This document shows, piece after piece, positions 1 through 64,000 of a stretch of DNA of 64,000 nucleotides; positions within the stretch are counted from its first letter, which is position 1; every line of letters begins with the position of its first letter. The stretch spans positions 62,001-126,000 of the forward strand of contig NZ_SAUF01000005.1 of the NCBI RefSeq assembly GCF_004023665.1, written 5' to 3'. The notes below the pieces were generated by a model, which was given only the letters and a program-made list of their open reading frames with translations, did not search any database and was not told where the DNA came from. This stretch comes from Afifella aestuarii. GTDB lineage: Bacteria > Pseudomonadota > Alphaproteobacteria > Rhizobiales > Afifellaceae. Made by a program: the position numbers and the translations under genes.

Positions 1-577
1 CGAAAAGCATCACCTCCGGCTGAATGGCGAGCGCGCGTGCGATCGCGGCACGCTGCTGCTGACCACCGGAGAGAAAGGCCGGGTAGACGTCTTCCTTGTC
101 GCTGAGACCGACGCGATCGAGGAGAGTTCGGGCTCGCTCCACGGCTTCGCCTCTGGGGACGCCGAGAACGTGGACAGGCACTTCGATGACGTTGCCGAGA
201 AGCGTCATGTGCTGCCAGAGATTGAAGCTCTGGAAGACCATGGCGAGACGCGTACGGATTCGCTGCACCTGGCGCCGGTCGGCGGGCATGAGGCCGCCAT
301 CGCCGTTGCTCTTCATGGCGATGGTTTCGCCGTGCACGCTGACGCTGCCTGCAGTCGGGTGCTCCAGCATGTTGATGCAGCGAAGAAGCGTCGATTTTCC
401 CGATCCCGAGCCGCCGATGATGGCGATCACGTCGCCTTCGTGGGCCGTGAACGAAATCCCCTTCAGAACTTCGAGGCTGCCGAAGGATTTGTGCAGGTTT
501 TCGACGCGGACGACTTCAGCACGCTCCGCGGATGGCGCTGCTGTCGTGCCCGATGCTGGCACGGCTTCCTGGATCAC
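1..577 (-). CDS. Amino-acid ABC transporter ATP-binding protein (HisP/OccP type), 3' part cut by window edge
   Basis: This is the ATPase subunit of a polar or basic amino-acid ABC importer, acting at the inner face of the cytoplasmic membrane. Translating the minus strand from a GTG at 577 gives a short unconserved leader, then a Walker A motif (GGSGSGKST), a FQSFNLWQHM Q-loop typical of HisP/GlnQ relatives, and the ABC signature LSGGQQQR just before the window edge. Walker B and the C-terminal part lie outside. A GGGGGACAGG ribosome site sits 4 bases before the GTG. The next gene is divergent (TetR type) and the following ones look like arginine catabolism, so a basic amino acid is a reasonable but unproven substrate. 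The family call is firm; substrate and start are inference. Confidence 0.88.
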   Translation of the reverse strand, partial: MIQEAVPASGTTAAPSAERAEVVRVENLHKSFGSLEVLKGISFTAHEGDVIAIIGGSGSGKSTLLRCINMLEHPTAGSVSVHGETIAMKSNGDGGLMPADRRQVQRIRTRLAMVFQSFNLWQHMTLLGNVIEVPVHVLGVPRGEAVERARTLLDRVGLSDKEDVYPAFLSGGQQQRAAIARALAIQPEVMLF

Positions 578-943
578 TGGCCTGTCCCCCAAACCGCATT
601 CGAAGCGGGGATCAGATCTTCAAACCGGGGCGGCGTCAAACGCCGAAACCGCCGCGAGGCTCGTATGAGCACGTTCGAGAAGCCAGTGATTGGTCCATTC
701 CTTTCATGAGAGATCGGAGTGTGTCCAGGCCGAAGCCGAGGGCCGAATTGATACACTTGCGCGATAGTTATGCAAGTGCATAAATGCGCTCATGGCCAAA
801 CGGGCGGCGGCGGATTCGCCGAAATCGACATGTATCGGACGGATAAAATTGCGCTCTTCACCCAGGGTGGGACGGCTCGCGACGGCGATAACGTGCCCGC
901 CGGTGGCGAGGTCTCGGGGCCTTCCGGCAAACAGTCGGGCCCC
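578..943. promoter_or_regulatory. Divergent intergenic region with inverted repeat at 752-780
   Basis: This is a 366-base gap between the ABC ATPase and the TetR-type gene. It holds a near-perfect inverted repeat: TACACTTGC (752-760) and GCAAGTGCA (772-780), with one mismatch in 9-base arms and an 11-base spacer. The position, between a TetR-family gene and a divergent transporter gene, is what is expected of an autoregulatory operator. An in-frame ATG at 770 lies inside the repeat, which argues against it being the regulator's start. No other feature was recognised. Confidence 0.45.
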
Positions 944-1573
944 ATGACCCGGCGAAGCTTCAGGCGTGGGACGCAGGACGAGCGGCGCCATGCCTTGATC
1001 CAGGCGACGCTCGATCTCATCGCGGAAAAGGGCCTCAAGGGGATCACCGTGCGCGAGGTCGCAGCCCGCGCCGGCGTCACCAATGGCCTCATCCGGCATT
1101 ATTTCTCCGGCAAGACCCAGCTGATCGAAGCGGCCTATCAATCCGTCATGGAGGGCATGACGGACGCCGCAAAAGCCGCGGTCGCCGACACCGAGGGCGA
1201 CGCGAAAAGCCGGCTGCGCCACTTCATTGCCGCCAATTTGACGCCCCCGGTCGCCGATCCGCGCGCCTTGTCGCTCTGGGCCACGTTCATCAGCCTCATC
1301 CATGTCGATCCCGCCATGGCGGCAATTCACCGGGCCGGCTATCTGCAGTTTCGCCGCGAGCTGGAGGACCTCATTGCCTCCTTGTTCGCCGAAATCGGGC
1401 GCGAAGCGGAGACTGCGCAGCGCGTGCGCCTCGCGATCCAGATCAATGCCGTCATCGATGGACTTTGGGTCGAGCGCTGCCTGGCGGAAGACATGTTCGC
1501 CGAGGACGAATTGGTCGCTGCCGGTGTCGAAGCCGTCGAGGCGCTCCTCGGTCTCAGTCTCGCTCAGTCATGA
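944..1573 (+). CDS. TetR-family transcriptional regulator, BetI-like
   Basis: This is a one-domain DNA-binding repressor of about 209 residues. The N-terminal helix-turn-helix covers roughly residues 15-60 (ATLDLIAEKGLKGITVREVAARAGV, then GLIRHYFSGK), the usual TetR pattern. The rest is the all-helical ligand and dimer domain of BetI relatives. The ATG at 944 was chosen because homologues start close to the RRxF motif and the upstream in-frame ATG at 770 sits in an inverted repeat; an ATG at 830 is also possible and no start has a strong ribosome site. It precedes the aminotransferase gene by 45 bases, so it probably senses an amino acid, amine or keto-acid linked to that pathway and controls the divergent ABC gene. 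Confidence 0.85.
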   Translation: MTRRSFRRGTQDERRHALIQATLDLIAEKGLKGITVREVAARAGVTNGLIRHYFSGKTQLIEAAYQSVMEGMTDAAKAAVADTEGDAKSRLRHFIAANLTPPVADPRALSLWATFISLIHVDPAMAAIHRAGYLQFRRELEDLIASLFAEIGREAETAQRVRLAIQINAVIDGLWVERCLAEDMFAEDELVAAGVEAVEALLGLSLAQS

Positions 1574-1618
1574 CTCCAGCAAGCCAGCCATAACGCCAAA
1601 CAAGAAGGTAGAAACGAC

Positions 1619-2818
1619 ATGCGCTACGCCTCCATCACGGAGCGGCTCGCCGATCTCGGCTCGGGCAAATGGGCCGTCCACTTCCGCGCCCGGGCCATGG
1701 CGGCAGAAGGTGCCGAGGTTTTGGAGTTGACGATCGGAGAGCCTGACATCCCGCCGGAGAAGGAGCTCTTGGACGAATGCAGCCGCGCCATGCATGCCGG
1801 CCGCACGCGCTATTCGGCCGGGCGTGGCGATCCGGCGCTTCTCGACGTCCTGGCAGAGAAATACACAAGAAGGTCCGGGCGTACGGTCACGCCGGAAAAT
1901 GTTCTGTGCTTTCCGGGCACCCAGACGGCGCTCTTCGCGGTGATGACTGGGCTCGTCGAAACAGGCGACGAGGTCCTTGTCGCCGATCCGCTCTACGCGA
2001 CCTATGAGGGCGTCATCCGGGCGAACGGAGCTGAGCTGCGGTCGGTCCCGCTTTATGCGCGCAACCGCTTTCATCTTGATCCGGCGGATCTCGAAAAGGC
2101 GATCACGCCGCGCTGCCGGGTTCTCCTTCTCAACTCGCCGCACAATCCAACGGGTGCCGTTCTGAGCCGCGACGAGCTGAAAGCGATCGGCGAGGTCTGC
2201 CGCCGCCACGATCTCTGGATCGTCTCTGACGAGGTCTATGAGGAGCTCGTCTTCGAAGGAGCATTTGCCTCGCCCTTCGACATCCCCGAACTGGCAGAGC
2301 GCACCATTGCGCTTTCCTCGATTTCCAAATCGCATGCCGCGCCGGGCTTTCGCAGCGGCTGGGCCATCGGCCCGAAGGAATTCTGCTCTCGCCTTCTGCC
2401 CGTCTCCGAAACGATGCTTTTCGGCGGCCAGCCTTTTATCGCCGATATGACGGCCTATGCGTTGTCACGCCCGTCGCCCGCGGCAGCACGGATGCGCGAG
2501 GCGTATCACCGCCGGGCGCAATTCGTGACGACCTTCCTCGGGAATACGGCCGGTGCGCGCCCGATCATGCCGGAGGGTGGCATGTTCATTCTGCTCGACG
2601 TGCGCGACAGCGGCCTGACCGGCGAGGATTTTGCCTGGGGGCTCCTGGAGAGCGAAGGTGTGGCTGTCATGCCGGGGGCCTCGTTCGGCGAGGAAGCGCG
2701 CGGCTTCGTGCGTGTGAGCCTGACCGTGCCCGACGAGCGGATGGAAGAGGCCTGTGCGCGTATTGCCCGCTTTGCCGCGAATGCGGTGGCACCGAAAAGG
2801 GCAGGCGGTTGGGCATGA
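1619..2818 (+). CDS. PLP-dependent class I/II aminotransferase, arginine:pyruvate transaminase (AruH)-like
   Basis: This is a fold-type I aminotransferase of 399 residues. Visible landmarks are the NSPHNPTGAVLS substrate and cofactor segment, the SDEVYEELVF strand, and SSISKSHAAPGFRSGW, which holds the PLP lysine and the phosphate-binding arginine. The length fits the aspartate/arginine aminotransferase family. A good ribosome site (AAGAAGG) precedes the ATG. Its stop overlaps the start of a ThDP-dependent decarboxylase (ATGA). This coupling matches the AruH/AruI pair of the arginine transaminase pathway, in which arginine and pyruvate give 2-ketoarginine and alanine. The family is certain; the arginine assignment rests on the neighbour and is moderate. 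Another basic or aromatic amino acid is possible. Confidence 0.87.
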   Translation: MRYASITERLADLGSGKWAVHFRARAMAAEGAEVLELTIGEPDIPPEKELLDECSRAMHAGRTRYSAGRGDPALLDVLAEKYTRRSGRTVTPENVLCFPGTQTALFAVMTGLVETGDEVLVADPLYATYEGVIRANGAELRSVPLYARNRFHLDPADLEKAITPRCRVLLLNSPHNPTGAVLSRDELKAIGEVCRRHDLWIVSDEVYEELVFEGAFASPFDIPELAERTIALSSISKSHAAPGFRSGWAIGPKEFCSRLLPVSETMLFGGQPFIADMTAYALSRPSPAAARMREAYHRRAQFVTTFLGNTAGARPIMPEGGMFILLDVRDSGLTGEDFAWGLLESEGVAVMPGASFGEEARGFVRVSLTVPDERMEEACARIARFAANAVAPKRAGGWA

Positions 2819-4443
2819 ACGCTGGGATGACGCAAGACGCGATGGAAGCAAGCACGGGCGAGGCGATGATAACGCTTCTCGAAAAGTACGACGTTGATGT
2901 CGTCTTCGGCATTCCCGGTGTCCATACAGCCGAGCTCTACCGCGGACTTGCCGGCTCGAAGGTCCGGCACGTGACGCCGCGCCACGAGCAGGGCGCAGGC
3001 TTCATGGCGGATGGCTATGCCAGGGTCAGCGGCAAGCCCGGCGTCTGCCTCGTTATCACCGGGCCGGGCCTGACAAATACCATCACGGCGATGGCGCAGG
3101 CCCGAGCCGATTCCGTCCCGATGCTCGTGATTTCCGGCGTCGGCCGCCGTGGGTCGCTTGGTCATGGCCGCGGCGCATTGCACGAATTGCCGGATCAGCG
3201 GGCGATGATGGCAAGCTTCGCGCTCTTCTCCCACACGCTTCTGTCGGCCTCCGATCTTCCGGGCGTCATGGCGCGTGCTTTCGCGATCCTCAATTCCGGC
3301 CGGCCGGGACCGGTCCATATCGAGATTCCCGTCGATGTCATGCAGGAGAGGGTTGCGGCGCTTCCGGCTCGCGTGCCGGCCCTGCCGTCGCATCCGCATC
3401 CCGCGCGGGGCGATCTTGAAGCGGCTGCACGTCTCTTATCCGAGGCGCGGCGGCCGGCGATCATCGTGGGCGGAGGGGCAAGACGCGCCAACGACGACGT
3501 GACAGCGCTGGCGGGACGTCTCGACGCGCCGGTGGTGACGACGGCGAATGCGCGCGGGCTTCTCGCCGGCCACCCCTTGCGCGTGCCGGCAAGCCCGAGC
3601 CTCAAAGCCGTGCGCGCTTTCCTGGCCGAATGCGATGCGGTCCTGGCGCTCGGTACCGAGATGGGACCGACGGATTTCGATGTCTATGAGGACGGCGGCT
3701 TTCCCACTCTCAAAGGGCTCGTGCGTGTCGATATCGATGCGGGTCAGCTCGCTCGCGGGCCGCAGGCCGAGATGGCGATTCTCGCAGATGCGCGCGCCAC
3801 TGCGGCCGAGCTGTGCGTCGCTCTCGGCGCGACAAAGATCGGCGACGAGCGAAACGGTCGTGACATGGCGTGCAGGCTCCGAGCGGCAGCCTTCGAAGAA
3901 ATCGGGGATGCCTATCGGGGAGAGGTCGCGATCCTCGATACGATCCGCGAGACTTTGCCGGGCGCTCTTTTCGTCGGCGACAGCACGCAGCCCGTCTATG
4001 CCGGCAATCTTTATTGCGACATCGATACGCCCGCAGGCTGGTTCAATTCCGCAACCGGCTTCGGCGCTCTCGGCTATGGCGTGCCCGCCGCGATCGGCGC
4101 CGCGATCGCCGATCCTGAGCGGCTGGTCGTGGCGCTTCTGGGCGACGGCGGCCTGCAATTCTCGCTCGCCGAGCTCGGCTCCGCCATCGATGCCGGAACG
4201 CCCGTCATCTTCATCGTCTGGAACAATTTCGGCTTCCGCGAGATCGAGACGTTCATGATCGAGCGTGGCATCGCGCCGGAAGGGGTGAAGCCGACTCCGC
4301 CCGATTTTGACTCCGTCGCAAAGGCTTATGGCCTCGTCTTCGAACGCCCGTCGAAGCTTTCAGACCTGCCGGCATCGCTGCGGCGTGCCCGCGACAGCGG
4401 CCGTGCGGCCCTTATCGAGCTGCGCATGCCTTTCGACATGTAA
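2815..4443 (+). CDS. ThDP-dependent decarboxylase, acetolactate-synthase fold; likely 2-ketoarginine (5-guanidino-2-oxopentanoate) decarboxylase AruI
   Basis: This is a 542-residue thiamine diphosphate enzyme with the usual three domains: an N-terminal Pyr domain with the catalytic glutamate in RHEQGAGFMADGYAR, a central domain, and a C-terminal PP domain with the cofactor motif GDGGLQFSLAELGSAIDAGTPV followed by NN. It is related to acetolactate synthase, but it is linked by an ATGA overlap to an aminotransferase rather than to ilvN. The best-known enzyme with this partner is 5-guanidino-2-oxopentanoate decarboxylase, which turns 2-ketoarginine into 4-guanidinobutyraldehyde. Decarboxylation of another 2-oxo acid cannot be excluded. 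Translation from the ATG at 2815 makes the overlap exact; an upstream TTG (2809) is the alternative. Confidence 0.85.
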   Translation: MNAGMTQDAMEASTGEAMITLLEKYDVDVVFGIPGVHTAELYRGLAGSKVRHVTPRHEQGAGFMADGYARVSGKPGVCLVITGPGLTNTITAMAQARADSVPMLVISGVGRRGSLGHGRGALHELPDQRAMMASFALFSHTLLSASDLPGVMARAFAILNSGRPGPVHIEIPVDVMQERVAALPARVPALPSHPHPARGDLEAAARLLSEARRPAIIVGGGARRANDDVTALAGRLDAPVVTTANARGLLAGHPLRVPASPSLKAVRAFLAECDAVLALGTEMGPTDFDVYEDGGFPTLKGLVRVDIDAGQLARGPQAEMAILADARATAAELCVALGATKIGDERNGRDMACRLRAAAFEEIGDAYRGEVAILDTIRETLPGALFVGDSTQPVYAGNLYCDIDTPAGWFNSATGFGALGYGVPAAIGAAIADPERLVVALLGDGGLQFSLAELGSAIDAGTPVIFIVWNNFGFREIETFMIERGIAPEGVKPTPPDFDSVAKAYGLVFERPSKLSDLPASLRRARDSGRAALIELRMPFDM

Positions 4444-4449
4444 GGGGCA

Positions 4450-4490
4450 GTGCCCGAGCGATCCGCTCGCTCGGGCACGCTCGTTCTTGT
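4450..4490. terminator. Bidirectional hairpin between convergent operons
   Basis: A perfect 12-base stem (GTGCCCGAGCGA at 4450-4461, TCGCTCGGGCAC at 4467-4478) has a 5-base loop and lies just after the decarboxylase stop, between convergent genes. A T-rich stretch follows on the plus strand, so it is a plausible intrinsic terminator for the plus-strand operon, and it may also end the minus-strand ABC operon. Confidence 0.65.
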
Positions 4491-4500
4491 TGGTCGCGGC

Positions 4501-5319
4501 TCAGCCTTTCGCCTGGAGCCGCGAAGAGCGCCGGCGCAAAAACTCCGCGCTGAGGAGAAGAAGCACGGCGAGCACGATCATGATCGTGGCGGCCGCCGCG
4601 ATCGTCGGCGAGATGTTTTCGCGGATGCCGGAGAACATCTCTCGCGGCAGGGTCCGTTGGTTGGGCCCGCCGATGAAGAGCACGGTGATGACCTCTTCGA
4701 GCGACACGGAGAAGGCGAAGAGCCCGCCGAAGATGACGCCGGGCGCAATCAGCGGAAAGACGACGCTTCGGGCCACGCGGATTGGCGAAGCCCCAAGGCT
4801 GAGGCCGGCACGGATGAGCGTACGGTCGAAGCCGGAAAGCGTGGCGGTGACCGTGATGACGACGAAAGGCGTGCCGAGAACGGCATGAGCCAGGATGAGG
4901 CCGGTGAAGGTCGCCGTCAGATCGAAGGGCGCGAAATAGAAGTAGAGCCCGACCGCGTATATCACCATCGGCACGATCATCGGAGCGAGCAGAAAGGCAC
5001 TGATAAAGCGCTTGCCCGGGAAATCCGCAAGCCAGAGCCCGGCGGCCGCAAGCGTGCCGAGAAAGGTGGCGATCGTGGCGGCGACGACACCGATGATCAG
5101 GCTGTTGCGGATCGACGACATCCACGTGCCGGAGAAGAAGAAATCCTCATACCACCGCAGGGAGATGCCGCGCAGCGGGTAGGTGAGGAACTGGCCGTCG
5201 TTGAAGGAAAGAGGCACGATGGCGAGGATCGGCGCGACGAGAAAGAAGAAGCCGCCGATCGCCACCACGTAAAGGACGACACGCCACGCCTTTTCCGTGC
5301 CAGTGACAGCGCCGCTCAC
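4501..5319 (-). CDS. ABC transporter permease, PotC-like
   Basis: This is the second inner-membrane subunit of a spermidine/putrescine-type ABC importer, 272 residues with about six hydrophobic segments. The EAA-type loop that docks on the ATPase is readable as LIRAGLSLGASPIRVARSVVFPLIAPGVIFG. The start is a GTG at 5319 that overlaps the stop of the upstream permease (ATGTGA), so the two are translationally coupled. The longer open frame reaching 6339 is a shadow of the upstream permease. The operon order is binding protein, PotB-like, PotC-like, with no ATPase adjacent, so the energising subunit must be encoded elsewhere. The substrate is probably a polyamine or guanidino compound, judging by the neighbouring arginine-type genes; that is inference. 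Confidence 0.9.
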   Translation of the reverse strand: MSGAVTGTEKAWRVVLYVVAIGGFFFLVAPILAIVPLSFNDGQFLTYPLRGISLRWYEDFFFSGTWMSSIRNSLIIGVVAATIATFLGTLAAAGLWLADFPGKRFISAFLLAPMIVPMVIYAVGLYFYFAPFDLTATFTGLILAHAVLGTPFVVITVTATLSGFDRTLIRAGLSLGASPIRVARSVVFPLIAPGVIFGGLFAFSVSLEEVITVLFIGGPNQRTLPREMFSGIRENISPTIAAAATIMIVLAVLLLLSAEFLRRRSSRLQAKG

Positions 5320-6569
5320 ATCACCCCCCGAACGCCGCCGACGAGACGGCTGTAGATCGCATAAAGGATGAGCGTCGCGGCGAAGAGGCCGGTGCCGAGC
5401 GCCGCGGCGAGCCCCCAGTTCACCGTGTCGGTGGTGTAGAAGGCGATGTAGTAGGAGATCATCTGGTCGGCAGCCCCGCCCACGAGCGCCGGTGTGATGT
5501 AATAGCCGAGCGCGATGATGAAGACGAGGATCGAGCCGGCGGCGATCCCGGGCATCACCTGCGGAATGTAGACGCGGCGGAAGGCAGTGAAGGGCGGTGC
5601 GCCGAGCGAGTGGGCGGCACGCATGTAATCTTTCGGCACGGTGCGCATCACCGCGTAGAGCGGCAGGATCATGAACGGCAGAAGCACATGGGTCATGGAG
5701 ATGATGACGCCGGAACGGTTGTAGACGAGGCGGATCGGCCCGTTCGTCAGATGCAGGAATTGCAGCATCTGGTTGACGAGGCCATGCTCCTGCAGGACCA
5801 CGACCCATGCCGCAGTGCGCACGAGAAGCGGCGTCCAGAACGGCAAAAGGACCAGGATCATCAAAAGGTTGGCGAGGTTCTCCCGCAGCCCTGCCAGGAG
5901 GAAGGCGATCGGAAAGCCGATCATGAGGCATAGAAGCGTGACGGTGAGTGCGATGGCGAATGTGCGCGCATAGATCTGCAGATAGACGGCGCGCTCCGTC
6001 GGCACCGGCACGATCGAGCCGTCGATATCGCGCTGGTGGTCGATCGTCTGCAGGAGGAAGAAATCGGTGAGAGGCCCTGCCGCACGGCGCACGGCGGCCC
6101 AGGTTTCGGCGCGGCCCCAATCCGGCTCTGTCTCGATGAGTGTATCGCGCCAGGAGGCGGGAGGTTGATCGAGGCGCGCGATCTTTCGCGCCGTTCCCAT
6201 GACGAGCGAACGCCCGCCCGAAATATCGTAATTGAGACGCCTGGCGACCGCTGCGGCGGTGCGGTCGTCGTAGGAGCGGATGAGGTCCTGCGCGAGCGCC
6301 GAAAAGACCGCCTCGTCGGGCACGGCGTCTTTCTCCCAATCATAGGTCCGCACGGCCTCGGCCGTCTTCGGCCAGGTCTCCATGAGGTCCGTATCGACGA
6401 CGCTCCGCTCCAGCATGCCGGCGATCGGCGCGACGAAGAAGATGAGGACGAAGACGATGAGAGGCAGGACGAGCAGGAAGGCGTTGCGCTTGCGCTTGCG
6501 TTCGGCGCGCGCCAGATCCCGCTTCAGGGACCGCGTTTGACGCGGCCCCGCGAGCATTGTCTCGGCCAT
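5316..6569 (-). CDS. ABC transporter permease, PotB-like with enlarged periplasmic loop
   Basis: This is the first permease of the Pot-type importer, 417 residues, clearly longer than classical PotB (about 280). After a basic N-terminus and a first membrane segment (FLLVLPLIVFVLIFFVAP), a hydrophilic stretch of about 130 residues precedes the conserved permease core. The core has a docking loop near MRAAHSLGAPPFTAFRRVYIPQVMPG. Such an inserted periplasmic region is seen in some alphaproteobacterial Pot-type permeases. It starts 7 bases after the binding-protein stop and overlaps the next permease, so all three are one transcript. The role is transmembrane passage of the ligand delivered by the binding protein. 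Confidence 0.9.
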   Translation of the reverse strand: MAETMLAGPRQTRSLKRDLARAERKRKRNAFLLVLPLIVFVLIFFVAPIAGMLERSVVDTDLMETWPKTAEAVRTYDWEKDAVPDEAVFSALAQDLIRSYDDRTAAAVARRLNYDISGGRSLVMGTARKIARLDQPPASWRDTLIETEPDWGRAETWAAVRRAAGPLTDFFLLQTIDHQRDIDGSIVPVPTERAVYLQIYARTFAIALTVTLLCLMIGFPIAFLLAGLRENLANLLMILVLLPFWTPLLVRTAAWVVVLQEHGLVNQMLQFLHLTNGPIRLVYNRSGVIISMTHVLLPFMILPLYAVMRTVPKDYMRAAHSLGAPPFTAFRRVYIPQVMPGIAAGSILVFIIALGYYITPALVGGAADQMISYYIAFYTTDTVNWGLAAALGTGLFAATLILYAIYSRLVGGVRGVM

Positions 6570-6576
6570 CGGACCG

Positions 6577-7623
6577 CTAATTCGTAGAGGCCCAGCGGCT
6601 CCAGCGCTCGGTCAGCCGATCGATATTGTCGAGCCAGAAGGTATCCGAGATCTTGAGCGCATTCTTCATGTTCTCGTCCGCCGTCGGCAGCTCCTTGAGG
6701 CGCTCCGGCTCGATCATGGCGCTCGCATCGGGATTGGTGACGCCGTACGCGATCTTCATCGGCAGCTTGGCCTGATTTTCCGCCTCTCCGACGAAGTCGA
6801 GATATTTGTAGGCGGCGTCGAGGTTCTTGGAGCCGGCGAGGATGACCCAGGAATCGAGCGTATAGAGGCTCTCGTTCCAGACGATGCCGAAATTGCGCCC
6901 ATCCGCCTTGTTGGCGGCGTCGACGCGGCCGTTGTAGATCGAGGTGAGGGCGACTTCGCCGGAGGCGAGAAGCTGCGGTGGCTGCGCACCCGCCTCCCAG
7001 AAGACGAGATCCGATTTGATCGTGTCGAGCTTCTTGAATGCCCGCTCAACGCCCTCGTCTGTGGCAAGCACGTCATAGACTTCCGCAGGCGGCACGCCGT
7101 CGGCCATCAGCGCGATCTCGAGATTGGTTTTCGGCCCGTTCCGCAGTGCGCGCTTGCCCGGATATTTGTCGAGATCGAAGAAATCTTCCCAGCCGGCGGG
7201 TGCATCCGAGATCTTGTCCTTGTCGTAGCCGAGGACGAAATTGTAGACGATCGCACCCACGCCGCAGGGGCTGACGGCGGCTTCAATATAGCGATCCTTG
7301 CCGCCGATCTTGTCCCAGTCGAGCTCTTCGAAGAGGCCTTCATCGCAGCCGAGCTGCAGCTCTTCCGATTCCACCTGCACCACGTCCCAGGTGGCGTTGC
7401 CGCCTTCAACCTGCGCGCGGAGCACGCCGATGCCGCCGTCCCAGCTTTCCTCGACGAGGTCGATGCCGGTCTGCTCTTCGAAGGGTTTGAAATACACTTC
7501 GCGCTGCGCGTCCTGATAGGCGCCGCCCCATGATGTGACGGTGACTTGTTCGGCGGCGGCCATGCTGCTGCCGGTCATCAAGACGATGCTCAAAGCCGCG
7601 ATGACTTTGCTTCTGGTCCTCAT
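6577..7623 (-). CDS. Extracellular solute-binding protein, PotD/PotF-like
   Basis: This is a 348-residue periplasmic binding protein and the first gene of the Pot-type ABC operon. It starts with a typical signal peptide (MRTRSKVIAALSIVLMTG, then small residues, with cleavage likely after SSMAAA near residue 25). The mature part opens with EQVTVTSWGGAYQDAQREVY, characteristic of spermidine/putrescine-type binding proteins, and runs to the usual length. The acidic and aromatic residues that would define the ligand cannot be assigned from sequence alone. Given the AruH/AruI-like pair next door, a polyamine, agmatine or guanidinobutyrate-like ligand is a sensible guess. Confidence 0.9.
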   Translation of the reverse strand: MRTRSKVIAALSIVLMTGSSMAAAEQVTVTSWGGAYQDAQREVYFKPFEEQTGIDLVEESWDGGIGVLRAQVEGGNATWDVVQVESEELQLGCDEGLFEELDWDKIGGKDRYIEAAVSPCGVGAIVYNFVLGYDKDKISDAPAGWEDFFDLDKYPGKRALRNGPKTNLEIALMADGVPPAEVYDVLATDEGVERAFKKLDTIKSDLVFWEAGAQPPQLLASGEVALTSIYNGRVDAANKADGRNFGIVWNESLYTLDSWVILAGSKNLDAAYKYLDFVGEAENQAKLPMKIAYGVTNPDASAMIEPERLKELPTADENMKNALKISDTFWLDNIDRLTERWSRWASTN

Positions 7624-7938
7624 ATTCCCCTCCTGGCCTTGTTCTGGCTCAAAGCGTTAACCGCTTCCGACCAATGCTTGCCGAGACGGAGGGCTTTCGC
7701 AATGGGCTTGAAGTCGTAGACCGGCAACTTCTTCGAATTTCTGAAAATTTTGCTCCCGCGTCAGCTCCTGAAAGCTTCCGATTGCCGGCCGACGAGGCGC
7801 GTATCCGAACGCAGTGATCCCGATTGAGCGCACTGATTTTGCGCTGCACTTTTTAGTCGTTCAAATCCAAACTTTCTGCTCAAGCTCCACTCAAGCCCCG
7901 GCCGTTAGGCAACCCTCGCAACTGGCGAGGGAGCCGCG
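7624..7938. promoter_or_regulatory. Divergent intergenic region; hairpin covering the metalloprotease ribosome site
   Basis: This is a 315-base gap between two divergent genes. The only clear structure is a 7-base stem, CCCTCGC (7913-7919) and GCGAGGG (7925-7931), with a 5-base loop. Its 3' arm contains part of the Shine-Dalgarno sequence (GAGGGAG) of the metalloprotease gene starting at 7939, so it could dampen or regulate translation. No promoter was assigned with confidence. Confidence 0.4.
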
Positions 7939-9720
7939 ATGTTCTTTTCAAGCGACGAGATCGGTTTCGCCGCGACGGCAGAAAAGGCAGGCAACGGGAC
8001 GGGCGGAGGCGTCGCATCAGCGACCAGCACCGCCACCATTATCGACCAGCTTCAGACCTCGTGGACGCACGAAGCCTCACCGAGCCCGATCTCCTGGGCC
8101 GGTGACACCATCACCTACAGCATCCTTTCCTCCGCATCGGGAAGCGGCGAAGCTGCGGGTTTCCAGCCGCTCTCCGCCTACAAGGCGGCAATGGCCGACC
8201 AGGCCTTTGCGCTCTGGGACGATGTCATCGCCCCCGATATCGTGCGCACCGCGTCGGGGGGCGGCATCTCGATCGGCGAGAGTTCGACCACGTCCGGCAA
8301 CGGCACCTACACGTCCTACAGTTTTCGCTATGACGGCCTCGGCTCCGGCCATGATTCCTTCATCAGCGCGGATGTCTGGCTGAACAGCTTTTGGAGCAGC
8401 CTCAACGACGACAGCGACATCGCCTACGGCAAATATGGTTTCCTCACCTATCTCCACGAGATCGGCCATTCGCTGGGGTTGAGCCATCCCGGCACCTATG
8501 ATGCGGCCCGCGGCGCCGTCACCTATGCCGGTGCCGCCGAGTTCGCTGAAGACACGCGCCGCTTCACCATCATGTCCTATTTCGATGCCGACGAGGACGG
8601 CAGCGGCACCAACCATGTCGGCGCCGATGGGCTCATGCATTACGCCCAGACGCCGATGCTCTACGACATCCTCGCCATTCAAGACCTCTACGGCGCGGAC
8701 TATTCCACACGCGCCGGAGATACGACCTATGGCTTCGGCGCCTCGGGCCTCGGTTCCTATGATGCCGCCTTCGACTTCACCCTCAATCCCGAGCCGATCG
8801 TGACGATCTGGGACGGCGGTGGCATCGATACGTTGAATGTCTCGAGTTTTGCCGACAACGCCGTCATCGATCTGCGCGAAGGCGCCTGGTCGTCGATCGG
8901 CGGTATGAGCAACAATCTCGCGGTCGCTTATGGTGCCGAGATCGAGAATGCCGCCGGCGGGGCCGGCAACGAGGTGATCAACGGCAACGGCCTCGACAAC
9001 ACGCTCTTCGGGGGCGGCGGATCGGACATTCTCTCCGGCTTCTCCGGCGACGATCTTGTCTTCGGCGGGCGCGGCGCCAGCAACGACACGCTTTATGGTG
9101 GCGACGGCGACGACAGGCTTTTCTCCGGCGGCGGTGACGACCGCGTCGATGGAGGCGCCGGCAACGATTTCATAGGCTCCGGCGTCGGCAGCGACATCGT
9201 CAATGGCAACGCCGGCAACGACACGATTTTTGGCGGAGCCGTGCCGGGCAGCGATCGCATCGACGGCGGCGACGGCCACGACGTGATCTGGGGCGGGGGC
9301 GGCCATGACAGCCTCTACGGGCAGACCGGCAACGACGAGATCGGCGCCGGCGGCGGTAACGATATCATTGACGGCGGCGCGGGCGATGACACGCTCTTCG
9401 GCGGTGCCGGCAACGACACCGTGACGGTGGGCGCCGGGCGCGACCTCGTCTATGGCTCCGGCGGCGACGACGTCTTCATCTTCGGCGCCGATGGCGACCG
9501 CGATGTCTATGCCGCTGTCTCCGGCAACGGCCACGATGCCATCGATGGATTTGAGGTTGGCGCCGATGTCGTCGACGTCTCCGTCTATGCCGGGAGTTTC
9601 TCTGAGCTCACTTTCGCCGATACGGCGGCGGGGCTCGTGATTACGCTCGCGCCCGATGCGAGCCTGACGCTCGAGGATGTGACGCGTGCCATGTTGAGCG
9701 AAGAGAGTTTCGTCTTCTGA
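7939..9720 (+). CDS. Serralysin-like RTX zinc metalloprotease (peptidase M10 family)
   Basis: This is a 593-residue secreted protease. The metzincin zinc site HEIGHSLGLSHPG starts at residue 173 and the Met-turn (IMSY) is near residue 212, both diagnostic of M10 serralysins. From about residue 330 there are many glycine/aspartate nonapeptides (GGxGNDxL type), which bind calcium and fold into a beta-roll outside the cell. There is no Sec signal peptide. The extreme C-terminus is hydrophobic with a negative residue (EESFVF), as in type I secretion substrates. No type I exporter is present nearby. It faces a second RTX protein with a similar tail (SDFLF), suggesting one shared exporter encoded elsewhere. 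Substrates are unknown. Confidence 0.93.
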   Translation: MFFSSDEIGFAATAEKAGNGTGGGVASATSTATIIDQLQTSWTHEASPSPISWAGDTITYSILSSASGSGEAAGFQPLSAYKAAMADQAFALWDDVIAPDIVRTASGGGISIGESSTTSGNGTYTSYSFRYDGLGSGHDSFISADVWLNSFWSSLNDDSDIAYGKYGFLTYLHEIGHSLGLSHPGTYDAARGAVTYAGAAEFAEDTRRFTIMSYFDADEDGSGTNHVGADGLMHYAQTPMLYDILAIQDLYGADYSTRAGDTTYGFGASGLGSYDAAFDFTLNPEPIVTIWDGGGIDTLNVSSFADNAVIDLREGAWSSIGGMSNNLAVAYGAEIENAAGGAGNEVINGNGLDNTLFGGGGSDILSGFSGDDLVFGGRGASNDTLYGGDGDDRLFSGGGDDRVDGGAGNDFIGSGVGSDIVNGNAGNDTIFGGAVPGSDRIDGGDGHDVIWGGGGHDSLYGQTGNDEIGAGGGNDIIDGGAGDDTLFGGAGNDTVTVGAGRDLVYGSGGDDVFIFGADGDRDVYAAVSGNGHDAIDGFEVGADVVDVSVYAGSFSELTFADTAAGLVITLAPDASLTLEDVTRAMLSEESFVF

Positions 9721-9763
9721 CCGTCCATTTTTGGATTGTCGGCCGGGACGGCGGGCCGGACGC

Positions 9764-9795
9764 AAAAAGGCCGGCCGCTTTGGGCGACCGGCCGG
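9764..9795 (-). terminator. Intrinsic terminator after the RTX beta-helix gene
   Basis: On the minus strand a GC-rich stem (arms GGCCGG-CGC and GCG-CCGGCC around a short CCAAA-type loop) is followed directly by five T residues (AAAAA at 9764-9768 on the plus strand). This is a classical rho-independent terminator for the leftward RTX gene, and the stem may also stop the convergent metalloprotease transcript. Confidence 0.65.
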
Positions 9796-9840
9796 GGGAT
9801 TGGGGCGGCGCGCGGCCGCCCCCAACGATCTTAAAAAGCC

Positions 9841-12651
9841 TCAGAAGAGGAAGTCGGAGGCATCGAGCTCGGAGGCTGCGACGCCGTTGAGCGTCAGGAT
9901 ATTGCCGCCGCCGAGATCGATCGTGGCATTGCCGCCGGCATCTTCGCCGATCGTCAGCTCGGCAAACGAGGTGAAGCCGTTCGCCCGAACGTCGAGATGG
10001 TCGGTGCCGTTCTCGAAGCCGAAGACCACATCGGTGCCGTTGTCGGCGACGGAGGCATAGATGTCCGCCGCGCCGTCATTGTCGCCGAAATAGATCTGGT
10101 CGTTGCCGCTGCCGCCATAGATCGTGTCGGCATCGTTGCCGCCATAGAGCACGTCGTTGCCGGCACCCCCGTAGAGGAGGTCGTTGCCGTTGCCGCCGCC
10201 GACCGTATCGTTGCCGATGCCGCCGCCGATTTCGTCGGCCCCGTCGCCGCCGGCAGCGATATCATCGCCGTCGCCGGCATAGCCCGTGTCGTCACCGTCG
10301 CCGGCATAGAAGGCGTCATTGGTATTGCCTCCAAGGCCGGGTCGGCCGCCGTAGAGGGCGTCATTGCCGCTCCCGCCGATGATCGTGTCGTTGCCTTCGC
10401 CGCCGCCGAGGAAATCGTCGCCTGCGCCGCCGTCGATGTTGTCGTTGCCGGTGCCGCCGAAGGCCTGATCGTTGCCGGCCCCGCCGGTGACGACGTCGTC
10501 GCCCGCGCCGCCGAAGACCAGATCGTTGCCGTCGCCGCCATCGACCGTGTCGTTGCCTTCGCCGGAGAACAGCGTGTCGTTGCCGCCCCCGCCTTCGATC
10601 TCATCGTTGCCGCCGCCACCGGACATGGTGTCTGCGCCGTCGGTGCCTGCGAGCGTGTCGTCCTCCTCGCCGCCGGTGGTGCCGCCGCCGATGTCGCCAT
10701 CATCGCCACCGCCGCCGCCAGTGCCTCCCCCAGTCGTCGGCACAGTCATTGTGACATCATCGACTTGGATTCCACCGTTGACAGAAATATCGGTGAACCA
10801 GAAATAGCGATTGCCGCCCACCTCTGTGTCGATCGAATCCTGATCTGAGCTTCGAACTTCGGAGAAGACGAAATCGCCGTCGTCATCGTAGACGTTCATC
10901 GCGACTTCGAGGTTACCGGCGTCGTTCTCGTAGAAGTTCCAGTCGAATGTGTACCAGCCTGACGTGCCGATCGTGGCGTGGTTGTACAGCTCGAGGTTGT
11001 CTTTCGGCTCAAAGCTCGAGTTGTTGTCCGCGCCGACGAGAAGCTTATCCGTGTCCTCATCCTGCGTGACGTGGAAGATGAAATCGCGCTGGTGCGAACC
11101 GTCCTTGCCATTGGCCGCGACGGACACGTCAAACCCGTCGCCTTCAGCCCATTCAGTGTCGAGATAGATTTTTGCGGAGACCGAGTAGCCGTCTCCGAAG
11201 TCGCTGCTGTAGCCGCCGAGCCTGGTGAAGGGACCGGTTTCATTGATCGTATCTTCCGTCATAACGGCATAGGTGTTGCCGTTCTGGATCACGAGCGTTG
11301 TATGGCCATAAGGATTGGCCGGGTCTTCTACGAAGCTGTCCGAAGCCTTTCCGTCTTCGAATGTCTCTTTGAAGATCGTCTTGCTCTTAGCGTAATCCGG
11401 GCTGTTCGCGTCGATCTGGTAGATAATCGCGTCATTGCCGAACTGAAGGCCTTCGATCCCTGTCAGCGTGTCGGTCCCGTCGTCACCATCGTTAGTATTC
11501 GTATCGGTTACCGTGTAGCTGCCGTTTTTGTTCTGGGTAATCGTATAATCCTCTCGGTCACCGCCGAAGAGGGCCACGTCGTTGCCTGAGCCGCCGAGGA
11601 GTTTGTCATCGCCTCCGCCTCCGGTGAGCGTGTCGTCACCACCAAAACCGCTCAGCGTGTCATCGCCAGCATAATCAGTGTGGTTGTCATCTTCATCCGG
11701 CGCATTGAGAACATCGTTGCCCTCAGTGCCCGTCTGCGAATCGTTCGATTGAGTGCCTCTTACGAACGCATCGGAATCGGCGCCTTCCTTGTTGTTGATC
11801 GTGACGCCGGAAAGGTCGAGGATTGCCATCTCCGGCGCGCCTGTAATGGTACCAGGGCCGCCCGAGCCCGCGTCCCCCATCGGGTCAATGAACAGTAATG
11901 GTCCCCACCCTGAAGAACCATTGAGCGTGACGTCCGACATGGAGAGGCCGGACACGTCATTGTAGCCCTGGATCATGATTTGCGCTTTCTCGAACGCGCC
12001 GGTCACGATCACATTCGAAAAAGCAACGTCGCCGATTGGATGGCCGACGTTGTGCTCGCTCCCATCCGGATATTTGGTGTCATCGAAGCCGGCGATCTGG
12101 ATGGCGTTCGCCCCTCCAGTGTTATGGCCATCGGTCGCTCTGATTTCGACATCTGTCAGGCTCGCGTTGCCCGTGAACTCAAACAGAACTACATCGCCGT
12201 GCCCGCCTTCGCTGGTCCCATTGTCGAAGAAGTTCGAATCGGAGATTTCGACATTCAGCTTCTCGCCTCCGCCGTCGACAAAAACACCGTTTGCCTTGAA
12301 GCCGGAAATGTCGACGTTGCTGATCTGAAGATCGAGATCGCTGTCGCCATCTAAGGCGTCCTTAAAGAGGATGCCGCGGACCGCAGTCCCCTGGCCTTCG
12401 ATCTCAAACCCTTCAATTGCGACCGTTCCGGATACATCGTCCGCGACAGTAATCGCGTTATCAGACGCAGCGCGCAGTATTACCGGGCCATCATCAGCAG
12501 TTGTCAGTGAAATTGGCCTGTCTATTCTAAGGTTAACGTCATAGGACCCTCCATGAACGATGATCGTATCACCGTCGGAGGCGCCGTTTATTGCGTCTTG
12601 AATGCTTGCGTAACCCTGGTCTCCGATAAAGACCGTGTAGTCGTCAGCCAT
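9841..12651 (-). CDS. Large RTX protein: right-handed beta-helix, jelly-roll-like domain and calcium-binding repeats
   Basis: This is a secreted protein of 936 residues. Residues 1 to about 300 read as a right-handed parallel beta-helix of the pectate-lyase/NosD kind (YASIQDAINGASDGDTIIVHGG opening, then repeated IxNVxISG rungs). A first RTX block sits near 305-360. Residues about 425-650 look like a beta-sandwich or concanavalin-type carbohydrate-binding domain ending in VDDVTM. After a glycine-rich linker, a long run of GGxGND nonapeptides (about 670-870) binds calcium. The C-terminus ASDFLF matches type I secretion signals of rhizobial RTX proteins. A role in binding or lysing polysaccharide, or in surface adhesion, fits the domain set, but no catalytic residues can be named. 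Confidence 0.85.
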   Translation of the reverse strand: MADDYTVFIGDQGYASIQDAINGASDGDTIIVHGGSYDVNLRIDRPISLTTADDGPVILRAASDNAITVADDVSGTVAIEGFEIEGQGTAVRGILFKDALDGDSDLDLQISNVDISGFKANGVFVDGGGEKLNVEISDSNFFDNGTSEGGHGDVVLFEFTGNASLTDVEIRATDGHNTGGANAIQIAGFDDTKYPDGSEHNVGHPIGDVAFSNVIVTGAFEKAQIMIQGYNDVSGLSMSDVTLNGSSGWGPLLFIDPMGDAGSGGPGTITGAPEMAILDLSGVTINNKEGADSDAFVRGTQSNDSQTGTEGNDVLNAPDEDDNHTDYAGDDTLSGFGGDDTLTGGGGDDKLLGGSGNDVALFGGDREDYTITQNKNGSYTVTDTNTNDGDDGTDTLTGIEGLQFGNDAIIYQIDANSPDYAKSKTIFKETFEDGKASDSFVEDPANPYGHTTLVIQNGNTYAVMTEDTINETGPFTRLGGYSSDFGDGYSVSAKIYLDTEWAEGDGFDVSVAANGKDGSHQRDFIFHVTQDEDTDKLLVGADNNSSFEPKDNLELYNHATIGTSGWYTFDWNFYENDAGNLEVAMNVYDDDGDFVFSEVRSSDQDSIDTEVGGNRYFWFTDISVNGGIQVDDVTMTVPTTGGGTGGGGGDDGDIGGGTTGGEEDDTLAGTDGADTMSGGGGNDEIEGGGGNDTLFSGEGNDTVDGGDGNDLVFGGAGDDVVTGGAGNDQAFGGTGNDNIDGGAGDDFLGGGEGNDTIIGGSGNDALYGGRPGLGGNTNDAFYAGDGDDTGYAGDGDDIAAGGDGADEIGGGIGNDTVGGGNGNDLLYGGAGNDVLYGGNDADTIYGGSGNDQIYFGDNDGAADIYASVADNGTDVVFGFENGTDHLDVRANGFTSFAELTIGEDAGGNATIDLGGGNILTLNGVAASELDASDFLF

Positions 12652-13173
12652 CTTCGTAATCCCCCATACTCAACGCTCTGGGGATTCGCCTGACCGGCGT
12701 CAGGAAAATCCCTAACGAAGGATTAATGGTAAGCATAAGAGTTCAATTAAGAGCAATGCCAATTTGCGGCGAAAAAAGCGATGCACGCGGAGGTCGTTGC
12801 GGCCGGGGTGGCGAGACCTTGCGGAACCGCAAAAGCGGTTCGGCGAGCGCGACCCGATTTTTCGCCTGCGACGACGGGTTGCAGGAGAGTGTCCTGAGGC
12901 GCGTTTTGAGATGTGGCCGCTCCGCCCGCTGTGCTCGATGTCCCGTCGAGCGCCGTCATCCCTGTCTGCGGTCACCCCTTCGACACGGTGGGGGACGGCC
13001 GCCCCTGGTGATTTTTCTCGTCACCGCTTTCTCGCCATTGTCGCCTGGATATTCGGCGTTCGCGGCCACGCACTAACCTGCTTTAGTGCCGTCCCGGGCA
13101 CGATCGCGGAATTCTTCGGCGTCTGCCGGGGCTGTCGGGGCCGCCTGCAGGAATGTGAAAAGGTTCAGGAAAG
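12652..13173. other. Non-coding stretch upstream of the RTX gene
   Basis: This 522-base gap holds open frames that lack codon bias or a recognisable family and that change between frames. A short inverted repeat (CCTGAC at 12689-12694, GTCAGG at 12699-12704) lies in the probable 5' leader of the leftward RTX gene. Nothing else was recognised. Confidence 0.4.
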
Positions 13174-13413
13174 ATGCTGGATGACGCCTACAATCCGGCC
13201 CGAAGCGCCGTGTTCGAGGAAATCCGCCGGGTGGTCGCCGAGGCGATCGAAAGCGGCATTTGCGTCGATACCGGCAGGCAGGCAGAGCGGATCGACCGCA
13301 TCTGGCCGCACAGCGGTCTGAGCGCCGACGATATCGCCAGCGCGCTGTCGGAAGCTGCCGTGAGCGCGCGCATTACCGTCAAGATGAGCCGGCCGCGCCC
13401 GAGCCCGCACTAG
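13174..13413 (+). CDS. Small hypothetical protein (79 aa)
   Basis: This is a possible small gene of 79 residues. A reasonable ribosome site (CAGGAAAG) precedes the ATG. The sequence is a mix of helices (FEEIRRVVAEAIESG and ADDIASALSEAAVSA) with charged residues, as in many short conserved hypothetical proteins of Rhizobiales, but no family was recognised. It has no signal peptide or membrane segment and ends 61 bases before the convergent Crp-type gene. It could be a chance frame; the balanced amino-acid composition favours a real protein. Confidence 0.45.
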   Translation: MLDDAYNPARSAVFEEIRRVVAEAIESGICVDTGRQAERIDRIWPHSGLSADDIASALSEAAVSARITVKMSRPRPSPH

Positions 13414-13474
13414 AAGATATTTTCGGAGGGATCCGACACCTTGGGAGAGGCCGTCACCGTTGATTTGGCGTTGC

Positions 13475-14251
13475 TCAGCGCAGATGGGCCTCCGCGCCGA
13501 GATGCAGATAAACCGGGTCGAACATGGCCATCTCGGCAAGGGCGTCCGGCTTCAACAGCGCCAATCGTCCGCCCTGGAGCCGGATAAGCCCGGTCGCGCG
13601 CAGATCCTGTACGACCCGGTTGATATGAACCGCAGAGAGACCGAGAGCGTGCCCTAGGTCCTGCTGCGTAATCGGAAAATCGAAACCATCGGGCTGCTCA
13701 AGCCCGGCCGCCCGCAACCGCCAGGCCAATTCGCACAAAAGATTGGCCACGCGCTGATGTGCCGGGCGCTGGCCGACATTGACCAGCCATTCGCGCAGCA
13801 CCGATTCCTCCACGAGGCTCGCCCACCACAAGGCGCGGGCTATGCGGCTCCGCGTGGCGATGAGCTCCTCCAGAGCGCCGCCTGGCGCCTGGGTGACAGC
13901 GCACGGCGTGAGTGTCGAAATGTTGTGGTCCATCTGCCCGAGGATGGCGACATTGAGGTCGCAGAAATCTCCGGGCAGCAGGTAGGCCATGATCTGTCGG
14001 CGACCGTTGGGCAGGATCTTGTAGCGGCAGGCGAAACCCGAAAGGATGAGCTGCACCCGACCCGGCCTGTCGCCCTGCGAGATGAGATCGATATGGCCTT
14101 CCATCTGACGGATGCTTCCACTGAAGAGCTCCGTCAGGGCGGCTTCATCCGCGATGTCCAGCGCCGTCCCGCGCCGCAACCGGGTCAGGAGAGGAAGAAT
14201 CGCGTTGCCGATGGTCTCTCGCGAGCGGCCTGCCGCCTCTCTCTTGCTCAT
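13475..14251 (-). CDS. Crp/Fnr-family transcriptional regulator
   Basis: This is a 258-residue one-component regulator. The N-terminal half is a cyclic-nucleotide-like sensor barrel (GRVQLILSGFACRYKILPNGRRQIMAYLLPGDFCD). The C-terminal half holds the winged helix with the recognition segment TQQDLGHALGLSAVHINRVVQDLRATGLI. The N-terminal cysteine cluster of oxygen-sensing FNR is missing and the scattered cysteines do not form it, so it is not an Fe-S FNR; it resembles the broad FixK/Crp-like class of rhizobia. The ligand is unknown. A palindrome about 70 bases upstream (14317-14332) may be its own operator. The two convergent or distant neighbours give no clue to the regulon. Confidence 0.9.
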   Translation of the reverse strand: MSKREAAGRSRETIGNAILPLLTRLRRGTALDIADEAALTELFSGSIRQMEGHIDLISQGDRPGRVQLILSGFACRYKILPNGRRQIMAYLLPGDFCDLNVAILGQMDHNISTLTPCAVTQAPGGALEELIATRSRIARALWWASLVEESVLREWLVNVGQRPAHQRVANLLCELAWRLRAAGLEQPDGFDFPITQQDLGHALGLSAVHINRVVQDLRATGLIRLQGGRLALLKPDALAEMAMFDPVYLHLGAEAHLR

Positions 14252-14862
14252 GCCAGCCGCCTGGATGAGAGCGACGTAAGGTCAGGCCCCGGTCGGGCGG
14301 CGAGAACGGATAAATTTGATGCCTTTGCATCAGGCACAGAAATGCCGGCCTCGCATATCTTGGAGCGGTGGCGGGGCATGATCTCTTCTTTCTTTTCGGT
14401 CTGTTGCCAGCCCGTCTCGCGAGGCGCGGGGCAGCCGAATCTATAAGATCAAATTCCTAGCTCTGCGCCAGCAAGATGTGTTTCGGCAGCTTACGACCTC
14501 GCTGTGCTCGTCATGTGCTTGAGGGATGGTGCAATCGGCATGAGAGCCGGGATCCCAACACGTCGGCGGCCGTTGCTGGCTGCCTGGGGTGGGGGGCTGC
14601 GTCGTGCTTTCGCTGTCTGGGCGCGGCGCTCTGCCTGCCTTGGGAGAGGCGGCGCGCTTTCGGGCGAAGCGCCCCCGGGCATGCCGGGGCGATGTCACGC
14701 AGGGACGGTGTAAGCCGGCGTCGTGTCTTGGGGGCGGATCGCCGAGGGCAGAGGCGATTGCGGGCGCAAAAATAGGTTGGGTTGCGCCCGCCTGGTTTTC
14801 AGATGTTCGTCAGGCCGTCGAAAGAGGCCCCGTCTGTGTGGAGGTCTGCCGCCCGCGAGGCG
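14252..14862. other. Gene-free stretch with a palindrome at 14317-14332
   Basis: This is about 610 bases without a convincing gene. Overlapping open frames in several phases have high arginine, tryptophan and cysteine content, which is typical of non-coding GC-rich DNA. The one regular element is TGATGC (14317-14322), a CTTT spacer and GCATCA (14327-14332), located where an operator for the leftward Crp-type gene would lie. Confidence 0.4.
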
Positions 14863-15978
14863 TCAGGCATTCAGAGCTTCAACCGCATCCACGAACGGCT
14901 TGCCGAGTGCTTCCGCAACGGCCCGATTGGTGACCTTGCCGCGATGCACGTTGAGGCCGGCGAGAAGATGCGGATCGGCGGTCAATGCCGCAAGGCCGCG
15001 GTCGGCAAGCGCCAGGCCGAAGGGCAGGGTGGCGTTGTTCAAGGCATTGGTCGAGGTGATCGGAACGGCGCCCGGCATGTTGGCGACGCAGTAATGCACG
15101 ATCCCTTCCACCTCGAAGGTCGGCTCCGCATGGGTGGTGGCGTGCGAGGTCTCGAAACAGCCGCCCTGGTCGATGGCGACGTCGACGAGCACCGCTCCCT
15201 TCTTCATGCCCGACAGCATCTCGCGTGTGACGAGTTTCGGCGTCGTCGCGCCCGGAATGAGGACGGCACCGATGACGAGATCCGCGGCGAAAACGGCCTC
15301 TTCGACGGCCGTCGGTGTGGAGAAGGCGGTCTTCACCCGGCCCTCGAAGAGGTCGTCGAGCTCGCGCAGGCGCGGGATGGAGCGGTCGAGAATGGTGACG
15401 TCGGCCCCAAGACCGAGAGCCATCTTCGCGGCCTGCTTGCCGACGACGCCACCGCCGATGATGGCGACGCGCCCGGAGGCAACGCCCGCGACGCCCCCGA
15501 GAAGCACGCCCCGCCCGCCGCAGGCTTTCTCGAGCGCGCGAGCGCCGGCCTGGACGGAGAGGCGACCGGCGACCTCCGACATCGGCGCAAGAAGCGGCAA
15601 TCCGCCATGGGCGTCGGTCACCGTCTCGTAGGCGACGCCGGTGACGCCGGAGGCGATGAGCCCTTCGGTCTGCTTCGGATCCGGAGCAAGGTGCAGGTAG
15701 GTGTAGAGGATCTGACCTTCCTTAAGCCGCGCCCACTCGCTGGGCTGTGGCTCCTTCACCTTCACGATCATCTCGGCTGCTGAGAAAACCTCTTCGGCCG
15801 TTGCTGCAATCGCCGCTCCGACCGCCGCATAATCTTCATCGGATGCATCGATGCCGGCGCCGGCGCCGCTTTCGATCATCACCTGATGGCCATGCGCCAC
15901 GTATTCGCGCGCCGCCGCCGGCGTCAGGCCGACGCGATATTCGTGGTTCTTGATTTCCTTGGGACATCCAACACGCAT
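14863..15978 (-). CDS. ald: Alanine dehydrogenase
   Basis: This NAD-dependent enzyme interconverts L-alanine with pyruvate and ammonia. At 371 residues it is the standard length. Recognisable parts are the N-terminal MRVGCPKEIKNHEYRVGLTP, the active-site segments VKVKEPQPSE and YLHLAPD, the Rossmann motif VAIIGGGVVGKQAA, and the C-terminal VHYCVANMPGAVP. The ATG at 15978 was chosen because it gives the conserved N-terminus. It is preceded by GGAGAG. It is divergently paired with an Lrp-type gene 131 bases away, a common arrangement in which the Lrp protein activates ald in response to alanine. It could also regenerate pyruvate from the alanine made by the AruH-like transaminase in this window. 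Confidence 0.96.
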   Translation of the reverse strand: MRVGCPKEIKNHEYRVGLTPAAAREYVAHGHQVMIESGAGAGIDASDEDYAAVGAAIAATAEEVFSAAEMIVKVKEPQPSEWARLKEGQILYTYLHLAPDPKQTEGLIASGVTGVAYETVTDAHGGLPLLAPMSEVAGRLSVQAGARALEKACGGRGVLLGGVAGVASGRVAIIGGGVVGKQAAKMALGLGADVTILDRSIPRLRELDDLFEGRVKTAFSTPTAVEEAVFAADLVIGAVLIPGATTPKLVTREMLSGMKKGAVLVDVAIDQGGCFETSHATTHAEPTFEVEGIVHYCVANMPGAVPITSTNALNNATLPFGLALADRGLAALTADPHLLAGLNVHRGKVTNRAVAEALGKPFVDAVEALNA

Positions 15979-16109
15979 TGTTCTCTCCTCTTGGTGGAAA
16001 GGAAAAGAAAGCGCAGCAGATGCGCAATGTCCTTGCAGAAAGGGGCAGGCCATCCGCCCACGACGCAAATATCTTGCAGAAAAGGCTCAATCTGCGCAAT
16101 CATCCACAC

Positions 16110-16592
16110 ATGTACGAGGTTGATCATTTTGATCTTGCCATCATGCGGGCGCTGGAGCGGGAGGGGCGGCTCTCCAACACGGCGCTGGCGGAGCGCGTCG
16201 GGCTGTCGCCCTCCGCATGCTCGCGGCGTCTTGACCGTCTGGAGAAAGAGGGCGCCATCAGGGGCTACCATGCCCGCCTGTCGCACCGCCATCTCGGGCG
16301 GCCCGTGACGGTTCTCGTCAACATCGCGCTTTCCGGCCAGAGCGAACGGCATCTGTCGGAGTTCGAAGCAGCGGCGCGGCGCTGCCCGAACGTGCTGTTC
16401 TGTTTTCTGATGTCGGGGGAGTACGATTATCTTCTGCGTGTCGCGGCGCGTGATCTCCAGGATTTCGAGCGACTTCACAAGACGGTGCTATCGGCCTTCC
16501 CGCATGTCGCGCGGTTGAACTCCTCCTTCGCGCTGCGGGAGGTGGTTGACCGACCGGTGCGTTTCTCCGATTTTCTGGACGGCGACGACTGA
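16110..16592 (+). CDS. Lrp/AsnC-family regulator (probable ald regulator)
   Basis: This is a 160-residue regulator with an N-terminal helix-turn-helix (RLSNTALAERVGLSPSACSRRLDRLEKEGAI, about residues 18-50) and a C-terminal RAM ligand domain. Homologues begin at MYEVDHFDLAIM, so the ATG at 16110 was chosen over the longer frame from 15978, which would overlap the ald start. Its divergent position next to ald strongly suggests that it is AldR-like and responds to alanine. It may bind within the 131-base intergenic region, but I saw no clear palindrome there. Confidence 0.92.
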   Translation: MYEVDHFDLAIMRALEREGRLSNTALAERVGLSPSACSRRLDRLEKEGAIRGYHARLSHRHLGRPVTVLVNIALSGQSERHLSEFEAAARRCPNVLFCFLMSGEYDYLLRVAARDLQDFERLHKTVLSAFPHVARLNSSFALREVVDRPVRFSDFLDGDD

Positions 16593-16625
16593 ACGGCGAC
16601 GACAGGCCTGCCGCCGCGTTGGGGG

Positions 16626-17258
16626 CTAGATCGCCTGCGAGGTGACGAAGCTCACACCGGCCGCAGCCATTTCGGCGCGCGCCTTGTCAAGTGAACCATC
16701 GAGATCGATCGCCCGGCACGCATCTTCCACGAGCACGGCCTTAAAGCCTTCCCGGCGGGCATCGAGCGCCGACCAGGCGACGCAGAAATCGGTGGCGAGA
16801 CCTGTGAGAAACAGACGGGCGAAGCCGCGCTCGCGCAGATAGCCCGCAAGACCAGTCTCCGTCGTCCGGTCGTTCTCGTAGAAGGCGGAATAGGAATCGA
16901 TTCCGGGGCGAAAGCCTTTGCGCAGGATGAGCTCGGCCGGCACCGTATCGAGCTTGGGGTGGAATGCCGCGCCGGCGCTTCCCTGCACGCAATGTTCAGG
17001 CCACAGAACCTGTTCGCCGTATTCGGCAGAAAAAGTCTGGAAGGGATCGCTGCCGGGATGCGCGCTGGCGAAAGACTGGTGCCCGGCCGGATGCCAGTCC
17101 TGGGTCAGCACCACATGCTGAAAACGCGGCATCAGCGCGTTGATGACCGGCACGACCGCGTCGCCATCGGGCACGGCAAGTGCGCCCCCCGGGCAGAAAT
17201 CGTTCTGGACGTCGATGACGAGAAGGAGGTCTTTTGCCCCGATGCTGAAGTCGCCCAT
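16626..17258 (-). CDS. pncA: Nicotinamidase (bifunctional with pyrazinamidase in homologues)
   Basis: This enzyme hydrolyses nicotinamide to nicotinate for NAD salvage. It has 210 residues and the isochorismatase fold. The catalytic triad is readable: Asp in LLVIDVQNDFCPGG, Lys in ELILRKGF, and the nucleophilic Cys in LTGLATDFCVAW. The metal-binding motif DWHPAGHQSF is also present. The start has a plausible upstream sequence. It is convergent with the Lrp-type gene and separated by 124 bases from the sugar ABC operon, so it is probably a stand-alone gene. Confidence 0.95.
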   Translation of the reverse strand: MGDFSIGAKDLLLVIDVQNDFCPGGALAVPDGDAVVPVINALMPRFQHVVLTQDWHPAGHQSFASAHPGSDPFQTFSAEYGEQVLWPEHCVQGSAGAAFHPKLDTVPAELILRKGFRPGIDSYSAFYENDRTTETGLAGYLRERGFARLFLTGLATDFCVAWSALDARREGFKAVLVEDACRAIDLDGSLDKARAEMAAAGVSFVTSQAI

Positions 17259-17340
17259 GTCGCTGTCTCCGTTCTTACCCTCACTGTGGCGCGGCGCCGG
17301 GCGAACGCAAGGCCTGAGTTTCAGGCGCGTGGGAGAGACG

Positions 17341-17367
17341 GGGGACGCAAAGGAGGAATGCGTCCCC
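17341..17367. terminator. 9-bp hairpin after the sugar ABC operon
   Basis: The arms are GGGGACGCA (17341-17349) and TGCGTCCCC (17359-17367) with a 9-base loop, located 15 bases beyond the last permease stop. There is no T-run, so it may act as a rho-assisted stop or an mRNA 3' end. Confidence 0.4.
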
Positions 17368-17382
17368 TGAAGATCGCCGACC

Positions 17383-18228
17383 TCAGCCCTTCACGCCCCC
17401 TTGTGCCAGGCCGGAGACGAGCGCGCGCTGCAGGAGAATGCCGATGATGAGCGGCGGCAGCGCCGTCAGAATTCCGGCGGTTGCGAGCAGGCCGTAATCG
17501 GAGACGCGGCCGCTGGCGAGATTGGCGATCGCCACGGTGAGCGTCTGGCTGCGGTCGTCGTTGGTCAGGATGAAGGCGTAGAAGAATTCGTCCCAGACGA
17601 GGAGGATGGAGAAGAGCACGACGGTCGCAAGCGCCGGCTTTGCCATCGGCAGTGTGACGCTGCGCAGCACCGTCAGCATGCTGGCCCCGTCGACGAAGGC
17701 GGCTTCTTCGATCTCATGCGAGATGTTGTCGAAATTGCTCTTCAGAAGCCAGGTGGTGAAGGGCAGGACGATGGAACAGTCGACCAGCATCAGCCCGGTC
17801 TTGGTGTTCAAGAGGCCGAGCCCGTTCAAAAAGGCGAAGAGCGGAACGATGAGGGCGACCGGCGGCAGCATGTAGGTCGCGACGACGACATAGAGAAGGT
17901 TGCTCTGCCCGCCCTTGGAGCGGGAGAAGGACCAGGCCGCGGGGACCGCCGCGCAAAGCGCGATCGCTGTCGCGCCGAAAGCGACGAGCGCCGTATTGCG
18001 CATGGCGTAGAGGAACATCTCGCCGCGGCTGTTGGGCTCGAGCGTCGTGAGCTTGGCGTAATTGTCGAAATTCAGCTTCTCGGGAAGCCACTCGAAGGGG
18101 AGGGTCGTCAGATGCGTCGTCGTGCTGACGCTGACGAGGAGGAGCCAGAGGATCGGCGCCAGGATGATGACGGCGACGAGGATCGCCAGAGCATGCAGGA
18201 CGATGCGGAGGGCAAGAGGTTGTTTCAT
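17383..18228 (-). CDS. Carbohydrate ABC transporter permease, MalG-like
   Basis: This is one of two permeases of a CUT1-type sugar importer, 281 residues with about six membrane segments. The ATPase-docking loop is readable as EIEEAAFVDGASMLTVLRSVTLPMAKPALA. The start ATG at 18228 overlaps the stop of the upstream permease (ATGA), so the pair is coupled. The longer frame reaching 18741 is a shadow. The ATPase partner is very likely the UgpC-type gene at 24015-25103 on the opposite strand. Confidence 0.93.
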   Translation of the reverse strand: MKQPLALRIVLHALAILVAVIILAPILWLLLVSVSTTTHLTTLPFEWLPEKLNFDNYAKLTTLEPNSRGEMFLYAMRNTALVAFGATAIALCAAVPAAWSFSRSKGGQSNLLYVVVATYMLPPVALIVPLFAFLNGLGLLNTKTGLMLVDCSIVLPFTTWLLKSNFDNISHEIEEAAFVDGASMLTVLRSVTLPMAKPALATVVLFSILLVWDEFFYAFILTNDDRSQTLTVAIANLASGRVSDYGLLATAGILTALPPLIIGILLQRALVSGLAQGGVKG

Positions 18229-19118
18229 TGTGCCCCCTGGCGGCGCAGGAGCGCCACGTAGACGTTGATGAGGATGAGGCTGACGAGCACGATCAACAGG
18301 CCTTGCGAGGCGCCGGATCCGGCCCGGAAATTCGAAAAGGCTTCCTGGTAGACCTGAATGCTCATGGTCTTGGTGCTGTTGGCGGGGCCACCCCGCGTCA
18401 TCACCCAGACGATATCGAAGACCTTGACGCCCTCGATGGTTCGAAGGACGGCCGCGACCATCAACGGTCCGACGATCGCTGGCATGGTGACGGTCTTGAA
18501 GCGCGACCATGGCGAGGCGCCATCGATATGCGCGGCTTCCAGCTGTTCGCGCGGTACGCCTTGCAGGGCGGCGAGCGTGATCATCGCCACGAGCGGCACC
18601 GTCTTCCAGATGTCGGCGACGGCGATGGCGTAGATCGCGGTCGCGGGCGAGCCGAGCCAGCTCTGATAGGAATCGAGGAGGCCGATCTGCGTCAGAACCG
18701 CGTTGAGACCGCCGAAATCGGGATTGTAGATCAGCCGCCACGACATGGCGTTCACCACTGTCGGCAGCGCCCAGGGGAGGATCAGGAGCGCGCGAAAGAA
18801 GCGCCTGCCGTAAAGCGGCTGATCAAGCAGCAAAGCCACCAAGACGCCGAGAACGAGTTCCAGCGAAACGGTGAGGGCGACGAAGAAGATTGTCGTCGCA
18901 AGCGCGCCGCGAACTTGCGGCGAGCGGAAGGCGCGGATGTAATTGTCGAGGCCGACCCAGTCGCCTGTGTACTGGGTCAGCTGTGCCGAGGTGAAACTCA
19001 TCCATATCGTGTCGAGGAACGGCCATCCGACGATGATCAGGACACCGACCGCGAGAGGCGCGATCATGAGCCAGGCAGTCAGACGCTGCCTGGAATGATA
19101 CGATAGGGATGAGCGCAT
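18225..19118 (-). CDS. Carbohydrate ABC transporter permease, MalF-like
   Basis: This is the second CUT1 permease, 297 residues. The N-terminus has a basic segment and a membrane helix (AWLMIAPLAVGVLIIVGWPF). The docking loop is readable near GVPREQLEAAHIDGASPWSRFKTVTMP. It lies 12 bases after the binding-protein gene and overlaps the MalG-like gene by 4 bases. The role is passage of a sugar across the inner membrane; the substrate is probably an amino sugar or related compound, judging by the SIS and ROK genes of the cluster. Confidence 0.93.
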   Translation of the reverse strand: MRSSLSYHSRQRLTAWLMIAPLAVGVLIIVGWPFLDTIWMSFTSAQLTQYTGDWVGLDNYIRAFRSPQVRGALATTIFFVALTVSLELVLGVLVALLLDQPLYGRRFFRALLILPWALPTVVNAMSWRLIYNPDFGGLNAVLTQIGLLDSYQSWLGSPATAIYAIAVADIWKTVPLVAMITLAALQGVPREQLEAAHIDGASPWSRFKTVTMPAIVGPLMVAAVLRTIEGVKVFDIVWVMTRGGPANSTKTMSIQVYQEAFSNFRAGSGASQGLLIVLVSLILINVYVALLRRQGAQ

Positions 19119-19130
19119 CGAAGGAAGGCC

Positions 19131-20390
19131 TTACTGGTCGGTCAGGGATTTAAGCTGATCGGCGGCCGAGCCGAGGGCGTCTTCCGGGGAGGAGGCGCCG
19201 AGAAGGGCTTCCTGGATCGACACCTGCAGGATGTTCGACGCTTCCTGGTAGTTCGGCAGGGTCGGACGGGCGATCATCGCGGTGAAAGCGTTGCTTGCAG
19301 CCTTCATGAGATCCTCGCGACCCGAGATGACCTCGGAATTCTCGAAAGAAGCCTTCCAGATCGGCAGGCTGCGCTCTGCGTGACTGTTCTGCATCTCCGG
19401 CGAGGACATGTGCTGGACGTACTTCCAGGCGATGTCGGCTTTGTCGCTGTTGGCGGTGACGCCGAGACCCATGGAGCCGTTCACGCCGGACGCTTCCGTG
19501 CGGTCCTTAACGCCGAGCGGTGCCATGACGCCGACCTTGCCGCTGATGTCGGATTCCTTCGGATCGTTGGCGAGGTTGTACATATAAGGCCAGTTGAGGG
19601 CGAACGCAGCCTGGCCGCTCGAGAACACCCGGCGCACATCCTCTTCGAGATATTCCGTCGAATTCGGGTTGGTGATGCCGTCGTCGAGCGTGGAGACCAT
19701 GAACTTCAGCGCTTCAAGGCCGCCATCCTCCTGGAAGACCGGAGCGCCGTCCTTGTCGAGGAACTTGCCGTCGAAGGCGTCGAGAAGCACGGTGTAGTCG
19801 CAGATCACGGCTTCCGCCTGCGCCCAGCTCCACACGATCGGGTATTCGACGATACCCTGCTCCTTCATCGCCTTGGCCTGCTCGACGAGTTCGCTCCAGG
19901 TCTGCGGAGCGTGATCGAAACCGGCCTTCTCGACCATTTCCTTGTTGTAGAAGAAGAGCTTGGAGCTATTCGTCCACGGCATGCCGTAATAGTGGCCGTT
20001 ATATTCCACGGTCGTCCAGGCGCCGGGGAAAATCTCGTCTTTGACCTCAGAGGAGATGTTGTCCGTCTCATCGGCGAGGATGCCGCGCTTGGCATATTCC
20101 GCGGTCCAGATCACGTCGAAGAGGACAACGTCGTAACCCTGGCTGGAACTGCTGGCGAGGAGGGTCTTGTCGCGCAGGCCTTCGTAGGGGACGAACTCGA
20201 GATTGACTTTGACGTCGGGGTTCGCCTTCTCAAAGGCCTCTGTCATGCTGCGGACATCGGCCTCGTTGTAGGAGGCCTGCGACATGTAGAGAGCATTGAT
20301 GGTCGTTTCCGCCGAGGCGGGGCCGGCCATGCCCAGGCCGAGCGATGATGCGACCAAGGCGGTGGCCGCACTGAGGCGTAAAATGTTCAT
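19131..20390 (-). CDS. Sugar ABC transporter substrate-binding protein (family 1)
   Basis: This is a periplasmic binding protein of 419 residues. A signal peptide is clear from the ATG at 20390 (MNILRLSAATALVASSLGL followed by GPASAE). The earlier in-frame start at 20486 would put an extra 32 residues before it and is unlikely. The mature chain has typical features of sugar-binding family 1, such as FEKANPDVKVNLEFVPYEGLRDK and SGQAAFALNWPYMYNLA. It is the promoter-proximal gene of a three-gene operon. The ROK repressor gene begins further upstream on the same strand. Confidence 0.93.
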   Translation of the reverse strand: MNILRLSAATALVASSLGLGMAGPASAETTINALYMSQASYNEADVRSMTEAFEKANPDVKVNLEFVPYEGLRDKTLLASSSSQGYDVVLFDVIWTAEYAKRGILADETDNISSEVKDEIFPGAWTTVEYNGHYYGMPWTNSSKLFFYNKEMVEKAGFDHAPQTWSELVEQAKAMKEQGIVEYPIVWSWAQAEAVICDYTVLLDAFDGKFLDKDGAPVFQEDGGLEALKFMVSTLDDGITNPNSTEYLEEDVRRVFSSGQAAFALNWPYMYNLANDPKESDISGKVGVMAPLGVKDRTEASGVNGSMGLGVTANSDKADIAWKYVQHMSSPEMQNSHAERSLPIWKASFENSEVISGREDLMKAASNAFTAMIARPTLPNYQEASNILQVSIQEALLGASSPEDALGSAADQLKSLTDQ

Positions 20391-20648
20391 GCACTTGGAC
20401 TCCATTTCAGTTGCGGACAGTTCCAGCGACATCGAAACCGCGAGGATTAATAATTCAAATTGTTTTGCTAAATAGATCAAGGGCAAAATTGTCTGTCAAC
20501 GGGCGTTAGCCTGGCCTGTCGCCCTTATTGCACTGCAAAAATCTGCCGATAGGGCCTGAGTGGGTGCACCCTTTGGACGGCGGCGCGCACTCTTTCGAGT
20601 GAGGTGCGAGCGCCCGTTCCGAGCCCGCACAGCGCCCCACTTCGGCGC

Positions 20649-21881
20649 TCAAAGCGCTCCGAAAAGGCCGGCTCCTGCGGCATTCTCCAGCTCTGGCCCG
20701 TCTTCCTTCGCAAGCGGATGCAGAAGGCGCGACATCGGCAGAGCTGCAGCTCCTGCCGCTGGCGTATCGAAGCGGACGTCGCCCTTGATGAGCCGTGCGC
20801 CTCGGGTCCCTGGATCCGCCGCGGAGCTCGGCAACAGTGGAAAAGTCTTCTCGACGAGGGCGGTCAGGATCGGGTCGGGAAGCAAGCCTCCCACGACGAT
20901 GCCGCTCGGGTCGAAGAGATTCTCAAGCCCGTTGACGGCGATGCGCAGATAGTAGGCGGCGTCGTCGAGCCACTTTGCGAGCGCGTTATTGCCCGTCTGA
21001 AAGGCTTTCAGGAGCAGCTCGGGGCTTGCGCCCTGCCATTCGTTCTCGGTTTGAAGGATCGCCTCGTAGGCGCTGTGCAGCGAGACGTAGCGCTCCAGAC
21101 AGCCCCGATTGCCGCAGGCGCAGGGCTTGCCGCCGGGATTGACGATGAGATGGCCGAGTTCCGCCGCTCTTTGCCGCACGCCGGTAAAGGGGCGCCCGTC
21201 GATGACGATGCCACCGCCGAGACCGAGGCCGAAATAGATGTAAATGAAGGTCGGATGGGTCTGGCCGAAGCCGTAGAGACTTTCGCCGATCGCCGCGGCT
21301 GTCGCGTCGTTATCCACAAAAACCGGCAGGTTGAGACGTCCGGAAAGCTCCTGGGCGAGCGGAAAATCGAGCCAGCCTTCCATCGTGAGGGGGCCGCGTG
21401 ATGCGAAGGTGCCGCTCTCGAAAAAGCCCGGCATCACCGCGCCGAGCCCGAGAAGGCGCCGCCGGATTTCGTCGTTTCCGTTGACCAGGCCGTCGACGGC
21501 CCGCTCCACGAGAGGCAAGACCTCGCCCGGATTTTGGCGGGCGATCGGAAGCGCGGTGCGTGCAACGATGTGCCCCAGAACGTCGACGAGCAGGCCGACC
21601 AGCTGGTTCTGATCGAGGTGGATGCCGATCGTGTAGGCGCCTTCCTCGTCGACCACATATTCGGTGGCTGGCTGGCCCTTGCGACCGAGGCGACGCCCGG
21701 TCTCCTTGATGAGGCCGAGTGCGATCAATTCCCCGGCTATGTTGGAGGCGGTCTGCGAGGTGAGGCCCGTCATCCGGGCGATCTCTGAGCGCGACAGCGG
21801 GCCGTGTTTCAAAACCGCTTCGAACGCCACGCGGCGATTGCGTCTTCTCGCATGTTCGAGGTTTGTGCCCTGAAGCGACAT
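20649..21881 (-). CDS. ROK-family transcriptional repressor (NagC/XylR type)
   Basis: This is a 410-residue repressor with an N-terminal winged helix (GPLSRSEIARMTGLTSQTASNIAGELI, about residues 27-55) fused to a ROK sugar-kinase-like sensor. It retains the ROK zinc site (CACGNRGCLE) and the DNDATAAAIGE segment, but it is a regulator by its HTH. The start ATG at 21881 matches homologues. It lies between the leftward ABC genes and the rightward SIS, kinase and ATPase genes, so it most likely represses both. A perfect AAAACGTTTT palindrome sits 36 bases upstream of its start in the divergent region. Confidence 0.93.
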   Translation of the reverse strand: MSLQGTNLEHARRRNRRVAFEAVLKHGPLSRSEIARMTGLTSQTASNIAGELIALGLIKETGRRLGRKGQPATEYVVDEEGAYTIGIHLDQNQLVGLLVDVLGHIVARTALPIARQNPGEVLPLVERAVDGLVNGNDEIRRRLLGLGAVMPGFFESGTFASRGPLTMEGWLDFPLAQELSGRLNLPVFVDNDATAAAIGESLYGFGQTHPTFIYIYFGLGLGGGIVIDGRPFTGVRQRAAELGHLIVNPGGKPCACGNRGCLERYVSLHSAYEAILQTENEWQGASPELLLKAFQTGNNALAKWLDDAAYYLRIAVNGLENLFDPSGIVVGGLLPDPILTALVEKTFPLLPSSAADPGTRGARLIKGDVRFDTPAAGAAALPMSRLLHPLAKEDGPELENAAGAGLFGAL

Positions 21882-21916
21882 CGCACTCCGTCTCGCTGTA
21901 AATGGTTGAGTTTTCC

Positions 21917-21926
21917 AAAACGTTTT
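21917..21926. promoter_or_regulatory. Candidate ROK repressor operator
   Basis: The 10-base palindrome AAAACGTTTT is centred in the 104-base region between the ROK repressor gene and the SIS gene, flanked by CC and GA-TTAA. The size and AT-rich flanks suit an operator shared by the divergent genes. Assignment to this repressor is inference. Confidence 0.4.
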
Positions 21927-21985
21927 GATTAATAGGGACCCATTACGTCAATCAACTTCCTCGATACGGATCCTCAGGCTGCGTT

Positions 21986-23029
21986 ATGACCATGAAAATC
22001 AGTGACTTTATCGCCCAACAACCGGCGGCGGTCGAGAAAGTCCTGTCCGACTTGCCGTCACAGATCGAAGCGGCGCTCCCGGAATCGGAGCCTGAACGCG
22101 TCATTTTGATCGGCACCGGCAGTTCGATGAATGCGCTCCTTGCCGCCTCTGACAGCTTTTCCGGTCTCCCTGCCGAGCTTGCGCTGCGCAGCCCGCTGAC
22201 CTTCCTGGCCGAGGCCGGCGAGCGCCGCGTCGCCAAGAGCCTTGCCATCGTCTTGTCCCAGTCGGGCAACAGCAGCGATACGATCGCGGCGACGAAACAG
22301 GCCCGCAAAGAGGGCATGGATGTCATCGTGGTGACGGCCGGACGAGATGCGCCGCTTGCCGCCTGTGATGTGAAGCTCGTCTGGCTTCCGGTCGAGGACG
22401 AGACCGTCGGGCCGAAGACCAAGGGCTACACGGCGAGCGTTTTGGCGCTTCGCTTGATCGGCATGGCGCTGAGCGGCAAGACGATGCCGACAGCGGCGCG
22501 TGGTTTCGTCGACGGTTATGCGCAGCTGATCGAGACGGCGCGCATCTGGTCGACCAACATGGCGCCGAAGCTCGCCGGTGCCGATGTGATCGCAGTGCTG
22601 GGGCAGGGACGGCATTACGGTTCTGCCCTGGAGGGTTCGTTGAAAGTGGCGGAAATGGCCGGCATTCCCTCCTTTGGCCTCGAAACCGAGGAGGCGAGCC
22701 ACGGCCGTCTGCACGGCCTCACCAAGAAGAGCGTGACGATTGCGCTTGCTTCGAACGCGGACGAGCTCGATCTGGCACGCCGTGTCGTGGCGGCAATGGC
22801 GCATTACGGCCTTACCGGCTTCATCTTCGATCTCACCGGCAAGGAGCCTGAGGGGATCGTCTGGCCGGCGTCGGAAGAGCCGACGCAAGGTCTCGATACC
22901 TTGAGCGCCGTCGTGCCGTTTCAGTGGCTCGCAGTCGATCTTGCCGCGGAACGCGGGCTCGTGCCGGAGGATATGCCTTATCCGGGCATGACGCAGCGGC
23001 TCGGCATCAAGGTCGGAGAGGCCGTTTGA
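21986..23029 (+). CDS. SIS-domain sugar isomerase/deaminase/deglycase (GlmS-isomerase/FrlB-like)
   Basis: This is a 347-residue protein with two SIS (phosphosugar-binding) domains. The first has LIGTGSSMNALLAASDSF and LSQSGNSSDTIAATKQA, both typical phosphosugar contacts. The second has VLGQGRHYGSALEGSLKVAEMAG and the ETEEASHGR loop, as in the isomerase half of GlmS and in deglycases such as FrlB. There is no glutaminase domain. It is followed by a ROK kinase with overlapping frames. Together they suggest that an imported amino sugar or sugar-amine conjugate is phosphorylated and then split or isomerised. The exact reaction is not readable from sequence. Confidence 0.88.
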   Translation: MTMKISDFIAQQPAAVEKVLSDLPSQIEAALPESEPERVILIGTGSSMNALLAASDSFSGLPAELALRSPLTFLAEAGERRVAKSLAIVLSQSGNSSDTIAATKQARKEGMDVIVVTAGRDAPLAACDVKLVWLPVEDETVGPKTKGYTASVLALRLIGMALSGKTMPTAARGFVDGYAQLIETARIWSTNMAPKLAGADVIAVLGQGRHYGSALEGSLKVAEMAGIPSFGLETEEASHGRLHGLTKKSVTIALASNADELDLARRVVAAMAHYGLTGFIFDLTGKEPEGIVWPASEEPTQGLDTLSAVVPFQWLAVDLAAERGLVPEDMPYPGMTQRLGIKVGEAV

Positions 23030-24000
23030 CGCCCGAATTCCTTTTTGCGGTCGATGTCGGTGGATCCTCGGTGAAGCTTGGCATCGTCGACGGCAACGGC
23101 GTCGTCGTCGCCAAGAGCGCACTTCCCTTTCCTTCGCTGGCAAGCTTCGAAGCCCTCGTGGAGGGGGCTGCCGAAAGCCTCGATGCCTTGGCGCGTACGG
23201 TCTCAGCTGCGCCCGAAGCGATCGGGATCGCGGCGCCTGGCTATGCGGATCCCGCCACCGGCCTGCCGCTCGACGGCACCGGAAATGTTCCGCTTCTTCA
23301 GGGCGGCTCGCTTGCGGCTGAGCTCGCCAGGCGGCTGAACGTGCCCGCCGCGACGGACAACGACGCGATCTCTGCCACGCTCGGCGAATTGGAGTTCGGT
23401 GTCGGCAGGCGCGTTTCGAGCTTTGCCCTCATCACGGTGGGCACCGGCATTGGCGGCGCCCTCGTCATCGATCGGCGCATCGTGCGCGGCCGTGATGGCA
23501 AGCCGCCGGAATTCGGCGCCATGGTTTTGGAGCCGGGTCATCCGTATGAACGCTATGGTCTTCACGGTACGTTTGAGGATCTTGCGGGTGGCAAGGCCGT
23601 CATCGCCGCCTATGCCGCGGAGACCGGAGAAGCGGCCGAAGATCTCAGCATGAGCCTTTTGCGCGAACGCGCTCTGGCCGGCGATGCACGAGCCGACGCG
23701 GCATTCGAGACGATGGGGCGCTACATCGCCCAGGCATTCGGGACGATGATCAATCTCACCGCCATCGAGCTTTGCGTCGTCGGCGGGGGCATCTCGCTCG
23801 CCGGAGGCTTTCTGCTGGACCGTATCCGTCGCCACCTTCGGGCAAACACCTGGCCGTATCTGGTTGATGATGCCCGGATCTTGGCGACCGAGCATGGTAA
23901 CGATTCCGGTCTCATCGGAGCGGCAGCCATGGTGCGCCGCCGTCTCAATCCTGTGGCGGGCGAAAACGTCCCCGTCATCAAACCATCGGCATTCGTTTGA
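23026..24000 (+). CDS. ROK-family sugar kinase, zinc motif absent
   Basis: This is a kinase of about 324 residues for a hexose or amino sugar. It starts at a TTG (23026) overlapping the SIS stop, with GGAGAGG upstream; the ATG at 22924 is inside the previous gene and gives an unconserved leader. The phosphate-1 motif [15 protein letters not shown], the catalytic DNDA segment ([13 protein letters not shown]) and the [10 protein letters not shown] loop are intact. The usual ROK zinc cluster (CxCGxxGCxE) is missing, although the preceding histidine is retained (GHPYERYG). This is unusual but known in some ROK subfamilies. It probably works in series with the SIS enzyme. Confidence 0.85.
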
Positions 24001-24014
24001 ACGAGGTGACCGCC

Positions 24015-25103
24015 ATGGCCCGAGAGCTGCAAGTTGAACTTCGAGGCGTGCGTAAGAAGTTCGGGGCCGCGGAGGTGATCCGCGGTGTCGACCTCGGTGT
24101 CGAGCCCGGAGAATTCGTCGTCTTCGTCGGACCGTCTGGATGCGGGAAGTCGACGCTCCTGCGCTTGATTGCGGGGCTGGAGGAGATCACCTCCGGCGAC
24201 CTTCTGATCGAGGGGCGTTCGGTGAAAGATTTGTCGCCTGCCAAGCGCGGCATCTCGATGGTGTTCCAGTCCTACGCGCTCTATCCGCATCTGACCGTTG
24301 AAGAGAATATGGGCTTCGGCCTGAAGCAGGCGAAGGTCGAGAAGTCGGAGATCAAGCGGCAGGTCACGGAAGCGGCAGAAATGCTGCGCCTGTCGGAGCT
24401 TCTCCAGCGCAAGCCGCGGCAATTGTCCGGCGGACAGCGCCAGCGTGTCGCCATCGGTCGTGCGATCGTGCGCGATCCGAAGGTCTTCCTGTTCGACGAG
24501 CCTTTGTCCAACCTCGACGCAGCTCTGCGCGCCCAGATGCGCATCGAGATCGCGCGCCTGCATCGCGACATGGACGCCACGATGATCTACGTCACGCACG
24601 ATCAGACCGAGGCGATGACGCTCGCCGACCGCATCGTGGTGTTGAACGAGGGGCGCATCGAGCAGGTGGGCACGCCGCTCGAACTCTATGGCAAGCCGAA
24701 GACCCGTTTCGTGGCGAGCTTCATCGGCAGCCCGCAGATGAACTTCCTGCCGGTGCGCGTCGCCGGAGCATCGGAGGGAAGTCCTTGCCTCAAGCTCCCG
24801 AACGGGGTCGAAATGGCTTTTCCGGAAGCGCCGGCGGCGGCGATCGATCGGGACGATGTCGTGCTCGGCATCCGTCCGCATGAGATCAAGTTCAGCCGCG
24901 AGAAGACCGAAGGTATTGCGGCCGAGATCGTCGTCGTCGAGACTTTCGGCAACCACACGCTTCTCTATGCCAATATCGGCGAGGATGATCTCGTGACCGT
25001 CGAGACGGCTGGGATCAGCGATGTGACGACGGGCGAGCGCGTTTGGCTGAGCTTCGATCCCGCCCATTGCCATTTCTTCGACGGGGATGGTCAGGCTCTA
25101 TAG
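24015..25103 (+). CDS. ABC transporter ATP-binding protein (UgpC/MalK type)
   Basis: This is the energising subunit for a carbohydrate importer, 362 residues. Walker A (GPSGCGKST), Q-loop ([12 protein letters not shown]), signature (LSGGQRQR), Walker B (VFLFDEP) and the H-loop (VTHDQ) are all present, followed by a C-terminal OB-type regulatory domain with [12 protein letters not shown]. The ATG at 24015 has the ribosome site ACGAGG. The operon (SIS, kinase, ATPase) faces away from the leftward permease and binding-protein genes, which lack their own ATPase, so this subunit should complete that transporter. Confidence 0.95.
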
Positions 25104-25548
25104 TTCGGGCCGAGGCTTTGACGGCATCGGCCACCTCCGTGCTCGAAGGGGTGTCCGGAGGAGGCGACCCAGAGGAGGTTGCTGGAGGGGACACGGGCAG
25201 TCCGCCTCTGTTGCAAAAATCCTGTACTGAAAGGCGCTATTCGTCCCGTGGGGTGATGCCTCTGAGGCCAGACGAAGAGGGTGTCGAGACCTGGCAACAT
25301 GTGGCATTATGGCCGGATCGGGGCGCGGGCGCCTGTAGAAATCGTCATACATCGAAGTATTACCCTCCAATTCCGATGTAAATATTACGAATATTGGAGC
25401 TTCGAATGGCCGTTTTATGGCAAAAAGCAACCTGCACGCGCTAAAAATAAACCGAAAATAGAATTTTCTCCTATTGCCGGTGGGTAACGAAAGCGTTAGC
25501 GGCCTTGCCGACTTGACATATGCCTCTCTTAGCGCCAGTAAAAGCCCG
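25104..25548. other. Non-coding leader region upstream of the riboswitch
   Basis: No gene is recognised in these 445 bases. The stretch is AT-richer near 25360-25470 than its surroundings, so the promoter of the riboswitch transcript probably lies there. I could not assign -35/-10 boxes with confidence. Confidence 0.4.
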
Positions 25549-25735
25549 TTACCGGTTTCCGAGCGCGAGAGTGCAAGGATGAAAAGGGAATACGGTGAGG
25601 CCTACCAAAAAGGGGCCGAAACCGTAGCTGCCCCCGCAACTGTGAGCGGAGAGCAGGGCTGGGAGTGCCACTGGCGCGAAAGTGCTGGGAAGGTAGCCCT
25701 TGCTTGGTGCCGCGAGCCAGGAGACCTGCCGGTGA
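25549..25735 (+). promoter_or_regulatory. Cobalamin riboswitch (AdoCbl/B12 aptamer)
   Basis: All conserved blocks of the cobalamin aptamer are present in order: GGTTTCC, AAAAGGGAA, GGTG, the B12-box core GCCCCCGCAACTGTG, CCACTGG, GGGAAGG and the 3' block GAGCCAGGAGACCTGCC. The closing stem P1 is formed by TTACCGG (25549-25555) with CCGGTGA (25729-25735), with one G-U pair. It lies 133 bases before a PocR-domain histidine kinase that heads the microcompartment regulation, so B12 availability controls synthesis of the sensor and response regulator. No T-run terminator follows, which suggests a translational rather than a transcriptional mode. Confidence 0.94.
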
Positions 25736-25849
25736 TGTGCGTCGGGCTGTGTGGGCTGTCGGCGTACAACGAGGGATGTCGGGGTCTGCATCCAGCGACG
25801 AAAATCACGGCGGGCAGCGCTTGCGCTTGCTTGTCATCTTTCGGCGTTG

Positions 25850-25857
25850 GGCAGGTC
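25850..25857 (+). promoter_or_regulatory. Ribosome-site region complementary to the riboswitch 3' block
   Basis: The bases GGCAGGTC just upstream of the kinase start at 25868 are an exact 8-base complement of GACCTGCC (25723-25730), part of the conserved 3' block of the cobalamin aptamer. If the aptamer folds on ligand, the complement is occupied and this site would be free. This is an inferred expression platform; an unrelated match by chance is possible. Confidence 0.4.
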
Positions 25858-25867
25858 GGTCATCTTG

Positions 25868-27118
25868 ATGGAAGAGCATTTCCCAACTCATAAGTGGCGG
25901 ATCCAGGACTTCGTCGACGTCCCGACGTTGCAGAGGATCCAGGACACGTTTGCCAAGGCCATGGATATGGCGGCGGTGACAGTTGGTCGCGACGGGGTTC
26001 CCGTCACCAAAACAAGCAATTTCCAGCCTGTGTGTCGTTTGATGCGTTCCACCCCCGAAGGGTTGCGGCGCTGTCATGCATGCGATGCCTGCGGGGGCCT
26101 CGCCGCCTACCGGTCTGGCCGGCCGGCAACCTATGTCTGCCATGCCGGGCTCGTCGACGTCGCCGCGCCGATCATCATCGAGGACGAATATCTCGGCTGC
26201 CTCTTGTGCGGCCAGGTGATGCTCGAAAGTGAACGCGAGCGCACGATCCAGAACGTGCTCGACCGAAACGGTTCAATTGGCATTGCTCCGGCTGAACTCG
26301 AGGAAGCCGTCTATGCCATGCCGGCGGCCGATCGAGATCGCCTCGATTCCGCTGTCGAGATGCTGATGCTGGCGGCGAGCCACATCATCGAGATTGGCAA
26401 GACGAACCTGATCCAGGCGCGCCTCCTCAAAGAGGTGAAAGCCAAGGCGGCCACGGAAAAGGCGCTGCAGGATGCGCAGTTGCGGGCGTTGCAGGCGCGC
26501 GTCAATCCGCATTTCCTGTTCAATTCCTTGACGCTCATTGGCTACACGGCTTTCGAGGAGAAGGCGGTGAAGACCGAGGAGGTCGCTTATATGCTGAGCG
26601 ACATCCTCCGCTACAGCCTGCGCAATCTCGCCACTTCGGTACCGCTCAGCGAAGAATTCGACATGATCGAACGCTGCTTGCGCCTCCACCAGCTTCGCTT
26701 CGGCGACCACCTGAGCATCGAAGTCGATCTCGACGAAAGCCTGCGCAATTGGCCGGTCCCGTGCATGGTTCTGCAGCCGCTTGCCGAGAACGCTATCGTG
26801 CATGGGGTGGAAGCGCTCTCGCGGCCGGTGCGTGTGCGCGTTTCGGCCCGGAGGGTAGGCGATCGCGGCTTGATCGAGGTTTATGACAACGGCGCGGGGA
26901 TGAGTGAGGCTCAGGTCGCCGCGCTCAACAACGATCGTTGTGTCTTGCAGCAGGCGGAGCGCAGCCGCGCGGCTCTCGGACTGCAGAGCGTTATCACCCG
27001 GCTCGACAGCGAGTACGGCAACGACTTCGATCTAAAAGTAACAAGCAGATTGAATGAGGGAACCCGAATTGAGCTTTCCTGGCCACTCGGCGACTATGCG
27101 CAGCTCGAAAATGCTTGA
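25868..27118 (+). CDS. PocR-domain sensor histidine kinase (LytS/YesM-type) controlling the microcompartment genes
   Basis: This is a 416-residue cytoplasmic sensor kinase. Residues about 10-170 are a PocR-type sensory domain with a cysteine cluster (Cys56, 69, 72, 75, 91, then 111 and 114). In PocR of the propanediol/cobalamin regulator the domain responds to 1,2-propanediol, which fits the diol dehydratase operon nearby. A short coiled coil precedes the LytS-type kinase domain with the phosphoacceptor in NPHFLFNS (His215), an N-box (PLAENAIVHG) and a G-box (DNGAGM). There is no membrane segment. The start ATG at 25868 lies downstream of the cobalamin riboswitch. Its stop overlaps the response regulator, so the two form a two-component pair. 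Confidence 0.93.
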   Translation: MEEHFPTHKWRIQDFVDVPTLQRIQDTFAKAMDMAAVTVGRDGVPVTKTSNFQPVCRLMRSTPEGLRRCHACDACGGLAAYRSGRPATYVCHAGLVDVAAPIIIEDEYLGCLLCGQVMLESERERTIQNVLDRNGSIGIAPAELEEAVYAMPAADRDRLDSAVEMLMLAASHIIEIGKTNLIQARLLKEVKAKAATEKALQDAQLRALQARVNPHFLFNSLTLIGYTAFEEKAVKTEEVAYMLSDILRYSLRNLATSVPLSEEFDMIERCLRLHQLRFGDHLSIEVDLDESLRNWPVPCMVLQPLAENAIVHGVEALSRPVRVRVSARRVGDRGLIEVYDNGAGMSEAQVAALNNDRCVLQQAERSRAALGLQSVITRLDSEYGNDFDLKVTSRLNEGTRIELSWPLGDYAQLENA

Positions 27119-27980
27119 GCTCGCACGCACTGAGCGTTTTGCGTCCATGTTTCAAGGCGCTTTTCAGCAGGAGTCCTCGGTTCGGCCCGGCCTTTTGGTG
27201 GCCGACGACACGCCCATCATTCGCTCGACGGTCAGCCGCGTCGTGGCGGCGGAGGCGCTCGACTTCGCCAATGTCTGGGAGGCCAAGAACGGCTCCGAGG
27301 CGGTGGAGCTGGCGCGGCGCGAGCATCCTGAGCTTATTCTGATCGACATCAAGATGCCTGGCGTGGACGGGTTGGAAGCGGCGGCGATCATCAAGGCCGA
27401 GCTGCCGCGCACGCGGCTCATCTTCCTCACGGCTTATGATGAATTTGCCTATGTGCAACGCGCTCTCAAGATCGGTGCGCTCGACTATCTTCTGAAGCCG
27501 ATCCGTCCGGCGAAGCTTGGCGAATTGTTGCGGAAGCTCCACGGTGAGATCTGCACGGAATTGAGTGCGTCCTCGTCCGCCTCCGATGCGGAGATCGCGC
27601 GGGACGTGACGTCGGCTGCCACGCCCTGTGCGCCGGAGAGAGATCCGGTCAAGCGTGCGATCGCCTTCATTTCCGAAAACTATGCCGATGAAAACATGTC
27701 GCTCTCGGCTGTCGCCAATGTCGCGCATCTCAGCCCGTCGCACCTTGCGCACCGTTTTCGCGAATGTGTCGGCATCAGCTACAAGCAGTTTCTCACCGAG
27801 AAGCGCATCGAGGCGGCCAAGGATCTGCTCTTGACGACCGACACGACCAACGAAGCGGTCGCCGAGCAGGTCGGCTATGCCAACGTCACCAATTTCTATC
27901 GCCTGTTCCAGCGTGAGACAGGCATGACGCCGGCGCAGTTCCGCCGAAGCGAGAAGGAGCCGGTGCCGGACGCGCAATGA
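27111..27980 (+). CDS. AraC-family response regulator (YesN type), partner of the PocR kinase
   Basis: This is a 289-residue response regulator. The receiver has the acidic pair near residue 32, the phosphoacceptor Asp79 in LILIDIKMPG, the Thr in FLTAYDEF and the Lys in YLLKPIRP. The C-terminal AraC domain (about residues 190-289) has two helix-turn-helices, including LSAVANVAHLSPSHLAHRFR and EAVAEQVGYANVTNFYRLFQ. The start ATG at 27111 overlaps the kinase stop. It probably activates the divergent operons around 31281-31694. This kinase plus AraC regulator replaces the single PocR activator found in enterobacterial pdu loci. Confidence 0.93.
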   Translation: MLELARTERFASMFQGAFQQESSVRPGLLVADDTPIIRSTVSRVVAAEALDFANVWEAKNGSEAVELARREHPELILIDIKMPGVDGLEAAAIIKAELPRTRLIFLTAYDEFAYVQRALKIGALDYLLKPIRPAKLGELLRKLHGEICTELSASSSASDAEIARDVTSAATPCAPERDPVKRAIAFISENYADENMSLSAVANVAHLSPSHLAHRFRECVGISYKQFLTEKRIEAAKDLLLTTDTTNEAVAEQVGYANVTNFYRLFQRETGMTPAQFRRSEKEPVPDAQ

Positions 27981-27985
27981 TCTTC

Positions 27986-28019
27986 GCGCCGCCTATTTCT
28001 GGGGCGGCGCGCCTGTTTT
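27986..28019 (+). terminator. Hairpin with T-rich tail after the response regulator
   Basis: The arms are GCGCCGCC (27986-27993) and GGCGGCGC (28003-28010), followed by GCCTGTTTT. It lies 6 bases beyond the response-regulator stop and overlaps the 3' end of the convergent eutJ-like gene. It is probably the intrinsic terminator for the two-component transcript. Confidence 0.55.
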
Positions 28020-28841
28020 GTCTTCACGATCATGCATGGCGATGCCAATCGGCGTCACGAACATCGGGTGAGACGGCAGCTTCGTCGGGATTCCGGTCAT
28101 CTCGGCCACGATGTCGGCCATGCCGGGCATCCCGCTGGTGCCGCCCACCAGATGGATGGTCTTGACGTCGTACGGGGCGATGTGGCGGGCGACGATGCTA
28201 CCGACCTTCTGCATAACCGGTCTGACCAGCGGATAAAGTGAACGGGCCCTTTTTGGGTCCTTTTTGATGTCTTCCGCCTCCTCGAAAGAAACGCCGAGAG
28301 CGCCTGAAAGCACCAGCGTGAACTGGGTCCCGCCAGTCGCCTCGTCGGCCGTATAGACGACTTCGCCATCCTTGAAGATCGCAACGCCCGTCGTGCCGCC
28401 GCCGACGTCGACCACCGCCCCGTCCTTGATCTGCAGGAGGGCATTGGCCGCTGTCGGTTCATCGACGAAATGCTCGCATTCGAGCCCTGCACCGATGACG
28501 ACATTCTGCGTTGCCTTCACCTCCGCCGGCGCAACGCCAGGAGGGTAGGAGGTCGCCGCACTCTCGAGCGCGAAGCCGAGATCCGCCTCAACCTCCGCCT
28601 TCATGCGCGAAAGGATCTGCATGGCGCCGATGAAATCCACCACGAGGCCGTCCCGCACGATCTGCGCGAATTGATAGCGCCCGGCGAGCGGCTGTCCGTC
28701 CTCGTCGAGAACGACGAGGACGGTATAGGCCGTGCCGAGGTCGACCCCGACATGAACCCGGCCCTTGTAACCCTGCCGAGCCGGCGTCTTGTTGAAGACG
28801 CTGACTGCACGGGCGAGGATGTCGTCGGCGTGGCTGTTCAT
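27993..28841 (-). CDS. eutJ: EutJ-like chaperone ATPase (Hsp70/actin fold)
   Basis: This is a 282-residue ATPase of the EutJ family, which is usually found in ethanolamine-utilisation loci. Actin/Hsp70-type motifs are visible: GRVHVGVDLGTAYTVLVVLDE, the DEPTAANALL segment, DVGGGTTGVAIFKDGE, and the adenosine motif HLVGGTSGMPGM. The family is thought to assist assembly or reactivation of microcompartment enzymes; the precise role is not established. It is the last gene of a leftward operon with a propionate/acetate kinase and an alcohol dehydrogenase. Its presence in a Pdu-type locus is unusual and adds to, rather than replaces, the PduGH reactivase. Confidence 0.9.
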   Translation of the reverse strand: MNSHADDILARAVSVFNKTPARQGYKGRVHVGVDLGTAYTVLVVLDEDGQPLAGRYQFAQIVRDGLVVDFIGAMQILSRMKAEVEADLGFALESAATSYPPGVAPAEVKATQNVVIGAGLECEHFVDEPTAANALLQIKDGAVVDVGGGTTGVAIFKDGEVVYTADEATGGTQFTLVLSGALGVSFEEAEDIKKDPKRARSLYPLVRPVMQKVGSIVARHIAPYDVKTIHLVGGTSGMPGMADIVAEMTGIPTKLPSHPMFVTPIGIAMHDREDKTGAPPQK

Positions 28842-28851
28842 CGTTCCTGCC

Positions 28852-30081
28852 TCACGCGGCTTCTGCTCTCGCCTTTTCGGTCAGGCGAAGTGTGTCGATG
28901 GCGATCATCTTTTCCTCGTCGGTCGGCACGACCATGGCCGCCGTCCTGGAATCACGGGTGCTGATCCGCCCGTCGTCGCCCGGCGCCTCGTTGGCGTCGC
29001 TATCGATGGCAATGCCGAGGAAGCCGAGCTTCTCGCAGATCCGCGCTCGCATCGAGGGGCTGTTCTCGCCGATGCCTGCGGTGAAGACCAACGCATCGAG
29101 CCCGCCCAAGGCGGCTGCATAAGACCCGATATATTTCCGCGTCATGTAGGCGAACATCTCAAGCGCGAGCTCGCAACGTTCGCAGCCACCCTCGGCGCGT
29201 TCCTCAACTTCTCGCATATCGTTGCTAATGCCTGAGACGCCGAGGAGACCGCTCCGTTTGTAAAGCATGGCCTCGATATCATCGAGGCTCATGCCGAGTT
29301 GCTTGTTGAGATAGAAGATCAGCCCCGGATCGACGTCACCAGAGCGCGTGCCCATCATAACCCCGGAAAATGTGGCGAAGCCGATGCTTGTATCGATCGA
29401 GCGTCCGTTCTCGATCGCGTCGATCGTGACGCCGTTGCCGAGATGGCAGATGACCATTTTGAGCTCGTCCACGGGTCTGCCGAGCATGTCCGCCGCCATC
29501 TGATTGACGAAGCGGCACGACGTTCCGTGGAAACCGTAGCGACGAATCCGGTGCTCGCTATAGAGCTCGTATGGCAGGGCGTAGACATGCGCATATTCGG
29601 GCATGGTCTGGTGGAAGGCGGTGTCGAAGACGACCACCTGCGGTACGTCCGGCAGCAATCTGCGCGCCTCCACGATGCCGACGAGATTCGGCGGGTTGTG
29701 AAGCGGGGCGAGCGGGACGCATTCTTCCAGCTTGGCGATGACTTCGTCATTGATCACCGAGGATTTGACGAAGGTGTCAGCGCCATGAACAGCGCGGTGG
29801 CCGACCGCCGTGACATCGCTGATGTCGTCTATGACCCCGACCTCCGGGTCGAGCAGGAGGTCGATCATGGCCGTGAAGGCCGTGTGATGGTCCGGCACTG
29901 GCACCACGCGGACATGTTTCTCTCCGTGAGCGGTATGTTCCAGCCGTGAGCCCTCTTCGCCGATCCTGCTGACGAGACCTTTGGCGGTGACGATCGTGAG
30001 ATCGGTGGTGTAGAGCTGGTATTTCAGCGTCGAGCTGCCGCAATTGATAACCAAAATCACCGGTGAACACTCCGCAAGCAT
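28852..30081 (-). CDS. pduW: Propionate/acetate kinase (PduW/AckA)
   Basis: This kinase turns acyl-phosphate and ADP into acid and ATP, the energy-yielding last step of diol breakdown. It has 409 residues and all AckA-family landmarks: VILVINCGSSTLKYQLY, VGHRAVHGADTF, the phosphate-binding HLGNGVTIDAIENG, ATFSGVMMGTRSGDVDPG and FTAGIGENSPSMR. The ATG at 30081 gives the conserved N-terminus; the much longer upstream frame is a shadow of the dehydrogenase. It is next to the EutJ-like gene and 77 bases from the alcohol dehydrogenase, so propionyl-phosphate made by PduL can be used here. Specificity for propionate or acetate cannot be read from sequence. Confidence 0.93.
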   Translation of the reverse strand: MLAECSPVILVINCGSSTLKYQLYTTDLTIVTAKGLVSRIGEEGSRLEHTAHGEKHVRVVPVPDHHTAFTAMIDLLLDPEVGVIDDISDVTAVGHRAVHGADTFVKSSVINDEVIAKLEECVPLAPLHNPPNLVGIVEARRLLPDVPQVVVFDTAFHQTMPEYAHVYALPYELYSEHRIRRYGFHGTSCRFVNQMAADMLGRPVDELKMVICHLGNGVTIDAIENGRSIDTSIGFATFSGVMMGTRSGDVDPGLIFYLNKQLGMSLDDIEAMLYKRSGLLGVSGISNDMREVEERAEGGCERCELALEMFAYMTRKYIGSYAAALGGLDALVFTAGIGENSPSMRARICEKLGFLGIAIDSDANEAPGDDGRISTRDSRTAAMVVPTDEEKMIAIDTLRLTEKARAEAA

Positions 30082-30158
30082 GGCCGCACTACCTCTGCGA
30101 GGCGTGGGGCGCCGGTTTTCGTTGAGCCGTGCCGCATCGCGGCCGTTGGCGAGGGATG

Positions 30159-31280
30159 TCAGAGGCTGGCCAGGACGCGCCCCACGATCTGGCGAATGAA
30201 CTCGTTGTCGTTGGAGACGCCGCTGCCAGCTTTCTTGGCCGCATCGGTGGAGAGGACGACCTTGATTGCCTGCTCCTCGGCCGCGTTCTTGAAGATCTCG
30301 TAGGCGTCGAGGATCTGGTTGATGTGGAAGTGGTGAGAGACGAGGCTCGTCGGGTCGAGTCTTCCCGCCTGGACCATCTTCAAAAGGACCGGCACCGTGC
30401 TGTTGTCGACGACGCCCATGCGCAGAGTGATGTTGCGCGTCCAAAGCGTTTCGCTGTGCAGTTCGGTGCTCTTGTGGAAGATGCCGATATTGGCCATGCG
30501 GCCGCCGGCGGCGAGGATCTCCTGCGCCAGCTGGAAGGTCGCCGGATTGCCGATCACCTCGATGACCGCGTCCGCGCCGCGCCCTTCGGTGAGCGCCATA
30601 ACCTTCTCGCGCGCCTTGCCGTCTTTGTTGTTGATGATATCCGTGGCGCCGATTTCGAGAGCCTTGGCCAGGCGATTGTCGTCCAGGTCGATGGCGATGA
30701 TCCGGGCCGGCGAGTAGAATTCCGCGGCGAGGATGGTCGCCAGTCCGACGGGCCCCGCACCGATGACGACGAGCGCGTCGCCGAGGCCCACCTCCGCGCG
30801 TTTGACACCGACTTCGAGGCCGGTCGGCAGAATGTCGGCCAGCATCAAAGCGGCCTCTTCGTCGACGCCGTCCGGAATGCGAAAGAGGCTCGAATCGGCA
30901 AGCGGAATGCGCGCATATTCGGCCTGCACGCCGTCGATCGTGTTGCCGAGTAGCCAGCCGCCGCGTTCGCAGCTCGAATGAAGCCCCCTGCGACACGGCT
31001 CGCAACGCCCGCAGGACGTGTTGCAGGGAATGATGACATGATCACCGACCTTGAGATCCTGGACAGCGGCGCCGACCTCGGTGATGTAGCCGGTGGCCTC
31101 ATGGCCAATGGTGCGGCCAGGCTGAACGGTGGGCACACCGCCGCGCAGAATCGCAAGATCCGTGCCGCAAAGCGTCGTTTTGCTGATCCGGACAATAACG
31201 TCGGCCGGGTGCTCGATCTTCGGGAGGGGTTTGTCTTCCCAGGAGATCTTTCCAGAGCCGTAATAAACTAAAGCTTTCAC
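30159..31280 (-). CDS. Zinc-dependent alcohol dehydrogenase, probable microcompartment NADH recycler
   Basis: This is a 373-residue medium-chain alcohol dehydrogenase. The catalytic zinc residues are in TLCGTDLAILRGG and TIGHEATGYI, and the structural zinc cluster is CGRCEPCRRGLHSSC. The Rossmann motif is VIGAGPVGLATILAAE. It resembles the tetrameric secondary-alcohol class. The start is a GTG at 31280 with GGAG upstream; the ATG at 31346 adds a non-conserved leader. It has no obvious encapsulation peptide. Being in the same operon as the kinase and EutJ-like protein, it probably reduces propionaldehyde to propanol and regenerates NAD+, the job done by the iron-type PduQ in Salmonella. It could also be cytosolic. 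Confidence 0.88.
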   Translation of the reverse strand: MKALVYYGSGKISWEDKPLPKIEHPADVIVRISKTTLCGTDLAILRGGVPTVQPGRTIGHEATGYITEVGAAVQDLKVGDHVIIPCNTSCGRCEPCRRGLHSSCERGGWLLGNTIDGVQAEYARIPLADSSLFRIPDGVDEEAALMLADILPTGLEVGVKRAEVGLGDALVVIGAGPVGLATILAAEFYSPARIIAIDLDDNRLAKALEIGATDIINNKDGKAREKVMALTEGRGADAVIEVIGNPATFQLAQEILAAGGRMANIGIFHKSTELHSETLWTRNITLRMGVVDNSTVPVLLKMVQAGRLDPTSLVSHHFHINQILDAYEIFKNAAEEQAIKVVLSTDAAKKAGSGVSNDNEFIRQIVGRVLASL

Positions 31281-31694
31281 AATAGACGCTCCAGATGGGC
31301 CCACTTGTCCGGGCGCGACGCGGGTTCCACGGGTCACGCTGCGCATTGTCCGGCCTATAGCAAAACGGGCACGTATCTCTGGTTGTATTTTTGGAGCAGA
31401 GAGTATCGTAGGCCATTGCTGGCGTAATCGGTACCCTCACGCACAACACAACTGGCGACCGCAAACCCTTATGAATGCGGCAGAACCGGCTTTCTTAGCT
31501 GGTACTTTCTTATGGGGTGGAAGAGGGCGCGGCAATGCAATTAGCCGCTATGGTTGTGCACTTTTCGGCTGAGTTCGTACACTATCAGGCGGAACAAAAG
31601 CCGATTTGTGGAGTGCATTCGCCGGTCCGTGCATTGAAGGCGTGACCCCCGCCGTCTAAAACCGCGACTGTCTCAAAAGGAAGAACAACTAAGC
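31281..31694. promoter_or_regulatory. Divergent control region of the microcompartment operons
   Basis: These 414 bases separate the leftward (alcohol dehydrogenase) and rightward (pduU) operons and hold no gene. A direct repeat GTGCATT occurs at 31613-31619 and 31629-31635 (16-base period) and a related GTGCA at 31556-31560. AraC-type regulators commonly bind direct repeats, so these are candidate sites for the response regulator. I saw no obvious sigma-54 (-24/-12) motif. Confidence 0.4.
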
Positions 31695-32057
31695 ATGTCG
31701 CGGACGCAGTTCGACCAGGAAGAAGTATCGACACGTATTATTCAAGAATACGTGCCTGGCCGGCAGGTAACGATTGCTCATATTATCGCAAATCCGGACG
31801 CCGCTTTGTGCCAAAGGGTCGGTCTGGAGGATGCGGAGGCGGTCGGGATCCTAACCGTGACGCCGGGCGAGGGCACGATCATAGCTGGCGATCTGGCGAT
31901 GAAGGCGGCTGATGTCACCATCGGTTTCCTGGACCGCTTCAGTGGCACGCTGGTGGTGTGCGGCAGCCTGGATAGCGTCGAGGTCGCCGTCGAGGCGGCC
32001 AATCGTGGGCTCCAAAGTGTCCTTGCCTTCTTCCCGGCCAAGGTCACGCGGACATGA
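31695..32057 (+). CDS. pduU: Microcompartment shell protein, PduU/EutS type
   Basis: This is a circularly permuted BMC-fold shell protein of 120 residues. The family pattern is readable: the N-terminal STRIIQEYVPGRQVTIAHIIANP, then AVGILTVTPGEGTIIAGDLAMKAADVTIGFLDRFSGTLVVCG. In PduU and EutS such proteins form hexamers, often with a capping beta-barrel, that sit on the shell. It opens the main operon and its stop overlaps the start of PduV by 4 bases. Its position at the front of the operon differs from Salmonella, where pduU and pduV are near the end. Confidence 0.93.
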   Translation: MSRTQFDQEEVSTRIIQEYVPGRQVTIAHIIANPDAALCQRVGLEDAEAVGILTVTPGEGTIIAGDLAMKAADVTIGFLDRFSGTLVVCGSLDSVEVAVEAANRGLQSVLAFFPAKVTRT

Positions 32058-32566
32058 GGCGGGGCGGGGTGGCAATGGCTGCAGCGGAAACTCCCTCCGA
32101 GCGGCGCTTCATGGTGCTCGGCTCCGTCGGCTTCGGCAAGACGACTCTGCTGCGTGCTCTTGAGGGTGCGGGCGAGGCGGCACGCAAGACCCAGATGGTC
32201 GACTACGCCGGCTGGGGCATCGACACCCCCGGGGAATATTCCGAGATGGGGATGTTCCGGAACCATCTGATCACGACAGCGAACGACGCGGCAGTGCTCC
32301 TGGTGATCCAGGATGCCACACGCGCGCGCTCCAGCTTTCCGCCTGGGTTCTTCCTGATGTTTTCCCAGACCGTCATCGGCCTGGTCACAAAGATTGATCG
32401 TCCCGACGCCGACATCGCTCATGCCTCACGGCTGCTTCGCGATGCCGGGGTGCGTGGGGACATCTACCCCGTCTCTGCGGTTGAAGGCACCGGCATTGAG
32501 GAATTGCGCCAACGTCTTCTTGCCCTGGGACTGGTTCACCACAGCGCTTCTAACACAGAGGAGTGA
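32054..32566 (+). CDS. pduV: PduV/EutP-type P-loop NTPase
   Basis: This is a 170-residue small GTPase-like protein. The P-loop GSVGFGKTTLLRAL is at about residues 23-36, followed by DTPGEYSEM and a TKID nucleotide-specificity motif. PduV has been linked to microcompartment movement and interaction with PduU on the outside of the shell in Salmonella. The start ATG at 32054 overlaps the pduU stop (ATGA); an internal ATG at 32075 with a GC-rich leader is also possible. Its coupling to pduU supports a joint role. Confidence 0.9.
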   Translation: MRRGGVAMAAAETPSERRFMVLGSVGFGKTTLLRALEGAGEAARKTQMVDYAGWGIDTPGEYSEMGMFRNHLITTANDAAVLLVIQDATRARSSFPPGFFLMFSQTVIGLVTKIDRPDADIAHASRLLRDAGVRGDIYPVSAVEGTGIEELRQRLLALGLVHHSASNTEE

Positions 32567-32572
32567 AGCAAC

Positions 32573-32872
32573 ATGGCAAATACACCGGGTGAAGCCCTTG
32601 GCCTGCTGGAGACGAAGGGTCTTGTCGCGATGGTCGAGGCGGCCGACGCGATGGTCAAAGCGGCCAACGTCACGCTGATTGGCACGGAGAAGATCGGCTC
32701 TGGTCTCGTGACCGTCATGGTCCGTGGCGATGTCGGCGCCGTGAAGGCTGCCACCGATGCCGGTGCCGCTGCGGCACAGCGCGTCGGTGAAGTGGTTTCG
32801 GTCCACGTCATTCCGCGGCCGCACATGGATACGGAAAAGCTGCTGCCGAAGCTTCCGGGCGCCTCCAGCTGA
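32573..32872 (+). CDS. pduA: Microcompartment shell hexamer, PduA type
   Basis: This is a 99-residue single BMC-domain protein: [62 protein letters not shown] followed by VHVIPRPH. In this family six copies form a hexamer whose central pore admits small substrates such as 1,2-propanediol. It is the main flat hexamer of the shell. No second copy corresponding to PduJ is present in the window, so it probably does the work of both. Confidence 0.95.
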
Positions 32873-32906
32873 TCTGTACGCACTAGTCATTAAAGGATGA
32901 CACGCC

Positions 32907-33704
32907 ATGGACGATAAACTCCTCGACCAGATGGTGCAGCAGGTGATGCAGAAGATCGGCGGCAACGCCGGTGCTGCTCCGGCTGCTCCGGCTGCGTCGC
33001 AGCCCGCCACCAAGCATCCCGGCCTGACGGAATTCGTCGGGACTGCGGTCGGCGATTCGATCGGCATCGTGATCGCCAACCTCGATCCGAAGCTCCACGA
33101 AATGCTGGGCTACGACCCGAAGTACCGCTCGATCGGCATCCTGAGCTCACGCACGGGCGCCGGCCCGCACATCCTCGCCGTCGACGAGGCCGTGAAGGCC
33201 ACCAACACCGAAGTCATCTCGATCGAGCTTGCTCGTGACACCAAGGGCGGGGCGGGCCACGGCTCCCTGATCATCCTCGGTGCCGAAGAGGTGTCGGATG
33301 CCCGTCGCGGTATCGAGGTTGCCCTTAAGGATCTGCAGCGCACGTTCGGCGACGTCTATGGAAATGACGCCGGCCACATTGAGCTGCAGTACACCGCACG
33401 TGCCAGCTACGCCTGCAACAAGGCTTTCGGTGCCCCGATCGGGCGCGCTTTCGGTCTTTGCGTCGGTGCTCCTGCCGGTATCGGTGTCGAGATGGTCGAT
33501 GCCGCTGTGAAGTCGGCAGACGTCGATCTTCTGGGCATTTCTTCGCCGGCCAAGGGCACGTCTTTCTCGAACGAGGTCATCGGCTTCTTCAGCGGTGATG
33601 CCGGCGCGGTCCGCCAGGCGGTCGTCACGGCGCGCGAGATCGGCGTGAAGCTCCTCGGAACGCTTGGCTCGGAGCCGAAGACGGACGGAACTCCGTACAT
33701 CTGA
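32907..33704 (+). CDS. pduB: Microcompartment shell trimer, PduB type
   Basis: This is a 265-residue protein with two BMC folds in tandem; the trimers look like pseudo-hexamers. The N-terminal stretch (residues 4-17, LDQMVQQVMQKIGG) is a short amphipathic helix like the cargo-binding segment of PduB in Salmonella, followed by an Ala/Pro linker. The shell domains follow with FVGTAVGDSIGIVIANLDP and ISSPAKGTSFSNEVIGFFSG. It probably anchors enzymes to the shell and may gate larger molecules. It lies 34 bases after pduA and 31 before pduC. Confidence 0.95.
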   Translation: MDDKLLDQMVQQVMQKIGGNAGAAPAAPAASQPATKHPGLTEFVGTAVGDSIGIVIANLDPKLHEMLGYDPKYRSIGILSSRTGAGPHILAVDEAVKATNTEVISIELARDTKGGAGHGSLIILGAEEVSDARRGIEVALKDLQRTFGDVYGNDAGHIELQYTARASYACNKAFGAPIGRAFGLCVGAPAGIGVEMVDAAVKSADVDLLGISSPAKGTSFSNEVIGFFSGDAGAVRQAVVTAREIGVKLLGTLGSEPKTDGTPYI

Positions 33705-33735
33705 TCGAGAGCCAGCCTTAGCGAGGAATAAAAGT

Positions 33736-35403
33736 ATGGCCAAAAGGCATAAAAGATTTGAGGCTCTGGAGAAGCGGCCCGTCAACCAAGACGGGTATGT
33801 GACGGAATGGCCCGAAGTCGGCATGATTGCCATGGGCAGCCCGAACGATCCGAAGCCGAGCATCAAAGTCAAAGACGGTGTGATCGTCGAAATGGACGGT
33901 CGCACGGTTGACGAGTTCGACTTCAACGAACTCTTCATCGCCAAATATGGCATCAACGCCAAGGTCGCCGAAGAGATGATGGCGATGTCGGCTGTTGATA
34001 TCGCCAGGATGATCGTCGACATCAACGTGCCGCGCGAGAAGGTCGTTCGCGTCTTCTCGGGTCTCACGCCTGCCAAGATCGCAGCGGTGATCGACGAGCT
34101 TAACGTCGTCGAGATGATGATGGGCGTGCAGAAGATGCGTGCCCGTCGCACCCCGGCGAACCAGGCTCACGTGACCAACACCCAGGACAATCCCGTCCTG
34201 ATGGCGGCCGACGCGGCCGAGGCGACCTGCTACGGCTTCGCCGAGATCGAGACGACCGTCGCGGTGTTCAACTATGGCCCGTTCAACGCGCTTGCGCTTC
34301 TGATCGGTGGTCAGGTCGGCCGTCCGGGCGTCCTCTGGCAGGACTCTCTGGAGGAATCGATCGAGCTCGAGCTCGGCATGCGCGGTCTGACCGCCTATGC
34401 GGAAACGGTCTCGGTCTACGGCACGGAGCGGGTGTTCATCGACGGCGACGATACGCCGTGGTCGAAGGGCTTCCTGGCCTCTGCCTACGCCTCACGCGGC
34501 ATCAAGATGCGCTTCACCTCCGGTACCGGTTCGGAAGTGCAGATGGGTTACGCCGAAGGCAAGTCGATGCTGTACTTGGAGATCAAGTGCATCATGCTGA
34601 CCAAGGCGGCCGGCGTGCAGGGCCTGCAGAACGGCTCCATCTCGTGCATCGGCGTTCCGGCCGGCGTCCCGGGTGGTATCCGTGCTGTCCTCGGTGAGAA
34701 CCTCGTCACGGCGTGCCTCGACCTCGAGAACGCGTCGGGCAACGACCAGACCTTCTCGCATTCCGACATGCGTCGGACGGCCCGCCTGTTGATGCAGTTC
34801 CTTCCGGGAACCGACTTCATCACCTCTGGCTATTCGGCCACGCCGAACAAGGACAACATGTTCGCCGGTTCCAATGTCGACATCGACGACATTGACGATT
34901 GGCTGATCATTCAGCGCGACCTCAAGGTCGATGCTGGTCTTGTCCCGAGTTCGGAAGAGAAGATCGTGGAAGTCCGCAACAAGGCCGCCCGCGCCATGCA
35001 GGCTGTCTTTACGGAACTCGGTCTGCCGACGATCACCGACGAGGAAGTCGAAGCCGCGACCTACGCCCATTCGAGCGACGACATGCCGCCGCGCGATAAG
35101 GTGCGGGACACCAAGGCTGCGCAGGACATCCTGAAGCGGGGCATCACCGGTCTCGATGTGATCAAGGCTCTTGCCAAGCAAGGCTTTGCGGATGTGGCGA
35201 ACTCCGTTCTGTCCATCCAGAAGCAGCGCGTGGCGGGTGACTACCTGCACACTTCGACGATCTTCGACACCGACTTCAACCCGATCGCTGCCGTCAATGA
35301 CCTGAACGATTACCAGGGCCCTGGCACTGGATATCGGGCCGAAGGCGAGCGCTGGAAACAGTTGCAGACGATCCGTCAGGCCATTCGGCCTGAAGATCTC
35401 TAA
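33736..35403 (+). CDS. pduC: Propanediol/glycerol dehydratase large subunit
   Basis: This is the B12-dependent catalytic subunit, 555 residues, converting 1,2-propanediol to propionaldehyde (or glycerol to 3-hydroxypropionaldehyde). The sequence is typical from RFEALEKRPVNQDGYVTEWPEVGM through TPANQAHVTNTQDNPVLMAADAAEA, where the active-site glutamine and glutamate lie, to DDIDDWLIIQRDL. It acts as a dimer of PduCDE trimers inside the shell. The ATG at 33736 has an AGGAAT-like site. Propanediol and glycerol dehydratase subunits are too alike to choose, but the microcompartment and the PocR sensor favour propanediol. Confidence 0.97.
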   Translation: MAKRHKRFEALEKRPVNQDGYVTEWPEVGMIAMGSPNDPKPSIKVKDGVIVEMDGRTVDEFDFNELFIAKYGINAKVAEEMMAMSAVDIARMIVDINVPREKVVRVFSGLTPAKIAAVIDELNVVEMMMGVQKMRARRTPANQAHVTNTQDNPVLMAADAAEATCYGFAEIETTVAVFNYGPFNALALLIGGQVGRPGVLWQDSLEESIELELGMRGLTAYAETVSVYGTERVFIDGDDTPWSKGFLASAYASRGIKMRFTSGTGSEVQMGYAEGKSMLYLEIKCIMLTKAAGVQGLQNGSISCIGVPAGVPGGIRAVLGENLVTACLDLENASGNDQTFSHSDMRRTARLLMQFLPGTDFITSGYSATPNKDNMFAGSNVDIDDIDDWLIIQRDLKVDAGLVPSSEEKIVEVRNKAARAMQAVFTELGLPTITDEEVEAATYAHSSDDMPPRDKVRDTKAAQDILKRGITGLDVIKALAKQGFADVANSVLSIQKQRVAGDYLHTSTIFDTDFNPIAAVNDLNDYQGPGTGYRAEGERWKQLQTIRQAIRPEDL

Positions 35404-35427
35404 GCCGCGGTCAGGAGATAGACAGAA

Positions 35428-36108
35428 ATGGCACAGATCACAGAAGCAGCTGTCCGTGACGCGGTTCGGGAAGTCCTGGCCCAGATGCAGCTGGCGGAAG
35501 ACAAGAGTGCGAAAAGCACTCCGGTTTCCGCCTTTGCACCGGTCGACAACTCCGCCGCCAAGATGACACTGCGTGAGGTCGGCCCTGCCAAGCAGGGTAC
35601 GGAGCCGAACGAAGTCGTCGTGGCTCTTGCCCCGGCCTTCGGCGACAAGCTGAAGGAACAGACGATCACTGGCATCCCCCACGCCAAGGTGTTGCGCGAA
35701 ATTCTCGCCGGCATCGAGGAAGAGGGCTGCAAGGGACGCGTCATCCGGGTCAAGCACACCTCCGACGTCGCTTTCGCCGGCAATGTCGGTGCGAAGCTCG
35801 CCGGTTCGGGCATCGCCATCGGCATCCAGTCGCGGGGCACTTCGGTCATCCACCAGCGAGACCTGTTCCCGCTTCAGAACCTGGAGCTGTTCCCGCAGGC
35901 GCCGGTGCTCGACCTTGAAACCTACCGCTCAATCGGCCGCAACGCTGCGCGCTACGCGAAGGGCGAGACGCCCGATCCCGTGCGCCAGAAGAACGACCAG
36001 ATGGCCCGGCCGAAATACCAGGCCATCGCTGCGGTCCTCCACATCCGTGAAACCAGCTTCGTCGATCGCAATGCGAAGCCGGTCGATCTGGAAGTGAAGT
36101 TCAGCTGA
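35428..36108 (+). CDS. pduD: Diol dehydratase medium subunit
   Basis: This is the 226-residue medium subunit, which with PduC and PduE holds the cobalamin. Residues about 4-19 ([16 protein letters not shown]) form an amphipathic helix followed by a linker, as in the encapsulation peptide of PduD in Salmonella, which targets the dehydratase to the shell. The conserved body starts near [26 protein letters not shown]. It is 24 bases after pduC, in the same operon. Confidence 0.96.
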
Positions 36109-36127
36109 GCGGACAGGGAGAAAAACA

Positions 36128-36643
36128 ATGTCACAGCAAGACCTGATCAACTCCATTGTTCGCGAAGTGCTCGCGGAGCTGGGCAACGGCGGTTCCGCCG
36201 CTGCCCCCAGCAAGGCATCGGCAAGCGGAAAGCTCGACCACACGAAGGACTATCCGCTCGCCAAGAATCGCCCCGAGCTGGTCAAAACGCCGGGCGGCAA
36301 GTCGCTTGAGGACATCACTCTTGAGGATGTCCTCAACGGCAAGATCGGCCCGAACGACATCCGCATCACGGCTGATACTCTGGAATACCAGGCTCAGATT
36401 GGTGAGAGCGTCGGTCGCCCGCAGTTCGCGGCGAACCTTCGGCGCGCTGCCGAGATGACCCGGGTTCCCGACGACCGGATCCTGCAGATGTACAATGCTC
36501 TGCGTCCGAACCGTTCGACGAAAGCCGAACTGCTGGCGATCGCGGACGAGTTGGAGAGCAAGTTCGACGCACAGATTTGCGCGGGCTTCGTTCGTGAGGC
36601 GGCCGACGTTTACGAGCGTCGCGACGTCCTCCGTAAGGACTGA
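36128..36643 (+). CDS. pduE: Diol dehydratase small subunit
   Basis: This is the 171-residue small subunit. The N-terminal helix (DLINSIVREVLAELG, residues 5-19) has the hydrophobic spacing of encapsulation peptides and is joined by an Ala/Ser-rich linker to the body, DYPLAKNRPELVKTPGGKSLEDITLEDVLNGKI. The body belongs to the dehydratase small-subunit family. Together with the pduD helix it gives the complex more than one targeting tag. Confidence 0.95.
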   Translation: MSQQDLINSIVREVLAELGNGGSAAAPSKASASGKLDHTKDYPLAKNRPELVKTPGGKSLEDITLEDVLNGKIGPNDIRITADTLEYQAQIGESVGRPQFAANLRRAAEMTRVPDDRILQMYNALRPNRSTKAELLAIADELESKFDAQICAGFVREAADVYERRDVLRKD

Positions 36644-36772
36644 CGAAAACGGACCGACCAAACTCCTGCACGTTGCTCCCCCTTGGAGTTTGGTTCTCTG
36701 CGAAACGGCGGGTGTACCCCCAATTGGCCCGCCGTTTCGCACCTTCCTCAAAGCAAACCTATTGGAAGAAAA

Positions 36773-38611
36773 ATGAAGGTCGCGGGCGTCGATATCGGAA
36801 ACTCGACCACGGAAGTTGCCCTGGCCGAATTGGGCGCATCAGGTGGAGTGCCGAATTTCCTGGCCTCCAGCCGCATGCCGACGACGGGCATCAAAGGCAC
36901 CCTGGCGAATGTGCCGGGTGTGGTGCGCGCGCTTGAGACGGCTGTGCAGCAGGCTGGGCTCGCGTTGGGCGACATCGACCTTGTTCTTCTGAATGAAGCG
37001 ACCCCGGTGATTGGCGATATCGCCATGGAAACGATCACCGAGACGATCATCACCGAGTCTTCGATGATCGGTCATAATCCGAATTCTCCGGGCGGGCTCG
37101 GCATCGGTGTCGGCGTCACGCACGACATCAGTGAGCTTGAGACAGCCCCGAAAGACGAGGCGATCATCGCCGTCGTCCCGAAGACCTACGATTTCACCCG
37201 CGCCGCACAGATGCTGGCAGCGGCGATCGAGCGCGGCGTCGATGTGACGGCCGCGATCGTGCAGGGCGACGACGGTGTTCTGATCGCCAACCGCCTTCCC
37301 AAGAAGTTGCCGATCGTCGATGAAGTGAAGCTCATCGATCAGGTGCCGCTCGGCATGCTCGCGGCTGTCGAAGTGGCCGATCATGGCCAGGCGATCCAGC
37401 AGCTCAGCAATCCGTATGGCATTGCGACGCTCTTCAAGCTGACGCCGCAAGAAACGACGATGATCATTCCGATCGCCAAGGCCCTCATCGGCTTGCGCTC
37501 GGCCGTGGTCATCCGCACCCCCGCCGGCGACGTCCAGACCCGGCACATTCCGGCTGGTTCGCTGAAGCTTATCGGCGAGCGCCGCACGGTCGACGCGCCA
37601 ATGGATTCCGGCGCTGACGCGATCATGGATGCGCTCGCCGAGGCCTTTCCGCTCAAGGATGTGGAAGGCGAGTCCGGCACCAATGTCGGCGGCATGGTGG
37701 CGCGTGTGCGTCAGACCATGAGCAACATGACGAAGAAACCGGCGTCGGAGGTGCATATCCGCGACGTGCTGGCGGTCGATTGCCTCGTGCCGCAGCGGGT
37801 TTCGGGTGGCCTCGCCCAGGAATTCTCGATGGAGAATGCCGTCGGGCTTGCGGCCATGGTCAACACTGACAAGCTTCTGATGGAGCAGCTTGCCGAAGGT
37901 CTGCACAAGGAGCTCGGCATCAAGGTGCAGCTCGGTGGTGTCGAAGCCAATATGGCGATCCTCGGCACACTCACGACGCCGGGCCTCGACACGCCTTTGG
38001 CGATCCTCGACCTCGGTGCCGGCTCGACCGACGCAGCGATCCTTGAAAAGGACCGTGACGTGCGCTCGGTCCATCTTGCCGGCGCCGGCGACATGGTCAC
38101 GCTCCTCATCCAGCGTGAGCTCGATTTGCCGGGCGGCAACGAGACGGACATCGCCGAGCAGATCAAGCGCTTCCCGCTGGTGCGTGTGGAAAGCCTGTTC
38201 CACGTCCGCCACGAGGACAACACCGTGCGCTTCTTCGAGGAGCCGCTCGATCCGAAGCTCTTTGGCCGTGTCGCCCTGATCACCCCGGACGGGCTTTCGC
38301 CGATCCCGACGCACCACACGCTGGACCGCATCCGCGAGGTGCGCCGCGAGGCCAAGCGCCGCGTCTTCGTGCGCAATGCCATGCGGGCGCTCTCCGCGGT
38401 CGCGCCGGCCGGCAACATCCGTGAGATCCAATTCGTCGCCGTCGTTGGCGGTTCGGGGCTCGACTTCGAGGTCGCCCGCATGCTGACCGATCAGCTCGCC
38501 CATTACGGCACGGTGATCGGCACCGCCAATATCCGCGGCGCTCTCGGCCCTGTGAACGCCGTGGCGACCGGCCTCGTCCTCAGCCATGCGCGGCGTCAGG
38601 GAGCGGTCTGA
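36773..38611 (+). CDS. pduG: Diol dehydratase reactivase large subunit
   Basis: This is a 612-residue Hsp70-like ATPase that swaps inactivated cobalamin out of the dehydratase at the cost of ATP. N-terminal ATPase motifs include VAGVDIGNSTTEVALAE and later LAILDLGAGSTDAAILEKD, followed by VVGGSGLDFEVARMLTD. It is the usual length for PduG/DdrA. The ATG at 36773 gives the conserved start; a longer frame from 36683 adds an unconserved leader. A 129-base gap separates it from pduE. It works with PduH. Confidence 0.95.
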   Translation: MKVAGVDIGNSTTEVALAELGASGGVPNFLASSRMPTTGIKGTLANVPGVVRALETAVQQAGLALGDIDLVLLNEATPVIGDIAMETITETIITESSMIGHNPNSPGGLGIGVGVTHDISELETAPKDEAIIAVVPKTYDFTRAAQMLAAAIERGVDVTAAIVQGDDGVLIANRLPKKLPIVDEVKLIDQVPLGMLAAVEVADHGQAIQQLSNPYGIATLFKLTPQETTMIIPIAKALIGLRSAVVIRTPAGDVQTRHIPAGSLKLIGERRTVDAPMDSGADAIMDALAEAFPLKDVEGESGTNVGGMVARVRQTMSNMTKKPASEVHIRDVLAVDCLVPQRVSGGLAQEFSMENAVGLAAMVNTDKLLMEQLAEGLHKELGIKVQLGGVEANMAILGTLTTPGLDTPLAILDLGAGSTDAAILEKDRDVRSVHLAGAGDMVTLLIQRELDLPGGNETDIAEQIKRFPLVRVESLFHVRHEDNTVRFFEEPLDPKLFGRVALITPDGLSPIPTHHTLDRIREVRREAKRRVFVRNAMRALSAVAPAGNIREIQFVAVVGGSGLDFEVARMLTDQLAHYGTVIGTANIRGALGPVNAVATGLVLSHARRQGAV

Positions 38612-38614
38612 GCT

Positions 38615-39277
38615 ATGGCCGAGAAGTCCGAACGTCCCACCATCAACGTCGCGGTCGTCCGCGGAGCAACGCCGTCGCTTTACGAATGGGTGTTGATCGG
38701 CGCTGAGGAAGAGGGCGTCCCGACCAAGATGGCCGAGGCGGCTTCCGGCGATGTCGTGGATGCGGCTTATGCGGCTGCGATCAGTTCGCGGATCGATATC
38801 GGTGTTGCGATCGGCGCTGACGCGATCGTTCTGCACGAACGGCACATGCCGCCCGAAAAGCCGGTCTTGACGATTCCCTACGAAGGCAAAGCCGAAGCCG
38901 TCTGTCGCCGGGCCGGCGCCAATGCCGCCCGCATGGTGGCACGCCTTCCGCTGCTCTTCGAAGACGCGGTCGAGGATGTCGACGAGCGCGTTCGGCCGGC
39001 CTCCGAACGACGCGCCGCAGCACAATCGGCGGCATCCGTTCCGGCTAAGACTGCTGCCGCCCTTCGGGATGGCAACGGCGGGGGCGTCCCGACACAAAGC
39101 CAGGCGCGCGCCGAAGGCGGTGCTGGGGGCAATTGCACAAATCAACAAGCGGCTGAGACAGCAAGACGGCCGGCCGGCGAGGCCTCTCCCGAGCTTGCTC
39201 TGAGCGAGGCCGACATACGCAAGATCGTCAAAATCGTCGTGGCGATCATCAAAGAACGAGGAACACAATGGCGCTGA
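38615..39277 (+). CDS. pduH: Diol dehydratase reactivase small subunit with C-terminal extension
   Basis: The first ~120 residues are a normal PduH/DdrB domain (AVVRGATPSLYEWVLIGAEEEGVPTKM and GVAIGADAIVLHERHMPP). The protein continues to 220 residues, against about 116 in Salmonella. The added part is a low-complexity Ala/Arg/Gly linker (about 125-195) ending in a compact amphipathic helix, residues 197-214, with core EADIRKIVKIVVAIIKE. That helix has the hydrophobic pattern of an encapsulation peptide, but at the C-terminus. It may send the reactivase into the compartment. The last bases overlap the pduK start, so the end is fixed by the sequence. The extension is seen; its role is inferred. 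Confidence 0.92.
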   Translation: MAEKSERPTINVAVVRGATPSLYEWVLIGAEEEGVPTKMAEAASGDVVDAAYAAAISSRIDIGVAIGADAIVLHERHMPPEKPVLTIPYEGKAEAVCRRAGANAARMVARLPLLFEDAVEDVDERVRPASERRAAAQSAASVPAKTAAALRDGNGGGVPTQSQARAEGGAGGNCTNQQAAETARRPAGEASPELALSEADIRKIVKIVVAIIKERGTQWR

Positions 39278-39960
39278 AGGCTCTGGGATTGATCGAGGCC
39301 ATTGGCCTGCCGACTGCGATCGCAGCGGCGGACGCAGCGGTGAAATCCGCCAATGTCGTGCTGCTCGGCTCCGAGACCGCAAAAGGCGGTGGACGCATCA
39401 CCATCAAGCTCGCTGGCGACGTCGGTGCGATCCGCGCGGCGGTGGCCGCGGGAACGGCCGCTGGTGCCAAGGTCGGGCGGATCGATGGTCAGCTGATCAT
39501 CCCGCGCCCGCACGACACGCTCGAAAGCCTGATCCTGCAGGCCGGTGGCAAGCCGAAGTCGGAGGCGCCGAGCGAGGCCGCCCCAGAGGCGCCGGCGGCA
39601 GAGCCTGCGGCCGCTGAATCTGCGCCGGAAGAGGCGAGCTCCGAGGCCGCCGGTTCCGAGGACAGCGCCGAAGGCGAAAGCGACGCCGAAGACGACCAAC
39701 CCAAGGCTTCGGAGGTGACCGGGCCGGTCGCTGAAGAAGCCACCCAGGTCGAGACGTCCGCCGCAGCCGATGCAACCCCGCAAGAGGAAGCCCCGTCCGG
39801 GGCAGCGGCCGATAGCAACGATGAGGCGTCCGACGAAGCTGGTGATGAAGACGCCGATGACACCTCGGATGGCGAGACGGGCGAGACGAATGCGACCGGT
39901 GAGCACGCGGCCTCAAACGGCCGGCCCCGCAAGGGACGGCGCTCCAGAAGAAAATACTGA
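39268..39960 (+). CDS. pduK: Microcompartment shell protein, PduK type with acidic tail
   Basis: Residues 1 to about 88 are one BMC domain (LGLIEAIGLPTAIAAADAAVKSANVVLLGSETAKGGGRITIKLAGDVGAIRAAVAAG). A tail of about 140 residues follows, very rich in Glu, Ala, Ser and Asp, with no predictable fold, ending in a basic KGRRSRRKY. Salmonella PduK also carries a C-terminal extension, but of different character. The tail likely lines one face of the shell and could bind cargo, cations or other proteins; this is inference. The start overlaps pduH by 10 bases. Confidence 0.9.
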   Translation: MALKALGLIEAIGLPTAIAAADAAVKSANVVLLGSETAKGGGRITIKLAGDVGAIRAAVAAGTAAGAKVGRIDGQLIIPRPHDTLESLILQAGGKPKSEAPSEAAPEAPAAEPAAAESAPEEASSEAAGSEDSAEGESDAEDDQPKASEVTGPVAEEATQVETSAAADATPQEEAPSGAAADSNDEASDEAGDEDADDTSDGETGETNATGEHAASNGRPRKGRRSRRKY

Positions 39961-40039
39961 CGGTCGGTGAAGACCGCGTCGCCGACGATTGGAACGGACG
40001 AAGAAGACCGCGCCGAAGGCGCGACTGAGGAGTAACTCG

Positions 40040-40822
40040 ATGGAAATCACCGCCGAAACGATCGAAGGGGTCACCAAAGAAGTGGTCCGGCGTCTTTCGC
40101 AAGCGGGAGCGGGCGCGGCTAAGTCGACGGCGAGTGCACCACCGGCTGCGGCCAAGACTGAGGTGACGCCGCCCAAGCCTGAGGCTGCCCAGAGCGAGGT
40201 GCCGACGAAGCCGGTCATTCGTAACGGCAATCTGGAACTGCCGGTCTACACCGGCGTCTCCGTCCGCCACATCCATCTCTGCGACGAACACGTGAAGGTG
40301 CTCTTCGGCGAGGGCTACGACCTGCAGGTCTACAACGAGCTTTATCAGAAAGGCTATTTCGCCGCGAAAGAGCAGCTGATCGTCGTCGGTCCGAAGCGGG
40401 CGATCGAAAAGGTTCGCGTTCTCGGTCCGACCCGGGCGTTCTCGCAGGTCGAACTGGCACAGACGGATGCCACCAACATCGGCCTGAAGCTGCCGGTGCG
40501 CACCGAAGGCAGCGAAGAGGGAACGCAGCCCGTCACCCTCGTCGGACCGCGGGGCACTGTGCGCTTGCCGGGCGGCAAAGGCGGCGGCGCCTTCCAGGCG
40601 CGGCGCCACATTCACCTCAGCGACGATGTTGCCCGCGAACTTCGCGTCAAGGCCGGTGACCTTCTCGATCTCCGGGTCGACGGTCCAAAGCCCACGACGC
40701 TGCACGGCATCTTTGTGCGCGTGAAGGCGGGCTGGCGCACCGAATTGCACGTCGACACGGATGAAGCGAATGCGGCCGGCATCCGGACCGGCCAGATGTG
40801 CACGCTCATCATTCCGCGCTGA
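40040..40822 (+). CDS. pduL: Phosphotransacylase (phosphate propanoyltransferase) PduL
   Basis: This is a 260-residue zinc enzyme turning acyl-CoA and phosphate into acyl-phosphate and CoA, so CoA is recycled inside the compartment. Two repeats with metal-binding histidines are visible, VSVRHIHLCDEHV and QARRHIHLSDDVA. Residues about 5-19 (AETIEGVTKEVVRRL) form an encapsulation helix with a linker, typical of PduL. The ATG at 40040 follows a GAGGAG site and removes a non-conserved leader. It feeds the kinase encoded in the leftward operon. Confidence 0.95.
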   Translation: MEITAETIEGVTKEVVRRLSQAGAGAAKSTASAPPAAAKTEVTPPKPEAAQSEVPTKPVIRNGNLELPVYTGVSVRHIHLCDEHVKVLFGEGYDLQVYNELYQKGYFAAKEQLIVVGPKRAIEKVRVLGPTRAFSQVELAQTDATNIGLKLPVRTEGSEEGTQPVTLVGPRGTVRLPGGKGGGAFQARRHIHLSDDVARELRVKAGDLLDLRVDGPKPTTLHGIFVRVKAGWRTELHVDTDEANAAGIRTGQMCTLIIPR

Positions 40823-40843
40823 GGAGGCTGAAGGGAGAGGGCG

Positions 40844-41659
40844 ATGGACGAGGCAATCGTCGACATGGTCGTCGCCAGAGTGATGGCGCAGCTTGAGGGC
40901 GAGACGCTCGACACCTCACCGCGGCGCGTCGTCATGCTGCTGAGCGGGGCTGCGAGTGGCTTTTACGCCGCGCGCGAAGGCATCCGCCGCCTGAGCGCCT
41001 CCAAGCACGAGCTCAAAGTGCTGATGACGCCGGGTGCGCAGCATGTCCTGACCGAAGATCTGGTTCGCCAGGAGGGCGCGAAGACGATCCTTCCTTACGA
41101 TCCCTGGCTCGATGTGCCCGAGCTCATCAAGGGGTGCGACCTGCTCCTCGTGCCGTGCCTGACGATGAACCTTGCCGGTCGTCTTGCCCTCGGGCTCATG
41201 GATTCCCCGGCAACGACGCTCTTTCTGGGTGTGCTTCTTGCGGGCAAGCCGGTCATCGCCATTCGCAACGGCGCCGATCCTGCGGACAAGCGCGGCGAGG
41301 TCATGGGGTCAAAGCCGGACGGCTCGCCCGTTCTCTGGTCGCTTCTGCAGGAATACCTCGCCCGGCTCGCCGCCTTCGGCGCGGAGATGGTCGACAAGCA
41401 AGACTTCTTGATGCGGATGGAGCGCCACCTCGTGACGTCGCGCCACGTGACGGAGGCGCCTGCCGTTGTTCCCCAGCAGTCGGCCACGGTCGCCGCTGGG
41501 ATATCGAACACGGTGACGCCAGCCGCGAAATTCGTGACCGCCAACGAGCTCCTGGGGCTTGCGCCTGGTTCTTCAATCAGCCTCGCGCCGGGGCAGGCTT
41601 TGACGGCCCAGGCGCGCGATGCTGTCGAGCGCCTGCATCTCAAGCTCGTTGCCGCGTGA
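40844..41659 (+). CDS. Microcompartment-associated flavoprotein (HFCD fold) with encapsulation-type N-terminus
   Basis: This is a 271-residue protein sitting where pduM lies in other loci, but not similar to it. After an N-terminal helix (IVDMVVARVMAQLEG, residues 5-19) it has a flavoprotein-type domain of the PPC-decarboxylase/EpiD fold: RRVVMLLSGAASGFYAAREGIRRL, LVPCLTMNLAGRLALGLMDSPATTLFLGVL. A C-terminal part, AKFVTANELLGLAPGSSISLAPGQALTAQARDA, may bind partners. Such flavoproteins occur in some microcompartment loci and may serve cobalamin reduction or internal redox balance; the reaction is not known. PduS is missing here, so it could supply reducing power for PduO. Confidence 0.75.
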   Translation: MDEAIVDMVVARVMAQLEGETLDTSPRRVVMLLSGAASGFYAAREGIRRLSASKHELKVLMTPGAQHVLTEDLVRQEGAKTILPYDPWLDVPELIKGCDLLLVPCLTMNLAGRLALGLMDSPATTLFLGVLLAGKPVIAIRNGADPADKRGEVMGSKPDGSPVLWSLLQEYLARLAAFGAEMVDKQDFLMRMERHLVTSRHVTEAPAVVPQQSATVAAGISNTVTPAAKFVTANELLGLAPGSSISLAPGQALTAQARDAVERLHLKLVAA

Positions 41660-41678
41660 CAGTGAAAGGACGACTGAA

Positions 41679-41927
41679 ATGCAACTTGCAACGGTAATCG
41701 GAACTGTCGTCGCCACGCGCAAGGATGATGCGCTCGTTGGCTACAAGCTCCTCGTCCTGGAAACCTCGGACGGCTCCCGTATCGTCGCCATCGACCTCGT
41801 CGGCGCCGGCGGCAGCGACACGGTTCTCTACGTCACTGGCGGCGCTGCGCGCGTGAAGCTGGATAAACCAAGCCCCGTCGACGCGGCTGTCGTCGGCATC
41901 GTCGACACAGTGGATGTGCGGTCATGA
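41679..41927 (+). CDS. pduN: Microcompartment vertex protein PduN (EutN/CcmL family)
   Basis: This is an 82-residue pentamer-forming protein of the EutN/CcmL/PduN family, which caps the corners of the polyhedral shell. The sequence MQLATVIGTVVATRKDDALVGYKLLVLE, then DLVGAGGSDTVLYVTGGAAR and VDAAVVGIVDTVDV, is fully typical. The ATG at 41679 has an upstream GGACGA-like site. The stop overlaps the pduO start (ATGA), so it is translationally coupled to it. Confidence 0.95.
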   Translation: MQLATVIGTVVATRKDDALVGYKLLVLETSDGSRIVAIDLVGAGGSDTVLYVTGGAARVKLDKPSPVDAAVVGIVDTVDVRS

Positions 41928-42904
41928 GCGTCTACACAAAGGGCGGAGACAAGGGCGAAACCTCGCTTCTCGGCGGTCTGCGTGTCCCTAAGGACAGCCT
42001 GCGGGTGGAAGTCTACGGGACCCTCGATGAGGCCACCTCGGCTATGGGCCTCGGGCGTGCCTCCTGTGAGGATGACGAGCTGCGCGGCGACCTCCATTGC
42101 CTCCAGCGCGAGCTGATCGACGTGATGGCAGAGGTTGCCTCCGGCTTTGACCCCGACAAGCCGCGCAAAGGCAAAGTCTACCGCGTCGAGCCGCACCAGG
42201 TGGAACATCTGGAGAAACTGATCGACGCCTATCAGGAAGAGCGTGTCCCCCAGAGAGGCTTCGTGACGCCTGGTGGAACACCGGCTGCGGCAGCCCTCGA
42301 CATGGCTCGCACCTTCGTGCGCCGCGGCGAGCGCCGTCTCATCGCACTCGGCCGGGAAGAAGAGATCAACCCGGTTCTCTTCAAATATTTCAATCGCTTG
42401 TCTGACTATCTTTATATGGCGGCGCGCATCGACGAGCAGCGTGCGGTCGTTCGCGAAGTCACCAGGCAGATCAAGAAAGCCAAGGCCGAACCCGAGGAGG
42501 GGACGATGACGGAACTCTGCCTGTCAGATTGCGATCAGCTGGTGGAAGCCGGAATTGCCCGTGCGGACGCCATTTCCGTGCCGATGGTGCTGGTCGTCGT
42601 CGACGCGGCCGGTGATCTGATCGAGCTGCGCCGCATGAAGGGCTCGCTGGGCGTCAGCCTGAAGCTTGCGCCGCACAAAGCCTATACGGCCGCTGCCGTG
42701 CGCTCGCCGACCCATGAGATCGCGAAACTATCGCAGCCCGGCGGTCCACTGTTCGGCATCGACAGCAACATTCCGAACTTCACGCTGGTCGGCGGGGGGC
42801 TGCCTCTTGAGCGCGGCGGCCGCGTCGTCGGCGCGGTGGGCGTAAGTGGTGGATCCGTCGAGGAAGATATCGATGTGGCCCGCGCGATGGTCGCGGCGCT
42901 GTGA
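41924..42904 (+). CDS. pduO: Two-domain PduO: ATP:cob(I)alamin adenosyltransferase plus GlcG/HbpS-type domain
   Basis: This is a 326-residue protein. Residues 1 to about 190 form the PduO-type adenosyltransferase (VYTKGGDKGETSLLGG and VPQRGFVTPGGTPAAAALDMARTFVRRGERR), which makes adenosylcobalamin from cob(I)alamin and ATP. Residues about 195-326 are a GlcG/HbpS/DUF336-type domain (LSDCDQLVEAGIARADAISVPMVLVVVD), known to bind haem in PduO. The fusion matches the full-length PduO of Salmonella. The reductant for cobalamin would normally be PduS, which is missing here. Confidence 0.95.
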   Translation: MSVYTKGGDKGETSLLGGLRVPKDSLRVEVYGTLDEATSAMGLGRASCEDDELRGDLHCLQRELIDVMAEVASGFDPDKPRKGKVYRVEPHQVEHLEKLIDAYQEERVPQRGFVTPGGTPAAAALDMARTFVRRGERRLIALGREEEINPVLFKYFNRLSDYLYMAARIDEQRAVVREVTRQIKKAKAEPEEGTMTELCLSDCDQLVEAGIARADAISVPMVLVVVDAAGDLIELRRMKGSLGVSLKLAPHKAYTAAAVRSPTHEIAKLSQPGGPLFGIDSNIPNFTLVGGGLPLERGGRVVGAVGVSGGSVEEDIDVARAMVAAL

Positions 42905-42931
42905 GAATTCTGTGAAAGGAAAAGACACGCT

Positions 42932-44356
42932 ATGGCTGTAGAAGACAACACAATCAGCGAGATCGTTCGCCGGGTTCTCGGTGAGATGGGTGGACGGCCA
43001 GACGCTGACCGTTCGGCTCTCCGGCCGCAGCCGGTCACGACCGGGCAACGTGGCGTCTTTGCGAATGCGGACGATGCCATCCTTGCCGTCGAGCGTGCCA
43101 ATGCGGAGTTCCGTAGCGTCAGCCTCGCCAAGCGCAAGGCGATCGTCGACGCGCTGCGGGAAGTGACGATCGAACATGCGCAGGAACTGGCTCAGATGGC
43201 CGTTTCCGAGAGCCGCATGGGCCGCGTCGAGGATAAGGTCAAAAAGCACCTGGCGATCGCTGAAAAGACGCCCGGTGTGGAAGGCCTGCCGACGAACGCC
43301 ATGGTCGGCGATTTCGGCCTGTCGACGGAGGAGCCGGCGCCGTTCGGCACGATCCTCGCCGTGACGCCGACGACCAATCCCACGGCGACGCTGCTCAACA
43401 ATGCGATCAGCATGCTGGCGGCTGGCAACACCGTGTATTTTGCGCCGCATCCGCGTGCCCTGAAGACATCCCTGCACTGCATCGACCTCATCAACGAGGC
43501 CGTGGAGAAGGCGGGCGGTCCGGCCAACACCTGCGTGACGACGAGCTCCGTCGATCTCAAGGTGGTTCAGGGCCTGATGCGCCATCCGAAGATTGCGATC
43601 CTGTGCATCACAGGCGGTACCGGCGTCGTCAGTGAAGCGATGACGAGCGGCAAGCGCGTGATCGGCGCCGCTGCGGGCAACCCACCGGTCTTGGTCGACA
43701 ACAGCGCCGATCCGGCGAAGGCCGCCCGCGAAATCATCGCCGGCCATTCCTTCGACAACAACCTTCCGTGCATCGCCGAGAAGGAAGTCATCGCGACCTC
43801 CGGCATTGCCGATAACCTCATGGCGGCTTTCGGCCGTTGCGAAAATGCCGTCGTTCTCGGCGCAGACCGTCTGCCGGAGCTCGAGCGCATCGTGCTCAAC
43901 GAAAAGCGGACGGGTGGCGCGCCGAAGATGATCGGCCAGAACGCCAACGTCATCCTTCGCGAACTCGGCATCGATGCGGGCGACGACATCCGGGCCATCA
44001 TCGTGGAGACCGACCGGAAGCATCCGTTCGTGGTGCACGAGCTGATGATCCCGGTTCTCGGCGTCGTGCGCGTCGGCAACTTCAAGGAAGCGGTGGATGT
44101 CGCCGTGGAGCTTGAGGGCGGCAACCGTCACTCGGCCATCATCCATTCCTCCGACGTCTATCACATGAGTGAGTTCGGCAGGGCGATCAACACGACGATC
44201 TACGTTAAGAACGCTCCCTCCTATGCCGGTATCGGCATCGGCGGCGAGGGACATACGGGCTTCACCATCGCTGGGCGGACCGGCGAGGGCATTGCGACCG
44301 TGCGCACCTTCACGCGTGTTCGCCGCTGTGCGCTCGTTGGGGCGTTCTCGCTCTAG
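42932..44356 (+). CDS. pduP: CoA-acylating propionaldehyde dehydrogenase PduP
   Basis: This is a 474-residue aldehyde dehydrogenase that turns propionaldehyde, NAD+ and CoA into propionyl-CoA. The N-terminal helix (ISEIVRRVLGEMGG, residues 8-21) and following linker are an encapsulation peptide. Signature segments include AVTPTTNPTATLLNNAI and the catalytic cysteine in NNLPCIAEKE. It makes the acyl-CoA for PduL and the NADH that the alcohol dehydrogenase uses. It is the last enzyme gene of the operon; a 414-base gap with hairpins follows. Confidence 0.96.
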   Translation: MAVEDNTISEIVRRVLGEMGGRPDADRSALRPQPVTTGQRGVFANADDAILAVERANAEFRSVSLAKRKAIVDALREVTIEHAQELAQMAVSESRMGRVEDKVKKHLAIAEKTPGVEGLPTNAMVGDFGLSTEEPAPFGTILAVTPTTNPTATLLNNAISMLAAGNTVYFAPHPRALKTSLHCIDLINEAVEKAGGPANTCVTTSSVDLKVVQGLMRHPKIAILCITGGTGVVSEAMTSGKRVIGAAAGNPPVLVDNSADPAKAAREIIAGHSFDNNLPCIAEKEVIATSGIADNLMAAFGRCENAVVLGADRLPELERIVLNEKRTGGAPKMIGQNANVILRELGIDAGDDIRAIIVETDRKHPFVVHELMIPVLGVVRVGNFKEAVDVAVELEGGNRHSAIIHSSDVYHMSEFGRAINTTIYVKNAPSYAGIGIGGEGHTGFTIAGRTGEGIATVRTFTRVRRCALVGAFSL

Positions 44357-44770
44357 ACAAGACTGCGAAAATGCATGCGAGAACGGTATCGTCTTCGCCC
44401 GCTAAAGGGCTTCGCGACCGGGGCTGGGGCACAAAGGCGCCCGGTCGCTGAACCGTCTTGCAACCGTTGCCAGCCCTCAACGCGAGGGCTGGCCGCGGAC
44501 GGCCGCCGCGACGCCATCAGCACAGGCGGATGGGGTGTGGAGCCTTCCGTCTCAGAGCTGGGAAGCCAAATCGGAATCTGAAACAAAGAAATCTGCCGGA
44601 AACGGCGGAGCGGGGAAGATTTTCCCAAAAACTGCAGGCCGGCGGGGGATTGAGAAGCAAAGTACATCTTATGGAGCTCGGTATGGCAAGTGGCGGCAGC
44701 TTCATTCGTGCTTCGACTTTTGGCCAAGGCTTGGATCTTGTGAAACAGTGACGACCTCTTGGAGGGCAAA
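44357..44770. other. Intergenic region with two tandem hairpins after pduP
   Basis: No gene is seen. Hairpin one has 9-base arms GCGACCGGG (44414-44422) and CCCGGTCGC (44440-44448). Hairpin two has CCAGCCCTC (44470-44478) and GAGGGCTGG (44484-44492) with a 5-base loop. Neither has a T-run. They could be mRNA-stabilising ends, attenuators or a leader element for the membrane protein; a promoter for that gene may lie in the AT-richer part after 44570. Confidence 0.5.
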
Positions 44771-45682
44771 ATGACGGTCCTAGGAATAATTGCCGCATTT
44801 GGCGGGGGGATATTTGGAGCTGCCATCGGCGCCTTGCCGGCGTTCGAGATGGTTGGCTTCCTCGTGATGATCGGTGTGGCGGTGCAGCTCGGTGTTGCGC
44901 CAGAGGCGACCGATTTCTTCGGTTTGCCGTTTGGTGCCTTCGGCCCCCATGTCGGCGGCTTTGCCTCAGGTGTCGCCGCAGCAGCCTATGCTGCGCGCCG
45001 CGGCAAGTTCGATTCGGGCAAGAACATCCTTGCCGGGATGATGGGTCTTAAGGCGCCGGACGTGCTTCTCGTCGGCGGCGCATTCGGTATCTTCGGTTAT
45101 ATCGTCCAGTACTATCTTGCTCTCGTGCCGGCTTTCGGCGAAGGGCTCGCCTGGACGGATACGGTCGCTCTGACTGTCGTCGTCAGCGCCATCGTCACCC
45201 GCCTCATGTTCGGCAAGGCCGGCCTGTTCGGAACGCCCAAGGAGGGCACGACCCGCTGGAACCCGGGAGAAGCCGATCGCTGGCTGCCCTTCCAGAGCAC
45301 GCTCGGCCAGCTTGTCGTGATTGGCCTGGGTGTCGGCATCTTCGGCGGATACCTCGGAGATCTCTACGGTGGCGCCGGATGCTTCCTCGCCTTCGGTATC
45401 TCCGCGGCCTCGTTGATCTTCCTTCAGTTCGGCGTTTCCGTTCCGGTCACCCACCACATCGCTCTGCCGGCCGCTTTGGCGGCTGCGGGGTCGGGTAGCC
45501 TTCTGTGGGCGGGAGTCGTTGGCGTGATCGCGGCGCTGCTCGGCGAGTTCTTCGCCCGGCTCTTCCACGATCATGGCGATACGCACTTTGATCCGCCGGC
45601 AACGACGATCGCCACCATGACGCTCACGGTGAACTATCTGTTGTCGATCGGCTTCTTCAGCCTGGTGCCGCTGCCCTACTAA
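44771..45682 (+). CDS. Multi-pass membrane protein of unknown function in the microcompartment operon
   Basis: This is a 303-residue, very hydrophobic protein with about 8-9 candidate membrane segments. It opens with LGIIAAFGGGIFGAAIGALPAF and later has GFASGVAAAAYAARR and FGIFGYIVQYYLA. No family could be named with confidence; it is not an MIP/aquaglyceroporin (no NPA pair), so it is not PduF. A GGAGG site precedes the ATG, and a strong terminator follows, so it is the last gene. The Gly/Ala-rich helices and the position suggest transport of diol, aldehyde or propionate across the inner membrane; this is inference. Confidence 0.85.
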   Translation: MTVLGIIAAFGGGIFGAAIGALPAFEMVGFLVMIGVAVQLGVAPEATDFFGLPFGAFGPHVGGFASGVAAAAYAARRGKFDSGKNILAGMMGLKAPDVLLVGGAFGIFGYIVQYYLALVPAFGEGLAWTDTVALTVVVSAIVTRLMFGKAGLFGTPKEGTTRWNPGEADRWLPFQSTLGQLVVIGLGVGIFGGYLGDLYGGAGCFLAFGISAASLIFLQFGVSVPVTHHIALPAALAAAGSGSLLWAGVVGVIAALLGEFFARLFHDHGDTHFDPPATTIATMTLTVNYLLSIGFFSLVPLPY

Positions 45683-45712
45683 GGTCAGCAACGAAAGCAC
45701 CCGAATGATTTT

Positions 45713-45747
45713 GCCCTCCCGCCGGAGATCGGCGGGAGGGCTTTTTT
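45713..45747 (+). terminator. Intrinsic terminator of the microcompartment operon
   Basis: A perfect 11-base stem (GCCCTCCCGCC at 45713-45723, GGCGGGAGGGC at 45731-45741) with a short loop is followed by six T residues. It closes the main operon 30 bases after the membrane-protein stop. Confidence 0.93.
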
Positions 45748-45945
45748 GTGGGAGAAAAGACTGTGTAGCCGGTTCCAGCTTGGGCCGAGTGAATGCACAC
45801 GCGAAATGGTCGGGGCGAGGTCGGGGAATGCCCGAGCACGAGCCTCACGCGAAGATGAGCAGAATTATTGTCAGATCTCGGGCGCCTTGACGGCGACCCG
45901 GCTCTCAGTGCGAGACGGAGGGCAAAGCCTGCGCCGCTCAGCAGT

Positions 45946-46764
45946 CTATGTCGCGAGAAGACCCCGAGCCCGGAAAATGTTGCGCACCCGCTCTGTCTCT
46001 TCGAGCTTCGGTGGCTGTGTGCCTGCCAGACGATAGGCCTTGTCCAGGCGGGGCCATTTGTAGGCGCCGAGATCGTGATAGGGCAGGACGTCGACGCGCT
46101 CGACATTCTTGAGATCGGCCACATAGCGGGCGAGGGCTTCGATTTCCGCCGTATTGTCGGTGAAATCCGGCACGAGGACGTAACGAAGCCACACGGGCTT
46201 CTTCATGGCAGAGAGCCGTTCGGCGAAATCGAGCGTCGGGCGCAGACGCACGCCTGTGACATTGCGATAGGTGGCTTCCGAGAACGCCTTGATGTCGAGG
46301 AGAACGAGGTCGACATCCTCCAGGAACGCGTCATCGGCGCGCGCACCGAGAAAGCCGGATGTGTCGAGCGCCGTGTGCAGGCCGAGCTCTTTCGATGCCC
46401 GCAGGATCGCCCGGCAGAATTCGGGCTGCACAAGCGGTTCGCCACCCGTCAAGGTGACGCCGCCGCGCCCGCGCTTCAGGAAGGGCGCGAAGGAGGCAAT
46501 CTCCGCCGCGATGTCGTCTGAACTCTGCAGCTTCCCCTTGCGCATGTGCCACGTGTCGGGGTTGTGGCAGTAGCAGCAGCGCAAAGGGCAGCCGGAAAGA
46601 AACAGCACGTAACGGAGGCCGGGCCCGTCGAGTGTGCCGCCCGTTTCGAGCGAATGCACCCAGCCCTTGACGCAAGGCGCCGCCGCGGCCTCGGGTGCTT
46701 CGCTCTGCGTCACCTCCTGAACGAGATCAGTGGCGCTGGTGGAACGTGCGGCTGATGACGTCAA
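45946..46764 (-). CDS. pflA: Pyruvate formate-lyase activating enzyme
   Basis: This is a radical-SAM enzyme of 272 residues that installs the glycyl radical on PflB. The cluster-binding CxxxCxxC is in [15 protein letters not shown], followed by [16 protein letters not shown] and LDIKAFSEA. The start is a TTG at 46764 with GGGAG upstream, overlapping the end of pflB by 38 bases. An N-terminal extension of about 30 residues precedes the conserved [15 protein letters not shown]. The gene works under low oxygen because the radical is destroyed by air. Confidence 0.94.
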
Positions 46765-49012
46765 GCTGCTGCTCCCTGGTCAGCTTGATGAAGTTCACGG
46801 CATAGCCCGACACGCGGATGGTGAGCTGCGGATAGAGCTCTGGATGATCCATCGCGTGCAGGAGCGTCTCCTTGTCGAAGACGTTGACGTTCATGTGGTG
46901 ACCGCCGGCCGCCACATAGCCGTCGAGCATCCCGACCAGATTTTCCGTCCGCTCCTCCTCGGTCGGTCCGAGTGCGGATGGGACGATCGTGAAGGTGTAT
47001 GAAATGCCGTCCTGGGCATGTTCGTAAGGCAGCTTCGCGACACTCGCCATGGAGGCGAGGGCGCCCTTGCTGTCGCGGCCATGCATCGGATTGGCGCCCG
47101 GTGCGAAAGGCTCGCCGGCCTTGCGGCCGTCGGGCGTCGATCCCGTCTTCTTGCCGTAGACCACATTGGAGGTGATGGTCAGAACCGACTGCGTCGGCGT
47201 CGCTCCGCGATAGGCCTTCTGCTGGCGCAGAATGTCCATGAAGGTTTTGACCACCCAGGAGGCGATGTCGTCGACGCGTGCATCGTTGTTGCCGAACATC
47301 GGATATTCGCCGTCGATCTCGAAGTCGGTGGCAAGCCCGCGCTCGTCGCGGATGACCTTCACCTTGGCGTGCTTGATGGCCGAAAGGCTGTCCGCCACCA
47401 CGGAAAGACCGGCAATGCCGCAGGCCATGGTGCGAAGCACGTCGCGGTCATGCAGCGCCATCTCGAGGCGCTCATACATGTACTTGTCGTGCATGTAGTG
47501 GATGGCGTTGAGCGCGTTGACATAGACCCGCGCCAGCCATTCGATCATGGGCAGAAACTTCTCCACGACCGTGTCGTAGTCGAGCACATCGGCCGTGATG
47601 GGCGCGAAAGCCGGCACGACCTGCACGCCGGACTTCTCGTCGCGGCCACCATTGATGGCGTAGAGCAGGGCCTTTGCGAGATTCGCGCGAGCGCCGAAGA
47701 ACTGCATCTGCTTGCCGATCTGCATGGCCGAGACACAGCATGCGATGCCGTAATCATCGCCGTAATACGGCCGCATCAGATCGTCGTTCTCGTATTGCAG
47801 CGAGCACGTCTTGATGGAGGTCTCGGCGCAGAATTCCTTGAAGCCCTTGGGCAGCTTCTCCGACCAGAGGACCGTGAGATTGGGCTCTGGCGCGGGGCCG
47901 AGGTTGTGCAGCGTCTGCAGCATGCGGAAGCTCGTACGCGTGACGAGCGTGGAGCCGTCGAGAGCCATGCCGCCGAGAACTTCCGTGACCCAGGTCGGGT
48001 CGCCGGAAAAGAGGGTGTCATATTCCGGAGTGCGCAGGAAGCGGACGAGACGCAGCTTGATGACGAACTGGTCGATGAGTTCCTGTGCCTGGGCTTCCGT
48101 GAGGGTGCCTTCGTCGAGGTCGCGCTGGATATAGATGTCGAGGAAGCTCGATACTCGGCCGAGCGACATGGCCGCGCCATTGGCTTCTTTCACGACCGCC
48201 AGATAGGCGAAATACGTCCACTGCACCGCTTCGCGCGCATTGGTTGCCGGCTGGGAAAGATCGAAGCCGTAGACCGCCCCCATCTCCTTGAGTTCGTTCA
48301 GGGCCTTGATCTGCTCGGCGATCTCCTCGCGCAGCTGGAGAATTTCGGCGTCGAGCGGGCTCACCTCCAGCGAGGTCATCTGCTCCTGCTTGTCGGCGAT
48401 GAGGCGGTCGACACCGTAAAGGGCGACGCGCCTGTAATCTCCGATGATGCGGCCGCGCCCGTAAGCGTCGGGAAGACCGGTGATGAGCCCGGACTTGCGG
48501 CAGCGCAGGATTTCATCGGTGTAAACGTCGAAAACGCCGTCATTGTGCGTCTTGCGGAGGCTCGGGAACACCTCTTTGAGCTTGGGCGAAGGTGTAAAGC
48601 CATAGGCTTCCAGGCCCTTCACGACCATGCGCCAGCCGCCGAACGGCATGATCCCGCGCTTCAGCGGCTTCTCGGTTTGCAGTCCGAAAACGACTTCCAG
48701 ATCGCGGTCGATGTAGCCCGCGCCATGCGAGGTGATGGAGGAGACCACCTCGGTGTCGGCGTCGAGAACGCCGCCCTTGGAGGCGCGTTCCTCTTTCAGG
48801 AGTTCGGCAACCTTGTCCCAGAGGGCCTTCGTCCGTTTGGTCGAGCCGCTGAGGAAGGAGGCATCGCCCTCGTAAGGCGTGATGTTGTCGAGGATGAAGT
48901 CGCGGAGGTTGACTTCGTGCTGCCACGCGCCGGGCTTGAAGCCACGCCACGGGTCGTTCGTCGTCGGGAAGTCGTTGAGATCGACGCGAGAGGACATCAC
49001 TATGGCGTTCAT
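46727..49012 (-). CDS. pflB: Pyruvate formate-lyase (formate C-acetyltransferase)
   Basis: This is a 761-residue glycyl-radical enzyme that splits pyruvate and CoA into acetyl-CoA and formate. The active-site cysteine pair is in [10 protein letters not shown] (residues 425-426), and the glycyl-radical site is in IRVSGYAV near residue 736, very close to the numbering of the E. coli enzyme. The ATG at 49012 has a perfect AAGGAG ribosome site; the GTG at 49018 is overlapped by it. A palindrome matching the HexR operator lies 99 bases upstream. A canonical PflB, not a diol-dehydratase or choline-lyase type. Confidence 0.97.
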
Positions 49013-49341
49013 TGTCACTCCTTGTGAAAAGGGCGCTGTAGCGTGAACCTATCATATTTCTGATGGTTCCGCCGGTTGGATTGGATCCGTTTCACGAACC
49101 GTTGACTTTCTGTAGTTTTACTACACAAATGGGTGTGGTTGAAGGGCAAAAGAGCGAGAATCGTAGTTCGCTCGAATTTTCCCCAAGGGCAAAAATACAA
49201 ATTCGTCAGAGTGTTAGTCTTAATCCGGATCGGATTTGCGGTGTGTAGCATGCTGTCATGCGTACCGCGCAGGGCTTGTCTGTGTTGGCCCCCGTCATGG
49301 ATGACCGCTTTCGCCGCCTGACGCAACAAATGAGGGCGGAA
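49013..49341. promoter_or_regulatory. pflB-hexR divergent region
   Basis: These 329 bases separate the divergent pflB and hexR genes. The HexR-type palindrome at 49111-49125 is the only distinct element; the rest is AT-richer than average and probably contains both promoters. No FNR-type box (TTGAT-N4-ATCAA) was seen. Confidence 0.5.
49111..49125. promoter_or_regulatory. HexR-type operator upstream of pflB
   Basis: The 15-base palindrome TGTAGTTTTACTACA agrees with the published HexR consensus type (TGTARTWWWAYTACA). It lies about 100 bases before pflB and about 215 before the HexR-like gene. The reverse complement of the same 15 bases occurs upstream of adhE, which makes chance very unlikely. 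Confidence 0.8.
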
Positions 49342-50181
49342 ATGTTGGGAAGAATCACCTCGGTCAAGGATCAGATCCGACCGTCCGAGCGCAAGCTTGC
49401 GGACTTCGTGCTCTCGCATCCTGGCGAGGTCATCAATCTGTCGATGGCCGAAGTGGCGCGCCGCTCGGAGGTGAGCGAGCCGACGGTGGCGCGCTTCTGT
49501 TCCGCGCTCGGCTGCAAAGGGTTTCGCGAATTCAAGATCAAGCTGGCGCAGGATATCGCCGGCGGGATGCCGTTTCTCGATCAGGATGTGCTGCCCGACG
49601 ACGGCGCCAGCGGCATCGCCGGAAAAGTCTTCGATCGCACCATCAACACGCTGATCGGCGTGCGCAACAATCTCTCGGCCTCTATGCTCGACAAGGCCGC
49701 GAACATTCTGGCGTCGGCGCGGCGCATCGAATTCTATGGCTCGGGCAATTCCGGCACCATCGCGGAGGACGTTCAGCGCCGCTTCTTTCGGCTCGGAATG
49801 CCGACCGTGGCCTACAGCGATCCGCACGTTTACTTCATTTCGTCGCTGTCGCTCGCACCGGGTGATGCGGTCGTGGCCGTCTCGAATTCCGGGCGAACGC
49901 GCGATATCCTGGACAGCGTGCAGAATGCGCTGACGGTCGGCGCCGATGTCGTGGCGCTGACCCGCTCCGATTCTCCGCTGGCCCGACTCGCGACGGTGAG
50001 CCTTCTGACCGACGTTGCGGAGGAATACGACGTCTACTCGCCGCTCACCTCCCGTATCAGCCATCTCGTTTTGGGAGATGCGCTCTCCATCTGCGTGGCG
50101 CTGCGCAAGGGACGGACCCTGCATGAACGCGTGGAGCGCAGCAAAGCTCTCTTGAAGGAAAGCGGCGGGTTGCGGGACTGA
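49342..50181 (+). CDS. hexR: HexR-type transcriptional regulator (RpiR family)
   Basis: This is a 279-residue RpiR-family protein with an N-terminal HTH (AEVARRSEVSEPTVARFCSALG, about residues 40-60) and a C-terminal SIS domain that binds a phosphosugar (YGSGNSGTIAEDVQRRFF and VSNSGRTRDIL). It resembles HexR in the DIAGGMPFLDQDV segment and the PLTSRISHLVLGDAL segment. Known HexR binds KDPG of the Entner-Doudoroff pathway. The ATG at 49342 has a GAGGG site and gives the HexR-like length; an earlier ATG at 49258 is possible. Its target-like palindromes lie upstream of pflB and adhE. Confidence 0.88.
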   Translation: MLGRITSVKDQIRPSERKLADFVLSHPGEVINLSMAEVARRSEVSEPTVARFCSALGCKGFREFKIKLAQDIAGGMPFLDQDVLPDDGASGIAGKVFDRTINTLIGVRNNLSASMLDKAANILASARRIEFYGSGNSGTIAEDVQRRFFRLGMPTVAYSDPHVYFISSLSLAPGDAVVAVSNSGRTRDILDSVQNALTVGADVVALTRSDSPLARLATVSLLTDVAEEYDVYSPLTSRISHLVLGDALSICVALRKGRTLHERVERSKALLKESGGLRD

Positions 50182-50214
50182 CGACAGGATATGCAAAGCC
50201 GTCGGCACGTGCTG

Positions 50215-50460
50215 TCAGAAGTCGCCGAGGGAGCGTGCGACATCGTGCATGAGCCGGTCTGCGACCTGCACCGACAGCGCCCGGTCGTCCGGATCCATGC
50301 CGAAAACGGGCTCGCTGCTTGCCAGAAAGGTCTCGCTGCGGCAGGTCCAGGCGGACTGGCCTGAGACGGTCATCTCATAGCTGCGGGCGTCGTCGTTGAA
50401 GAGGCACTGAACCGTGAGGCCTCGCGCGTCTTTGGCGGTCCACATCAAGCTCTTGCTCAT
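50215..50460 (-). CDS. Small hypothetical protein (81 aa)
   Basis: This is a possible 81-residue soluble protein, starting at the ATG at 50460 (MSKSLMWTAKDARG), with a GGAATGA-like upstream context (AAGGAATGAGACG on the minus strand). The sequence contains VQCLFNDDARSYEMTVSGQSAWTCRSE and no recognised domain. Its composition and the length of the frame support a real gene. It lies downstream of adhE, past a very strong hairpin, so it may be separately transcribed. No function is offered. Confidence 0.6.
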   Translation of the reverse strand: MSKSLMWTAKDARGLTVQCLFNDDARSYEMTVSGQSAWTCRSETFLASSEPVFGMDPDDRALSVQVADRLMHDVARSLGDF

Positions 50461-50520
50461 CGTCTCATTCCTTCTGTCTCCGGCGACAAATCTTGGAATT
50501 GATTGACACCGGAGTTGATC

Positions 50521-50567
50521 TGGCGGGTCCGCTCTCTTCGGGAGGAGGGGTGAGAGCGGACCCGCCA
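50521..50567. terminator. 16-bp perfect hairpin after adhE
   Basis: The arms TGGCGGGTCCGCTCTC (50521-50536) and GAGAGCGGACCCGCCA (50552-50567) form a perfect 16-base stem with a 15-base loop. It is 9 bases after the adhE stop on the minus strand. There is no T-run, so it may be a rho-type or mRNA-protecting structure. Confidence 0.6.
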
Positions 50568-50575
50568 ATGCGCCG

Positions 50576-53233
50576 TCATTCGGCGGCAAGAGAGGCCGGG
50601 GAGGAAGCCTGCGTCTGGTCTTCGGCTTCGAGGGACGGCTCGACCCAGGCCCGGCCGTAATAGCTGTCGAGAAGGAGCTGCTTCAGCTCGCTGACGAGCG
50701 GAAAGCGCGGATTTGCGGTCGTGCACTGGTCGTCGAAGGCCGCTTCGGCGAGGCTGTCCACCTTGTCGAGGAAGTCCGCTTCCTTGACGCCGAAAGCCTG
50801 GATGCTCTCCGGGATTTCCAACGCCTCCTTCAGCTCGTCCACCCAGGCGATGAGGCTCTGCACCCGCTCGTGGTCGCGCTCGCCGGAAAGGCCGAGATGG
50901 CGGGCGATCTGCGCATATCGTGCGACGCCTTTCGGGCGGTCGTACTGGCTGAAGGCCGTCTGCTTCGTTGGAATGTCGGCCGAGTTGTAGCGGATGACAT
51001 TCGAGATCAGGAGCGCATTGGCGATGCCATGCGGAATATGGAATTCCGCGCCGATCTTGTGCGCCATGGAATGGCAGACGCCGAGGAAGGCATTGGCGAA
51101 GGCGATGCCGGCGATCGTTGCTGCATTGTGCACCTGCTCGCGCGCCTTCGGATCTTCGTGACCGTTGCGGTACGCCGACGGCAGGTAGTCTTTCAGGAGC
51201 TTGAGGGCCTGCAGCCCCTGGCCGTCGCTATATTCGTTCGCCAGCACCGAGACGTAGGATTCGAGCGCATGCGTCACCGCATCGATGCCGCCGGCTGCCG
51301 TCAGGGACTTCGGCATGTTCATGACGAGGTTGGGGTCGACGATCGCCATGTTCGGCGTCAGCTCGTAATCGGCGATCGGGTATTTGATGCCGGTTTTCTC
51401 GTCGGTGACGACGGCAAACGGGGTGACTTCAGAGCCCGTGCCCGAGGTGGTCGGCACCGCGACGAACTGCGCTTTCAAACCCATTTTCGGGAATTTGTAG
51501 ATGCGCTTGCGGATATCCATGAAGCGCAGCGCGAGTTCTTCAAAGGCCACGTCGGGGTGCTCGTACATCACCCACATGATTTTCGCCGCATCCATCGGCG
51601 AACCGCCGCCCTGCGCCAGGATCACGTCCGGCTTGAAGGCGTTGGCGAGAGAGGTGGCCTTGCGCACCGTCTCGAGCGTCGGGTCGGCGTTGACCTCGTA
51701 GAAGACCTCGACTTCGAGACCGAGATTCTTGAGGAGGCTGATGGTTTCGCTGACGGCGCCGCTTTCGAACAGGAATTTGTCCGTGACGATGAGGCACCGC
51801 TTGTGTCCCCGCAACTCTTCGAGCGCGAAAGGCAGGCTGCCACGGCGGAAGTAGATGGATTTCGGAAGTTTGTGCCAGAGCATGTTTTCCGCTCGCTTCG
51901 CCACGGTTTTCTTGTTCATGAGATGCTGGGGGCCGACATTTTCGGAGATCGAATTGCCGCCCCAGGAGCCGCAGCCGAGTGTCAGCGACGGAGCCAGCCG
52001 GAAATTGTAGAGGTCGCCGATCCCGCCCTGCGAAGACGGTGAGTTGATCAGGATGCGCGCCGTTTTCATGCGGTCGCCGAATTGGCGGATGCGCTCTTCC
52101 TGCTGATCCTGCTCGGTGTAGAGGACCGAGGTATGGCCGATGCCGCCGAGCGCGACGAGGTCCGCCGCGATATCGCACGCATGGCCGAAATCCTTCGCGC
52201 GGTAGAGCGCGAGCGTGGGCGACAGCTTTTCGTGGGCGAAGACCTCTGCCTCGCTCACTTCACTCACTTCGCCGATCAGAACCTTGGTGAAGGGCGGCAC
52301 CGAAAATCCGGCCATTTCCGCGATGGCGGCGGCCGATTGGCCGACGACACGGGCATTCAGCGTGCCGTTCGGCATGATGACATGGCGGACCGCGTCCGTC
52401 TCGTCGGGGGAGAGGATGTAGCCGCCGTGCTTGGAAAAGCGTGCGCGCACCGCGTCATAGACCTGGTCGACGACGATCGCCGATTGCTCCGAGGCGCAGA
52501 TGACGCCGTTGTCGAAAGTCTTCGACATGAGAATGGAGGCGACGGCGCGCTTGATGTCGGCGAATTCGTCGATGACGGCCGGCGTGTTGCCGGCGCCGAC
52601 ACCGATTGCGGGCTTGCCGGAGGAATAGGCCGCCTTGACCATGCCCGGCCCGCCGGTCGCGAGAATGAGGTTGATGTCCTTGTGGCGCATGAGCGCGTTC
52701 GAGAGCTCGACCGTCGGTTCCTCGAGCCAGCCGATGATGTTCTCAGGCGCGCCGGCCGCGACCGCCGCTTCGAGCACGATGCGAGCCGCCTCGCAGGTCG
52801 CGCGGCGGGCGCGCGGATGCGGCGAGAAGATGATGCCGTTCCGCGTCTTCAGGCTGATGAGCGCCTTGAAGATGGCGGTCGATGTCGGGTTGGTCGTCGG
52901 GACGATGCCGCAGATGAGGCCGATCGGCTCGGCAATCGTCAGCGTGCCGTACTCCGGCTCCTCGGAGAGGATGCCGCAGGTCTTCTCGTCCTTATATTTG
53001 TTGTAGATGTACTCCGACGCGAAGTGGTTCTTGACCACCTTGTCTTCCATCACGCCCATGCCGGTCTCTTCGACGGCGAGCTTGGCAAGCTTGATGCGGG
53101 CGTTGTTGGCCGCCAGTGCGGCGGCGCGGAAGATCCGGTCGACCTTCTCCTGGGAGTAACCCGCATAGACCCGTTGGGCCTCCTTCACGGGAGCGATGAG
53201 AGCGTCGAGGCTGGGGAGCGTATCGGATGTCAT
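50576..53233 (-). CDS. adhE: Bifunctional aldehyde/alcohol dehydrogenase AdhE
   Basis: This is an 885-residue fusion of a CoA-acylating aldehyde dehydrogenase (residues about 1-440, GVGAGNTPAVIDEFAD and the active Cys in GVICASEQS) and an iron-dependent alcohol dehydrogenase (about 455-870, with metal histidines near GVCHSMAHKIGAEFHIPHG). It reduces acetyl-CoA to ethanol with two NADH, balancing redox in fermentation. The ATG at 53233 starts the conserved MTSDTLPSLDAL; the earlier frame from 53329 is unconserved. It is preceded by a HexR-type palindrome at 53368-53382. It could also reduce propionyl-CoA made in the microcompartment pathway. Confidence 0.97.
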   Translation of the reverse strand: MTSDTLPSLDALIAPVKEAQRVYAGYSQEKVDRIFRAAALAANNARIKLAKLAVEETGMGVMEDKVVKNHFASEYIYNKYKDEKTCGILSEEPEYGTLTIAEPIGLICGIVPTTNPTSTAIFKALISLKTRNGIIFSPHPRARRATCEAARIVLEAAVAAGAPENIIGWLEEPTVELSNALMRHKDINLILATGGPGMVKAAYSSGKPAIGVGAGNTPAVIDEFADIKRAVASILMSKTFDNGVICASEQSAIVVDQVYDAVRARFSKHGGYILSPDETDAVRHVIMPNGTLNARVVGQSAAAIAEMAGFSVPPFTKVLIGEVSEVSEAEVFAHEKLSPTLALYRAKDFGHACDIAADLVALGGIGHTSVLYTEQDQQEERIRQFGDRMKTARILINSPSSQGGIGDLYNFRLAPSLTLGCGSWGGNSISENVGPQHLMNKKTVAKRAENMLWHKLPKSIYFRRGSLPFALEELRGHKRCLIVTDKFLFESGAVSETISLLKNLGLEVEVFYEVNADPTLETVRKATSLANAFKPDVILAQGGGSPMDAAKIMWVMYEHPDVAFEELALRFMDIRKRIYKFPKMGLKAQFVAVPTTSGTGSEVTPFAVVTDEKTGIKYPIADYELTPNMAIVDPNLVMNMPKSLTAAGGIDAVTHALESYVSVLANEYSDGQGLQALKLLKDYLPSAYRNGHEDPKAREQVHNAATIAGIAFANAFLGVCHSMAHKIGAEFHIPHGIANALLISNVIRYNSADIPTKQTAFSQYDRPKGVARYAQIARHLGLSGERDHERVQSLIAWVDELKEALEIPESIQAFGVKEADFLDKVDSLAEAAFDDQCTTANPRFPLVSELKQLLLDSYYGRAWVEPSLEAEDQTQASSPASLAAE

Positions 53234-53367
53234 GGCTCTGGCCCTTCCAGGAATGCCGGTTTTCTGCGCGCTGCCCCAAGGGCGGAACCCGAGAGAGCAG
53301 GGATGGCTGTGCCGTTCGCTGAGGGACACCGGGATAGTCTGGGTTCTCCGGCCGAGCGATCGGCTTA

Positions 53368-53382
53368 TGTAGTAAAACTACA
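53368..53382. promoter_or_regulatory. HexR-type operator upstream of adhE
   Basis: The sequence TGTAGTAAAACTACA is the exact reverse complement of the palindrome upstream of pflB and matches the known HexR motif. It lies 135 bases before the adhE start and is followed by an extra ACTACA half-site seven bases further on (53389-53394). Confidence 0.8.
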
Positions 53383-53513
53383 CTATCTACTACAAGCGAC
53401 TTTAGCAAGCGAAATCGAGGTTTTCATGACAAAGTTTCGTGTGGCCAATGCGGTCTTTCTGGCCCTACGCGAAGCCCCGTCCATGCTCGCCAAAATATGC
53501 CTTGCAACACGAT

Positions 53514-53540
53514 GAGGCCGGCGTTTTTAGCGCCGGCCTC
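53514..53540. terminator. 10-bp hairpin after fruA
   Basis: The arms are GAGGCCGGCG (53514-53523) and CGCCGGCCTC (53531-53540) with a 7-base loop. It lies 41 bases past the fruA stop on the minus strand. There is no clear T-run, so the termination mechanism is uncertain. Confidence 0.5.
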
Positions 53541-53581
53541 TGCCTGGGTTCTTGCGGGGGGAGAGGGCAAGCTCCGCAGGC

Positions 53582-55336
53582 TTATTCAGCGGGCGCCAGA
53601 GCCGGGGCGGCAGCCGCTATCGGCTTCTTGAGAAGTCGCAGGAGCACCGCGCTCACCACCGTGCCGACCAGGAGCGCCACGATGTAGCCGCCGAGATGGG
53701 TGACGGCGTTCGGGATCGGCAGAACGAAGATGCCGCCATGCGGAACCTTGAGTTCCGCACCGATCGCCATCGAGATGGCCCCTGTCGTGGCCGCCCCCAC
53801 CATCATGGCGGGGATCACCCGCAAAGGATCGCGAGCCGCGAACGGGATGGCGCCCTCCGTGATGAAGGCGATGCCGAGCACGGCTGCGGCATTGCCGGCT
53901 TCCCGCTCGTCCGCGGTGAAGCGGTCGGCGAAGATCTTTGTCGCAAGCGCCACGGCGAGCGGCGGCACCATGCCCGCGGCCATTGCGGCCGCCATCGGCG
54001 TGTACACCTGGCTGGCGATCAGACCGGTGGAGAAGGTGTAGGCCGCCTTGTTGACGGGGCCGCCGAGGTCGAAGCCCATCATCGCTCCGATGATGAGGCC
54101 GAGCATGATGGCGCTCGAGCCCTGCATCGACTTCAGCCAGTTGGTCAGGAAGGTCATGGTTTCCGCGACGGGCGTGCCGATCACGTACATCATCAACAGG
54201 CCGGTGAGCAGCGTGCCGAGGAGCGGCAGAATGAGAACCGGCTTCAAGCCTTCAAGATTCTTGTGCAGCTTGATGTGGCGATTCATGAAATCGGTGCCGT
54301 AGCCGGCGATGAAACCGGCGACGATGCCGCCCAGAAAGCCGGCGCCAACATTGGCGGCGAGAAGGCCGCCGATCATGCCGGGCGTGATGCCGGGCCGGTC
54401 GGCGATCGAATAGGCGATATAGCCGGCAAGGGCCGGGACCATCAGTGCGAAGCCGCCCTTGGCGCCGATCTGGAAGAGATTGTAGGCGAGCGTGCCTTCG
54501 TTCTCGTAGGCGTAGATGCCGCCGATCGCAAAGGCGACCGCGATCAGCAAGCCGCCGGCCACGACGAAGGGCAGCATGTACGAGACACCGGTCATCAGGT
54601 GCTTGTAGGGGCCCGTGCGGGAGGCCGCGCGTTCCGCCTTGCCTGCGGCGACGCGATCAGCGAGGCCCTGGCTGCCGCCCTGGACTTCGGCTTCCTTGAA
54701 AGCCCGTTCAACCAGCGCCTTGCCGTTGTTGATGGCGGGTTTCGTGCCCGAGAGGAAAACGGGCTTGCCGGCGAAGCGGCTCAAATCCACCTGCGTGTCG
54801 GCGGCGATGATGACGAGGTCGGCCTTTGCGATTTCCTCGTCGGTCAGCTTGTTCTGCGAGCCGACCGAGCCTTGCGTCTCCACGCGCGCGGAGTAGCCGA
54901 GCGCTTCGGCGCCCTTCTGCACGCCTTCGGCCGCCATGAAGGTATGGGCGATGCCGGTCGGGCAGGAGGTGATGGCGACGATGTGCTTCTGTCCGCCCGA
55001 TGACGCGGCCGGCGCCGCATCCGTGGCGGCACCAGCGTCTTGAACGGCCTGAGCGAGGACGCCGTCTGCATCCTCCAGGACCGCCTCGATGGTCGCGGTG
55101 CTTTGCTTCAGCGTGCCGAAACGGCTTTCCTCGTGCTCACCGGGGCCGACCAGGAGCACGGCGGCGGCGTCACTTGCAGCCTTGCCCGAAATCGAATTGC
55201 GGATGCCGAGGTCGGAGCGCACCTCGATGTCGATGCGATGGCCCAGATTGTCGGCCGCCTTGCGCAGGGCCTCGGCCGCCAATGCGGCCTGGGTCGTGAG
55301 GTCGCCTGCCGATATGACGGCAAGAACGTGTGTCAT
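53582..55336 (-). CDS. fruA: PTS fructose transporter EIIB'BC (FruA)
   Basis: This is a 584-residue membrane phosphotransferase that imports fructose as fructose-1-phosphate. An N-terminal degenerate EIIB' domain (1 to about 105) lacks the phosphorylated cysteine. A true EIIB follows with Cys125 in [12 protein letters not shown]. The C-terminal EIIC has about eight to ten membrane segments and the [11 protein letters not shown] loop. Order and length match FruA. It lies 8 bases after fruK, so the three genes form one transcript. Confidence 0.96.
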
Positions 55337-55344
55337 GGGTCCTC

Positions 55345-56334
55345 CTATGCTTGTTGCTTGAGGTCCCGGCCAGCCGGGAGCTCCGTCACGACGACCGCCC
55401 GCGCAAGACGCTGGACCTCCTCTGCATCGGGCAGGTGCGGCCCGATGCGGCCGAGCTTCGCGGCGGCAAAGGCGTTGGAAAGGCGCGCCACGTCTTCAAG
55501 CGGCGCATCCTCTCGAAAGGCGGCGACGAGGCCCGCCACCATGGCGTCTCCGGCCCCGACCGTGCTCAGGGTCTCGACGGGCTCGCTTCGGCCCATGAGA
55601 ACCTGGTCTTTGGTCACGAACAGAGCTCCCTCGGCGCCGAGCGAAACCACCACGATTGCGATGCCGCTCGCCTGAAGAGCGGTGGCGGCGACGAGAAGAT
55701 CCTCGCGGCCTGCCAGGGATTTGCCCGCCCATTCCTCGAGCTCGTGCTGGTTGGGTTTGACGCAAAATGGCAGATCTTCGGCTGGTGCCGAGAGGGCGAC
55801 CCTGAGCGGTGCCCCGCTGGTATCGACAACGACGCGTGCACCTCGTTTGCGCAATGCCGCCGCGAGGCGGGCAAGCGTGTCGTCGGGAAGCCCGGCCGGC
55901 AGACTGCCGGCGAGCACGACGAGACTATCGGGCGCGACCGTTTCGTTGAGAACGGCTTTCACCCGCTCGAGCGCAGCTTCGTCGGCCACCGGTCCGGGGA
56001 GGTTGATGTCGGTGGTCTCGTTGCGGGTGGGATCTGCGATTTTGATGTTCGTGCGCGTTTCTCCAGGAACGCGCACGAAGAGATCGCGAATGTTCTTGGC
56101 GCTGAAAAGCGCCTCGAAGGGACCGGGATTGCCGCCGCCCAGGATGCCCGTCGCGATCACGGGCACCGACCAGTCGGCGAGGCAGCTCGCGACATTGACG
56201 CCCTTGCCGCCTGCATTGCTCTGCACGGAGGAGGCGCGGTGCACTTCGCCGAGCGTCATGCCTTCTACGACGACCGTCTGGTCGATCGCCGGGTTCAGGG
56301 TGACGGTGACGACAGGGAGGGGCGAGGGTTTCAC
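55345..56334 (-). CDS. fruK: 1-phosphofructokinase
   Basis: This is a PfkB-family kinase of 329 residues that converts fructose-1-phosphate to fructose-1,6-bisphosphate. The N-terminal [16 protein letters not shown] and the middle motif [15 protein letters not shown] are typical of 1-phosphofructokinases, as is the C-terminal catalytic motif [16 protein letters not shown]. It is located between the multi-domain phosphotransferase and fruA, overlapping the former by 4 bases. Confidence 0.96.
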
Positions 56335-58847
56335 AATTCCTCCCGATCCAAGGCATGCACCTCGGCTGCCGTCTCGCAGGCCAGAGCTTTGTCGGCGAGG
56401 GCTTTGAGCGCGCTCAGCGACGTCTCGCGCAGAGCCGCTTTGACGGCGGGGATGTCACGCGGCGTCATCGACAATTCGTTGACCCCGAGGCCGGTCAAAA
56501 GGGAGGCCGCGAAGGGCTCGCCGGCGATGCCGCCGCACACGCCGACCCAGCGGCCGTGCTTTGCGGCGCCCTCGACGGTCATGCGGATCAGGCGCAGGAC
56601 GCAGGGATGCAGGGCATCCGCCTCCGCCGCGAGTTCCGGATGCTGCCGGTCGATGGCAAGCCCGTATTGCGTGAGGTCGTTGGTTCCGATCGAGAAGAAA
56701 TCGACGTAGCGGGCGAGGATGTCCGCTCCGATCGCGGCGGCCGGCACCTCGACCATGGCGCCGAGCGGCACTTTTGGCGCATCGAGTTCATCGCGAATGC
56801 TGTCGGCGACGGCCCTGAGGCGCTGCATTTCGCCGACCGACGTAATCATCGGGAACATGATCGAAAGACCGCTGCTCTCGCCGTCACGGGCGGCGCGATA
56901 AAGCGCACGCAGCTGTGTTGCGAGAAGGTCGAGGCGGCGCAGGAGAAGCCGCGAACCGCGCACGCCGAGGAAGGGATTGGCCTCGCGCGGAAGGTTGAGA
57001 TGCGGCACCTGCTTGTCGCCGCCGATATCGAGCGCCCGCACAATGAGCGGACGGTCTTCGAGACCATCGAGCATGGCCCGGTAGGTCTCGTACTGCTCGT
57101 CTTCGGTCGGTGCGGAGCTGCGCTCCAGGAACAGGAACTCCGTGCGCATCAGGCCGACGCCTTCGCCGCCTTGCGACAGGGCGAGCTCGATCTGGTCTGG
57201 CCGGTTGATGTTTGCGGCGATCTCCACCTGATGGCCGTCGGTGGTGCGCGCCGGCAGGCTGCGCTCGGCGATCTCGCGCTTGTGCTGCTCTTCCTGCGCG
57301 GCGAGCCAGTCGCGCGCCGAAGCGATGGCAGAGGCGGACGGCTTCGGATAGAGGCGGCCGGCCTGTCCATCGAGAATGACTTCCGTGCCGTCTTCGAGAT
57401 CGAGCAGGGCCTCGCTGCCGCCGACCATTGCCGGCAGGCCGAGCGTGCGTGCCAGAATGGCAGTGTGTGAAGTCGGTCCGCCCTGAACGGTGGCGAGCCC
57501 GAGCACCCGCTCCACATCGAGGCCCGCAGTATCGGACGGCGAGAGGTCGCCGGCGAGGAGGATGCAAGGCTCGGCGGGCAGGGGATCGCCGTCTCGGTTT
57601 TCGAGCGAGGGGTCGATCCGCGCCAGGACTCGGCGCCCGACGTCGCGCAGATCGGCGGCACGTGCGGCGAGCACCTCGTTGTCGTTGGATTCGAGATCCC
57701 GGGCCGTGCGTTCGATCGCCTCGTTCCATGACCAGGCGAGACCATGCCCTTCGACCATCAGCTGACAGGCGAGAGTGATGAGATCGGTGTCGTGGAGGAG
57801 TTCGGCCTGGGCGCGGAAAATGTTCGCTTCCGCTTCGCCGAGACGGCGCAGCGTGTCGTCGGCGAGGACGCGCAGCTGCGTCTGCGTCACCGTCAAAGCC
57901 TCATGCAGCCTGTTGCCGCCTTCGTTGAGTGGCGTTGGCGTATCCGCAATCGCGATATCGGCGGGCGCATAGACGTGGATCGGCCCGATCGACAGGCCGG
58001 GACTCGCGCCGATGCCTGCGATGACGGGCATCTCTTCGGGCGGCGTCCAGCCTTTGACGGTCGGCTCCGGGCCCTTCGCCGCCTGGGCGTCGGCTTTTTC
58101 CTGGGCGCTGAGCCCGGTGACGGTTGCCTGCATCCGGTCGATTGCGGAGCCCGCATCGGGACCGTCGGCGGAAATGACGATCGTGTCGCCCTGGCGCAGG
58201 CCGAGACGCAGGAGCGACACGAGCGCCTTGGCATCGGCCACGGCGGCGCCCTTGCGCACCTGGACGGAGCCGCTCGCCTTGCGCGCGGCTGCAACCCATG
58301 CCGAGGCCGGGCGGGCGTGAAGGCCCGAAGGGTAGTCGACGGTCCACTCGAAGCGTTCGTCGAGATCTTCCGCGGGCGCTCCATTCGCCTCGGGCTCGGC
58401 GTTGGCCTCACTCAAAGCGTTGATGATGTCGGAGGTGTCGTTCGTCGTGAACAGCTTCTTGAGGTGCTCTTCGTCCTGCAGAAGGTTCGTAAGACGCCTC
58501 AGCGTGTCGATATGCGCGTCCGATTCTGCGGCGATGGCGACGACAAGATGCACCGTCTGGCCCGCATTCCATTCGACGCCCTCAGGCACTTGCAGGATGG
58601 AGAGGCCGTTGCGGCGGACCATGCCCCGATCTTCGACTTTTCCGTGGGGGATGGCGACGCCGTGTCCGAGATAGGTTTCCGCCACGTCCTCGCGCCGCAT
58701 CATGCTGTCGGCATATTGGGGATCGATGCATCCGGCGGCGATCAACAGCTGCGCGGCTTCCCGGATGGCGGCCTCTTTGTCGGCGGGGGCGGCGCCGAGG
58801 CGAACCAGATTGGACGGTGGCAGGATGTCGGGCTGGGCGTTTGTCAT
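56331..58847 (-). CDS. fruB: Multiphosphoryl transfer protein EIIA-HPr-EI (FruB)
   Basis: This is an 838-residue PTS fusion with EIIA (1 to about 150, phospho-His68 in GVAIPHGK), HPr (about 165-255, phospho-His177 in GLHARPASAW) and EI (from about 270, phospho-His461 in GGPTSHTAIL). It carries the full phosphate relay from PEP to fructose, so the fructose system does not depend on a separate PtsI. This EIIA-FPr-EI arrangement is common in alphaproteobacteria and gammaproteobacteria. It is the first gene of the operon. FruR-type operators lie in the divergent region. Confidence 0.96.
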   Translation of the reverse strand: MTNAQPDILPPSNLVRLGAAPADKEAAIREAAQLLIAAGCIDPQYADSMMRREDVAETYLGHGVAIPHGKVEDRGMVRRNGLSILQVPEGVEWNAGQTVHLVVAIAAESDAHIDTLRRLTNLLQDEEHLKKLFTTNDTSDIINALSEANAEPEANGAPAEDLDERFEWTVDYPSGLHARPASAWVAAARKASGSVQVRKGAAVADAKALVSLLRLGLRQGDTIVISADGPDAGSAIDRMQATVTGLSAQEKADAQAAKGPEPTVKGWTPPEEMPVIAGIGASPGLSIGPIHVYAPADIAIADTPTPLNEGGNRLHEALTVTQTQLRVLADDTLRRLGEAEANIFRAQAELLHDTDLITLACQLMVEGHGLAWSWNEAIERTARDLESNDNEVLAARAADLRDVGRRVLARIDPSLENRDGDPLPAEPCILLAGDLSPSDTAGLDVERVLGLATVQGGPTSHTAILARTLGLPAMVGGSEALLDLEDGTEVILDGQAGRLYPKPSASAIASARDWLAAQEEQHKREIAERSLPARTTDGHQVEIAANINRPDQIELALSQGGEGVGLMRTEFLFLERSSAPTEDEQYETYRAMLDGLEDRPLIVRALDIGGDKQVPHLNLPREANPFLGVRGSRLLLRRLDLLATQLRALYRAARDGESSGLSIMFPMITSVGEMQRLRAVADSIRDELDAPKVPLGAMVEVPAAAIGADILARYVDFFSIGTNDLTQYGLAIDRQHPELAAEADALHPCVLRLIRMTVEGAAKHGRWVGVCGGIAGEPFAASLLTGLGVNELSMTPRDIPAVKAALRETSLSALKALADKALACETAAEVHALDREEL

Positions 58848-58878
58848 TGGTCCATTTCCTCCGTACCAGTTGATTTAC

Positions 58879-58892
58879 TGAAAACGATTACA
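58879..58892. promoter_or_regulatory. FruR-type operator, fruB side
   Basis: TGAAAACGATTACA occurs between fruB and fruR, 32 bases from fruB. A very similar copy lies near the fruR start. LacI-type FruR sites have this AACG-centred pattern, so it is a probable operator for the fru operon. Confidence 0.65.
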
Positions 58893-58990
58893 TTCTCGAT
58901 GTCAATCGTGACGATGCCGAAAATCCATGTTTTGCAGCGCACAATGGTTGCCTGCGCGCACGCAACGTGGCATCGTTCGGGTGTAATGTC

Positions 58991-59004
58991 TGAAAACGAT
59001 TTCT
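58991..59004. promoter_or_regulatory. FruR-type operator, fruR side
   Basis: TGAAAACGATTTCT lies 5 bases before the fruR ATG and shares TGAAAACGATT with the copy at 58879-58892. It overlaps the region where the ribosome site would be, so it may give autoregulation. Confidence 0.65.
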
Positions 59005-59008
59005 GAAA

Positions 59009-60055
59009 ATGTCCATCAGCATCAAGGACGTCGCCGAGAAGGCGGGCGTATCGGTCGCCACAGTGTCGCGGGTCCTCAGCGAGGGGCCCGTGCGCGCGGA
59101 CACCAAAGAGCGCGTTCACGCTGCGATCAAGGCGCTCGGCTACCGCCCCAACCTGTCGGCCCGGCGTCTGCGCACGCAGCACGCACAGACGATCGGTCTC
59201 ATCGTCTCCGATATCCGCAATCCGTTTTTTACGGCTGTAGGTCGCGGCGTCGAGGATGCCGCCTATCGGGCCGGCATGCGGGTGCTCCTGTGCAACACCG
59301 ATGAGAACGTCGAGCGCGAGCGCATGTATCTGCGCCTGATGCAGGAGGAGCGTGTGACGGGCCTCATTCTCGCCCCGACGCTCGCCATGCTCGATCAGCT
59401 GCAAAAGAGCCCGCTGCAGTTTCCAGCCGTCCTCATCGACCGGGCCGGCGCGGGCGGCCTTTACGATTCCGTCGTTCTCGACAACCGCGAGGCCGCAAAC
59501 ACGCTCGTGGAGCATCTTTTCGACGAGGGCTATCGCCGCATCGGCGGCGTGTTCGGCCAGACGAGTGCCACGGGTTTGGAGCGCCGCGACGGCTATTGTG
59601 CCAGCATGAAGGCGAGGGGCCTCACCCCGGATCCGCGCCTCCTGCCGCCGACCGTCGATGCAGGCGAGAGGGCGATGAGCGAATGGCTGTCGGGGCCCGA
59701 TGCGCCGGAGGCGATCATCGCCAGCAATGGCCTTCTGCTCATGGGCGTCGTCAAAGCGGCGCAGCGGCTGGGGCGCGCCATCCCGAGCGATCTTGCCGTT
59801 GCCGGCTTCGACAATGAGCACTGGACGGAAGTGGTCGGGCCTGGGCTGACGGTGATCGAGCAGCCGGTGCACGACATTGGCCGCAACGCCATGTCGCTCC
59901 TCTTCGACCGCTTGCAAAATCCGGGTTTGGCGCCCCGCAAGGTGGTCCTGTCCGGTCGCTGTATCGTGCGCGGTTCGACCTTGGCGTCAAAGCCGGCGGC
60001 TCTTGCGGAAAACGGATCTGCACCATTGGTGGCTGCGGATGCGATGAACCCCTGA
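59009..60055 (+). CDS. fruR: LacI-family repressor FruR of the fructose PTS
   Basis: This is a 348-residue repressor. The N-terminal HTH (SIKDVAEKAGVSVATVSRVLSEGP) is a textbook LacI domain, followed by the hinge helix and a periplasmic-binding-fold sensor, with TIGLIVSDIRNPFFTAVGRG and YRRIGGVFG. It is divergent to fruB with two operator copies between, so it probably senses fructose-1-phosphate. The start ATG has only a weak ribosome site. Confidence 0.93.
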   Translation: MSISIKDVAEKAGVSVATVSRVLSEGPVRADTKERVHAAIKALGYRPNLSARRLRTQHAQTIGLIVSDIRNPFFTAVGRGVEDAAYRAGMRVLLCNTDENVERERMYLRLMQEERVTGLILAPTLAMLDQLQKSPLQFPAVLIDRAGAGGLYDSVVLDNREAANTLVEHLFDEGYRRIGGVFGQTSATGLERRDGYCASMKARGLTPDPRLLPPTVDAGERAMSEWLSGPDAPEAIIASNGLLLMGVVKAAQRLGRAIPSDLAVAGFDNEHWTEVVGPGLTVIEQPVHDIGRNAMSLLFDRLQNPGLAPRKVVLSGRCIVRGSTLASKPAALAENGSAPLVAADAMNP

Positions 60056-60074
60056 GCGTCGGTCGGGCGCGGGC

Positions 60075-60674
60075 TCAGGCGGGCTTGCGTGCCACGAGGT
60101 CGATCAAGGCCGAGAGGCCGGAATGTCCCTTGCCCTCTTGGATCTCGCTGTCGTGTTCCGCAAGGTGAATGATCTCGAAATCGGAGAACGCCGCCTCGAG
60201 CAGGGCGCGCGTATAGAGGTGGTCGGGATTGGGCGGTCCGCCTGTGCCGTAGCCGATCTGCTCGGGTCTGTAGCCTTGCAAGAGCAGAATGCCGCCCGGC
60301 AGGAGGGCCCGTTTCATCGCCTTGAACAGTTGCGCGCGCAGCGTCGGATTGGCGAACTGGACGAAGATCGCCACCACGACGTGATAGGCGGAGGACGGCC
60401 ATTCCCATGCGGCGAGATCCGCATGCACGTGGGCGAGTGACACGCCGCGGTCGGCTGCGAGGCGTTTCGATTTCTCGATCGCCACCGCTGAGGCGTCGAT
60501 CGCTGTCACCTCAAGCCCCCGTTCCGCCATCCAGACGCCGTTGCGCCCTTCGCCGTCGGCCACCGAAAGAACCCGCATTCCCGGGCTCAGCAGGTCCGCA
60601 TGGGCGGCGAGGAAGGCGTTCGGCTCAGTGCCGAAGAAATAGCCGGGTTGGCCATATCTCTCGTCCCACATCAC
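60075..60674 (-). CDS. SAM-dependent methyltransferase, TehB-like
   Basis: This is a 199-residue class I methyltransferase. Motif I is in RVLSVADGEGRNGVWMAERG, the acidic loop in AIDASAVAIEKSK, and motif III near GGILLLQGY. It resembles TehB-type proteins. The start at 60674 gives an MM pair; the second M (60671) is as likely. It is convergent with fruR and 76 bases from an IclR-type gene. The substrate is unknown; no tellurite or thiopurine context is visible. Confidence 0.88.
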   Translation of the reverse strand: MMWDERYGQPGYFFGTEPNAFLAAHADLLSPGMRVLSVADGEGRNGVWMAERGLEVTAIDASAVAIEKSKRLAADRGVSLAHVHADLAAWEWPSSAYHVVVAIFVQFANPTLRAQLFKAMKRALLPGGILLLQGYRPEQIGYGTGGPPNPDHLYTRALLEAAFSDFEIIHLAEHDSEIQEGKGHSGLSALIDLVARKPA

Positions 60675-60750
60675 TCCAGAGCTCCTCGTCGCTCATATTG
60701 CCGCTCGTTTCTATCTATCGCGGCGTGGCGGGGCTGCGAGGTGTCCGGCT

Positions 60751-61545
60751 TCACAGCGCCATTCGTCCGCCGAGCGAAGCGTCGCCCTTCCAGCCGAGCC
60801 CTTCGGAAATCCGCCCCGCCGCCTCGGAAACCAGACGAATGAAGCGCTCGATGTCGGTGTCGTCGGTTCGGAAGGCCGGTGCGGCGATATTGATCGAGGC
60901 AAAGACAGAGCCGTCCGCGGAAAACACCGGCGCCGACACGGCCACGAGCTGGTCGCTCACTTCCCCACGGCTGATGCAGATTCGCGTCTGACGGATCCGG
61001 TCGAGTTCGGCAAACAGGCGAGAACGGTCGGTGATCGTGTTGCCGGTAAAGGCTTTGAGCTCCTGCGGCAGAACCGATTCGCGTTCGTCTTCTGGGAGAT
61101 AGGCCATGATCGCCTTGCTCGATCCGGCATAGAGCGGGCGGCGGCGGCCCACCACTGCATGTACGCGAAGATCCCGCGAAGGCTCGTATTTGGCGATGCA
61201 CAGAGCCTCGTTCTTGTCGCGCAGGCGCAGCTGAACCGTCTCGTTCGTTTTGAGCCCCAGATCCTCCAGAATCGGATTGGCGAGTTTGACGAGATCGATC
61301 TGCGAGGAGGCGGAGGTGCCGAGCACTAGGATGGCATTTCCGAGGCGCCATCGCCCGTCAGACTCCTGCGACACCAGTTCTCGCCGTTCCAGTGTTCGTA
61401 ACAATCGGAACGTTTTGGCCTTTGTCACTCCGGCTGCACGGGCGATTTCAGACACTCCAGCTTCGGGATGTTCCGCGACGGTCATGAGGATGTTGACCGC
61501 ATCGTCAACCGACTGAACAACATAGCTTTTTTCCTGGTCTACCAT
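60751..61545 (-). CDS. IclR-family transcriptional regulator
   Basis: This is a 264-residue regulator with an N-terminal winged HTH (GVSEIARAAGVTKAKTFRLLRTLERRELV) and the IclR ligand domain (KTNETVQLRLRDKNEALCIAKYEPS and AYLPEDERESV). It is divergent from a peptide-type ABC binding protein gene, so it probably controls uptake of the corresponding solute. No operator was identified in the 212-base intergenic region. Confidence 0.94.
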   Translation of the reverse strand: MVDQEKSYVVQSVDDAVNILMTVAEHPEAGVSEIARAAGVTKAKTFRLLRTLERRELVSQESDGRWRLGNAILVLGTSASSQIDLVKLANPILEDLGLKTNETVQLRLRDKNEALCIAKYEPSRDLRVHAVVGRRRPLYAGSSKAIMAYLPEDERESVLPQELKAFTGNTITDRSRLFAELDRIRQTRICISRGEVSDQLVAVSAPVFSADGSVFASINIAAPAFRTDDTDIERFIRLVSEAAGRISEGLGWKGDASLGGRMAL

Positions 61546-61757
61546 GGCGTGATCCCCCTTCGCTCAACAGCCTTGCGACAATCTGCCTCAAATTCCGGTT
61601 GTGGCACTCGCTTGTCTCACCCAATGAAACACAGTTTCATTCTTATTGACAGCCCTCCGTTGCGCATGCGTTCCTGGTCAGCGTTCAAGCGTGGTCAAGG
61701 CATGGGCATCGCCGCCTGGCGTGGCACCGGCCTTGTCGAACAAGAGGGGATTAATTC

Positions 61758-63341
61758 TTGGGTATCTCGACAATGGGATGGATCGGCCGGGGTGCTGCTG
61801 CCTTGGCTTTATGCGCGGTCGCTGCCGGAACGGCATCGGCTCAGGACAAGGAGCTGACGGTCGGCATGGCGTCGACGTTCGCGACCGTCGATCCGCATGA
61901 GGAATCGAACTCGCCGCACAACGCGATGAGCCGGCATATCTTCGACAGCCTCATCTATCGCGGCGGCGCTGCCGAGAACGAACCGCAGCTTGCGACCTCC
62001 TGGGAGGTCGTCGACAACACCCATTGGCGGTTCCACCTGCGCGAAGGGGTGAAATTCCACGACGGCACCGATTTCGACGCCGAGGACGTGATCGCCTCTG
62101 TGCTGCGGGCGCGCGACAAGCCGAGCCAGGCTTTCGCGTCCTACACGCGCAACATCACGGACGTGACGGCCGAAGATCCCCACACGGTGGTGGTGGAGAC
62201 GAGCGTCCCGGATCCGATGATCCTCAATTCGCTGAGCCGCATTCGCATCATCAGCTCCGAGCACGCCGACGACGATGTCGCCGCGTTCGACAACGGCACT
62301 GCGGCGGTCGGCACCGGCCCGTTCAAATTCGTCTCCTACACGCCTGGCGACCGGATCGTCATGGAGCGGAACGACGACTATTTTGGCGGTGCCTCCGAAT
62401 GGAGCAAGGTGACTTTGCGCATGCTGCCCGACAACGGCGCGCGGCTCGCAAGCCTGCTCTCCGGTGACGCAGACCTCATCGAGACGCTTCCTGCGGAAGG
62501 TGTCGATCGGGTGAAGAATTCCGACAATCTCAAGGTCATTCGCGGCCAGTCGACCCGTATCGTCTATCTCGGCACGGATGTCGCCCGCGATCAGACGCCT
62601 TTCATCACGGCAAAGGACGGCTCCAAGCTCGACAAGAACCCTCTCAAGGACGAGCGGGTGCGTAAGGCGCTCCTGATGTCGATCAACCGGCAGGCGATCG
62701 TCCAGCGCGTCATGCAGGACAACGGCACCGTCGCCCATCAGTTCGTCGCCGAGGGCTACTTCGGCCATTCGGACGATGTCGACGAAGTCTCCTACGATCC
62801 GGAAGGTGCCAAAAAGCTTCTGGAGGAGGCGGGTTATCCCGACGGTTTCCGTCTGACCCTGCACGGTCCGCAGGGACGCTACGTCAACGACAGTGACGTG
62901 CTGCAGGCGGTCGGCCAGATGTTCGCCCGCATCGGCATCGACACGAAGGTCGAGGTGATGCCGTGGTCGATGTATGCCGACAAATACTCCAACGGCGAAT
63001 ATTCCGTCTTCCTCGGCTCCTGGGGCGTCAACACGGGTGAAGTGTCGAATCCGGCGATCGCCATCGTGGCGGGGCGCGACGAGGCGAAGGGCACCGGCCG
63101 TTACAACGGCGGTGGCATCGACGATCCGGAGATCAACAAGCTCCTGGATGAAGCGACCTCGACGCTCGACGAGGACAAGCGTGAGCCGATCCTTCAAAAG
63201 GTCTCCGAACTCACCTTCAACCACCACTATCTGCTGCCTCTGCACTACGAGAACGTCGTGCTCGGAGCCAGCAAGGACGTCGACTACAAGCCGCGTGGCG
63301 ACAAGTATCTGCTCGCCTACGAGGTGAAGTCGGCCGAGTGA
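61758..63341 (+). CDS. ABC transporter substrate-binding protein, peptide/nickel/opine type (SBP family 5)
   Basis: This is a 527-residue periplasmic binding protein. After a signal peptide (GRGAAALALCAVAAGTASA), the mature chain has the family 5 pattern: KELTVGMASTFATVDPHE, LREGVKFHDGTDFDAEDVIASVLRA, and VRKALLMSINRQAIVQRV. The start is a TTG at 61758 with GAGGGG upstream; an ATG at 61773 is an alternative. Ligands of this family include peptides, nickel, opines and glycosides. The permeases are probably further downstream. It is presumably controlled by the adjacent IclR-type regulator. Confidence 0.92.
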   Translation: MGISTMGWIGRGAAALALCAVAAGTASAQDKELTVGMASTFATVDPHEESNSPHNAMSRHIFDSLIYRGGAAENEPQLATSWEVVDNTHWRFHLREGVKFHDGTDFDAEDVIASVLRARDKPSQAFASYTRNITDVTAEDPHTVVVETSVPDPMILNSLSRIRIISSEHADDDVAAFDNGTAAVGTGPFKFVSYTPGDRIVMERNDDYFGGASEWSKVTLRMLPDNGARLASLLSGDADLIETLPAEGVDRVKNSDNLKVIRGQSTRIVYLGTDVARDQTPFITAKDGSKLDKNPLKDERVRKALLMSINRQAIVQRVMQDNGTVAHQFVAEGYFGHSDDVDEVSYDPEGAKKLLEEAGYPDGFRLTLHGPQGRYVNDSDVLQAVGQMFARIGIDTKVEVMPWSMYADKYSNGEYSVFLGSWGVNTGEVSNPAIAIVAGRDEAKGTGRYNGGGIDDPEINKLLDEATSTLDEDKREPILQKVSELTFNHHYLLPLHYENVVLGASKDVDYKPRGDKYLLAYEVKSAE

Positions 63342-63421
63342 GCCCCAAGGCTCGCCTTTAAGTCACCGGGCGGGGCGCCTCTGCGCCACGCCCGCCAATT
63401 CTCCCCTTTCAGGACATAGGA

Positions 63422-64000
63422 ATGCAGGAACTCGGCACCAGCGCTGCCGCTGCTCGCGCGCGCGCCATCTACGACTACGGCCATACGGCAATCTTTGCCT
63501 CCACGGCCGACCCGCGTTTTCACATGCTCTTATATGTGCCGCCGGCGGCGGCCGATGGCCGTCCGGTCGATCTCCTGGTTGCCGTGCACGGAACCGGCCG
63601 CACCTCCGCAATGGAATTCCGCGACGGCTTCGCCGAGTTCGGTCTCTACAACGACTGCGCCGTCCTGTGCCCGATCTTCCCGATGAATGTGCGCGGAGAC
63701 GGCGCGCGCTCGGGGTACAAATATCTGATCGAGGGCGATATCCGCTACGATCTCCTGCTCATCTCCATGGTCGAGGAGATGGCTGCGAAATACGCCCAGG
63801 ATTGGTCGCGTTTTGCGATGTTCGGGTATTCCGGCGGTGGGCATTTCACCCATCGCTTCGCGCTCGTTCATCCGGAACGGCTCTGGGCCGCATGTGTCGG
63901 TGCGCCGGGGTCGGTCACGCTGATCGATCCAGAGCGTGACTGGTGGGTCGGCACCCGCGATCTCGCGGAAAAGTTCGGCAAGCCGTTCAATCTCGAAGAG
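63422..64000 (+). CDS. Alpha/beta-hydrolase (esterase or peptidase type), truncated by window edge
   Basis: This is the first 193 residues of an alpha/beta-hydrolase. The nucleophile elbow is MFGYSGGGHF and the oxyanion region follows DLLVAVHGTGRT. The end is outside the window. It lies 80 bases after the binding-protein gene on the same strand, so it is probably part of its operon and may process the imported substrate. A specific reaction cannot be named. Confidence 0.82.
   Translation, partial: MQELGTSAAAARARAIYDYGHTAIFASTADPRFHMLLYVPPAAADGRPVDLLVAVHGTGRTSAMEFRDGFAEFGLYNDCAVLCPIFPMNVRGDGARSGYKYLIEGDIRYDLLLISMVEEMAAKYAQDWSRFAMFGYSGGGHFTHRFALVHPERLWAACVGAPGSVTLIDPERDWWVGTRDLAEKFGKPFNLEE

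Follow-up and report, generated by a model that had tools for sequence, protein, structure and literature searches.

Does cobalamin turn the sensor of a B12-dependent pathway on or off? This question is raised by a locus in a 64,000-nucleotide stretch of Afifella aestuarii DNA (the window), where a cobalamin aptamer precedes a PocR-domain kinase/AraC-type regulator pair at a diol dehydratase locus. That arrangement, put forward in a preliminary description made from the sequence alone, was borne out by Rfam and Pfam searches (Table 1). The aptamer match is full length (model positions 1-189 of 189, E 5.8e-31), scores 125 bits against a gathering threshold of 31.5 for RF00174, and is the sole gathering-level Rfam match in the 64-kb window. 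The kinase open reading frame contains PocR (3.3e-49), His_kinase (1.8e-20), and HATPase_c (9.5e-9) domains, and its product is 98% identical to the kinase of Afifella marina DSM 2698. The true start of the regulator probably lies further 3' than listed. Upstream of the aptamer, no clear -10 element was found near the TTGACA motif, and a consensus scan of 25100-33000 returned no sigma-70-like sites.

After the regulator gene, the opposite strand carries an FtsA/HSP70-like gene and an acetate/propionate-kinase gene, which are followed by the BMC and pduCDE genes. The pdu locus, which also encodes PduV/EutP and whose PduO is an adenosyltransferase, is the probable target of the kinase/regulator pair. 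About 315 residues without a Pfam match precede the kinase domain in the acetate/propionate kinase reading frame (28852-31005, minus strand). Farther along, the gene at 46730-49018 was considered as a glycyl-radical dehydratase, a B12-independent alternative, and rejected; it is a pyruvate formate-lyase (TIGR01255), with activase and adhE genes close by.

Table 1. Features of the kinase leader and the neighboring genes, in window coordinates
Feature	Position	Strand	Basis or remark
Possible -35 box, TTGACA	25513..25518	+	5' of the aptamer; invariant in aligned Afifella leaders
Cobalamin riboswitch aptamer	25536..25747	+	RF00174, 125 bits
L5, CCCCG, one side of the predicted kissing loop	25632..25636	+	Complement of L13 CGGGG
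B12-box segment, GACCTGCC	25723..25730	+	Rfam alignment; 25725-25730 paired in the folded aptamer
Alternative long hairpin, proposed sequestor	25773..25866	+	P13/L13 strands pair with the ribosome-binding site, stacked on P14
P13 hairpin, GGAUGU/GCAUCC, loop L13 CGGGGUCU	25774..25793	+	CGGGG at 25780-25784
P14 hairpin	25794..25848	+	Between P13 and the ribosome-binding site; 20/20 pairs kept in 3 sequences
B12-box complement, GGCAGGTC	25850..25857	+	Contains the putative weak Shine-Dalgarno AGGU, 25853-25856
PocR-domain sensor histidine kinase	25868..27118	+	Pfam; ATG at 25868
Response regulator, receiver and AraC-type HTH	27054..27980 as listed	+	Pfam
BMC shell, PduCDE diol dehydratase, reactivase, phosphate propanoyltransferase, PduO, aldehyde dehydrogenase	31695..44356	+	

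In the platform that extends from the aptamer's end toward the start codon, we identified the 6-bp hairpin P13, whose loop is complementary to L5. The CCCCG/CGGGG complementarity, together with the position of P13 in the platform, predicts from the sequence the L5-L13 kissing loop of RF00174. P13 and L13 are invariant in the three distinct kinase leaders available (those of the window, A. marina, and the sister species G001), and a hairpin with the CGGGG loop core is present in 17 of 21 other Afifella leaders. Across the same three sequences P14 shows a single GU-to-AU change. When the window is compared with A. marina, the platform as a whole shows 1 substitution in 127 nt, against differences at 11.3% of kinase third codon positions. 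We considered whether the leader is conserved as a coding extension of the kinase from an in-frame GTG at 25751, and rejected this explanation because the 13 substitutions in G001 between 25757 and 25865 are spread 6/3/4 over first, second, and third codon positions. An intrinsic terminator was also rejected, the single leader match (25810-25824) being weak with a poor T-run. Minimum free energy folding of the whole leader was uninformative by itself (z -0.89).

The strands of P13 and L13 have a second potential partner. We folded the kinase leaders of the window, G002 (which has the A. marina leader), and G001. In local folds that begin at P13 and end 15 nt beyond the start codon, the minimum free energy structure in 3/3 leaders is one long hairpin in which these strands pair with the ribosome-binding site (RBS), and the RNAalifold consensus agrees. 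G001 keeps 40 of the 41 pairs; of its five paired-column substitutions, four are tolerated (one-sided) and one is breaking, and the three related leaders show no two-sided covariation in this hairpin. In these models, P13 formation and RBS sequestration are mutually exclusive, as they draw on the same strands within one long hairpin. The long RBS hairpin would represent the OFF state.

To place this arrangement in context, we compared it with other cobalamin leaders of the genus. The genome of the window has four more RF00174 elements, located before DUF4198/CbiM, TonB-receptor, periplasmic-binding-protein (BtuF-like), and CobW-type genes. Another genome of the genus (G003) has 11 such elements compared with five here; among the genes behind them are two for ribonucleotide reductases, of NRDD and Ribonuc_red_lg type. 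The comparison of P13-RBS pairing used 17 of 35 cobalamin-riboswitch loci, 3 kinase and 14 control; loci lacking a readily assignable start or a CGGGG-loop P13 were left out, as were 6 of 36 RF00174 matches. Control genes were identified by Pfam in 8 of the 14 cases (L001, L002, L004, L026, L033, L040, L042, and L048) and by likeness of leader and start in the others (L025, L029, L035, L041, L045, and L051), and the OFF sign of the control leaders is the one expected from gene function.

The share of the 16-nt RBS region that pairs with the P13 element in local folds (3 or 15 nt of coding region included) is 0.80 to 0.87 in 3/3 kinase leaders, which as close relatives count as one independent case, compared with 0.00 to 0.07 in 14/14 controls. 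Thus, sharing of the P13 strands with an RBS hairpin, as expected of an activating riboswitch, is seen locally in all of the former and none of the latter. Only 1 in 1,000 dinucleotide shuffles of each kinase leader reached the observed share. When the platform from the aptamer's end is included, the share is 0.13 to 0.37 in the window, 0.54 to 0.73 in G002, and 0.78 to 0.80 in G001, while no control exceeds 0.10. What sets the match apart is its stacking on P14 and not the strength of the bare duplex: duplexes as strong occur in 15% (window), 6% (G002), and 4% (G001) of shuffles, and those of L026 and L033 are about as strong as in the kinase leaders. As drawn, the sequestor is 8 to 12 kcal/mol more stable than P13 plus P14, with the kissing-loop energy not counted, so switching may need to be kinetic.

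Based on these models, the explanation we favor, with a probability of slightly below one half, is a sense-strand translational B12-ON riboswitch that works by P13 anti-sequestration. Without adenosylcobalamin, the P13/L13 strands would pair with the region from the Shine-Dalgarno sequence to the start codon, stacked on P14, and the kinase would be poorly translated; AGGU, or GGAG in G001, presumably serves as the kinase Shine-Dalgarno sequence. With ligand bound, the L5-L13 kissing loop (25632-25636 with 25780-25784) would lock P13, which would then act as an anti-sequestor and free the RBS. Kinetic control is plausible since P13 would be transcribed about 60 nt before its competitor. Synthesis of the kinase and regulator would in this way require the cofactor of the diol dehydratase, such that the pathway would respond to substrate AND cofactor.

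We estimated the sign of the switch from the cost of opening the RBS, calculated as the cost with P13 and L13 bases imposed minus that of free folding, in 16 leaders (L035 was left out) with 16 overlapping choices of ends for each; for L033, settings repeat. Among nine cbiM-, btuF-, and nrd-type controls, 140 of 144 settings were positive (OFF-like). The G001 kinase leader was negative (ON-like) in 16/16 settings, the window in nine, with one at -0.0 and six positive (at most +0.5), and G002 in ten, with six positive (at most +1.2). The minima, around -10 kcal/mol, come from short contexts; with the full leader, values in the window and G002 are near zero. The test can mislead, because L026, a presumed-OFF TonB-type leader, gives ON-like values, as low as -6.8 kcal/mol, in 12 of its 16 settings; other TonB-type leaders are ON-like in 6 (L002), 3 (L041), and 7 plus one at -0.0 (L040) of 16. 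In an earlier version of the test, which used the platform with the B12 box, the three kinase leaders gave -1.5 to +1.3 kcal/mol with 25 to 40 nt of coding sequence and +0.5 to +2.6 kcal/mol, which is OFF-like, with 60 nt. Opening the RBS in the bound model still costs about 9 to 15 kcal/mol, due in part to a GUUGGG/CCCAAC pairing into the coding region. In these models, then, the local architecture says ON and the longer-context equilibrium says neutral. The suggestion in the preliminary description that B12 is an ON signal gains some independent support from the exclusivity of P13 and the RBS hairpin and from the distribution of the riboswitch described below, but the full-leader tests are near neutral in the window and the A. 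marina-type leader. Its argument that an OFF switch would be self-defeating at this locus is reasonable and falls short of proof.

The mechanism proposed there was a different one, in which the unbound B12 box, GACCTGCC, hides the Shine-Dalgarno sequence by pairing with GGCAGGTC and the ligand retains the box within the aptamer fold. As claimed, the complement matches at all eight bases. In 5,000 dinucleotide shuffles of the 127-nt platform, a complement to this 8-mer arose in 1.2% of cases anywhere and in 0.2% within the last 30 nt, and a complement to any 8-mer in 3.1% of cases from the 21-nt 3' block and in 44% from the whole aptamer. Part of the match is built in, as the box is intrinsically an anti-Shine-Dalgarno sequence containing ACCT, complementary to AGGT; AGGTC also precedes the GTG starts of four TonB-receptor-type leaders (L002, L026, L040, and L041). 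With the box released and P13 forbidden, the pairing forms at 0.95 to 0.98 in the window and A. marina, and none of 300 shuffles matched the strength of the box duplex in the window or G002. In the sister species G001, GGCGGAGC replaces GGCAGGTC while the box is unchanged, leaving 6/8 pairs at -8.0 kcal/mol versus -16.4 in the window; here 29% of shuffles are as strong, and the pairing is absent from the ensemble under the same settings. Substitutions in G001 affect 3 of the 8 complement bases versus 11 of the 119 other platform bases (Fisher p 0.04), and a second variable patch lies at 25757-25767. Because the sister species breaks the complement and its bases change more than the leader average, the complement is probably not the switch, and we consider this mechanism the least probable of those weighed here; the pairing may still add to an ON response in the window and A. 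marina. The box has another possible partner: CCUGCC (25725-25730) can pair with GGCGGG (25809-25814), the 5' strand of P14, and this alternative is conserved with 6/6 pairs, G001 having GGCAGG (GU to AU). This alternative would compete with P14, opening it only in the absence of bound ligand.

An ordinary OFF switch is a weightier alternative to the B12-ON reading, though we judge it unlikely. Here, ligand-stabilized P13 would lead, by way of P14 or the GUUGGG/CCCAAC pairing, to a closed RBS or to Rho-dependent termination, and B12 would lower expression of the sensor, perhaps to restrain an expensive pathway by feedback. According to the available text of PMC10653944, the corrinoid riboswitches known repress their genes, apart from one described exception; both the OFF-like values with 60 nt of coding sequence in all three kinase leaders and the conserved pairing of the box with P14 agree with this behavior. 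Against it, P13 itself closes the RBS in the local folds of the kinase leaders, unlike in the 14 controls, and short contexts are ON-like; moreover, the presence of the cofactor would silence the very sensor that neighbors the enzyme dependent on it. It is also conceivable, if improbable, that the aptamer binds its ligand but control is transcriptional, through Rho or pausing, or is now weak, with the leader maintained for another reason. In all modeled states the RBS seems weak and structured, and the poor T-run of the sole terminator-like site would leave Rho or pausing as the means of transcriptional control; what this explanation accommodates poorly is the near identity of the platform in the window and A. 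marina and the invariance of the kissing-loop hairpin.

The distribution of the riboswitch among relatives of the kinase bears on the B12-ON reading. Kinase relatives were found in 12 of 397 genomes of the order (E <= 1e-40), and only the three Afifella among them have a riboswitch before the kinase, all three with pduC. In G267, whose kinase is 64% identical, pduC and the kinase are present with no riboswitch around the kinase, which counts against the B12-ON reading; a cobalamin riboswitch with a TonB receptor (G267:C10:13852-14059) lies about 4.6 kb from pduC in that genome. The other eight relatives (35 to 38% identity) have a pyruvate formate-lyase-like gene about 11 kb from the kinase. 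The riboswitch was absent from the examined loci of 8/8 of these, and pduC was not found in 4/4 genomes searched. BMC genes and an activase-type radical-SAM protein are encoded near the kinase in G241 and G069.

A wider search of PocR loci took in loci from 30 of 50 matches. Using a B12-box pattern, which can miss odd boxes, we found the full box in 7/7 loci from three Afifella genomes and in 0/51 non-Afifella loci (41 distinct places) among the 58 scanned. Loose matches at L059, L070, and L079 do not have the CTGCC part, and Rfam returned no cobalamin match for the 12 of the 51 non-Afifella loci submitted to it (L010-L019, L021, and L022). Two plasmid records carry 34% relatives. One of them, from Rahnella aquatilis (L103, CP042358.1), has a PocR-kinase/AraC-regulator pair beside BMC, pduF, and glycyl-radical activase genes, and the pattern scan found no B12 box in it. 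The pair also occurs near BMC and radical-SAM activase-type genes at L021 and L022, as in L103. Such pairs may serve BMCs more generally as sensors. Among the kinase relatives surveyed here, the riboswitch occurs only beside the B12-dependent enzyme, though a single gain may account for this. We tentatively suggest, with slightly less confidence than in the ON switch itself, that the switch and the sensor together form an AND gate of RNA and protein, acquired in a lineage whose compartment relies on the B12-dependent enzyme, the kissing-loop hairpin serving as the anti-sequestor.

If correct, a B12-ON switch on the sensor would show how a cell makes sure of its cofactor before committing to an expensive organelle. 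It would also suggest a simple rule for finding ON switches among annotated cobalamin riboswitches, namely, P13 strands that are complementary to the RBS. By title and the start of the abstract, we found no report of this riboswitch/PocR-kinase arrangement in the open-access literature. The other Afifella cobalamin riboswitches (cbiM-, TonB-receptor-, btuF-, and nrd-type), presumed to be repressing, belong to the same aptamer family and differ in leaving the RBS essentially unpaired with P13 in the local folds of the 14 compared.

In Listeria, the available text of PMC9943018 describes a B12 riboswitch that acts on pocR through an antisense RNA, which is terminated by the ligand. Expression of a PocR-type regulator would depend on B12 in both systems. 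The contrast drawn in the preliminary description, antisense there versus sense strand here, is correct: the Afifella aptamer lies in the 5' leader of the PocR kinase, with both on the plus strand, which does not fit an antisense-acting element of the Listeria type. If the B12-ON reading holds, the Afifella leader would achieve on the sense strand what an antisense RNA achieves in Listeria.

The closest mechanistic parallel is the cobT riboswitch of Alkalihalobacillus halodurans, presented in the available text of a 2023 study of this element and P. megaterium metE (PMC10653944) as the first activating corrinoid riboswitch; it is the one such element described in that text, transcriptional and located at a synthesis gene. 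In cobT, P13 and the terminator are mutually exclusive. In both leaders, by prediction in the Afifella case, a P13 stabilized by the kissing loop excludes the OFF structure, so ligand should activate; because P13 excludes the RBS hairpin, the Afifella kinase leader has an ON architecture by the cobT rule. The two differ in that cobT uses an intrinsic terminator, responds to cobinamide, controls a B12-synthesis gene, and was shown to be activated with reporters, whereas the Afifella leader precedes a sensor kinase gene, and its RBS sequestor, ligand, and sign are all predictions. By analogy, the Afifella layout would be the translational counterpart of A. halodurans cobT.
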